DNA of 30,093 bases. Source: a virus. Below are positions 1 to 30,093 of this stretch, one piece after another; the first letter of the stretch is position 1; each line of letters opens with the position of its first letter. The stretch lies in the IMG/VR virus record IMGVR_UViG_3300039203_000048, positions 1 to 30,093 of that record; one strand, written 5' to 3'. Below the pieces are notes generated by a model. The model was not told the DNA's origin. It saw only the letters and a list, made by a program, of their open reading frames with translations, and did no database searches. A program made the position numbers and the translations under genes.

Positions 1-730
1 CGGACGCCGTGGCAATTCCAACATGGCTGTCATACCCCAGGTGCGGATCGTATCCCCGATCGCCAAGATAACTCTTGACATTGGCGCGGCCCTGCACCCG
101 GCCTTTCCTGGCCCCCGTAGCCGAGTCGCCGCCAACGACCGCGCGAGCCTTCCCTTGGGTGAATGCGCCCCGAATGAGTGGGCCAATCTCTGCCCGCAGC
201 ATCTCGATCTCCACCTGCATCGGATCGAAGCTCTCCACTGCCCTGATGTAGTAGTGCCGCCCCTCGATCGACCTCTTGGCCCGGGCCGAGACGAACGGGA
301 TCTTGTTGATCGGGGCCTTCTTCATGATCCAGAAGAAGATCCGCCGGCGCTCTGACGGCGAGGCGCCATGCAGCTTGGACAGGTCCGCATTCGTGGGACG
401 GCCCATCCTGCCGTCAGTGATGTAGTACAAGAATGCAACGCGGGCCCGATGAAGCGCAGTGGCCGCGTCGTTCGTCTCGCCGAACGGCACGAACTTCTGA
501 TGACTCCCCTCCCCGGCCGCCGACAGCGCCTGCCCCTCCCGCAGCTTGTTCGGACGCATGTTCGTACCAGCTTGGTCCCCCCACAGGCCGATCAGGATCA
601 CCCCCGCGAAGGACTCACCCTGCTCGATCTGGCGCCAGTACCGATTGACCTTCGAGGCTGGATCATCCAGCCATGCCGCTAGGCCAACGGTCCAGCCGAC
701 CTTGCCGGCATATGCAAGACGACCACCCAT
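1..730 (-). CDS. Hypothetical phage protein downstream of the connector genes (partial, runs off left edge)
   Basis: An uninterrupted frame runs from an ATG at 730 to the window edge, about 243 codons, so the C-terminus is missing. The start begins MGGRLAYAGKVGW and overlaps the stop of the upstream gene by one base (TGATG), implying translational coupling. The N-terminal 60 residues are rich in W, G and A, followed by a basic region (RARAKRSIEGRHYY). No catalytic motif is seen. Its place just after the adaptor, stopper and terminator-like genes suggests a role in the neck or tail of the particle, but this rests on position only. I do not recognise the family. Confidence 0.7.
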   Translation of the reverse strand, partial: MGGRLAYAGKVGWTVGLAAWLDDPASKVNRYWRQIEQGESFAGVILIGLWGDQAGTNMRPNKLREGQALSAAGEGSHQKFVPFGETNDAATALHRARVAFLYYITDGRMGRPTNADLSKLHGASPSERRRIFFWIMKKAPINKIPFVSARAKRSIEGRHYYIRAVESFDPMQVEIEMLRAEIGPLIRGAFTQGKARAVVGGDSATGARKGRVQGRANVKSYLGDRGYDPHLGYDSHVGIATAS

Positions 731-1008
731 CAGGTCCTGCCCTTCGGCACGGGCAACGCCCGGTGGATTAGCTCCAACAGGTCGTACAAACGCTCGTTAG
801 TAACCATGGTGTCGTCGACAGAGACTGCCTTCAGGCAGTCCAGAGCGGTGTCGTGGTACACCCCGGCCGCACGGACCACCACCTCACGCAGGTCCCGGCG
901 CTGATCCAAGGAGAGCACTGGGTACACCTCCCGCTCGATGTGTCTCATGACGGTGGCCACCAGACGCTTGTGCTGGGAGGTGAGAAGATTCGTGAGCTCC
1001 TGGCTCAC
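730..1008 (-). CDS. Small hypothetical protein in connector/tail operon
   Basis: A 92-residue, mostly helical, charged protein starting at a GTG (MSQELTNLLTSQHKRL). The GTG overlaps the stop of the HNH gene upstream in a GTGA arrangement, and its own stop overlaps the next ATG (TGATG), so it is tightly coupled on both sides. It contains no Cys pairs, membrane segment or recognisable motif. The codon for part of its C-terminus contains one AACGNNCGTT palindrome (789-798). Position after the tail-terminator-like gene suggests a tail-proximal structural or assembly role. This is inference; the family is not recognised. Confidence 0.7.
   Translation of the reverse strand: MSQELTNLLTSQHKRLVATVMRHIEREVYPVLSLDQRRDLREVVVRAAGVYHDTALDCLKAVSVDDTMVTNERLYDLLELIHRALPVPKGRT
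789..798. promoter_or_regulatory. AACGCTCGTT palindrome inside small gene 730-1008
   Basis: Perfect core, flanked by GTACA and AGTAAC, giving an extended imperfect dyad. Intragenic copy. Confidence 0.4.
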
Positions 1009-1487
1009 GGCCGCGCCGCTCGATAAGTCGCCATGCGGTCCCGATTACACGTCCTGCAGGCCCGCTGACCGTTATTCGGGTCCACGTAGGTGTTGGCAGT
1101 ATCAAATGAATGGCCACGCACACATGAGGTCCAGACGCCACGGCTGCGCTTCCGGCCCTTGCTGATCTGGTCCCTCATGTTGTCCAGCTGCGAGCCTATG
1201 AAGAGGTGACTCAACTCGCAGCAGGGTGGATTGTCGCAGTGGTGACAGACCTCCAGACGTCGGACTCCCCCACCCCAGGGCGCTATCGGAACCGGGCCAT
1301 TCGCCGCCATCCATATGACCTGATGGGCACCCATGGTTTTCCCATTTATGCCGATCTTGCCGTAAGTCTCTACCCTGCTGCCATCCTGCTTGGTCCACTC
1401 TCGGCAGCCATTGGGCATCAACACGAGACGCTGAGAGACGCGATCAGCAGCAACGATCAGTTCAGCGGGACTGAGAGTGATCACCAC
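1005..1487 (-). CDS. HNH homing-type endonuclease (HNH_3-like) inserted in connector operon
   Basis: A 160-residue nuclease that would make a DNA nick or double-strand cut through a beta-beta-alpha metal fold. The core reads CHHCDNPPCC at about residues 80-89, followed by SHLFIGSQLDNMRD, the typical HNH_3 arrangement in which HxxC...NPxCC and a later NxxD-like stretch hold the zinc and active site. A C-terminal zinc knuckle (C-x2-GHSFDTANTY, then CRTCNRDR) follows. GTG start behind GGAGGG. Start and stop each overlap the neighbouring genes by 4 to 7 bases, so it is fitted exactly between two connector genes. A clear relative lies at 19573-20064. Such genes are usually selfish inserts; a packaging role, known for some phage HNH proteins, is less likely here. 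Confidence 0.88.
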   Translation of the reverse strand: MVITLSPAELIVAADRVSQRLVLMPNGCREWTKQDGSRVETYGKIGINGKTMGAHQVIWMAANGPVPIAPWGGGVRRLEVCHHCDNPPCCELSHLFIGSQLDNMRDQISKGRKRSRGVWTSCVRGHSFDTANTYVDPNNGQRACRTCNRDRMATYRAARP

Positions 1488-2017
1488 GTTCCCTCCGTCG
1501 CGGAATACTCATGGACGCAGGTGCTTTTTATTACTTCCCAGCGCAGCTTGCTGGCGCCACCCAGCGGCCGGTCCACCTCGACATCCTCGAAGTGCAGCAT
1601 GTGCCCGGCGGCCGGCGCCGGCGGCTCCAGCGAATAGTCCGTCATCGGCAGGTACCGACTGGTCCCCGGCAGCCGGCCGGTGAGCACACCGCGCAGGTCA
1701 CTGGACAGGGCCTTGGCGACCCCAATGGACTCGCCATAGACGTCGATGAAGAGGGTGTGCCGGATGATCCACAGACCCCCGTAGGACGCGCCCAGCTCCC
1801 CCTCCTGGTCATCGGGCTGCATTCCCTCGGACATGGCCACCGTGTTCGGGGCCATCGCGGCCAGCTTCGGATCCAGCTGCTCCTCGAGCAGTGTCGCTGG
1901 CACGCTCGCACCGAATGGCGGCTCGGAGTCGAACCATCCCAGCGCCTGCAACTGAGTCTTCATCAACTCGTACACAGTCTGGTAGACCATGCGGTCTTGG
2001 CCGCGGACGTAACTCAT
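1481..2017 (-). CDS. Putative tail terminator / head-tail completion protein
   Basis: A 178-residue protein (MSYVRGQDRMVYQTVYELMK) with no transmembrane segment. Length, position right after two connector-like genes, and the alternation of an N-terminal helix with a later sheet-like stretch fit the tail terminator family, which caps the tail tube at the neck. The stretch WIIRHTLFIDVYGES is compatible with a core strand of that fold. Starts with ATG in an ATGA overlap with the upstream gene and ends in the GTGA overlap with the HNH gene. No diagnostic motif exists for this family, so the name is by order and length; a general minor structural role is the alternative. Confidence 0.5.
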   Translation of the reverse strand: MSYVRGQDRMVYQTVYELMKTQLQALGWFDSEPPFGASVPATLLEEQLDPKLAAMAPNTVAMSEGMQPDDQEGELGASYGGLWIIRHTLFIDVYGESIGVAKALSSDLRGVLTGRLPGTSRYLPMTDYSLEPPAPAAGHMLHFEDVEVDRPLGGASKLRWEVIKSTCVHEYSATEGTW

Positions 2018-2466
2018 CCTTGGTCATCCGCCAAGACGTGCACTGTGTAGATCCCGACAGAGACCAGACCTTGCGGTCGATCGGTTCTCTCGTAGTTGTA
2101 TTTCACGCCAGCGACCACACAGTAGGCAAAACCCTTGACCTTCACGTAGTCCTCATCCAGCAGGGTGAGCACCATGCCGGTAGCAGAGACGGACCCCATG
2201 GCCACCAGGTTGCCGGCGGCATCCTTGTAGTCCATCGAGCACGGCACCTTGATCCCAGCAGGCCTCGTCAGGGTGGGTCGGTATGCCGGATCGAACGGAG
2301 TGCCGCCCTGATCCAGCGTGTGAGTGCCGTCGCCAGTAACGACCGCTGGACGGAAGAAGGTCGGCTGGTCGCTGGTAATCACCGGAAGGCCAACCTGCAT
2401 TGCCAGTCGAAGTCCTGCACGAACCTCACTGGCATTGAAGTTCGGGATCGAAGGAGAGTCGGCCAC
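2014..2466 (-). CDS. Putative head closure (stopper) / connector protein
   Basis: A 150-residue protein beginning at GTG (ADSPSIPNFNASEVRAG), with strand-rich sequence such as GMVLTLLDEDYVKVKGFAY and GLVSVGIYTVHVLADD near the C-terminus. It lies between a putative head-tail adaptor (upstream, 4-base gap) and a tail-terminator-like gene (ATGA overlap). That slot in HK97-type phages is normally held by the stopper protein that closes the portal channel after packaging. There is only a weak ribosome site (GGTGA), overlapping the upstream stop, so translation is probably coupled. Assignment is by order, size and beta character only. Confidence 0.45.
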   Translation of the reverse strand: MADSPSIPNFNASEVRAGLRLAMQVGLPVITSDQPTFFRPAVVTGDGTHTLDQGGTPFDPAYRPTLTRPAGIKVPCSMDYKDAAGNLVAMGSVSATGMVLTLLDEDYVKVKGFAYCVVAGVKYNYERTDRPQGLVSVGIYTVHVLADDQG

Positions 2467-2470
2467 TGAG

Positions 2471-3004
2471 TCACCACGGACCCGTGAGCTCGTAAGCCCA
2501 GAAGCCGAAGTTGTTCATGTCGATGCCGCCGAACCACGGCAGGAAACCGAACGAGCGAGAGATGTAGGCGTCGGTGACGTAGATCGTCGGCGAAGACGCG
2601 CGCAACAGGCGCATCGCCTGCGTGAGCAGGTTCGCCCGGCGAGCCTGGAGTTCCTTGATCTCTGAAGCCAGGACGTTAGCCGAGTAGTCGACCTCGTACT
2701 GCGTGGTCCCAGCCTTGTAGACGGTGCGCGTCGGCTGGTTGCGAAACTTCGCCAGCAGAATGGTCTCTGCGGCGTAGAGCCCCACGATCGCAGACCCACC
2801 AGGAGACAGATCTGGGGTCACCGTGTTGGCGTTGGGATCCCAGACCATCGTCCCGAAAAAGCCGTCGAGCTGGGCCTGTCCGAAGGCGTCCCCGAGATAG
2901 CCGACCAGGTCAGTGTCCTCGGCGTTGGGAAAAGCAACCTCGAAATCGCCGGGAGTGGCAACCTGCCGCTTCAGGCTTGGGACGAGATCTAGCAGCGTGG
3001 TCAT
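2471..3004 (-). CDS. Putative head-tail adaptor protein
   Basis: A 177-residue protein starting MTTLLDLVPSLKRQVATPGDF behind a good ribosome site (AGAGGACACC). The opening 'leucine-rich short helix, then acidic loop with DTDLVGYLGDAFGQAQLDG', and a long central helix (VDYSANVLASEIKELQARRANLLTQAMRLL) match the pattern of phage head-tail adaptors, mostly helical proteins of 100-200 residues that dock on the portal. The C-terminus is aromatic (FGFLPWFGGIDMNNFGFWAYE). Followed at a 4-base gap by a stopper-like gene. No motif makes it certain; a different neck protein is possible. Confidence 0.5.
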   Translation of the reverse strand: MTTLLDLVPSLKRQVATPGDFEVAFPNAEDTDLVGYLGDAFGQAQLDGFFGTMVWDPNANTVTPDLSPGGSAIVGLYAAETILLAKFRNQPTRTVYKAGTTQYEVDYSANVLASEIKELQARRANLLTQAMRLLRASSPTIYVTDAYISRSFGFLPWFGGIDMNNFGFWAYELTGPW

Positions 3005-3022
3005 GGTGTCCTCTGTCGGCTG

Positions 3023-3391
3023 CTAGGTGGAAGAGATGACGATGCTGGCCGGGCTGGGACGAATGATGACCTCAGGATTGCTGGCCAGACGGAACTTGGG
3101 AATCGTCGTGCTGCCAGCGGCCAGCACCACCCCACCGACACTGCCGACATCAGGTCCGGCCACGAGAATGCGCGCATGGGTCGGTAGTCCAGTGATCCCA
3201 TCCCAGACCGACCACACGCCATTGGCAGGGTCGCCGGGATTGGTGGAGATCACCCACTCCATAGCCTCCCAGGTCGTCGCTGGCGGGAAGAGCATCTCTC
3301 CGCCACCAGACAGGCCCCCCGGCAAGCCCGACACCGGGAAGTGGAAGTACTCCCTGCCCGCGTGGTCGAGCTTGAACTTGACGGTGGCCAT
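3023..3391 (-). CDS. Hypothetical protein between repeat protein and head-tail adaptor
   Basis: A 122-residue beta-rich protein (MATVKFKLDHAGREYFHFP). Two ATG codons are adjacent; the second (3391) is preferred because it stands about 4 bases from GGAGGA, whereas the first (3394) nearly touches it. No Cys pairs or membrane segment. Glycine-rich loops (GLPGGLSGGGE, VGGVVLAAGSTTIP) and many short strands suggest a compact virion-associated domain. It overlaps no neighbour but lies 8 bases after the repeat protein and 18 before the adaptor gene, so it is in the same transcription unit. Family not recognised. Confidence 0.65.
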   Translation of the reverse strand: MATVKFKLDHAGREYFHFPVSGLPGGLSGGGEMLFPPATTWEAMEWVISTNPGDPANGVWSVWDGITGLPTHARILVAGPDVGSVGGVVLAAGSTTIPKFRLASNPEVIIRPSPASIVISST

Positions 3392-3399
3392 CATTCCTC

Positions 3400-6273
3400 C
3401 TACAGCGTCAGTACACCGATTGTCAGTGGGTTATCGACAGGGACGCCTATGAGCAGAGGCGCCACAATCGGCACCCCGAGCTCGAACCGGATCGGGATAC
3501 CCACAGTGATGTCGATGTCCCGGCCAACCAGGCGTATGGCCGCCGTCCCGAGAACGGACGTTGCCACCAGGTTGACCGAGCCCTCCAGGACGACAAAGTC
3601 CTGGAACGCGGTGGTAAGCGTGCTCTCTGCGGCAAGGTTCGCAGCCGACTGCACGATCAATGCGGCGTCCACGCTCAAGGTGGACATCGCGCTCAGGATC
3701 GAGGATCCCTGCTCGGCCACGCCGGCCGCGGCGGTCAGGACGCTGGACGCCACCAGCGATACCCCACCCAGCACTCCGACGCTGGCCCCAGTCGTGAGCG
3801 AACTCAAGGCCGTGAGAGCGACCACCCCGACCTTGGTCACCTGGACAGCAGCCGTCAAAGTCGAGAGAGCGACCAAAGCAGCGGCGCCTGAGATGCTTCC
3901 GGACGCATTGGGCGTCAGGGTCGACACCGCGACCATCGAGACCGCCGCACGAACCGTGATGACCGCAGCGACCGTCAGTGTGCCGGCTGCCGTCAGCGTC
4001 ACGACTCCTACGGCCGTCCGGGCCCCAGCCGTAGTCAGTGTGCCTGCCGCTACCAATGAGACAGTCGCAGCAACCCCACGAGTCCCAGCGACGGTCAGCG
4101 TGGAGGTGGAAGACATCGCCACCGCAGCCGGGGTCGTGTCAGTAGCAGCGACCACAAGAGTGGCAGCCGCGACCAGACCAACCACACCCACGCGAGCGAG
4201 CGTGGCCGCAGAGGTAAGGGTTGCCCCGGCGACCAAAGCAACGGCCGCGCTGAGGGTGGCTGAAGCCGCGACAGCCAAGGTCGAGGTAGCGATCAGGCTA
4301 GCGGCGGCAGGCTCGGCGACAACAACGGACGTTGTCAGGGTGCTCGAACCCACCAAGGCGGCGGCGGCCAGCGTGGTGTCGTTGGCCGCCGTGCTGAGAG
4401 CGCCCGTTGCTACCAGTGAGACAGTTGCCGGACGGGTCAGAACGCCAGCGGTTGTCAGGGCGCTGGCGGCAGTCAGACTCACCGCAGCGAGCTCAGTGTC
4501 CAGGCCCGCGCTGGTCAGGGAGCTCGCGGCAACCAGACTCACCGCAGCAAGCTCAGTATCCAGGCCTGCAGTGGTCAGGGAGCTGACGGCCGTCAAGGCC
4601 ACTGCAGCAGGAACAGTGTCGATGGCAGCCGTGGTGAGGGTCGAGGCGGCGACCAGGGCGACTGCAGCGACCTTAGTGACCGCCGCGCCGGCAGTCAGGG
4701 TGGATGCAGCAACCAGACTGACAGTAGCGGGAACTGTATCTATAGCAGCTACCGTTAGCGTAGAAGTGGCTACAAGACTGGCAGTAGCAGGTTCTGTAAC
4801 TACCGCTGCTACGGTCAGTGTGGAAGCTGCCACCAATGCCAAGGTTCCGGTCACGCCACCAGCGACCTCATAGAACGCGACCGACGCGCCGACGAAGTCG
4901 TCAGCGGTGGAGGCTGTCCACCCGCATGTCAGGGTGGTCCCGGAGGAGCCCACGTCCTGGCGGGCGAACCCGCGGCCCTGCGCCCCAAGGTCCGTGCTGG
5001 AAATCAGGGTCCATGACGCGGCGGGTGTTGTCGTCATCGACGTCAAACCTGAGTGGATGACCTCGTACGCCGTCAGTGCCGTCCCGGACGTCAGCCCGGT
5101 GATAGACCATGAGGGGTTCGCGACGCTGGTGCTCGTCCCGGTGGCGTGACCTGCCACTGCGACGGCGTTACCCGCAGTCGAGGGGATCATGGTGGCGACG
5201 GTCAGTTGCTTGTTAGTGGCCGCAGTGGTTGTCATGGCGACGTCCTGCGTGCCGGTCGCAACGTTGTCGAGCCAGTACACGTAGGTCGCACCGGCCTCGG
5301 TTGCCTCGGTGCCGAACCTCAGCCGGGTCATCGCAACCCCGCCATAGGTGACGCCGCTGACCTCGTCCGCAGCAGTGCCGTTCTGGTCGATCAGGACCAC
5401 CACTGCGCGGGCAGAGGCCGACCCGGCATGGCTTGTGGTCTGCGTCCCGGTAGACGTGTACGCCGGTGCGACCGTTGCGACGTCGTGATGGATCGGCGTA
5501 GGAACTGTAACTACAGCATCTGCAGTAAGTGTGGAAGCTGCAACCAGAGAGACAGCCGCAGGAACTGTATCGATAGCCGCTACGGTCAACGTAGAAGCTG
5601 CCACCAATGCCGCAGCTGTCGCCCCGCCAGCAGCAGGAGAGAACGCGACCGTCTGCAGGGCAGACACGTTGCTGATTGACCACGTCCACGTACCCGAATA
5701 CGTGCTCGACCCGTCAGCGGCCAGGACGTACCCGGTCGAGGCCCGTGGTGGCCCAACAGAAGACCCCATCAGATACGGGCTCGGCGAGGTTGGCAGCGTG
5801 GACGAGAACACAACCGTGAGAGACAGAACCAAGTCCCCGGCAGCCGGCGCAGACAACAGCGCGGGGGTGACAGCGGTCGTCCCAGCAACCGCCGACGTCA
5901 TCTGCACAGCCTGCGAAATCGTCCCCGACGCGCCATTGAACACGTCAGCAGCGAACGACGAGATAGTCGGCGACGCATACGTGGTCAAGGTGATCGTGTC
6001 AGTCGCCGCCAGAGCGACAGGAGTCACATAGAAGAACGTCTGCTGCCAGCGAATCGAGGCGGAGCCGAGGTCTGTCTCACTGATCGTCGTGTAGTTGACG
6101 GCATTGACGGAGTCCTGGATCGACATGCCGTTTGTAACGTGGGTGCCGTTGCAGGACGCGGTGACAATGATGAGGTCGCCTGCACTGACAGCCGTACCAA
6201 GGGTGGTGGAGATCGTCGTGCTGGTAGTCCCGTTGGTACTGATCGAGGCCGAGTTGACGCGGGTGTTCGCCAC
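3400..6273 (-). CDS. Giant repetitive virion protein: two globular domains plus about 24 tandem 20-residue repeats
   Basis: 957 residues from a GTG behind GAGGTC. Architecture as seen: a Ser/Thr-rich beta domain (about 1-215), two 20-residue repeats, a second beta domain (about 260-465), then about 22 further repeats to about 900, and a hydrophobic C-terminus with GVPI-like strands. The repeat consensus is about VSLVAASTLTTAAxxTxPAA, one per 60 bp. The regular alternation of small hydrophobic residues with Ser/Thr suggests a beta-solenoid or stacked-hairpin rod. The two globular domains resemble the lectin- or Ig-like adhesive domains of phage fibres. It has no Cys in the repeats. Probable surface fibre or decoration; placed between the lysis and connector blocks. 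Function is inferred from shape and position only. Confidence 0.75.
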   Translation of the reverse strand: MANTRVNSASISTNGTTSTTISTTLGTAVSAGDLIIVTASCNGTHVTNGMSIQDSVNAVNYTTISETDLGSASIRWQQTFFYVTPVALAATDTITLTTYASPTISSFAADVFNGASGTISQAVQMTSAVAGTTAVTPALLSAPAAGDLVLSLTVVFSSTLPTSPSPYLMGSSVGPPRASTGYVLAADGSSTYSGTWTWSISNVSALQTVAFSPAAGGATAAALVAASTLTVAAIDTVPAAVSLVAASTLTADAVVTVPTPIHHDVATVAPAYTSTGTQTTSHAGSASARAVVVLIDQNGTAADEVSGVTYGGVAMTRLRFGTEATEAGATYVYWLDNVATGTQDVAMTTTAATNKQLTVATMIPSTAGNAVAVAGHATGTSTSVANPSWSITGLTSGTALTAYEVIHSGLTSMTTTPAASWTLISSTDLGAQGRGFARQDVGSSGTTLTCGWTASTADDFVGASVAFYEVAGGVTGTLALVAASTLTVAAVVTEPATASLVATSTLTVAAIDTVPATVSLVAASTLTAGAAVTKVAAVALVAASTLTTAAIDTVPAAVALTAVSSLTTAGLDTELAAVSLVAASSLTSAGLDTELAAVSLTAASALTTAGVLTRPATVSLVATGALSTAANDTTLAAAALVGSSTLTTSVVVAEPAAASLIATSTLAVAASATLSAAVALVAGATLTSAATLARVGVVGLVAAATLVVAATDTTPAAVAMSSTSTLTVAGTRGVAATVSLVAAGTLTTAGARTAVGVVTLTAAGTLTVAAVITVRAAVSMVAVSTLTPNASGSISGAAALVALSTLTAAVQVTKVGVVALTALSSLTTGASVGVLGGVSLVASSVLTAAAGVAEQGSSILSAMSTLSVDAALIVQSAANLAAESTLTTAFQDFVVLEGSVNLVATSVLGTAAIRLVGRDIDITVGIPIRFELGVPIVAPLLIGVPVDNPLTIGVLTL
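3553..3562. promoter_or_regulatory. AACGGACGTT palindrome in giant repeat gene
   Basis: Perfect core flanked by CGAG and GCCACC, inside coding sequence near the 3' end of the repeat gene. It may be incidental. Confidence 0.3.
4324..4333. promoter_or_regulatory. AACGGACGTT palindrome in giant repeat gene, second copy
   Basis: GACAACAACGGACGTTGTCA: core with extra GAC/GTC pairing nearby. Inside repeat coding sequence; may arise from the repeat codons. Confidence 0.3.
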
Positions 6274-6277
6274 GACC

Positions 6278-6664
6278 TCAACTCACAATCAAGGAACCTG
6301 AGATTCGCACAGAGGACGGCCCGTAGACGGTGACGGTGGCGCGAACGGTCCTGCCAGCCGTGCCGGGGTTCCAGAGGCTCACCCCGAACACCTCCGTGTT
6401 GACTTGCCCCGTATCGGGGTCCACGTAAGTGCCGCCCCTGATGCCTGTGGCGCCGCCTTGGAACACCCACGTGAGCCCACCGTCAAAAGACATGTCAACG
6501 CCGATGTCCATCGTCGTATCCGCGGTGCGGGCGTTCAGGCCACCGGGCGTCAGGGTCCGGTCCAGGTCCACCTCGATCAGCGACTCGTCCAGCCCAACAT
6601 CGGCAGGGCCAAACACGTGTGGACCAACCGTCAGGTTCATGACCGGAATCAGTGTCGTGGTCAT
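6278..6664 (-). CDS. Small beta-rich virion-type protein
   Basis: A 128-residue protein (MTTTLIPVMNLTVGPHVFG) dominated by beta-strand patterns: VDLDRTLTPGGLNARTADTTMDIGVDMSFDGGLTWVFQGG, ending in TVRATVTVYGPSSVRISG. This resembles a small jelly-roll or Ig-like fibre domain. The ATG has no close ribosome site; it sits two bases after the stop of a 13-codon frame that does have one, so translation is probably coupled to it. Stop is 4 bases before the GTG of the giant repeat protein. Probably a fibre or decoration component; not certain. Confidence 0.7.
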   Translation of the reverse strand: MTTTLIPVMNLTVGPHVFGPADVGLDESLIEVDLDRTLTPGGLNARTADTTMDIGVDMSFDGGLTWVFQGGATGIRGGTYVDPDTGQVNTEVFGVSLWNPGTAGRTVRATVTVYGPSSVRISGSLIVS

Positions 6665-6666
6665 GG

Positions 6667-6708
6667 CTACGCGTTGCCTTCCGTGATGGTGGCGCTAGAG
6701 CAGGCCAT
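6667..6708 (-). CDS. 13-codon leader micro-ORF with strong ribosome site
   Basis: A frame of 13 codons (MACSSATITEGNA, stop TAG) is preceded by AAGGAGATCCACC, one of the best ribosome sites in the window. The next gene's ATG lies two bases after this stop and has no good site of its own. The simplest reading is a short coupling peptide that delivers ribosomes to the 128-residue gene. It could also be the remnant of a longer gene, or an error that split one. No known function; seen directly, meaning inferred. Confidence 0.4.
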   Translation of the reverse strand: MACSSATITEGNA

Positions 6709-6725
6709 GGTGGATCTCCTTGGAG

Positions 6726-7124
6726 TCAGGACAAGGCGGCGGTAAGCGACCCAGAGGCAATGGTGAAGGTGTCGCCAGCGTTCGTGGTCTTGTTGGCGGT
6801 CAGCGCGCCGTACCACTTGCGCAGCGGCGTGCCAGCGGAGTCCCACAGCTCGACAGCGGTGATCGTGGCCGCCGGCATGTTGGTCTGGGTCAGCGCCACC
6901 GAGGAGGCCGCGCTGCCTGAAGCCGCCGAGGCCATCGTCGCCGGAGACAGGCCGGTGGCTGCGACGTAGGAGCCACTGGTGGCGAGCTCGGTGCCTGCCG
7001 CGGTTGCCGAGCCGATGGCCGTCATCAGACGGCACTTCAGCGGCGTGACCGTGGCAACGAAGGTCGTGGTACCCACGGAGGCGTCGATGATGTTGTTCGC
7101 GTGGACCTGAACGAGAGCAGCCAT
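6726..7124 (-). CDS. Phage tail-fibre-like small protein
   Basis: A 132-residue protein (MAALVQVHANNIIDASVGTTTF) whose C-terminal half reads LTQTNMPAATITAVELWDS, RKWYGALTANKTTNAGD, then TFTIASGSLTAAL. That end ('W-G-ALT-x-x-KT-x-x-x-GD-x-F-x-I-x-x-G-x-L-x-x-x-L') is the recurring signature of a widespread family of small phage proteins usually annotated as tail fibre-like. Starts with ATG behind GGAGG that overlaps the upstream stop region. It lies in a run of small virion-like genes leading into the giant fibre-like protein. Family recognition rests on this C-terminal pattern; exact location in the particle is unknown. Confidence 0.65.
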   Translation of the reverse strand: MAALVQVHANNIIDASVGTTTFVATVTPLKCRLMTAIGSATAAGTELATSGSYVAATGLSPATMASAASGSAASSVALTQTNMPAATITAVELWDSAGTPLRKWYGALTANKTTNAGDTFTIASGSLTAALS

Positions 7125-7127
7125 GAC

Positions 7128-7394
7128 TCAGGCCTCCGGGGTGTTGGTCACAATGGCCTCAGCCTCAGCGGCAGGGTCGGCCTTGTGGAGATCGAAGATA
7201 TGGGCACGCAGCTCGTCACCGTGGGTGCCGGACTCGGCTGCCGCGATGATGGCCGCAGCCTTGTCGCTGGAAGCGGCGAGCTCAGCCTTCTGGTCAGCGG
7301 AGAGGCAGTCGTGGTGACGCGTGCTGCCATCGGAGTAATGCACCTTGGGGTGGTCGTCGGACTGGCCACACTGGTCGCAGCGCGAGAGATTCAC
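7128..7394 (-). CDS. Small zinc-ribbon protein
   Basis: 88 residues starting at GTG (7394) with VNLSRCDQCGQSDDHPK. This start is preferred over an upstream ATG (7409) because GGAAGGAG sits 6 bases before it. A CxxC pair (C-D-Q-C at residues 6-9) plus a second His/Cys cluster (HHDC) would bind one zinc ion. The rest is helical and rich in Ala and acidic residues (ADQKAELAASSDKAAAIIAAAESG). Such short ribbons often bind nucleic acid or protein partners. It lies 3 bases before the tail-fibre-like gene. Role unknown. Confidence 0.65.
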   Translation of the reverse strand: MNLSRCDQCGQSDDHPKVHYSDGSTRHHDCLSADQKAELAASSDKAAAIIAAAESGTHGDELRAHIFDLHKADPAAEAEAIVTNTPEA

Positions 7395-7519
7395 TGGGGC
7401 TCCTTCCATGAGCCATCTGGAGAACGCTGCGTATGTCGGCCCGCGCTGCGATAAGCCAACGGGAGGCCAGGTTCACGGGTCTCGCCGCCCGTCATCCTTG
7501 GCCCCCCGTTGGGGACTAC

Positions 7520-7552
7520 CACGCCGCCCGGAACCGTCTACCGGGCGGCGTG
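7520..7552 (-). terminator. Hairpin terminator after the 137-residue gene
   Basis: CACGCCGCCCGG (7520-7531) pairs perfectly with CCGGGCGGCGTG (7541-7552) across a 9-base loop, 6 bases beyond the stop of the minus-strand gene at 7558. No T-run follows, as is common in high-G+C phages. The 7394-7558 gap holds this hairpin and nothing else I can support. Confidence 0.7.
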
Positions 7553-7557
7553 AGCTC

Positions 7558-7971
7558 TCAGGGCTGCTCCTCGCCGTCCCCAGTGATGCCAGGTATCGGC
7601 ATCCCATCGGTCAGCGTGACGGGCTCGTAGGTCGCATCGAAGATGTCCGGCTTGCAGGGGTATTTCTCGCCCGCGATCCCGGTGATAATCCAGTCGCCAG
7701 GACAGGCCGTATGCCCGCCTTCGAGAGTGTCGATCCACCCGTGGTCGTGCCAGGTGCGACCACAGGGTTCGTGGATGAGCTCGCCGGCATACTCAGGATC
7801 AGGATGCCGGAAGAACCTGACCACCCGACCCTCTAACCGCTCGTAGTCCTTGCTCCGATCCTCGGGAGCCATGAGGTCAATCGCAACCTCGCCGACATGG
7901 TCGTCTGGATGGTCGCCGTTCTTGAACCACTGGACAGCCTCGACCTCGATCGGCTTCTTGCGGACCCTCAC
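7558..7971 (-). CDS. Widespread small phage protein of unknown function
   Basis: 137 residues from GTG (7971) behind GGAGG. It opens with RVRKKPIEVEAVQW and has near its end PGDWIITGIAGEKYPCKPDIFDATYEPV. This 'RKKPxxVEAxxW ... GDWIITGxxGExYPCKPDIFxxTYEPV' pair of blocks is very common in small proteins of phages and prophages from many bacteria. Their function is not established to my knowledge. No membrane segment. It is flanked by a terminator hairpin downstream and a gap with a degenerate AACGNNCGTT site (8012-8021) upstream, so it may be its own transcription unit. Confidence 0.8.
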   Translation of the reverse strand: MRVRKKPIEVEAVQWFKNGDHPDDHVGEVAIDLMAPEDRSKDYERLEGRVVRFFRHPDPEYAGELIHEPCGRTWHDHGWIDTLEGGHTACPGDWIITGIAGEKYPCKPDIFDATYEPVTLTDGMPIPGITGDGEEQP

Positions 7972-8011
7972 GACGACCTCCGGTCGCTCGCAAAGGTGCC
8001 CACATAGCGAA

Positions 8012-8021
8012 GACGTCCGTT
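8012..8021. promoter_or_regulatory. Degenerate AACGNNCGTT-type palindrome (one mismatch)
   Basis: GACGTCCGTT, followed by ACG, differs from the window's 10-bp palindrome at one base. It lies about 40 bases upstream of the GTG at 7971, in the otherwise featureless 7972-8078 gap, the same relation seen for perfect copies. Weak alone. Confidence 0.35.
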
Positions 8022-8077
8022 ACGCCTGGAGCCTGCCGCCCTCCGCCGGCTGACTGTGTGCATCCATGATGGTCGCT

Positions 8078-8659
8078 TCATGAGAAGTGCTCTGTCCCGG
8101 AATGGTCCTCAGCATCCATCGTGGCCTGCGGGCCGCCCTTGGAGTACCGCTCCACGATCAGATCACGCACGAGCCCGATCTGCAGGTGGGAGCAGTCCAT
8201 CGACTCCCCTACCTCTGCCAGACGACGCAGCGGAAGCTCGCCCAAGCCCTCCACCCGGGCCTTGAAGGCGTCCTTGGCCAGGTCGTAGATCTCCAGCAGC
8301 TGTTCCGTGGACAGAGCGTCCGTGGAGGCCGTCTCAGGGTCCTGCTGCTGGTCGGCGTCGATGCGCACCAGCATCCCGTTCAGGAACGGGTCATGAGCCT
8401 TGTCCATGCAGCGGGCCTGGTTCTCCTCCCGGTCCACGGTCTTGATCCGAAACTGCTGGCCGGCCCTGTTCGGGCCCATCACCAGGGATGCCTCCACCGG
8501 CTGGCCGAAGCGGTTGAACTGCGTCACCCTCAGCGACACCGAGCCCGGCACCTGAATCGCCCACACCTCCTCGTCGGCGTTGCGGGCCTTGACCTGCGGG
8601 CCCATCTCGACGCGCGCAAGCGGGACGTTCATCCCCGTGTCCAAGCTGTTGATCGACAT
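8078..8659 (-). CDS. Hypothetical phage protein
   Basis: 193 residues from ATG (MSINSLDTGMNVPLARVEMG) behind GAGAGGAG. The first half is strand-rich with many charged residues and includes VSLRVTQFNRFGQPVEASLVMG. The second half is helical and acidic, with ALSTEQLLEIYDLAKDAFKARVEGL. No Cys cluster or membrane segment. A perfect 20-bp palindrome lies just upstream of its ribosome site, implying separate control from the endolysin gene before it. Family not recognised; neither lysis nor structural role can be claimed from sequence. Confidence 0.7.
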   Translation of the reverse strand: MSINSLDTGMNVPLARVEMGPQVKARNADEEVWAIQVPGSVSLRVTQFNRFGQPVEASLVMGPNRAGQQFRIKTVDREENQARCMDKAHDPFLNGMLVRIDADQQQDPETASTDALSTEQLLEIYDLAKDAFKARVEGLGELPLRRLAEVGESMDCSHLQIGLVRDLIVERYSKGGPQATMDAEDHSGTEHFS

Positions 8660-8677
8660 GCCAGTCTCCTCTCAGAC

Positions 8678-8697
8678 GCGACAACGTGCGTTGTCGC
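8678..8697. promoter_or_regulatory. Perfect 20-bp operator-like palindrome (core AACGTGCGTT, 8683-8692)
   Basis: GCGACAACGTGCGTTGTCGC is a perfect dyad with 9-bp arms around TG. It occupies the 47-base gap between the endolysin stop and the ribosome site of the next minus-strand gene. It is the most symmetrical of the AACGNNCGTT copies at the arm level. Likely a protein-binding site; a short terminator hairpin is the alternative reading. Confidence 0.6.
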
Positions 8698-8706
8698 CCT
8701 CGTGTC

Positions 8707-9639
8707 TTACGGACGGGTGATGTTCCGGGTCCACGCAGCGGCCCACGTTGCCGGCCCGATCAGCGAGTCCATGGACAGGCCCCAGCCATGCTGAGCCGCC
8801 AGCGCGACGCCCGCGGTCTGTCCACGAGGCGCCAGATCCCTCGGGAAGCCATAACGACCGTCTGCGACGACATTCCAGCCGCGGTGAGCCATGCGGTCCT
8901 GCCAACGCCGTAGGTCGGAAGCGTGGTTGTAGTAGCCACTGATGGAGTTGGCGCCACCGCCAGCTGGGCCAAAGTACTGACCCCGCCCCAGCGGGTATTC
9001 CGGGGCAGGGACACCCCACTCGATGACCACAGGCCCTGAGGCAGGAGTCGGCCTGATCGGCGGTCGCGTGTCGGGATACCACAGGCCTGCCTCGCCCAGG
9101 ACGACATCCTCGTCATAGCCTGCCGAGCTCCCGCCGATGGGCGGCAGGGTGTGACCCAGACGCTGGTAGAGGTTGGCCTTGGGGCTGATCCCGGAGGACC
9201 ATGCTGAGGTCTGCCAGCCGTACCGGACCCGCGACCCGGTCATCGCGTCCACGATGCGCTGACCGCCGTAGCAGCCCGAGCCGAAGGTGGCGCCCTGCCC
9301 GATCGCGGCGTAGTACGGATCCACCTGCGCCGGGGAGGCGTCGAAGTCCGTGGCGTAGTAGATCCCCACCGTCCTGGGAACGCCCATCGCGACAGCCAAG
9401 CGCTCTGCGAGATTCACGTCAGCCGCGCCGGCAACCGGACCTTGAGCGCTACGACGCGCCGTAGTCTCCCAGACCACACCCACGCTCATACCCAGCGCGT
9501 GCCACGCCGCAGCAATGGCAGCCGTGATGTTCTTGGAGGGATCATTGGACAGGTACCCGATCATGCCCGAGTAGCCGTCGGCCTTGGCCTTGGCCGGGTC
9601 GATCTTGGTCCAGGACTCGTCGATGACCAGAATCGTCAT
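8707..9639 (-). CDS. Endolysin: DUF1906-type glycoside hydrolase-like domain plus C-terminal peptidoglycan-binding region
   Basis: 310 residues from ATG (MTILVIDESWTKIDP). Residues 1 to about 185 follow the DUF1906/Rv2525c-like TIM-barrel pattern: an early Asp in VIDESW, GYSGMIGYLS, then TVGIYYATDFDAS with an acidic pair on a strand end, then FGSGCYGGQRIVDAM and YGWQTSAWSSG. After a Pro-rich linker (PDTRPPIRPTPASGP), the C-terminal 80 residues (DLRRWQDRMAHRGW ... DSLIGPATWAAAW) look like a peptidoglycan-binding repeat. It would cut host wall sugar strands at lysis. A GTG at 9705 in the same frame would add 22 residues; neither start has a strong ribosome site. No signal peptide. No holin is adjacent. 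Confidence 0.8.
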   Translation of the reverse strand: MTILVIDESWTKIDPAKAKADGYSGMIGYLSNDPSKNITAAIAAAWHALGMSVGVVWETTARRSAQGPVAGAADVNLAERLAVAMGVPRTVGIYYATDFDASPAQVDPYYAAIGQGATFGSGCYGGQRIVDAMTGSRVRYGWQTSAWSSGISPKANLYQRLGHTLPPIGGSSAGYDEDVVLGEAGLWYPDTRPPIRPTPASGPVVIEWGVPAPEYPLGRGQYFGPAGGGANSISGYYNHASDLRRWQDRMAHRGWNVVADGRYGFPRDLAPRGQTAGVALAAQHGWGLSMDSLIGPATWAAAWTRNITRP

Positions 9640-9717
9640 GACGACAGGGTCTTTCCGAACATCTTTCTCTCCCTTGGCGAGTAGGTACCAAGGGCTTCGG
9701 ATCACGCGGGCAAGGAA

Positions 9718-10773
9718 CTAAGGCGTGCGGTTCTGAGCGCTTCGCTCGCGCCAATGCTTTGCGCAGTAGGAGACAACCTGGGAGTCAGTCTCATAGCGAG
9801 GCTCGGAGCATCCCTCGCGAGCGCAAGGGCGACCACGTAGGGAGTCCTTACGGGACCGCCTGGCCTCCGCCTCAGTGGCATTACGACACTCCCTGCAGAA
9901 GCGTCGCCCCGGCTCGGGCGGCCTCTCGCCGCACACACAGAGCGAAGATCCCTCTGGCAAAGGCGCCGGCAGAGGCAAGATTGGATACATCGCCGCCACC
10001 CCTTCAGCGCGACGGTAGTAGTCGATGATATTGGCGTGCCACTGGACAGTCGCGCTCTCGTGCAGCTGTAGGTTGCACTTCCGGCAAAGCATCCCCCGGA
10101 ACGCACCCGTTGCATGATCGTGGTCAGCGTCCGTTGCCGGCCGAATCCTACAAGCACGACACAGTGGATCACTCGCAAGTTCCGCATCACGGTCTGCCAC
10201 CGTCATCGGACGGCCCTTGTACGTCATCTTGGACAAACGCAGCGTCATCGCCCCCTGACGCTTACCCTCCCGTCGTGTCTCAGGATGGGCCGCATCGTAG
10301 CGGCGCCCGGCCATCTTCCGATGCTCCCTGCAGATGGTGTCCAGTCGACCTTTCACGCTATAGAACTCCTCAACCGGCTTCACCCCGCAGCGATCTTCCG
10401 GCCCCTCGGTGGTAGCTGGTAGTCCTGGACAGAACTTCTCCGTCATGGTCGCCAGTTCATGCTCGCGCCGCTCCTGACGCTCGGCGCGAGCAACGGCTCG
10501 CGCAGCTTTGGGCGCCCCCTCCAGACACTCCGGGCTGCAGTACCGCCGCATCGGTCCCCAGCTCGAGACCTGAAAGACCTTGTCGCAGTTGACGTTCGCA
10601 CATACCTGCTGAGTGAAGACCTCTGGCCCCTTGCCCGCGGCGCGCGTCGCTCGGGCGATCTCGTTCTTGTGCTGCCGGCAGTAGGACTCCGCGCCCTTGT
10701 TGCCCGTCACGCGCTCGCTGGTGCACCCATCGGTCGCGCAGAGTTTCGTCATGTCGAGCATGATGACACTCAT
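9718..10773 (-). CDS. Recombination endonuclease VII-like protein with multiple zinc knuckles
   Basis: 351 residues from ATG (10773). The centre holds LCRACRIRPATDADHDHATGAFRG and MLCRKCN (about 204-233): the two CxxC pairs and the D-H-D-H motif of the endonuclease VII family, which resolves branched DNA or acts as a mobile nuclease. Around it are four more Cys clusters: C12/C17...C32, C58/C63...C79/C83, C279/C281...C293/C296 and C317/C322...C337, an unusually zinc-rich layout. Starts lack ribosome sites and may be leaderless. It sits alone between the capsid terminator and the endolysin, so it may be a free-standing homing gene. Alternative starts at residues 5 and 8. Confidence 0.82.
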   Translation of the reverse strand: MSVIMLDMTKLCATDGCTSERVTGNKGAESYCRQHKNEIARATRAAGKGPEVFTQQVCANVNCDKVFQVSSWGPMRRYCSPECLEGAPKAARAVARAERQERREHELATMTEKFCPGLPATTEGPEDRCGVKPVEEFYSVKGRLDTICREHRKMAGRRYDAAHPETRREGKRQGAMTLRLSKMTYKGRPMTVADRDAELASDPLCRACRIRPATDADHDHATGAFRGMLCRKCNLQLHESATVQWHANIIDYYRRAEGVAAMYPILPLPAPLPEGSSLCVCGERPPEPGRRFCRECRNATEAEARRSRKDSLRGRPCAREGCSEPRYETDSQVVSYCAKHWRERSAQNRTP

Positions 10774-10800
10774 GCACGAGCGATGTCAATAGCACAATTT

Positions 10801-10843
10801 GTCGACTATAGACACTATCATTGCAGTTGACTACCGACACTAT
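10801..10843. promoter_or_regulatory. Two 18-bp direct repeats upstream of the endonuclease VII-like gene
   Basis: GTCGACTATAGACACTAT (10801-10818) and GTTGACTACCGACACTAT (10826-10843) match at 15 of 18 positions with starts 25 bp apart. They lie in an A+T-rich patch about 30 bases upstream of the gene's ATG, in the gap before the capsid terminator. Likely an operator pair or promoter region for the endonuclease gene; no clear -10 box could be fixed. Confidence 0.5.
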
Positions 10844-10858
10844 AGATTTTAGGCAACA

Positions 10859-10892
10859 AGAAGGGCGCCTCACCGGAGTGAAGCGCCCTTCT
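10859..10892 (-). terminator. Strong hairpin terminator after the major capsid gene
   Basis: AGAAGGGCGC (10859-10868) pairs perfectly with GCGCCCTTCT (10883-10892) across 14 bases, in which TCAC/GTGA can extend the stem. On the minus strand TTGTTGCC follows. It lies 18 bases beyond the capsid stop and would separate the abundant head transcript from the endonuclease gene. Confidence 0.8.
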
Positions 10893-10909
10893 ATGATGTA
10901 CGCGAGACC

Positions 10910-11884
10910 TCAGGGCGTGACCGCGGAATCAATTATACGGCGACTCTGTTCATTGTGATGTACGAGCCCCCCTACATCCTTCCTTGCCCTGTAGTGCCGA
11001 TAATCGACCGTGTTCTCGTCCCACGACTTGACCTGCAGCCCGCCGTAGATCGCCATCTTGCCGACCGTGCCGCCGAAGATCCACAGCTCGTTGGCCGGGA
11101 TGAAGCTGGTCCCGGCGTCGTCGGTGTAGTTGAGCACCTGGATGATGTTCGCACCGCGGTAGACGCCCAGACGTCCCTTGGCCCGGATCTCTTCGGTGGC
11201 CTCAGGGTCGAACCCGAGGTTGAAGTCGGAGATCTGGTCGACCATGGAGGCCCGGCCGATGATCGTGACAGGCACAGGACCCATCCCGTTCGGCTTGATC
11301 GCGTCACGGACGTTGCGAATGGCGGTGTCCACATCGGCCTTCGACATGCCGGTGACGGCCACGTAGTACGGGCTGGTGTTCGGCACCGCGGTCTGCAGGA
11401 GGTTGAAGATGCGCCGGTTGACCTCAGCCTCGAGGCGCTGCCCTCCCAAGGACACGAGATCCTCGATGGTCTCCGCGAAGTTCATGCGGAGCTTGTCGAT
11501 GTGCTCGCTGACGTGGAAGCCCATCGTCTCGCGAGGGAGTTCCCACATCTCGTTGCGCAGCTGGCTCTCTTCGATGTAACCGCCACGCGAGGTCGAGAAG
11601 ACCTTCAGGCCCCTGCGCTCCCGCAGGATGACCTTGTCCCATTCGCCCACGTTCTCAACGTTGAAGTACGTCGAGAAGAGGTTCTCGAAGGTGAACTGGT
11701 AGTCAAGGATCGACTCCAGGTCAGCCGCGACCTGACGGTGGAACTCTGGGTCATCCCAGCGGTCCTTCGCCTGCTGGTTCAGGTCCTCCTTGGCCTTGAG
11801 GTACTCCTCAGCGAGCTGAGGAGAATGACCCCACGGATCCACGGCCGCATGAGTGCGGGCGAGTGTCTGAATCGAACTCTTCAT
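10910..11884 (-). CDS. Major capsid protein (HK97-fold type)
   Basis: 324 residues from ATG (MKSSIQTLARTHAAVDPWG), 9 bases after AAAGGGGTG; longer readings upstream lack a ribosome site. It follows scaffold and decoration genes and ends at a strong terminator, the usual slot for the shell protein. Sequence features fit an HK97-like subunit: a charged N-terminal arm and long helix (about 20-60), a central domain with strands such as VPVTIIGRASMVDQ, and a C-terminal sheet with LWIFGGTVGKMAIYGGLQVKSWDENTVDYRHYRARKDVG. The latter stretch, 'ANELWIFGG ... G ... Y', is the axial-domain pattern seen in this fold. No cleavage site or crosslink Lys/Asn pair can be proven here. Confidence 0.82.
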   Translation of the reverse strand: MKSSIQTLARTHAAVDPWGHSPQLAEEYLKAKEDLNQQAKDRWDDPEFHRQVAADLESILDYQFTFENLFSTYFNVENVGEWDKVILRERRGLKVFSTSRGGYIEESQLRNEMWELPRETMGFHVSEHIDKLRMNFAETIEDLVSLGGQRLEAEVNRRIFNLLQTAVPNTSPYYVAVTGMSKADVDTAIRNVRDAIKPNGMGPVPVTIIGRASMVDQISDFNLGFDPEATEEIRAKGRLGVYRGANIIQVLNYTDDAGTSFIPANELWIFGGTVGKMAIYGGLQVKSWDENTVDYRHYRARKDVGGLVHHNEQSRRIIDSAVTP

Positions 11885-11898
11885 GATGGTCACCCCTT

Positions 11899-12432
11899 TC
11901 AGCGGATGAGGACGGCTTCGCAGGTGCCTGCGGAAGCATCGATGGCGGTGAGACGCAACATGGAGTCGGAGGCTCCAGTGCCCTTGGCGAACGTGGTTCC
12001 GTTCCACGTCAGGTAGTCCAGGACCGCCGGCGTGCCCGTGGTCAGGTCGACCATGGTCACCGCGGCAATGACACGACCGTCACCGCGAGTGCTGGACGCC
12101 GTGTTCTTGAACCAGACCTTGGTTCCGGCGCCAGCCACGATGACCGAGGGGCGGTTGTTATACGCCAGCCCCAGGCCGAACGAATCGAGGTGATTCGTTT
12201 CGTAGATGCTCCGGTTCCAGATCTCTTCCTGGACCAGCAGTCCCACGGTCGCGCCTTCGCCGATCACGCCAGACGTGCCGGCCTTGAGGAAGCCGATGCT
12301 GGCCGGATCGAACATGACCAGCGAGCCGATACGGAAGGTCCCAGTCAGTGGGGTCTTGAGCCGACCCTCTCGAACAGCGACGCTCTCGTCCGAGCGTCGG
12401 AACCCGAAGTTGAGTCCGTAGTCAGATGCCAT
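11899..12432 (-). CDS. Head decoration-like protein
   Basis: 177 residues from ATG (MASDYGLNFGFRRSDESVAVREGRL) behind GGGAGGAG. It lies between the scaffold and major capsid genes, where many actinobacterial phages encode a small beta-rich decoration or head fibre protein. The sequence is strand-rich with Gly turns: LTGTFRIGSLVMFDPASIGFLKAG, VIVAGAGTKVWFKN and DGRVIAAVTMVDLTTGTPAVLDY. Such proteins bind the outside of the expanded shell and stabilise it. No transmembrane segment or Cys cluster. The name rests on order and composition, and a minor head protein is the alternative. Confidence 0.6.
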   Translation of the reverse strand: MASDYGLNFGFRRSDESVAVREGRLKTPLTGTFRIGSLVMFDPASIGFLKAGTSGVIGEGATVGLLVQEEIWNRSIYETNHLDSFGLGLAYNNRPSVIVAGAGTKVWFKNTASSTRGDGRVIAAVTMVDLTTGTPAVLDYLTWNGTTFAKGTGASDSMLRLTAIDASAGTCEAVLIR

Positions 12433-12449
12433 TGGTGTCTCCTCCCTTC

Positions 12450-13031
12450 TCAGCCGACCCGCAGGGCACGGGAGGCGCCGATGACGCCGATGACCGTTCC
12501 TGTGGGCTTGGCGGTGGAAGCCGTGCCGCCGAATGCGGCCGACTCGCGAGGGATCTTGCCCTTGACCTTGACTTCGACGTTCTTGGTCTTGGCGTCGTCC
12601 TCGTCCTTGTCGTCCCCGCCCTTGGCGTCAGCCGCCGCGTCGGGGTCGTCCTTGGGTGCCTTTGCGGCGACCTCGCGCAGGTCACTGACGTAGGAGGCGA
12701 AAGCGGCCTCGTCCATGGCAGTGATGCGATCGGCCCGCTCGTCCGTCATCTCCAGCAGATCCGTGGCCTCAGCCACAGCCGCGACGCGCTCGGTGCGAAG
12801 TGCCACCCGCGCGGTCTCCTGCTCGATGCCGTCCTTGAAGTCGATCAACGCCTGCGCTGCCTGGTCTGCGCGCTTGGTCTCTGCAGCCTTCTCCGCCACA
12901 AGGACGTCGTTGGCGGTCTTGAGAGTGGCCTCAAGCTCAGAGATCCGAATCGCGGCCGCTGCGGTCTCGCGCTTGACGGCGTCATCGACCAGTGCGTAGG
13001 CCTCACCCTCGGTGAAGGTCCGGTCTGCCAT
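12450..13031 (-). CDS. Capsid scaffolding protein
   Basis: 193 residues from ATG (MADRTFTEGEAYALVDDAVKRE) behind GAGGAGGG; an upstream in-frame start at 13103 has no such site and lies across operator sequences. Residues 15-120 form one long Ala/Glu/Lys coil (ISELEATLKTANDVLVAEKAAETKR), followed by an acidic stretch (DDPDAAADAKGGDDKDEDDAK) and a basic tail, the usual make-up of phage scaffolds. It would assemble inside the procapsid with the major capsid protein and be removed by the protease encoded two genes upstream. It opens a transcription block that follows two palindromic sites. Function is inferred from order and composition. Confidence 0.72.
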   Translation of the reverse strand: MADRTFTEGEAYALVDDAVKRETAAAAIRISELEATLKTANDVLVAEKAAETKRADQAAQALIDFKDGIEQETARVALRTERVAAVAEATDLLEMTDERADRITAMDEAAFASYVSDLREVAAKAPKDDPDAAADAKGGDDKDEDDAKTKNVEVKVKGKIPRESAAFGGTASTAKPTGTVIGVIGASRALRVG

Positions 13032-13108
13032 CTGCCCTCCTCGGCTAGATCGCCGGGCGGAATGACCGGCTCGACAAGACGCATCGGCCAAGCGGGCAAA
13101 CATCCGAG

Positions 13109-13118
13109 AACGCCCGTT
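13109..13118. promoter_or_regulatory. AACGCCCGTT palindrome upstream of scaffold gene
   Basis: Perfect AACGNNCGTT copy followed by AGTAG, 78 bases before the scaffold ATG and 37 bases from a second copy. The 13032-13193 gap contains this pair and no gene. Likely operator. Confidence 0.6.
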
Positions 13119-13145
13119 AGTAGCCCCCTCAGAACAGGAGCCGCC

Positions 13146-13155
13146 AACGGGCGTT
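13146..13155. promoter_or_regulatory. AACGGGCGTT palindrome, second of a pair
   Basis: Perfect copy with flank GCC before and AGTC after. It lies 37 bp (about 3.5 helical turns) from the copy at 13109, in the gap after the DUF6275-like gene. The pair could be bound together. Confidence 0.6.
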
Positions 13156-13193
13156 AGTCAGGAAAGAGGTGTCGCCTACTCGGCGACGGGTCG

Positions 13194-13460
13194 TCAGAGT
13201 TGCTCGTCAAGCACAGCGACGTTGTCGAACTTCTTGTACGCGTCGATGTAGGTTTCCTTCGCGTTGCCGCTGTGGGTGACCTCGTAGTACATGCCATCCG
13301 GGACCGTGGTGCTCAAAAGAGCCTTCCAGTTCTCGAGCGTCTTGCAGAACCACACGACGTACACGTCGCCAATGGTGATCACAACCCCGTCGGTCTTCTC
13401 AACTCGGTCGTTGAAGTACTTGACGATCAGAGTCCTTGCTACCTCTTGAATGTCAGTCAT
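13194..13460 (-). CDS. DUF6275-like small phage protein
   Basis: 88 residues from ATG behind GAAAGGGG, its start overlapping the end of the protease gene by 8 bases. The sequence ARTLIVKYFNDRVEKTDG, then VYVVWFCKTLENWKALLSTTVPDGMYYEVTHSG and TYIDAYKKF is the recognisable pattern of the DUF6275 family, small proteins found in phages of many Gram-positive bacteria. Their function is unknown to me. One Cys sits in the conserved VWFCKTLENWKA block. The gene lies inside the head module between protease and scaffold, though relatives also occur elsewhere, so a structural role is not implied. Confidence 0.82.
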   Translation of the reverse strand: MTDIQEVARTLIVKYFNDRVEKTDGVVITIGDVYVVWFCKTLENWKALLSTTVPDGMYYEVTHSGNAKETYIDAYKKFDNVAVLDEQL

Positions 13461-14646
13461 TTACTTCCCCTTTCACTTGTGGCTCCGATACGGAAGCCAG
13501 GATCTGGGCCACGACCAGCTCAGCCTCCGAAGTGGTCATGCCACCGAAGCAGGCGGCCTGGCGCTCTGCGAGCCGAGCCGCCTCTGGCATCTGCACCCGC
13601 ATCTCAGCGTTCGCCCAGCCCGGGCGCACCGGTGGCACGATGATGCCGGCGCCACCGAAGGTCGGATCCACGAAACGACGCGGCATCCCCTGCTTCATGT
13701 CATCGCAGCGGTTCGCGTACCCGCCGGCTTCCTGCTTCATGTAGTCCGGGTAGCTCAGGGTCTTGTCGCACACCAGGCAGGCGACCTCCTGAGAGACGCA
13801 TTCCATGCTGGCCCAGAGCTTGCCGTTCTCGCTGGCCCGCTGGATGACGTTGGCCTCCTGCGGGTAGATGTGGGACCAGATGGCGCCGAGCATGACGATG
13901 TGATTGCCAACGCCCGTTGCCGAGGCAGCCTCACGCTCGACGTGGACCATCTCGGAGCCAGCGATGGCGCCGATGATGTGCTTCTCCTCGTGCAGCCAGT
14001 TGATCGGCCCGTGAGTCACGGTCGGCTGGCCGAGCTCGAGGTCTGCGGTAGACCAGTAGGCAGAGTTGCGATTGGGCCGGTCAGCTTCGACGTAGCGGCC
14101 AGCGATCCACATGTAGTACGGGTTGTCACTGCGGGCCTTCTGCCACTGCGAGGCGATCTCCCGCGGCAGCTGGTCGTCATTGAAGCCCGTGGTCACCGGT
14201 GCCGCGAACACCAGCCGGTGGCCGATCTCGGCAACGAACGCGGCCTGAGGGTGCTCAGAGCTCAGCGTGGCCGCCAGACCTGAGCCATACAGCCCGGAGT
14301 TGCTGGACAGCGGCACCATGCCCGAAGGCAGGCCGAGAGCGTGGATACCGTTGGCCATGGTGCTCCCACACCGCTGGCAGGTGATCCCGGCCGTCAGCCC
14401 TGGGGCGCTGAGCATGAAGCCATGGGCCCGGGTGGGCAGGTTCGGTGTGGACTGGTCGGCCGCCCGAATCGGCATGGGCATCGAAGAGTGACCATGCAGG
14501 CCACCGCGAGTGGGCGTGATGTGAATCTGGTCGTTGGCGTCGCGCCCGCACATGGCACACGGCGGCAGTCCTGGCGGCCACACGAAGCCATGAGCCCGGT
14601 TCTGCATGGTCATGGCGGCCCGCTCCTTGCTCACTTCACTGCTCAC
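13453..14646 (-). CDS. Putative capsid maturation protease
   Basis: 397 residues. It follows the portal gene with a GTGA overlap and precedes the scaffold, the usual place of the head protease. The core contains NWLHEEKHIIGAIAGSEMV (His about 219) and, after a hydrophobic strand (VMLGAIWSHIYP), GKLWASMECVSQEVAC (Ser about 280). A His strand followed some 60 residues later by an 'S-M-E' Ser strand fits the S78/assemblin-like protease pattern seen in phages. CxxC pairs at 30-33, 90-93 and 290-293 suggest zinc knuckles, which is unusual for this family. It would trim scaffold and capsid subunits. A start at residue 12 (AAGGAG upstream) is an alternative to the GTG. A palindrome copy lies inside (13909). 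Confidence 0.62.
   Translation of the reverse strand: MSSEVSKERAAMTMQNRAHGFVWPPGLPPCAMCGRDANDQIHITPTRGGLHGHSSMPMPIRAADQSTPNLPTRAHGFMLSAPGLTAGITCQRCGSTMANGIHALGLPSGMVPLSSNSGLYGSGLAATLSSEHPQAAFVAEIGHRLVFAAPVTTGFNDDQLPREIASQWQKARSDNPYYMWIAGRYVEADRPNRNSAYWSTADLELGQPTVTHGPINWLHEEKHIIGAIAGSEMVHVEREAASATGVGNHIVMLGAIWSHIYPQEANVIQRASENGKLWASMECVSQEVACLVCDKTLSYPDYMKQEAGGYANRCDDMKQGMPRRFVDPTFGGAGIIVPPVRPGWANAEMRVQMPEAARLAERQAACFGGMTTSEAELVVAQILASVSEPQVKGEVND
13909..13918. promoter_or_regulatory. AACGCCCGTT palindrome inside protease gene
   Basis: Perfect core copy flanked by TGCC and GCCG within coding sequence, at the codons for ATGVG. An intragenic copy like this would fit a roadblock (stoperator) role rather than promoter control. 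Confidence 0.4.
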
Positions 14647-14651
14647 TTCAC
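14628..14651. repeat. 12-bp tandem duplication at portal-protease junction
   Basis: TGCTCACTTCAC occurs twice in a row (14628-14639, 14640-14651). On the coding strand it doubles GTGAAGTGAGCA, so GTGA start/stop signals are repeated in frame. It spans the portal stop and protease start. Confidence 0.8.
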
Positions 14652-16331
14652 ACTCCCTGTCTTGACCCCGCCGGGGCTCTGCTTGGGCTTCCCGCCACCA
14701 GCTGGCCGGCCACCGCGCGCACCGGCCGGAGCCTGGGCCGACGGGGCGGTGCCGGTGCCACTACCCGGCTCACTGGCACCTCGAGCGTCGTTGTTGCTCG
14801 GGGAGTCGAAGGGCACCCGCGTCTGGAAGATGCCGTCGTACTTGAGAGCCTCCAAGGCAACCCGCATGGCCTCCACCTCCTGGTCGAACCCGAAGTAGTC
14901 CAGGAAGGACTCGCGGGACAGATCGCCGGTCGTCCGCGCCTGCATGAGCGCCTGGATAGTGCCAGCATCGGCATCCAGCTGGATGTTCGGCGGTGTGAAC
15001 GCCAAGGACGGAGCACCCTCAGTGAAGAGGCTCGCATTCTTGGGATGCTCCACGACGGCCTTGGCGATCTGCTTCTCCAGGAACCGGCGCATCATGTGCC
15101 GGCGCCCCTCCATCGACCGAGCGACCGGGCGACTCATCGTCAGCGAGTTGTCGGATCGCTGACCAGAGCGAGAGCCGGCGACGTTCAAGGTGTTGAGCAG
15201 CCGCGCAGCGATGCGGTTGTCCAGCACCTCGTACTTGTCAGGATCGAGCGTGAGGTCCGTCTTGGGCGTGATGATCTCGATGTTGAGGCGGTGGTCGGAG
15301 AAGATCACCGGCAGCTTCGCCAAGGTCGAGTAGTTCTCCTTGAGGTTGGTGATCTCCTCTGGGTACGCAGGACTGTCCTTGTCGCCCTTCTTGACCAGCA
15401 GGATGAAGTTCGCGGCGCCGATCAGGCTGACCCGGTCGGACTCCATCAACTGCTGCTTGAGGTCAAGCAGGCGGAACACGCTCCTGAGGCGCACGTCGGG
15501 GAAGCGCTCGTAATCAGGCTTGGTGATGCAGTGCCGGGCCACGTAGCGGTCATCGAGCAGCAGGAGCTGGGAGACGTCGACCTGCAGCGAGGTCAGCTCC
15601 TGCATCTCGTCACCGTCACGCGGGATGTACTGGCCGGTGTAGAAGCGCTCCATCAGCTCGTCCTGCAGATCACCCATGACGATGGCGTTGTAGGCGATGG
15701 ACTCCTGCCGGGTGGCCTTCCATGCCAGGCGCTCCTGGCCGAACGCCAGCAGGCCCACCGGGACGATCTTGACGGCATCCAGCAGGGTGATGGCGCGCGG
15801 GTACCACACCTTGACCCGGCGCTTCTTCTTGTTGCCCTTGTCGGTCTCGCCGCGGACGACGAACTCACCCTCGTCCCACCAGAAGGCCGCCACACTTTGG
15901 CTATATGTAAATTCTTCTCTCCACATCTTGCGGATCAGGGAGTCGAGATCCTGCTCGGCGGCCATCTGGTTGAACAGGTCCGTGGTGTCCCAGTCAGAGG
16001 ACTCCCACTTCATGCCCTGGAAGGCCATGCCTTCGGTGAGCTCGGCCACCGAGGCGCAGATGTCGTCGTCCTTGACCGCCGCACGGGCAGTCAGCATCTG
16101 GTTGTAGACGTTGTCGTTGGAGACGTACTTGCCACGGTCGAACAGGCCGCTCTGGCCGGTGACGGCGCGCATGTTGTTGACCCAGCTCTGCAGCTGGTAG
16201 GCCATCTGCCTCATGCCCTTGTCGATGTTCGGGACGTCGGCGGCGCCGGCGTTGGGCCCGAAGACGACATTGACCTGCTCGGTGAGCCGCTCGCCGGGGA
16301 TCTCTCCGGTGCCAACCTCGCGGTCGCTCAT
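14643..16331 (-). CDS. Portal protein
   Basis: 562 residues from ATG (MSDREVGTGEIPGERLTEQVN), overlapping the preceding stop by ATGA. It lies after terminase and before the protease. Typical portal features: an N-terminal clip/wing region with several Trp, a long middle part with SDNSLTMSRPVARSMEGRRHMMRRFLEKQIAKAVVEHP, which looks like the long channel-lining helix, and a disordered Gly/Ala/Pro/Lys tail (about 510-562) rich in PAGARGGRPAGGGKPK. Twelve copies would form the ring that docks the terminase and the neck. Size and order match a siphovirus-type portal (450-600 residues). The unusually charged VKKGDKDSPAYPEE loop is not diagnostic. Confidence 0.85.
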   Translation of the reverse strand: MSDREVGTGEIPGERLTEQVNVVFGPNAGAADVPNIDKGMRQMAYQLQSWVNNMRAVTGQSGLFDRGKYVSNDNVYNQMLTARAAVKDDDICASVAELTEGMAFQGMKWESSDWDTTDLFNQMAAEQDLDSLIRKMWREEFTYSQSVAAFWWDEGEFVVRGETDKGNKKKRRVKVWYPRAITLLDAVKIVPVGLLAFGQERLAWKATRQESIAYNAIVMGDLQDELMERFYTGQYIPRDGDEMQELTSLQVDVSQLLLLDDRYVARHCITKPDYERFPDVRLRSVFRLLDLKQQLMESDRVSLIGAANFILLVKKGDKDSPAYPEEITNLKENYSTLAKLPVIFSDHRLNIEIITPKTDLTLDPDKYEVLDNRIAARLLNTLNVAGSRSGQRSDNSLTMSRPVARSMEGRRHMMRRFLEKQIAKAVVEHPKNASLFTEGAPSLAFTPPNIQLDADAGTIQALMQARTTGDLSRESFLDYFGFDQEVEAMRVALEALKYDGIFQTRVPFDSPSNNDARGASEPGSGTGTAPSAQAPAGARGGRPAGGGKPKQSPGGVKTGSVK

Positions 16332-16777
16332 GCGCCTGTCCGGTTCAGGTCAAGATCCTGGCGCGACATGGCGATCCGGGACTGTGCGAAGCGGAATTGC
16401 CGGTCTATTTCCTCTATGACGGGAGTGACCTGCTGCGTCCGCAATTGCGTATATTGCCTGTCGTAACTCTCGAGGATGCGCAACTCGGTCCACATCTCCG
16501 TGAGCCGGGCGGAGTAAGCAGACGCCTCCCGAATCACCTCGTCCGGCTGCTTCTCATACCAGGTGCGAATAGCCGCCTTGATGCCGGCCAGCTCCAGGAG
16601 CACCTCGGCGTGGCTGCCAACGGACGTTGGCATGGGGCGAGCCCCATTCAGGAAGGCCTCTGGATGACTGGGGCGCAGTGGGGCCATGGAGTGAGCGAGC
16701 GCGGCCAGGAGTGCGGGGTCGGGAGCGCGTTGCGAAATGTAGCCATGCTCTTCAGATCCCTCGACAAGTGCCTTCAT
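16328..16777 (-). CDS. Small coiled-coil protein between terminase and portal
   Basis: 149 residues from ATG (MKALVEGSEEHGYISQ), 8 bases after AAGG and 28 bases past the terminase stop; the longer in-frame reading overlaps the terminase and is rejected. The C-terminal half is almost all helix (EVLLELAGIKAAIRTWYEKQPDEVIREASAYSARLTEMWTELRILESYDRQYTQLRTQQ), likely a coiled coil. It ends by overlapping the portal start (ATGA). It could be an accessory of packaging or head assembly; no motif supports one over the other. A palindrome copy lies within it (16619). Confidence 0.62.
   Translation of the reverse strand: MKALVEGSEEHGYISQRAPDPALLAALAHSMAPLRPSHPEAFLNGARPMPTSVGSHAEVLLELAGIKAAIRTWYEKQPDEVIREASAYSARLTEMWTELRILESYDRQYTQLRTQQVTPVIEEIDRQFRFAQSRIAMSRQDLDLNRTGA
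16619..16628. promoter_or_regulatory. AACGGACGTT palindrome inside coiled-coil gene
   Basis: TGCCAACGGACGTTGGCA is a perfect 18-bp dyad apart from the central GA. It lies at codons for the MPTSVGSH stretch. Intragenic copy. Confidence 0.45.
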
Positions 16778-16805
16778 GTCCGGCCTTTTCGACCAGAATC
16801 TGCGA

Positions 16806-18455
16806 TTATCCGACGAAGGCGTCCAGCACGGGCCCGCGGCGCTTCGGGGCCAGCGCGAGCTCGATAGCCTCAAGTTCCTTGCCCAGGATCATGACCTTCG
16901 CAGCATCCAGCGTGTGGAAGGACCCACCGCCGTAGCGCTTGCGCCGGCCACCGGAGCCGTTGGACTCCCGGCTGTAGACAACGACCTGGCCCTGAAATTC
17001 GGTCAGCAGCTCCTTGTCATACGGCAGCTCGACCTCCTGCGCATCGACGAACTCGCGCAGCTTGTCCGTAGCGAACTCGATGATGCTTTTCTCGATCACG
17101 GCATCCTCTGGCGTCTCCTTGCCCACCAGCGGCCGGTCGTCGAACTCGACGGCCTTCTTCTCGGAGAAGCCATACCCCTTGATCCGGTCACGGATCTTCG
17201 CGTGGGTTGGATCCTTGTCCATGTGCTGCCAGACCGGCAGGCCGTTGCCGCTCTTGTCCATCGACAAAGCCCGCAGGCGCAAGCCGTAGAAGTCGAACAC
17301 CTTGGCAATGACCTTCTCCTGGTCAACGGCACTGACGCGCATCAGGTGGATGCGAGCCAGCAGACGCAGCACGTCGACCTCCTCACCGCCTCGCTTCTGC
17401 CGGATGACCCCGAAGATCAGCAGCTCGGACGGGTCATTGGTGAAACCTAGGTCCATCCCAGCCCAGTACGAGGCATAGGCCTTGTGCAGGTGACTGGCCG
17501 GCAGATTGATGAGCGACTCGATAGGACGGCCCTCGAGCGACTCACCCTCGATCTTGATGCAGGAATAGACATTCTCGTTGTAGTCGGTGGCCCAGCTGGA
17601 CTCGTTGATGCGCACGCAGGCCATCAGGCGGGCCAGCACGAACACCTTGTCAGAGACGCTGCCAGCCTCGCCGTAGATGTTGCGCTTGTAGTCAGGATTG
17701 TCCCTGCTGCCGCCGTAGATGGAGATCTTCTGCTTGCGCTCCGCTGCCGACCATGTCGGGCGGTACATCGCTGGGTACTGATGGACGTGGAACGGCATGT
17801 CTGGATCGATCTCATCACCGGAGGTAATCCGGTGATAGGTGTCCCGAACGCCGTTGGAGACCCCGTGGGCCCGCCACTGGGCCCCAGGGATGCCATGCTT
17901 CATCGTCTCGATGAGCTCGATCCAGCCAGGCCCCGGGTAGTCCTGCGACTCCTCCTGCTCGAGCACCAGCGGGTGCTGACCTTTGACGCCGATCCCAGTC
18001 CGCTGCGGCAACCGACCCATGATCCGAGACCCGTTGACAAACGAGGCCTGGAACTGCGGCTGATGCCGGATACCCCCACCCTTGACATTGGGAAGCATCT
18101 CACGCAGGAGGCGGATCGCCTTGATCTTCTCCTCGACCTTATCCACGACGGGGCTGAGGTGGTTGAGCTCGGGAGCGGTGATGAGCATCTCCTGGCCAGG
18201 GAAGGCGAGCGGGAACGCGCAGGCTCGCATGATGATCCCCGCGCTCTTCCCGAGCGAGCGAGCCATCTTGTCCGCCTGGAAGGTCTCCTCGCACCAGTAG
18301 AGCGCGTATTGGAAGTCCCACAGTCGGTACCGGCGGTGCGAGCGGCCGGGGGTGTCATCGGTCCAGAACGCCTCCGCGAGGTCGATCCCGCTCGGGTCGT
18401 CCATCAGCGCAGCGAGATAGTGCTCTTCCTCGTCAAGAGCAAGGATCGCTGGCAT
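16806..18455 (-). CDS. Terminase large subunit
   Basis: 549 residues from ATG (MPAILALDEEEHYLAALM) with GGAAAGG close upstream; an in-frame start 10 codons earlier lies in operator sequence and lacks a site. The ATPase half has a Walker A-type loop MARSLGKSAG (about 64-73), a non-classical form with R-x-x-GKS, and a Walker B VLEQEESQ (about 164-171) with the catalytic Glu. The nuclease half has the RNase H-like acidic triad pattern: GMDLGFTND (D about 335), LSMDKSGNG (D about 400) and FHTLDAAKV near the end. It would pump DNA into the prohead through the portal encoded just downstream and cut the concatemer. No inserts or intein seen. Confidence 0.9.
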   Translation of the reverse strand: MPAILALDEEEHYLAALMDDPSGIDLAEAFWTDDTPGRSHRRYRLWDFQYALYWCEETFQADKMARSLGKSAGIIMRACAFPLAFPGQEMLITAPELNHLSPVVDKVEEKIKAIRLLREMLPNVKGGGIRHQPQFQASFVNGSRIMGRLPQRTGIGVKGQHPLVLEQEESQDYPGPGWIELIETMKHGIPGAQWRAHGVSNGVRDTYHRITSGDEIDPDMPFHVHQYPAMYRPTWSAAERKQKISIYGGSRDNPDYKRNIYGEAGSVSDKVFVLARLMACVRINESSWATDYNENVYSCIKIEGESLEGRPIESLINLPASHLHKAYASYWAGMDLGFTNDPSELLIFGVIRQKRGGEEVDVLRLLARIHLMRVSAVDQEKVIAKVFDFYGLRLRALSMDKSGNGLPVWQHMDKDPTHAKIRDRIKGYGFSEKKAVEFDDRPLVGKETPEDAVIEKSIIEFATDKLREFVDAQEVELPYDKELLTEFQGQVVVYSRESNGSGGRRKRYGGGSFHTLDAAKVMILGKELEAIELALAPKRRGPVLDAFVG

Positions 18456-18465
18456 GAGACCTTTC

Positions 18466-18495
18466 CAATGGACACGACGTAACAACGGGCGTTAG
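18466..18495. promoter_or_regulatory. Extended operator-like site upstream of terminase (core 18484-18493)
   Basis: Row reads GGACACGACGTAACAACGGG then CGTTAGTAG: the core AACGGGCGTT with one full outer arm (GACACGACGTAAC). It ends 11 bases before the terminase start codon, next to the ribosome site, so a bound protein could block its transcription or translation. Confidence 0.6.
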
Positions 18496-18507
18496 TAGAT
18501 GGAGGAT

Positions 18508-18699
18508 CTACCGAGGATGTGGCGCCCCACCCTCGCGGCCTGGCCAGTCATGGCAGTTGGGCTTGCCGCACCAGCAACCTGACCCACCAAGAGTGGGTAG
18601 ATCGGGTGCTGGCGTGCCCCACTTGCGATACCTGTTCTGCACCGCCATGGTGCGTGCCTTGGCCGCCGCCGCGTTGCGAGGTCGTGCGCGCCCGCTCAT
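18508..18699 (-). CDS. Small basic CxC...C zinc-knuckle-like protein
   Basis: 63 residues (MSGRARPRNAAAAKARTMAVQ). Start overlaps the upstream stop by TGATG. The N-terminus is strongly basic (R, K, A-rich), the C-terminus has GCWCGKPNCHDW, a compact Cys/His cluster that could bind zinc. It lies directly upstream of the terminase and its operator-like site. A nucleic-acid-binding role is plausible from charge and zinc cluster, but no family is recognised. Confidence 0.6.
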   Translation of the reverse strand: MSGRARPRNAAAAKARTMAVQNRYRKWGTPAPDLPTLGGSGCWCGKPNCHDWPGREGGAPHPR

Positions 18700-19013
18700 C
18701 AGCCGAAGTGCAGGACTGGACCGCCGACGTTGCCGCGGTTCGCCCGATCCTCATAGAGCTTGACCTCGGCCTCCATGGCGTCAGCTTGGGAGGTCACGTA
18801 CTCGTCCTCGGTGATGACGCCCTTCTCGACCAACAGCTTCACCAGAGCCCCATGGGAGACCAGTGCGGAGTTGACCCCGACCCGCAGATGCTTGGGAGTG
18901 GTGGCGTGAGGCTCTACCCCTCGAAGTAGGTCGTACTCCATCTCCCACTTCACCCCGGTCTGCATCGCGTGACAGGCGGCGTCGTACCTCTTCTGGTCTG
19001 ACTCTCTAGACAT
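18699..19013 (-). CDS. Hypothetical phage protein, KHLRVGVNSALV type
   Basis: 104 residues from ATG (MSRESDQKRYDAACHAMQTGV) with a good upstream AAGGAG. The stretch PKHLRVGVNSALVSHGALVKLLVEKGVITEDEYV, followed by MEAEVKLYEDR, has the look of a small conserved protein found near packaging genes of actinobacterial phages. The helical turn pattern resembles the product of a short helix-turn-helix plus dimer helix, but no clear DNA-binding motif can be read. Coupled to the gene downstream by TGATG. Function unknown. Confidence 0.7.
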   Translation of the reverse strand: MSRESDQKRYDAACHAMQTGVKWEMEYDLLRGVEPHATTPKHLRVGVNSALVSHGALVKLLVEKGVITEDEYVTSQADAMEAEVKLYEDRANRGNVGGPVLHFG

Positions 19014-19022
19014 TGTGCTCCT

Positions 19023-19586
19023 TCAGTGGGACAGGTTTCTCAGCATCGAGATCGACAGGTTCGGCTGGTTAGCGAACACCTCGGTGACCAGATCCTGCAC
19101 AACCAGCAGGCGCCACTCCACAAAGAACGCTGGATGCACTCCTCCGGCCTTGGCGATCGCCTCGAGGTCGTAGCGGGTCAGAGGAGCCTGGCGCCCCTTC
19201 AGGGTGCCTGCGCTGGACTGCACGAGGCGGCTCAAACTCCTGAAGTCGATGCCGCATTTCATCGCGAAGGCCCGCAGGCTCCTGGCGCCCTTGAGCTCAG
19301 CGAAGGCGAGGTGAAACGGCTGGGTGGAGAACCGCGGGGTGATGATCGACCACAGCTCGTCGAGGTTGCCATTGATGTGCGCCTTGCGCCGGCCGCCAGC
19401 AGGATTCGCCGTACCCGCCCGCTTGGCCTCCTCGGACTTGTAGACCCGGTACATGTCGCCCAGCATCTTCGTGAGGATGTCCGGGTTCTCCTCGTAGTGG
19501 TCCAGCCAGTCCTGGCTGCCATAGCGCTCCGGTGGGCACAGAGCGCTGGCCCGGGCCCAGTCCGCGTTCTTGCTAAAGGGGTCCAC
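19023..19586 (-). CDS. HTH-domain phage protein upstream of terminase
   Basis: 187 residues, starting at GTG (VDPFSKNADWARASALC) with GAGGG before it. The much longer in-frame reading upstream is rejected because it lies over the HNH gene in another frame. The C-terminal part reads SLRAFAMKCGIDFRSLSRLVQSS and LTRYDLEAIAKAGGVHPAFFVEWR, a Cro/C1-like HTH pattern (residues about 110-170). The N-terminal part has YGSQDWLDHYEENPDILTKMLGDMYRVY and a basic KAHINGNL stretch. It overlaps the HNH gene by 14 bases. Possibly a regulator or a small packaging protein; both need test. Confidence 0.6.
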   Translation of the reverse strand: MDPFSKNADWARASALCPPERYGSQDWLDHYEENPDILTKMLGDMYRVYKSEEAKRAGTANPAGGRRKAHINGNLDELWSIITPRFSTQPFHLAFAELKGARSLRAFAMKCGIDFRSLSRLVQSSAGTLKGRQAPLTRYDLEAIAKAGGVHPAFFVEWRLLVVQDLVTEVFANQPNLSISMLRNLSH

Positions 19587-20064
19587 CCCCCCGACGACCC
19601 TCGTGGCGCTCGCGTCGGCAAATCCGACAATCCCGGTTACCGTCCGGCCGCCAGTAGGTATTGGCCTCATCGAAAGGATGGCCCCACTTACAGTGGGGCT
19701 TGTCTTGATTCCACTGGCGACGCTTGGCGTCACGGTCGGCATTGTTCTGCTGCTGTGTGCCAGCAAACAGGTGCCCATCGGGGTAGCCCGGGGTCGGCTC
19801 GGTCTGGCAGCACGGTGGATTGTCGCAGTGGTGAAGGACATGGAGGCCGGGAGGAACAGGACCATTGACTAGTTCCCAGGCAAGGCGATGGGCGTAGACG
19901 AACTTGCCACCCTCATAACTGGTCTTCCCATACCCCTGTGGATTGGTCTCGCCGGTGAACTCACGACAGCCATTGAGACCATCAACGAGGCGCTCCTCAA
20001 GACGCTCCGCCGTAGTGCGGCCGGGCCGACGAGCGTAGCCGAGCACACCCCTCGAGGCTGTCAC
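19573..20064 (-). CDS. HNH homing-type endonuclease, second copy
   Basis: 164 residues from GTG at 20064, which overlaps the stop of the gene upstream (GTGA). The core GLHVLHHCDNPPCC is followed by HLFAGTQQQNNADRD, the HNH_3-type active site; the C-terminus has CKWGHPFDEANTY and CRICRRERH zinc ribbons. It shares the order of blocks with the copy at 1005-1487, including 'CREF/W', 'NGPVP', 'HHCDNPPCC' and 'C-x2-GHxFDxANTY', so the two are clear relatives. It cuts DNA near its own insertion site if typical. The end overlaps the next gene by 14 bases. Probably a selfish insert between two older genes. Confidence 0.87.
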   Translation of the reverse strand: MTASRGVLGYARRPGRTTAERLEERLVDGLNGCREFTGETNPQGYGKTSYEGGKFVYAHRLAWELVNGPVPPGLHVLHHCDNPPCCQTEPTPGYPDGHLFAGTQQQNNADRDAKRRQWNQDKPHCKWGHPFDEANTYWRPDGNRDCRICRRERHEGRRGGGPL

Positions 20065-20753
20065 TGGTCGGTCCAGTATTTTTGGGTTCCGGCTATGAAC
20101 GCCGTGTCGATCGCGTCGAACTCGGCGACCATGACGGTTCGGATCCACTCGAGGATCTCGTCCGCATTCTCGAAGCCGATCTTTCTGCGCTCGACCTCGT
20201 CGCTGCGGTCGTAGGCCCCGACGATCGCGAAGAGCTGCTTGCACAAGGTGATCCCGGTGGAGACCTGTTTCTCCCTGTGGACCCCGAATTCCTTGGCCCG
20301 CTGCTTGAGCTGGGTGATGTACGTGCCCACCGAGCTGTAGGCGTCCTTGTCGCGCTGCGACTTGGTCAATCCGAGGTCGTTCTTGATCACGGAGATCAGC
20401 GCCGAAGCTTCCTTCAAGCTCCGCCGCTGGGCCACCTCGGCGGAGTCGGAGAGCGGCAGCCCGTCGTAGTCCTGACCGGACCCGACAAAGGACGTAGCCC
20501 GATAGATCAGCAGCTCCAGGAAGAGCAGCCGGTCCAGGTCGAGCAGGTCGCTGGTGTTGGTGAACAGGTTCTGGGCCATGTAGGCCTTGCGCTGGCCTTC
20601 ATAGAAGTCACGCTCGGCATCACCGAGGACCTCGATGTACTGACCACTGGGCGTGGCCACCCGGTTGAGACTGATAACCACTGGCTGGTAGTTCGCCTGC
20701 ATCGCCGCGGGAATGACGGAGGTGGATGCAGGGATGGCGAGAGGGGCAGGCAC
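20061..20753 (-). CDS. Putative terminase small subunit
   Basis: 230 residues, starting at GTG (VPAPLAIPASTS) 8 bases after GGGAG; an earlier in-frame start runs across the iteron cluster and is rejected. Centre: DLLDLDRLLFLELLIYRATSFVGSGQDYDGLPLS, then LKEASALISVIKNDLGLTKSQRDK, a pattern I associate with small terminase-like proteins of actinobacterial phages. The C-terminal third (ADEILEWIRTVMVAEFDAIDTAF) is helical. Four short direct repeats stand directly upstream, as would suit a DNA-recognition protein that marks the packaging site. It lies some 1.6 kb before TerL. Alternative: an unrelated DNA-binding protein. Confidence is limited. Confidence 0.48.
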   Translation of the reverse strand: MPAPLAIPASTSVIPAAMQANYQPVVISLNRVATPSGQYIEVLGDAERDFYEGQRKAYMAQNLFTNTSDLLDLDRLLFLELLIYRATSFVGSGQDYDGLPLSDSAEVAQRRSLKEASALISVIKNDLGLTKSQRDKDAYSSVGTYITQLKQRAKEFGVHREKQVSTGITLCKQLFAIVGAYDRSDEVERRKIGFENADEILEWIRTVMVAEFDAIDTAFIAGTQKYWTDQ

Positions 20754-20782
20754 GTCACGGGCTCCCAATGTCAAAGGACAGG

Positions 20783-20815
20783 GATGCGTAGATGCGTGAG
20801 ATGCGTGAGCTGCGT
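20783..20815. repeat. Four 7-bp iterons upstream of the putative small terminase gene
   Basis: GATGCGT at 20783-20789, 20791-20797 and 20800-20806, then GCTGCGT at 20809-20815, with 1-2 base spacers (starts 8-9 bp apart). On the coding strand they read ACGCATC. They fill most of the 20754-20823 gap, between the VRR-NUC stop and the small terminase start. Confidence 0.7.
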
Positions 20816-20823
20816 TAGACCAC

Positions 20824-21246
20824 TTAGGGTCGCGGCCCTGAGTATTGCACGGATGTCGCCACATCGGCGACGGTAACACTGGATGATTTGGTGCCAACGC
20901 CCGTTACTACGCCGCCTTTCAGCTCGGCGAGAATCTGGCCCGATAAGAGGTCGGCCGGGCGCCACACCCCGGCATCCACGCCTGCATCGGCCAGGGCGGC
21001 CAGCCACGCTTTCTGCTCAGGAGTGACCCGGCCAAGCCGGCCAGACTGGCGCTTCAGCTCGCGCACCAGGAATCGGCCATGACCCACGATCGCCACATCT
21101 GGCCAGCCGCCCTCGCTTCGACGGCTGTCATGGGTGTGGTAGACGAGGTAGCCCAGTGTCACCGCCATCTCCCGCACCGACGCCAAGAGATCCTTCTCGG
21201 GCATGGCCGCGGCGCACGCGGCTTGATACTCGCTCTGGGTGACCAT
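20824..21246 (-). CDS. VRR-NUC domain nuclease
   Basis: 140 residues (MVTQSEYQAACAAAMPEKDLLASVREMAVTLGYLVYH). The domain has the PD-(D/E)XK-like order of VRR-NUC proteins: GGWPDVAIV with Asp about 50, LVRELKRQSG with Glu 63 and Lys 65, PEQKAWLAAL with Gln 78, and VWRPAD at the end. It would cut DNA, probably at Holliday or flap structures. Length (about 140) is normal for stand-alone phage versions. Start lacks a strong ribosome site. Codons near its end contain one AACGNNCGTT copy. It lies in an operon of small DNA-related genes. Confidence 0.85.
   Translation of the reverse strand: MVTQSEYQAACAAAMPEKDLLASVREMAVTLGYLVYHTHDSRRSEGGWPDVAIVGHGRFLVRELKRQSGRLGRVTPEQKAWLAALADAGVDAGVWRPADLLSGQILAELKGGVVTGVGTKSSSVTVADVATSVQYSGPRP
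20896..20905. promoter_or_regulatory. AACGCCCGTT palindrome inside VRR-NUC gene
   Basis: Perfect core, flanked by GTGCC and ACTACG, close to the 3' end of the gene and some 150 bases upstream of the small terminase start. Confidence 0.45.
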
Positions 21247-21267
21247 CCACAGCGGGTCGGCAACAGA

Positions 21268-21969
21268 TTAGAGGATCTGCGTCAGCAGGGTCTCGACGGC
21301 GTCGATCTCGCCCTCGGCCCGGGTCATCTGCTGGCGCACCTTGCGGCGCCACTCGAGCAGGTTGCGGTAGCCGGCGATGAACACCGCCAGCTGCTCCGAG
21401 CTCGGCTCGTTGTCAGGACCGAACGCCGCCATGGACACCGCCAGAGACTTCGCGGCCGTGGTCAGCCGGCCGAAGTCGGTGATGTCCTTGGTCCGTGCAG
21501 GAACCGCGTCAAATGCCACTTCGTCCTCCTGGAAGTACTGCTTAGTGGCGGCGACCCGCAGGGCCTTACCGTCCAGATATTGCGTCGTGACGACGTCCAG
21601 CGGGTAGCCGCCGACATCACCCTTGCGCTCCTTCGTGCGGCCCATGCGAACCCGCATCACGACCTGGCCGCCCGCGGGCGCTGACGCCTCCACCGTGATA
21701 ACACTGGACCTGGATATCGAGGGGGACGATGTCGACTGTGGCGAGACCTTCCTGCCCGAGGCGTTGCGCCCAGCCAGTGGACCACTCTCGGGAGGCATCC
21801 AGGGCACGTCGACAAGCCCCGGGGTTGCGATCGATGGAAGGGTCACCGCCGCCAGCATCTGGGGCTCAGCGAAGCCCGGCGCCAGCTTCTCCATGTTGGT
21901 GATCCGCTGGCGACCACCAGACTTCTGACCTGACCACTCGGCCGAGTGCGAGACGACCGTCTTCATCAT
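21268..21969 (-). CDS. Hypothetical protein, downstream of LexA-like HTH
   Basis: 233 residues, starting at ATGATGAAG with the first ATG (21969) overlapping the preceding stop (ATGA). The first third is Pro/Ser/Gly-rich and disordered (ATPGLVDVPWMPPESGPLAGRN). The middle has VVMRVRMGRTKERKGDVGGYPLDVVTTQYLDGKAL and the last third is helical (SLAVSMAAFG to MTRAEGEIDAVETLLTQIL). No catalytic motif or Cys cluster is seen. It might be a single-strand-DNA or recombination accessory, given the nearby nuclease, but this is only context. Confidence 0.6.
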   Translation of the reverse strand: MMKTVVSHSAEWSGQKSGGRQRITNMEKLAPGFAEPQMLAAVTLPSIATPGLVDVPWMPPESGPLAGRNASGRKVSPQSTSSPSISRSSVITVEASAPAGGQVVMRVRMGRTKERKGDVGGYPLDVVTTQYLDGKALRVAATKQYFQEDEVAFDAVPARTKDITDFGRLTTAAKSLAVSMAAFGPDNEPSSEQLAVFIAGYRNLLEWRRKVRQQMTRAEGEIDAVETLLTQIL

Positions 21970-22196
21970 CGGCCGAGCAGTTTCAGCGAGCGGGCCATGT
22001 GGCCGTCCACGTAGTCGACGCGGCCCTCGTCGCGCAGCATCTCTAGGTGCCACACCACTGCGGTCCTGGCCATCCCCAGGCCGGCGGAGATCTCAGCGAT
22101 GGTGGGCAGGTAGTGCTGGGTGTCCCTGAACGCCCGCATGTAGAGCATCAGGGCGTTCCGCTGCTTGTCCCCGTGGGTCGTGGTGACTCCGGTCAT
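21966..22196 (-). CDS. LexA-like winged-helix DNA-binding protein
   Basis: 76 residues (MTGVTTTHGDKQRNALMLYMRAFR). The sequence YLPTIAEISAGLGMARTAVVWHLEMLRDEGRVDYVDGHMARSLKLL closely follows the N-terminal winged helix of LexA, including the recognition-helix start 'T-I-A-E-I-x-x-G-L-G' and the wing 'G-R-V'. It lacks any peptidase domain, so it could bind DNA as a regulator but not self-cleave. It overlaps both neighbours by ATGA. It is a candidate for a local repressor; there is no evidence that it binds the AACGNNCGTT sites. Confidence 0.8.
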   Translation of the reverse strand: MTGVTTTHGDKQRNALMLYMRAFRDTQHYLPTIAEISAGLGMARTAVVWHLEMLRDEGRVDYVDGHMARSLKLLGR

Positions 22197-22375
22197 AATC
22201 CAACCTCCTGGGCGGTGATCGACATGTCGTCAGTGATGACCGTGACCTCCCCGGCGTCCGAGATGCTGACCATGAACACGTGCTCAGTCCCGTCGTCGGC
22301 GACGAACTTCGCAGCCTTGGACTCGCCTGGAGCGAGCTCGACCGGCTCGATGTTCTGGTACGTCTTCCCGCTCAT
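22193..22375 (-). CDS. Small acidic hypothetical protein
   Basis: 60 residues (MSGKTYQNIEPVELAPGESKAAKFVADDG), linked to both neighbours by ATGA overlaps. Acidic, with strands 'TEHVFMVSISDAGEVTVITDD'. No Cys or membrane segment. Possibly a small inhibitor or modifier; the family is not recognised. Real because of its exact overlaps and high third-position G+C. Confidence 0.65.
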   Translation of the reverse strand: MSGKTYQNIEPVELAPGESKAAKFVADDGTEHVFMVSISDAGEVTVITDDMSITAQEVGL

Positions 22376-22620
22376 GAGACCTCCACCGGGATCTCGCCAC
22401 CGGTCGCCGGCAGGACGCTGAACGTCTCACCCTCACGCACGGCAGTCCAGGAGGTGAAGTGATACAGCACGGTGCCGTCAACGCGGGTCGCAGCACAGAC
22501 AGTGCCAACGATGCCGGTCAGGCCAACAAGAGGGGGTGGACCCTCCCACAGCACCTCGCCTGCTGGCCCGCGAAGCTGCACCACGGCTGGGACCTCTGAC
22601 ATGTACGGGCCGACCAACAT
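22372..22620 (-). CDS. Small hypothetical protein, first gene of the LexA-like operon
   Basis: 82 residues from ATG (MLVGPYMSEVPAVVQLRGPAGE) behind GAGGAGACACC. Beta-rich with a Pro-Gly pattern and no Cys cluster apart from one Cys (TVCAATRV). The upstream region carries a degenerate half-site (GACAACGTCC, about 13-22 bases before the ATG) and two full palindromes at 22709 and 22749, so it opens the operon controlled from there. Function not recognised. Confidence 0.62.
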   Translation of the reverse strand: MLVGPYMSEVPAVVQLRGPAGEVLWEGPPPLVGLTGIVGTVCAATRVDGTVLYHFTSWTAVREGETFSVLPATGGEIPVEVS

Positions 22621-22708
22621 GGTGTCTCCTCGTGGACGTTGTCGATATGACAAGGCTACCGCTGAGACCTCCACTGGCGCAACCAGATTCGGCCAGGATC
22701 TCGCTGCC

Positions 22709-22718
22709 AACGCGCGTT
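22709..22718. promoter_or_regulatory. AACGCGCGTT palindrome, second copy upstream of LexA-like operon
   Basis: Perfect core flanked by TGCC and AGAACG. About 90 bases before the 22620 start and 40 bp from the copy at 22749. Confidence 0.6.
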
Positions 22719-22736
22719 AGAACGGGTCCTACGCCG

Positions 22737-22765
22737 ACACGACGTAACAACGCACGTTGTCGCCA
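22737..22765. promoter_or_regulatory. Extended operator-like site (core AACGCACGTT, 22749-22758)
   Basis: Reads GACACGACGTAACAACG up to the core, then CACGTTGTCGCC: one full outer arm and one short arm. It lies 40 bp from the 22709 copy, in the gene-free 22621-22986 gap, near a plus-strand promoter-like pair at 22795. Confidence 0.6.
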
Positions 22766-22794
22766 AAGCCGTTGAGATTGTTGAGGATTGGGCC

Positions 22795-22825
22795 TTGACA
22801 GGCTCGACCCGCGCGGTTCTACAAT
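22795..22825 (+). promoter_or_regulatory. Sigma70-like promoter on the plus strand
   Basis: TTGACA (22795-22800) and TACAAT (22820-22825) with a 19-base spacer, both near consensus but with a longer gap than the usual 17. It points away from the LexA-like operon toward a hairpin at 22940. No start codon with a good ribosome site follows within 120 bases. Confidence 0.4.
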
Positions 22826-22831
22826 CAAGAC

Positions 22832-22976
22832 CCTGCTTCCTGCTTCCCGCCCTGCATCACCTCAGAAGTTGGCCAGAACGTTTTTCCACCGGACTCTCGC
22901 ATAACTTATCGCGCGTGCGCGCGCGAGGCCTCTGACAGCACGAAGCCCGCCTCCAGGGAAGTGAGGCGGGCTTCGT
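22832..22976 (+). ncRNA. Candidate small plus-strand RNA
   Basis: If the promoter at 22795 is used, a transcript would run about 145 bases and end at the perfect 14-bp hairpin at 22940-22976. The interval has no sizeable frame on that strand. The hairpin may instead serve only the minus-strand gene. Tentative. Confidence 0.2.
22940..22976 (-). terminator. Hairpin terminator downstream of the Cys-cluster gene at 22987
   Basis: ACGAAGCCCGCCTC (22940-22953) pairs perfectly with GAGGCGGGCTTCGT (22963-22976), loop 9. Ends 10 bases beyond the 22987 stop. No T-run on either side. An alternating purine-pyrimidine tract (22910-22925) lies beside it. Confidence 0.75.
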
Positions 22977-22986
22977 TACGTACGGC

Positions 22987-23307
22987 TCAGGCTGGAGGGA
23001 CCGCTGACTCAGGAGCAGGAGTAGCCAGGTCCTCCACCAGCGAGGCCCGCTTCTCATCAGCCGTACCCGTCTTCGGCAGGCCTGCGTCGTCCAATGCTGC
23101 CGCCAAAGCGTCGCCCTTGAGCTCATTGGCAGCCGCCTGTTGAGCCTGCAGCTGTGTGGGGGCCGCAGCGGGCCAGCAGACCGGGCAGGCGCCCGGGGAG
23201 GTCGAGCCGTATGCCGAGGTCACTGCGGGGACCAGGCCGCCGCAGATCGGGCACTCCAGCTCGGACTTCTCAGAGCCGGTCTCACGGGGAAGGGACAGGT
23301 CAGCCAT
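22987..23307 (-). CDS. Zinc-ribbon protein with a SAP-like C-terminal module
   Basis: 106 residues (MADLSLPRETGSEKSELECPICGG), with C-x2-C and a later C-x2-C (ELECPICGG, then ACPVCWP) giving a zinc ribbon of four Cys. The C-terminal part ELKGDALAAALDDAGLPKTG, TADEKRASLVE resembles a SAP/Rho-N-like helix-extended-helix DNA-binding motif. The same module occurs in the gene at 24383, with about 80% matching DNA. A short run of small genes links the two. Likely a nucleic-acid or particle-associated protein. ATG behind AGGAGA. Confidence 0.68.
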   Translation of the reverse strand: MADLSLPRETGSEKSELECPICGGLVPAVTSAYGSTSPGACPVCWPAAAPTQLQAQQAAANELKGDALAAALDDAGLPKTGTADEKRASLVEDLATPAPESAVPPA

Positions 23308-23315
23308 GATTTCTC

Positions 23316-23558
23316 CTAGGCGATGTAGCGGACGTCGGTGGAGGCTGCGTCAGAGATGAGGAACAGCTCTCCGACATTGTTTGGGCTGGAGACGACCAGG
23401 TTGGCAGCGGCCGCGATCTTCACGCCAGTCGCGGTGGTCACCGCGGGGTTGCCATCGACATAGACATTTCCGGTGCCCAGGTTCTGGATCAACACCGAGT
23501 CACTCCCCTCCGGCACTGGGATCAGCACTGGCGTCACCGTGCCCACAGTGAGCTTCAT
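23316..23558 (-). CDS. Small beta-rich hypothetical protein
   Basis: 80 residues from ATG (MKLTVGTVTPVLIPVPEGSD), starting at an ATGA overlap with the small membrane gene upstream. The strand pattern SDSVLIQNLGTGNVYVDGNPAVTTATGVKIAAAANLVVSS resembles a single small beta-barrel or jelly-roll fibre or decoration domain. No membrane segment or Cys. A longer in-frame reading upstream overlaps coding sequence of two other genes and is rejected. Role probably in the particle; unproved. Confidence 0.6.
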   Translation of the reverse strand: MKLTVGTVTPVLIPVPEGSDSVLIQNLGTGNVYVDGNPAVTTATGVKIAAAANLVVSSPNNVGELFLISDAASTDVRYIA

Positions 23559-23725
23559 CTGGTTCCAATCGTGACGTGCCCTGCCGAGAGCACCAGGGTC
23601 AGGGTCAGGATGGCCAGACCCAGTGCGATGAAACTGACGCTGGCCTTCGGGCCGGCGAAGGCCCTGACTGGCACGGCGATGATGAAGCAGATCAGGGCCA
23701 AGATAGCCAGGATCAAGGTGATCAT
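23555..23725 (-). CDS. Small two-segment membrane protein, holin-like candidate
   Basis: 56 residues from ATG (MITLILAILALICFIIAVPVR), overlapping the previous stop (ATGA) and the next start (ATGA). There are two clear hydrophobic segments, about residues 3-20 and 31-47, joined by a short loop with RAFAGPKAS, and an end of VTIGTR. This 'two-segment, short loop, under 60 residues' form fits small holins or phage inner-membrane peptides. It is 14 kb from the endolysin gene, so it may not work in lysis. It is too short for many gene finders, but the overlaps and codon use support it. Confidence 0.62.
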   Translation of the reverse strand: MITLILAILALICFIIAVPVRAFAGPKASVSFIALGLAILTLTLVLSAGHVTIGTR

Positions 23726-24258
23726 GAGCCGGCTCCATGGGTGGTGCGAGCGGCGCGCGGGACGGCACGTCCGGTGGTGTCTGCGCTCGGCAGGGTGGCT
23801 GTGGTGCCGGCAGTGCCGGTGTCGATGTAGCTGGTCACCGCGCCCAGGGTGGCCACGAGCTTGTTCTCGGTGTTCGTGACCGTGCCGCGGTAGATCTTGT
23901 AGCCAACGGCGTTCGTGAGTGCGACCCAGGACATCGCGATGGTGCCGTTGAGGGCGATGGCGTTGGTGATCTCGTTGGACACCGGGCTCTCGCCGCCACC
24001 AGCATCGACTGCTGTGATCTTCCAGAAGTACGTGGCCGCGGCGAAGGTGCCGCCAGTGGTCAGGACGGTGCCCTTGGTCAGCACCGGCGCCACAACAGTG
24101 ACCCCCCTGCGTCCGGCGAACTTGACGCCCTTCTGAGGGAAGGCTGCCGGATCGAAGCGCTGGGCCAGCGTGCCGTCAGCCAGAGTAGCTGGGGAGATCG
24201 TGACGTCCCCGAAGGTCAGAGAAGCGGCCTGCGAGTAGGTGGTCCTGGTCAGAGCCAT
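23722..24258 (-). CDS. Virion-type protein with an Ig/fibronectin-like domain
   Basis: 178 residues from ATG (MALTRTTYSQAASLTFGDVTIS) behind AGGAAGG; longer readings upstream lack a site. Residues about 70-155 read FAAATYFWKITAVDAGGGESPVSNEITNAI, then TIAMSWVALTNAVGYKIYRGT and VTSYIDTG, the fold signature of fibronectin type III domains: an aromatic W, the 'Y-x-W-K-I-T-A-V-D', and 'V-G-Y-K-I-Y-R'. Such domains often sit on the outside of phage particles and help bind cell-surface sugars. It is followed by a small membrane gene. A palindrome lies 59 bases upstream. Confidence 0.72.
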   Translation of the reverse strand: MALTRTTYSQAASLTFGDVTISPATLADGTLAQRFDPAAFPQKGVKFAGRRGVTVVAPVLTKGTVLTTGGTFAAATYFWKITAVDAGGGESPVSNEITNAIALNGTIAMSWVALTNAVGYKIYRGTVTNTENKLVATLGAVTSYIDTGTAGTTATLPSADTTGRAVPRAARTTHGAGS

Positions 24259-24316
24259 GTGGGAACCTTCCTTTCGCTTGGATCCATCGGCTCGAGTGCC
24301 CCTGATCAAAGATGCC

Positions 24317-24326
24317 AACGGGCGTT
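24317..24326. promoter_or_regulatory. AACGGGCGTT palindrome upstream of the Ig-domain gene
   Basis: Perfect core followed by GTTAGACACGACAG, a partial outer arm. It lies in the 24259-24382 gap, between the terminator of the upstream gene and the Ig-domain gene, 59 bases before its ATG. Confidence 0.6.
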
Positions 24327-24335
24327 GTTAGACAC

Positions 24336-24369
24336 GACAGTGCCTCAGGGGTTTCCCTGAGGCACTGTC
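24336..24369 (-). terminator. Strong hairpin terminator (15-bp perfect stem)
   Basis: GACAGTGCCTCAGGG (24336-24350) pairs perfectly with CCCTGAGGCACTGTC (24355-24369), loop GTTT. It lies 13 bases beyond the stop of the 24383 gene. It would end transcripts coming from the right, with the following block restarted downstream of the palindrome. Confidence 0.85.
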
Positions 24370-24382
24370 TATTCCATTCAGC

Positions 24383-24697
24383 TCAGCTGATGTGGTGGAC
24401 GTTCTCCGGGCTGTAGGCCGTGTGCTCGAAACCCTCGGGCGGGTTGTAGGCCGGCGCACCCATGGCCAGGCCCGGGTTGGCGAACTCCTCGGAGACGTCA
24501 CCAGGGTCCGGCTCGCCAGCCAGTGAGGCTCGCTTCTCGTCGGCCGTGCCGGTCTTCGGCAGTCCTGCGTCATCCAGCGCCTGAGCCAGAGCCTCGCCCT
24601 TGAGCTCGGACGGTGGCGTCTCGGGTGTGGGGATGAGCTCTCCAGCCGCGTCGCGGGGTTGCGGCTCGGGCTCGACGCTCAGCTTGGTGTCACTCAT
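24383..24697 (-). CDS. Acidic protein with a SAP-like module (paralogous with 22987-23307)
   Basis: 104 residues from ATG (MSDTKLSVEPEPQPRDAAGELIP), 9 bases after AAGGAG; an in-frame start 19 codons upstream has no site. The N-terminal part is Pro/Glu-rich and disordered. The motif ELKGEALAQALDDAGLPKTG, TADEKRASLAG matches the module of the gene 1.4 kb further along, with nearly the same residues, but no zinc ribbon is present here. The C-terminus ends in FEHTAYSPENVHHIS. It is the first minus-strand gene next to the divergent control region at 24763, so it may be under its control. Confidence 0.65.
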   Translation of the reverse strand: MSDTKLSVEPEPQPRDAAGELIPTPETPPSELKGEALAQALDDAGLPKTGTADEKRASLAGEPDPGDVSEEFANPGLAMGAPAYNPPEGFEHTAYSPENVHHIS

Positions 24698-24751
24698 TGG
24701 GGCCACTCCTTCGTTCAAGCGTGTCGGGACTTTAGCCATATCGACCGCGGA

Positions 24752-24783
24752 CACGACGTACTAACGCACGTTGTTACGTCGTG
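24752..24783. promoter_or_regulatory. 32-bp near-perfect operator-like palindrome at a divergent promoter region (core 24763-24772)
   Basis: Left arm CACGACGTACTAACG and right arm CGTTGTTACGTCGTG are reverse complements with two mismatches around CA. It lies between the start of the acidic gene (minus, 24697) and that of the excisionase-like gene (plus, 24851), about 55-70 bases from each. It is the most complete copy of the extended site. The 24698-24850 gap holds nothing else I can name with confidence. Confidence 0.7.
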
Positions 24784-24850
24784 TTGATCCACCTCGAGCG
24801 TCACCGACGCCGATTGATTAGATCTGATCCCACTTGGTCGAGACCCAGCC

Positions 24851-25153
24851 ATGATCACCTTCTACTCCGCCCACGAGGCCGCCAAGATGACCGGCATGAG
24901 CGTCGACTGGATCTGGAAACAGTGCCGCGACGGCAAGATCGCCCATCACAAGCTCGGCTCCAAGTACCGATTCACCGACGCCGACCTCAGTGCCCTGGCC
25001 GCGGAGTCCGCGGTAGCGCCCAAACAGCAGGATGACCTCGTACCTACGCGAGGTGGCATCACCAAGCAGACAGAGGTGATGCTCGAGGCACGGCGAGAAG
25101 TCATGGAGCAGGGACTGAAACGGACCTTCCATGGCAACTCGGTGACGGGATGA
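24851..25153 (+). CDS. Excisionase-like helix-turn-helix protein
   Basis: 100 residues from ATG (MITFYSAHEAAKMTGMSVDWIWK). The N-terminal half has the AlpA/MerR-like winged-helix order of many phage excisionases: 'SAHEAAKMTGMSVDWIWKQC', then 'GKIAHHKLGSKYRFTDADL'. The C-terminal half is helical and charged (EVMLEARREVMEQGLKRTF). It is the first gene of a plus-strand operon facing the tyrosine integrase, which fits control of excision. It starts 79 bases from the core of a large palindrome. It could instead be a plain DNA-binding regulator. Confidence 0.66.
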   Translation: MITFYSAHEAAKMTGMSVDWIWKQCRDGKIAHHKLGSKYRFTDADLSALAAESAVAPKQQDDLVPTRGGITKQTEVMLEARREVMEQGLKRTFHGNSVTG

Positions 25154-25397
25154 GCCTCTTCCTTGTCCAGGTGGGCAAGGCCACCTGGACAACCCTGACG
25201 CCATCAAGGCGATCGAGTGGGCCGGTCACTACGAGTGCCCGAGGATCCTCCTGGGCGGTCGTGAGAGCGTCAACGCCACCAGTTTCAAGGACATGGCCAG
25301 CGCAGAGACTCCCAACAACGCGGAAGCCTGCACGAACGCGCTCCTTGCCCAGCTCCAGAAGGCCGTCATCACACAGCAGCGTCTTGCCAATGAGTGA
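25150..25397 (+). pseudogene. Frame-disrupted second gene of the plus-strand operon
   Basis: An ATG at 25150 overlaps the previous stop (ATGA) and codes for MSLFLVQVGKA with high third-position G+C. From about 25180 the good coding frame is the -1 frame: GHLDNPDAIKAIEWAGHYEC, PRILLGGRESVNATS and LLAQLQKAVITQQRLANE, ending with TGA at 25397 next to the following ATG. The upstream part of that second frame has no start codon and looks non-coding. Either a base insertion near GTGGGCAAGG broke an 80-residue gene, or a -1 shift joins the parts. The original frame continues as Ser/Arg-rich sequence that looks spurious. Family not recognised. Confidence 0.5.
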
Positions 25398-25608
25398 GCC
25401 ATCGGCCAATGCAGCATCCATCCTGCTCGATCTGCTCGGTGCCGAGACCTTTGCCGACGAAGCCGTCGCCTACGTCCAGAACCACATGAGCGCTCCACTG
25501 ACCAGCGACCAGAGACTCCTGATCAAGCTCGGGGCCGTCAAGGGCGCCCAGCTCGTGGCCGACGAGGTTCGCCAGTTTGCGCAGCGACCATCGCCGGAGC
25601 GAGTATGA
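25390..25608 (+). CDS. Small hypothetical protein
   Basis: 72 residues from ATG (MSEPSANAASILLDLLGAETFAD), overlapping the end of the frame-disrupted gene by 8 bases and the next start by ATGA. It is helical with LTSDQRLLIKLGAVKGAQLVADEVRQFAQRP. No Cys, membrane or known motif. It lies in the plus-strand excisionase operon, so it may be involved in early or lysogenic control. Longer readings from 25150 use the wrong frame. Confidence 0.6.
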   Translation: MSEPSANAASILLDLLGAETFADEAVAYVQNHMSAPLTSDQRLLIKLGAVKGAQLVADEVRQFAQRPSPERV

Positions 25609-25961
25609 CCATCGCCGCGCTGCGGCGCATCCAGGACGAGGCCGAGCTCACCACGGCGCAGCTCCTCGAGAACGTCGAACTTCTGCTCTCCAGCTGCACG
25701 CCGGCTGTCATCGCACAGCGGCTGGGCATGGAGATGGAGGCGATCGAGAAACGCTGCTGCCGGGCCGGTCGCCTGAAGCTGGCCGCGCCATTCAACAACG
25801 CGGTCCAGATGGAGCGGCGTCTAGACGCCAGCGTCGCCGAGCAGGCCCACCAGGGCCACGTTGACCTCTGGGAGCAGGTGACCATACAGGTCGCTGGTGA
25901 TCGCAGCGCTGGCGTGCCCCAGGCGCCGGGAGACGGCCAGAACTGGCTGGCCGCCGGATAG
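25605..25961 (+). CDS. HTH-like protein whose end overlaps the integrase gene
   Basis: 118 residues from ATG (MTIAALRRIQDEAELTTAQLLE), ATGA overlap with the upstream gene. Residues 30-62 (LSSCTPAVIAQRLGMEMEAIEKRCCRAGRL) look like a helix-turn-helix of the sigma-region-4 or WhiB-adjacent kind. The last 47 codons are antisense to the integrase C-terminus, as genes meet tail to tail with a 141-base overlap. The overlap part (AEQAHQGHVDLWEQ onward) is probably dispensable. No terminator separates the two genes, so converging transcription may matter. Confidence 0.6.
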   Translation: MTIAALRRIQDEAELTTAQLLENVELLLSSCTPAVIAQRLGMEMEAIEKRCCRAGRLKLAAPFNNAVQMERRLDASVAEQAHQGHVDLWEQVTIQVAGDRSAGVPQAPGDGQNWLAAG

Positions 25962-26927
25962 CAGGACGGCGGCATGTGAGTGCCTCAGGTCATGCACTCG
26001 AGGATGCTTGCCGAAGCCCGCGGCTTCTGCCTTCTTGCGGGCCGGGTCCCAGACCCCGTTGTAGAAGGTCCCGCTGGAGATCCGGTGGCCGGCCTTGTTG
26101 GCGAACACTAGATCACCCGCCACCTTGCCGTAGGTCTGCGATGCCAGGAGGTTGTTCATCCTGGCAGTCAGCGTCACCGTGCGACGGCTCCTCACGCTCT
26201 TGGGATCCAGCGAGAGAGGCTTGCCTCCAGGTTGACGCTTCCAGGCCGTCACCACGAAGAGCCGCTCACCGGGTAGGTCGATGTGCTGCGTCTGCAGGGC
26301 GGTCGCCTCACTCCAACGTAGGCCGGTCCCGAACAGGAATGTCACCAACGGCCGGTAGTGCTCGCTGACGAACCCCAGGAAGGCGGCAAACTCCGCCGGC
26401 GTCAGAAACACCATCTCCTCATGCCTGACCGGGACGCTCTTGGATCGACCCTGGAACGGGTTGAGGGTCAGCAGCCCGTCGGTCTGCGCGTCCTTCATCA
26501 CGGACGAGACCATGCCGTGGATGTTGTGGATCGTCTTGGGTTTCAGAGTGCTCGCCAGCTCGACCAACCACTTACCGACGTCCTCGCGGGTGATCGTCTC
26601 GATGGGCTTGTCTGCCAGCCAAGCCGGCACGTGGCCAGCAAAGTCCCGACGGTAGTCCGAGCGGGTCCGGATATTGGCCCCGGGCCGCGAGTCGATGGCG
26701 CGGTCGAACCACTGCGCCAGGGTAGGGCGCGCTAGGGCGGGCGCAAAGCCACGGCCGGGCACCCAGCCGTGGGGGTATCGCTGGCCAGCTGCATCCACCA
26801 GGCCGCGGAACTTGATGGCCCCAGACTCGGTCGGGAAGGTCTCCGAGACGCTCCTGCCATCCTGCCGCCAGCGCACCTGCCACCGGGGGGCTCCGGTCTT
26901 GATCACAGTCTTTCTCAGGCTCGCCAC
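25821..26927 (-). CDS. int: Tyrosine-family site-specific integrase
   Basis: 368 residues from GTG (VASLRKTVIKTGAPRWQVRW in the first 20) behind GGAAGG. Residues 10-60 form an arm-binding domain; about 65-150 a SAM-like core-binding domain (TLAQWFDRAIDS ... TIHNIHGMVSSVMKDA); the catalytic domain has Arg204 (GTGLRWSEATAL), Lys243 (DPKSVRSRRTV, likely), His312-x-x-Arg315 (HDLRHSH), His338 (RLGHAS) and Tyr348 (SDLYGHLL). All catalytic residues are present, so it looks active. Length is typical (350-400). It lies about 650 bases from a tRNA-end att site that it would use, and converges on the plus-strand operon. Confidence 0.93.
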   Translation of the reverse strand: MASLRKTVIKTGAPRWQVRWRQDGRSVSETFPTESGAIKFRGLVDAAGQRYPHGWVPGRGFAPALARPTLAQWFDRAIDSRPGANIRTRSDYRRDFAGHVPAWLADKPIETITREDVGKWLVELASTLKPKTIHNIHGMVSSVMKDAQTDGLLTLNPFQGRSKSVPVRHEEMVFLTPAEFAAFLGFVSEHYRPLVTFLFGTGLRWSEATALQTQHIDLPGERLFVVTAWKRQPGGKPLSLDPKSVRSRRTVTLTARMNNLLASQTYGKVAGDLVFANKAGHRISSGTFYNGVWDPARKKAEAAGFGKHPRVHDLRHSHAAVLLSGGQPVLAVSRRLGHASAAITSDLYGHLLPEVNVALVGLLGDAGV

Positions 26928-26930
26928 GGC

Positions 26931-27080
26931 TTAATCCTTCCCGACGTACTCATCCATCAGGGTCTGCCCGCAGCCGCTGCAGGACACAACGAGGATGTCT
27001 GGGTCCTCCACGGTGTCCTCGCTGATGTCCGTGCTGCCACACACCGGGCATGTCGCGTAGCCATGCCAGGGCTCGATCAT
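26931..27080 (-). CDS. 49-residue zinc-ribbon protein upstream of integrase
   Basis: An ATG at 27080 (MIEPWHGYATCPVCGSTDIS) gives 49 residues ending in GQTLMDEYVGKD and TAA. Two Cys pairs (CPVC and SCSGC) would hold zinc. It overlaps the stop of the DUF6221-like gene by ATGA and ends 3 bases before the integrase GTG, so it is in the same unit. Such tiny ribbons often modulate polymerase or other proteins. It is shorter than usual gene-calling limits but supported by overlaps. Confidence 0.65.
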   Translation of the reverse strand: MIEPWHGYATCPVCGSTDISEDTVEDPDILVVSCSGCGQTLMDEYVGKD

Positions 27081-27493
27081 GGCAACCACTCCGGCCGGCA
27101 ACCTGGGCGGTCGGCGTAGGGCAGGGTAAGGAGAGCGAGGATCGGCGCCGTGGGTGGGTCCATGCCGAAGCGCGCCACATACTCGCGCGTGGTGAGCCAG
27201 GCCATCTGCTTGGATACTCGGAGCACGGTGCCGCCGATGGTGTCACCCGTAGCCGCCTTGAATGAGTGGCTCATCTCGGATTCGATCGGCGTCTCGACCA
27301 GGGTCGGCCACGACTCATGCAACGCTATGATCCGCCGCTTCGCCTCGCACTCAGCCAGGAGTCGAGACGGTTGATAGGGAGTGCCCCAGTACGAAGCGTC
27401 CGTCATGTCGCCACGCTTCCACCGCGCCCGGATTGCGATCTCGTCCTCAGCGATGCACGCCAGCAGGAACTCGGTGTGTGTCAGGTCCGTCAT
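27077..27493 (-). CDS. DUF6221-like protein
   Basis: 138 residues (MTDLTHTEFLLACIAEDEIAIRARW). The pattern 'FLLACIAEDE', 'LLAECEAKRRIIALHESW' and the ending 'LALLTLPYADRPGCRPEWLP' matches the DUF6221 family, common in Streptomyces and other actinobacteria and their phages. The family has no known function. The middle part diverges (SEMSHSFKAATGDTIGGTVLRV). It is the first gene after the attP-like locus and coupled to the zinc-ribbon gene. Start has no strong ribosome site. Confidence 0.78.
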   Translation of the reverse strand: MTDLTHTEFLLACIAEDEIAIRARWKRGDMTDASYWGTPYQPSRLLAECEAKRRIIALHESWPTLVETPIESEMSHSFKAATGDTIGGTVLRVSKQMAWLTTREYVARFGMDPPTAPILALLTLPYADRPGCRPEWLP

Positions 27494-27501
27494 GAGGCTA
27501 G

Positions 27502-27701
27502 TGTGGATGAGATGTGGATGCGAAGCAACAGCAAACAGCCTCTGACTCGCATCTCCGCAGGTCAGAGGCTGTTTGTTTTAGTGCCGGGAGCGGGACTTGA
27601 ACCCGCCTCAAGCGTGCTCATCTGGATTATGCAGCCGTTTCTTGTGCTCAGCAGTCGAATCCAGTTGGTTACAGTTGACGCTGATGTGGATGGCATCCAC
27701 A
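27502..27701. other. attP: attP-like site: tRNA 3' end plus four TGTGGATG arm-type repeats
   Basis: The core at 27581-27606 reads, on the minus strand, GCGGGTTCAAGTCCCGC, TCCCGGC, A: a full T-arm and 3' acceptor strand of a tRNA, but no matching 5' half. Around it TGTGGATG occurs at 27502-27509 and 27513-27520 (left), and at 27685-27692 and inverted at 27694-27701 (right). This is the layout of a tyrosine-integrase attP: a core taken from a host tRNA plus flanking arm-binding repeats. The integrase is about 650 bp to the left. The tRNA species is uncertain (possibly Leu). Confidence 0.72.
27532..27575. terminator. Bidirectional hairpin beside the att core
   Basis: CAAACAGCCTCTGAC (27532-27546) pairs perfectly with GTCAGAGGCTGTTTG (27561-27575), loop 14; TTTTAG follows on the plus strand. 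It lies just beyond the 3' side of the tRNA fragment. After integration it would terminate the rebuilt host tRNA transcript and also shield the phage genes. Confidence 0.75.
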
Positions 27702-27738
27702 CCCTGTCGCCGGGACGTCGACGAGACGGGCGGATACA

Positions 27739-27748
27739 AACGTGCGTT
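27739..27748. promoter_or_regulatory. AACGTGCGTT palindrome at end of gene 27750
   Basis: Perfect core with one long outer arm (GTTGTTACGTCCTGTCC on the plus strand). It sits against the TAA of the 80-residue gene, between the right-hand small-gene block and the attP-like locus. Confidence 0.6.
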
Positions 27749-27749
27749 G

Positions 27750-27992
27750 TTACGTCCTGTCCGTCGATTTTGCAGCACCCACCTGGACAATATCTGTCCA
27801 GCACTGGACAGATATTGTCTTCGCGTGCTGCCGCTCGAGAGGTCCCATCCTCGCCCAGCGTTCCTCGAGCTGCTCGTCGATGCGCTCACTGAAGCGCTTG
27901 ACGCTTGGCAGGTCGGGGGCATTCACTGCGCGGGTCAACATCTCGATCAAGCCGGCGAGTGCTACGTCCACGGCGGCGATGGTGCTGGTCAT
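27750..27992 (-). CDS. Small helical protein, last gene before attP
   Basis: 80 residues from ATG (MTSTIAAVDVALAGLIEMLTRA), overlapping the stop of the upstream membrane gene (TGATG). One long helical pattern (SVKRFSERIDEQLEERWARMGPLERQHAKT) suggests a dimer. The C-terminal codons hold the twin dyad at 27785-27820. No known motif. If the dyad is an operator, this gene could be autoregulated, but this is only a guess. Confidence 0.58.
   Translation of the reverse strand: MTSTIAAVDVALAGLIEMLTRAVNAPDLPSVKRFSERIDEQLEERWARMGPLERQHAKTISVQCWTDIVQVGAAKSTDRT
27785..27820. promoter_or_regulatory. Twin GGACA-N5-TGTCC dyad forming a 34-bp perfect inverted repeat
   Basis: GGACAATATCTGTCC (27785-27799) and GGACAGATATTGTCT (27806-27820) are two dyads with starts 21 bp apart, so on the same face of the helix. 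Together 27786-27819 forms a perfect inverted repeat with 16-bp arms around CA. It lies within the 3' part of the 27750 gene. Confidence 0.65.
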
Positions 27993-28120
27993 CACGGAAT
28001 CCACCACAGGCCCGGATCGTGCCGGCGGCCCCACACGTGCACGACGATGCCGGCGGCCACCAATAGGCCGAGCGCACTGAGCACTACGGCATCCATATCA
28101 GCTAGCAGCATTCGCTTCAT
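27992..28120 (-). CDS. 42-residue single-span membrane protein
   Basis: An ATG at 28120 (MKRMLLADMDAVVLSALGLL) gives 42 residues with one hydrophobic span (about 12-29, VVLSALGLLVAAGIVVHVW), then a basic GRRHDP and WWIP. Its TGA overlaps the next ATG (TGATG). The N-terminal KR and the span suggest an inner-membrane peptide. Shorter than common gene-calling limits. Possible holin- or antiholin-type, or superinfection peptide; nothing favours one. Confidence 0.5.
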   Translation of the reverse strand: MKRMLLADMDAVVLSALGLLVAAGIVVHVWGRRHDPGLWWIP

Positions 28121-28229
28121 GGCCGTCCGTCCTGAGGCGAGGATGCGAGCACGGGCCGGCGCAGTGGCTCAGGAGGTGCAGGGTCTCGCCCATACGGTCA
28201 TATCGGTCAAGCTGGTGCGGAACGGTCAG

Positions 28230-28430
28230 TCAGTGACGCTCATCGGCTTCCCGTCCATCCAGGGAGTGGTGGATGAGCACCCATCTGATGCTGCCGTCGG
28301 CCCTGGTCACTGGCTCGATGGTGGGCCCGCAGACGCAGTCGTCGGTCTCGTCGTGGTCAGTGACGTCTGCCAGGGGTAGGACGTGGACGTGCTGACCACC
28401 ATCGGTGGTGGCGGTCTCCCAGCGGGCCAT
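28230..28430 (-). CDS. Small hypothetical protein
   Basis: 66 residues from ATG (MARWETATTDGGQHVHVLPLAD), overlapping the upstream stop (TGATG). It has DETDDCVCGPTIEPV with a CxC, then TRADGSIRWVLIHHSLDGREADERH, with strands and His residues. No recognised family. The longer in-frame reading lies over another gene and is rejected. The 28121-28229 gap after it holds only very short frames. Confidence 0.6.
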   Translation of the reverse strand: MARWETATTDGGQHVHVLPLADVTDHDETDDCVCGPTIEPVTRADGSIRWVLIHHSLDGREADERH

Positions 28431-29095
28431 CAGCCGGCAGTCAGGATGCCGGCGGTGAGGAAGCCGTGGTAGTCGCCGGCGAGGATGCTCCCGGCGCCGG
28501 CGGTACAGGTGTTGGCCCCCGTATTGCCGCCCTTGCCGACGGTGACGTTGCACTGGCGCGGATCGCCCTCGCGCACCCAGCACGAGTGTGCCTCGCCCTT
28601 GCGGTCGCAGTTGGACGCCTGCGAGTCGACGCACCAGTCCGAGCCATTGGGCAGCTTCACGCACAAGGTGATGCCGTCGTCCGGCGGGGTCTGGTTGGCG
28701 TAGAACATGCGGTACCACGGCGCACTGTAGGTCGCTCCTGGCGGCAAGTCCCGCTTGGCGTAGGCCTGGCCGGTGGCCGGGTTCACGAAGCCGCGATCGG
28801 TGAACATCTGCCAGCGGTCGGTCTCGGTGAAGGCATAGCCGCAGCCCCGCTCGCAGTGCGTCGGCCAGCGCGGGTCGCCGTGGTCGGCCTCGGCGGGCTG
28901 GGCGCGCATGGTGCCCTCGTCGTCGATCTCGGCCGGGACGGTACCGAAGGGTGCCATCGCGTTGTGCCAGCCCTCAGCGCAGGTCCACCCGGGCACGGTC
29001 GCACCCAAGTAGCGGGCACTGGTGTAGCGCCGCAGGGAGACGAAGCACTCGCCGGACTCCTCGACCCAGAATGTGGGCGTCGCTGGGTATGTCAT
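28430..29095 (-). CDS. Cys-rich hypothetical protein (unknown function)
   Basis: 221 residues from ATG (MTYPATPTFWVEESGECFVSLR) behind GGAGG, in an ATGA overlap. About ten Cys occur, in pairs such as CERGC, CVKLPNGSDWC, CDRKGEAHSC and CNVTVGKGGNTGANTC, mostly in the C-terminal half. That half is Gly/Asn/Thr-rich and may be extracellular or particle-bound with disulfides, though no signal peptide is present. Aromatic-rich N-terminus (GWHNAMAPFGTVPAEI). It looks like a family specific to actinobacterial phages, but I cannot name it. Confidence 0.65.
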   Translation of the reverse strand: MTYPATPTFWVEESGECFVSLRRYTSARYLGATVPGWTCAEGWHNAMAPFGTVPAEIDDEGTMRAQPAEADHGDPRWPTHCERGCGYAFTETDRWQMFTDRGFVNPATGQAYAKRDLPPGATYSAPWYRMFYANQTPPDDGITLCVKLPNGSDWCVDSQASNCDRKGEAHSCWVREGDPRQCNVTVGKGGNTGANTCTAGAGSILAGDYHGFLTAGILTAG

Positions 29096-29310
29096 CGCTT
29101 CCTCCGTTGTGCGGCTGCGACCTTCTTGGCGAGCCACGTCGTGGATGTCTCCGGGGGCCGGTCTGGGACGCGGCGGGGCCCGGGGTCTGCGGGGTTGGGT
29201 CCGCCCGGGTCGACGCACCATTCGCAGTCGCAGGGCTCATCGGGCGTCGCTGGGTACATAGCCCTGTCGTCGGCCCACTGGAGATAGTTCCGGCTAGTGA
29301 CGATGCTCAT
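29092..29310 (-). CDS. Small hypothetical protein with Cys pair
   Basis: 72 residues (MSIVTSRNYLQWADDRAMYPAT). It has CDCEWC (residues about 27-32), a Pro-rich middle (GGPNPADPGPRRVPDRPPE) and a basic helix at the end (LAKKVAAAQRRKR). The end overlaps the next gene by ATGA. The start has no ribosome site; it faces the plus-strand gene's GTG only 14 bases away, so the two starts share one small control region. A start at residue 18 is possible. Not recognised. Confidence 0.5.
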   Translation of the reverse strand: MSIVTSRNYLQWADDRAMYPATPDEPCDCEWCVDPGGPNPADPGPRRVPDRPPETSTTWLAKKVAAAQRRKR

Positions 29311-29324
29311 TGCGAGGTGGACAC

Positions 29325-29609
29325 GTGATCCTGATCAAGACCCTCTGGGCCTCAGTGCAAGGCGACCCGATATTCATGCGCAGGGTCAATGGCTGGCTGA
29401 CCATCTTCTGGATCGCCATGATCCCGGTCTCCATCACGACAGGGTGGATCAACTCCGTGACCTACGTGGCTGTCCTGTCCCTGTGGGCCTTGGTCTCCGG
29501 CCACTGGTCTGCCTGGCAAGCTGCTCGAGTAGAGGTCAAGCAGGAGAAGGCTGCTGTCGATGTGGTCGATCACCTGGTCGAGCACACGAACATCGAGAGC
29601 AGCGACTAG
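29325..29609 (+). CDS. Small membrane protein with two spans
   Basis: 94 residues from GTG (29325) behind GAGGTGG (VILIKTLWASVQGDPIFMRR in the first 20). Hydrophobic spans at about 26-41 (LTIFWIAMIPVSITTG) and 47-63 (VTYVAVLSLWALVSGHW), then a charged helix (QAARVEVKQEKAAVDVVDHLVEH). Two spans with a helical tail on one side fit a small holin or inner-membrane adaptor. It is on the plus strand, divergent from the right-hand minus-strand genes. Not certain; function not recognised. Confidence 0.68.
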   Translation: MILIKTLWASVQGDPIFMRRVNGWLTIFWIAMIPVSITTGWINSVTYVAVLSLWALVSGHWSAWQAARVEVKQEKAAVDVVDHLVEHTNIESSD

Positions 29610-29637
29610 GTGGAGATGACAAAGTGGAGATGACAAA
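29610..29637. repeat. 14-bp tandem duplication at a gene start
   Basis: GTGGAGATGACAAA occurs at 29610-29623 and again at 29624-29637. Each copy holds a ribosome-site-like GGAG and an ATG; only the second ATG opens the long frame. The first gives a six-codon frame. Fresh-looking duplication. Confidence 0.85.
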
Positions 29638-29815
29638 CAGGCAAGTGGCCCTGCTCGCAAGCTCAAACTTCCACACCGCCCTCTTCGGTGTGACGGCTGA
29701 CGCCGAGAAGCTGCTCAACTGGCTGGACGAGGGCGACATTGCTGACGACGCAGCCGACGAGCAGATGAGCCAAGAGATCAGAGACAGGTTGATCGAGCTG
29801 GCATGGAACGTATGA
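29630..29815 (+). CDS. Small acidic helical protein
   Basis: 61 residues from ATG (MTNRQVALLASSNFHTALFGVT), the second of a tandem pair of ATG signals. Acidic with the helix LLNWLDEGDIADDAADEQMSQEIRDRLIEL. The ribosome site (GTGGAG) is very close to the start. Position after the membrane gene suggests one plus-strand unit. No recognised motif. Could be a small regulatory or inhibitory protein by charge, which is only a guess. Confidence 0.55.
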   Translation: MTNRQVALLASSNFHTALFGVTADAEKLLNWLDEGDIADDAADEQMSQEIRDRLIELAWNV

Positions 29816-29868
29816 TGGCCGGCCCTGAGCGATGACCAACCCGCAGGTCGCGATCGTGTGGCCGCTAA

Positions 29869-29908
29869 AAACGCAAAACTCAGCGTAAAAGTTGTGTTAT
29901 TTGCGTTT
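29869..29908. repeat. A+T-rich inverted repeat near the right edge
   Basis: AAACGCAAA (29869-29877) and its reverse complement TTTGCGTTT (29900-29908) flank 22 bases. They lie in the gene-free 29816-30093 region, whose patch at 29866-29908 is unusually A+T-rich for this window. Could be an operator or promoter region; no -10/-35 pair is clear. Confidence 0.45.
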
Positions 29909-29969
29909 GTGCTACAGCGTCCGCTCGAGAGGACACCCCGAAGTGGTATGAACTGTCGCCCGCTCTGAC

Positions 29970-29979
29970 AACGCTCGTT
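29970..29979. promoter_or_regulatory. AACGCTCGTT palindrome near right edge
   Basis: Perfect core flanked by TGAC and AGCAG. A one-mismatch copy (AACGCCCATT, 29996-30005) follows 26 bp on. They are in the gene-free right end, where early or immunity promoters might lie beyond the edge. Confidence 0.55.
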
Positions 29980-30093
29980 AGCAGCCAGGCTCGAGAACGC
30001 CCATTTTCACCCAGATGTCCGAAAACGCGATTTGCGAGCTCGGGATTCCTCAGATTCGGCTCATCGTGAATGCTCACCTCCCGTCTATGGGGC

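Follow-up and report, generated by a model that had tools for sequence, protein, structure and literature searches.

LexA binds the Gram-positive SOS box, CGAAC-N4-GTTCG. In phage GIL01, the truncated LexA homologue gp6 activates the late promoter P3 from a palindrome, GaCACAn-nTGTGaC, positioned at -43.5 of that one promoter (PMC6182141). Repeated sites are known from the cluster A mycobacteriophage L5, where Rep has at least 20 sites in promoters and intergenic gaps, at which direction matters; these stoperators are asymmetric 13-mers, each occupied by a monomer that has two DNA-binding domains (PMC9283540). Cluster K phages carry the SAS, a short repeat found by start codons, and a subset of these repeats, the ESAS, has an extended element with a subcluster-specific consensus; the basic SAS, an asymmetric 13-mer, goes with translation starts and has a 17-bp inverted repeat upstream of it (PMC3203893).

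We analyzed a window, the whole 30,093 bp stretch (64% GC) of an IMG/VR virus record, over which the palindrome AACGNNCGTT recurs, and found features of each of these systems. As with GIL01 gp6, a phage LexA DNA-binding domain that lacks the protease part is found together with a palindromic site and a link to late genes, but in place of gp6's single-promoter site, contigs here carry as many as 55 copies of AACGNNCGTT; the likeness is a functional one. As with the L5 stoperators, one site is present in many copies over the phage genome, both in promoters and in gaps between genes, with repressor binding being putative here. Unlike those of L5, the sites here are 18-bp palindromes whose candidate binder is of the LexA type. 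The palindromic core is not itself asymmetric or oriented with transcription; direction comes solely from an arm at a minority of sites, and it does not always agree with that of transcription. The cluster K SAS/ESAS system resembles ours formally, in having a basic and an extended repeat, and is no relative: in our phages the basic element is a dyad, and the extension is placed between this dyad and the gene. The SOS box and LexA share with our system the AAC-N4-GTT spacing and the LexA-family fold, whereas the window sites lack the outer CG of the SOS box and the candidate binder lacks the self-cleaving domain of LexA.

The core operator and its distribution

Exact AACGNNCGTT palindromes occur 16 times in the window against 0.22 expected from a first-order Markov model, an excess of about 70-fold; an earlier, sequence-only reading of this DNA had also counted 16 sites. 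With one mismatch allowed there are 26 cores, compared with 7.3 in shuffled sequences, none of which reached 26. Ten of the 16 cores are noncoding, in the roughly 12% of the window left uncovered by gene calls (binomial p ~2e-6); genes outside recognised families come from a simple gene caller and may be wrong in detail. The cores inside genes include AACGCTCGTT at 789-798, in a predicted gene at 730-918, two copies of AACGGACGTT in a 957-aa ORF (3553-3562 and 4324-4333), all three exact matches, and those at 13909-13918 and 16619-16628, the latter kept in G002, G006 and G007. Two cores 37 bp apart, at 13109-13118 and 13146-13155, form a pair that is kept in G001, G002, G004 and G007. We rejected an RNA hairpin as the basis of this pair, as the complementarity of the two centres is gone in G002. 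The core at 20896-20905 is kept in G003, and a further exact AACGCTCGTT lies at 29970-29979.

Relatives were collected from IMG/VR through a TerL (terminase large subunit) search, which gave 6 loci, and a major-capsid search, which gave 19, and full contigs were read. The clade consists of little-known, uncultivated soil phages, whose major capsid proteins share as little as about 60% identity. Its nearest GenBank phage is GX15bay (TerL 39% and capsid 42% identical), from which the core motif is absent, and scanning GTDB genomes with the TerL and capsid queries revealed no prophage relatives. The core spans the clade at up to 55 sites per contig (G009, 55 in 70 kb; G021, 43 in 86 kb; G024, 46 in 53 kb), and among gapped palindromes AACG-N2-CGTT shows the strongest enrichment in the window, G007, G009, G010, G012, G019, G021, G022 and G024. 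Some capsid or TerL relatives are site-poor: G005 has 3 sites in 93 kb, G013 4 in 135 kb, G015 1 in 138 kb, G018 0 in 136 kb and G020 0 in 18 kb.

Using logos of the half-sites of all sites in 20 records, we found that information reaches +9 from the dyad centre and is almost nil beyond. The bases after CGTT follow the pattern R-N-Y-A, and in most close genomes roughly 60-72% of half-sites have A at +9. This makes the ordinary operator an 18-bp dyad, TRNYAACGNNCGTTRNYA. Since the logos are informative to +9, GTTA/AGTA (RNYA), the first four bases of what the sequence-only reading took for the arm, is part of every operator. The AAC-N4-GTT of the SOS box is present, but its outer CG is not, with CGTTCG at 0/32 half-sites in the window, and this absence led us to reject host LexA as the binder of the window sites.

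One-sided extensions and their tails

The sequence-only reading also described outer arms continuing beyond a subset of cores. Arms do abut the cores at 18484, 22749, 24763 and 27739 as it said, in copies of GACACGACGTAAC or GTTACGTCGTGTC with 0-2 mismatches at 18471-18483 (-), 22736-22748 (-), 24750-24762 (-), 24773-24785 (+) and 27749-27761 (+). At 18470-18493 (-), the core at 18484-18493 and a left arm GACACGACGTAAC without mismatches are followed by the start codon of the TerL gene (16806-18455, -; PHROG terminase match, and the gene whose product is 39% identical to that of GX15bay). The extended site at 22736-22758 (-), again with 0 mismatches in its left arm, contains the core 22749-22758, which lies 40 bp from the core at 22709-22718. 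The site at 24750-24785, in a divergent region, is extended on both sides of the core 24763-24772 (2 mismatches left, 1 right), and that at 27739-27761 (+) has a right arm, GTTACGTCCTGTC, with 1 mismatch. The list had missed one site, at 8675-8692 (-), where a core with a weak left extension beside 8683, CGTTGTCGCGTC, stands 15 nt upstream of the start codon of the gene at 8078-8659, its CGTC being kept in G002 and G004. Conversely, 24317-24326 had been credited with a partial arm and is an ordinary core, not an extended one, because its GTTA is followed by no CGTC and its GACACGAC, which lies next to a terminator-like hairpin, is oppositely oriented.

The true extension is CGTC-NN-GTYC starting at +10, rigidly phased, one-sided, 9-12 bp long and confined to a minority of sites. 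CGTC occupies the fixed positions +10 to +13 beyond the core in 6/32 window half-sites, against 0.25 expected. A search of the window revealed no good arm copies away from cores or at other spacing, and a control pattern, the arm read backwards, had no copies; what marks the arm as real is the exact, constant distance between each good copy and a core, together with the empty backwards control. As for the 36-38 bp dyad envisaged earlier, a near-complete 36-bp form is present at 24763, symmetric at 13/16 base-pair positions (3 mismatches, including the non-palindromic centre), while the other armed sites reach 7-10/16. As 24763 alone is two-armed, this dyad exists once and there is no 36-38 bp dyad class. 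Two classes do exist, divided differently from the 10-20 bp and extended classes first suggested: 18-bp dyads with or without a one-sided extension of 9-12 bp. All armed cores of the window are in predicted noncoding DNA, in agreement with the claim that extended sites always lie outside genes, but in relatives arm-bearing sites occur inside predicted genes (31518 and 34703 in G024, 2903 in G004).

Whether the arms persist in related phages as the cores do, a point on which the sequence-only reading had staked its proposal, has a divided answer. Six phages keep the arm in their TerL leaders, where it ends about 20 nt before the ATG, and CGTC at +10 recurs in G002 (5/30 half-sites), G004 (5/30), G024 (4/92) and G007 (2/16). 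The distant G006, G009, G019 and G021 have it at 0-2 of 32-110 half-sites, with the core fully kept. The extension is thus confined to near relatives. Its last six bases, the tail, differ by lineage: GTGTCC in the window, G001, G003 and G004, TGGTTC in G002 and G024, and CASTAG in G007, at both of its arms. Between the window and G002, the flanks of the divergent region are about 90% identical while at least half of the six tail bases differ (GTGTCC to TGGTTC), although the right arm of the G002 site has not switched to TGGTTC. The TerL site and the rightmost site show the same replacement, and tail replacement is seen again between 11322 in G004 and 51138 in G024, whose neighbour genes are 80-87% identical. 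Because the tail changes at several loci while the flanks do not, this concerted change suggests that a factor acting in trans differs in specificity from one lineage to another; homogenisation by recombination may also explain it. A search for an arm-binding gene common to G002 and G024 and missing from the window gave a single small protein (44% over 50 aa) that matched no DNA-binding family, a candidate we found unconvincing.

The extension could instead be a promoter in itself, start-proximal or -10-like (TACGTC), for operons whose transcription runs the way the arm points, with the core a plain operator overlapping its upstream part and no second protein required. Most arms do point to a gene start within about 15-120 nt, and the spacing of CGTC to ATG, about 20 nt, is shared by the six TerL leaders. 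That distance from the start codon also means that the arm has no -35 role there, and no sigma-70-type promoter match was found near arms or extended sites. Nor was a conserved -35-like upstream hexamer present across 25 aligned half-sites, which were chosen for a [TC]ACGTC-like extension, a choice that itself fixes the core-NNYA-CGTC spacing. We therefore rejected the arm as a sigma-70 -35 or -10 element. Concerted, lineage-specific tail change would not be expected from host RNA polymerase, and the arms at 27739 (which has no gene start downstream in that direction), G004 11322 and G024 51138 face away from any gene start. Overall, we regard a promoter without a second protein as rather doubtful. 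The arm as a second, degenerate LexA-type dyad was also rejected, as its half-sites fit poorly and are spaced by 1 or 3 where the core has 2.

A LexA-type candidate binder

The gene at 21966-22196 (-) is predicted to encode a stand-alone, 76-aa winged-helix protein of the LexA type, a candidate binder of the cores. It exceeds the cut-off of the Pfam LexA_DNA_bind profile (PF01726; 25.3 bits against 23.7), as do proteins in 12/20 records, and members of the family are 75-80 aa long. Its AlphaFold2 model has a mean pLDDT of 79, and the top PDB matches of the model in Foldseek are 3jso and 3jsp (E. coli LexA-DNA complexes), 3k2z (T. maritima LexA) and 1lea (LexA domain). The protein ends after the winged helix and the S24 self-cleaving C-terminal domain is absent, so it is not a full LexA. 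Across records the gene keeps its place near TerL. In the window it belongs to an operon downstream of the site pair 22709/22749 and would therefore be self-controlled.

The family follows the sites. A LexA_DNA_bind gene is present in 12/15 site-rich records and 0/5 site-poor ones, a split with a chance of about 0.004 when related phages, which are not phylogenetically independent, are counted individually. As for the three site-rich exceptions, G023 and G024 are contigs without a TerL match or neighbourhood, and G014 has a weak homologue. Phage Cosmo has a similar LexA-like protein, yet AACGNNCGTT is not enriched in it; a LexA-like fold was accordingly rejected as a sufficient predictor, since Cosmo shows that the fold alone does not predict the palindrome. 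The binder of the cores is most likely the 76-aa LexA-type protein.

Another protein might occupy the cores, with the LexA-type gene a mere neighbour, although we think this unlikely. Candidates are an excisionase-like HTH gene at 24851-25153 (+; PHROG excisionase match), a 118-aa protein at 25605-25961 (+), and an unrecognised repressor or TetR-like protein. Within the divergent region, the Xis-like gene is next to the doubly extended site, downstream of its right arm, and the Thermus regulator TTHA0973 has been assigned the near-identical CNAACGNNCGTTNG (PMC6651687). That paper is among the literature printing AACGNNCGTT that we found when looking for a published name for the motif, and it has no phage topic (PMC6651687). 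However, the Xis-like and 25605 genes were undetected in most site-rich relatives, where the LexA-type gene was detected. The 25605 protein, with an HTH-like reading and a weak PHROG DNA-binding match (E=0.037), is also a weak candidate for the arm-binding factor; a tyrosine integrase is encoded nearby at 25821-26927 (-; PHROG integrase E=7.6e-61).

A proposed model of the regulon

With the LexA-type protein as the preferred binder, we favor as the probable account a phage-encoded, protease-less LexA-type regulon in which extended sites are promoter/operator modules with a second, lineage-specific partner. From the sequences we infer binding, dimerisation, repression, the second partner and the role of the arm. 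The LexA-type protein would bind TRNYAACGNNCGTTRNYA as a dimer, its AAC-N4-GTT having the half-site spacing of the Gram-positive SOS box. Given the altered outer bases, host LexA should not compete, and given the missing protease domain, no direct SOS response is expected. Sites in promoters would control initiation, while those between or inside genes may serve as roadblocks or silencers of elongation in the manner of stoperators. At an extended site, a second sequence-specific partner, either a phage factor or an RNA polymerase contact tuned by the phage, would touch the asymmetric TACGTCNNGTYC arm and give the site direction, mostly toward the start codon of the first gene in the operon. 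With the gp6 geometry (-43.5), transcription of TerL would have to start within the gene, so that repression or a roadblock is favored there. Of the tetramer and the two proteins proposed in the sequence-only reading, two proteins fit better, because the extension is usually one-sided, is asymmetric and has a tail that changes independently of the core. We put forward tentatively the more specific idea that these are composite operators, the site of a LexA-type dimer fused in fixed phase to that of a second phage factor, with the specificity of that factor switched between lineages, the arms across a genome rewritten together and the core held constant.

A role of the sites in DNA organisation, packaging or replication in place of transcription could account for the many intragenic sites and their whole-genome spread, which reaches the 55 sites of G009, but it appears improbable in view of the noncoding enrichment and of positions kept at operon heads and leaders. 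Chance or base composition has next to no standing and is refuted for the cores and, in the window lineage, for the arms: although a search for just the 13-mer arm, allowing up to 3 mismatches, gives a chance-level count in the window (12 found, 8.4 expected), the cores are far over expectation, and good arms are restricted to a single spacing from cores and are found again in relatives.

Phage regulators consisting of a LexA domain only have been known in isolated cases such as GIL01 gp6; here one family tracks a genome-wide network of predicted operators throughout a clade. The arm tails offer natural pairs with switched specificity at the same locus, which could identify the partner and could show how phage control networks change specificity while the operator backbone stays. 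Matched regulators and operators make drift from an SOS-type box to a phage-private one directly testable. The pattern fits a LexA-type family that would have left host SOS boxes behind, with the sites approaching the SOS form CGTTCG in G022 (11/34, 4.3 expected) and G021 (25/86, 10.8 expected).

Paired cores and the promoter-like sequence

Two pairs of the palindromic AACG-N2-CGTT cores lie close together in the window, at 13109/13146 (37 bp apart) and 22709/22749 (40 bp apart). Relatives keep both pairings while the sequence between the cores varies, and this retention of pairing over changing intervening sequence suggests cooperative or looped binding. A promoter-like sequence, TTGACA-N19-TACAAT, occurs at 22795-22830 (+), in the plus-strand direction, without a downstream gene. 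Because its TTGACA end recurs in the related phage contig G001, it is possible that this stretch is a conserved noncoding region or an antisense promoter.

The integrase region and other repeats

Adjoining the tyrosine integrase gene, 27580-27610 resembles a tRNA 3' end (GCCGGGAGCGGGACTTGAACCCGC) and is probably the attP core. A strong inverted repeat, GGACAATATCTGTCC-AGCACT-GGACAGATATTGTC (27786-27820), sits immediately downstream of the 27739 arm, a one-sided core extension. Since each of the repeat's arms is near-palindromic in itself, this element may act as a terminator or as an operator of another kind. Locus L144 (G015), a capsid relative without AACGNNCGTT sites, carries 175 copies of CCGG-N5-CCGG within 21 kb, versus 3.8 expected, which may represent a coding repeat or another operator.

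Endonuclease-like genes and coding repeats

HNH or endonuclease VII-like genes are encoded at 1005-1487, 9718-10773 and 19573-20046; they are likely homing endonucleases, and relatives lack such genes at these positions. An ORF of 957 aa (3400-6273) contains 60-nt coding repeats, its product possibly being tail fibre-like. Two further genes share a duplicated stretch (LDDAGLPKTGTADEKRASL; 23037-23124 and 24520-24607) that looks like an HeH/SAP-type motif.
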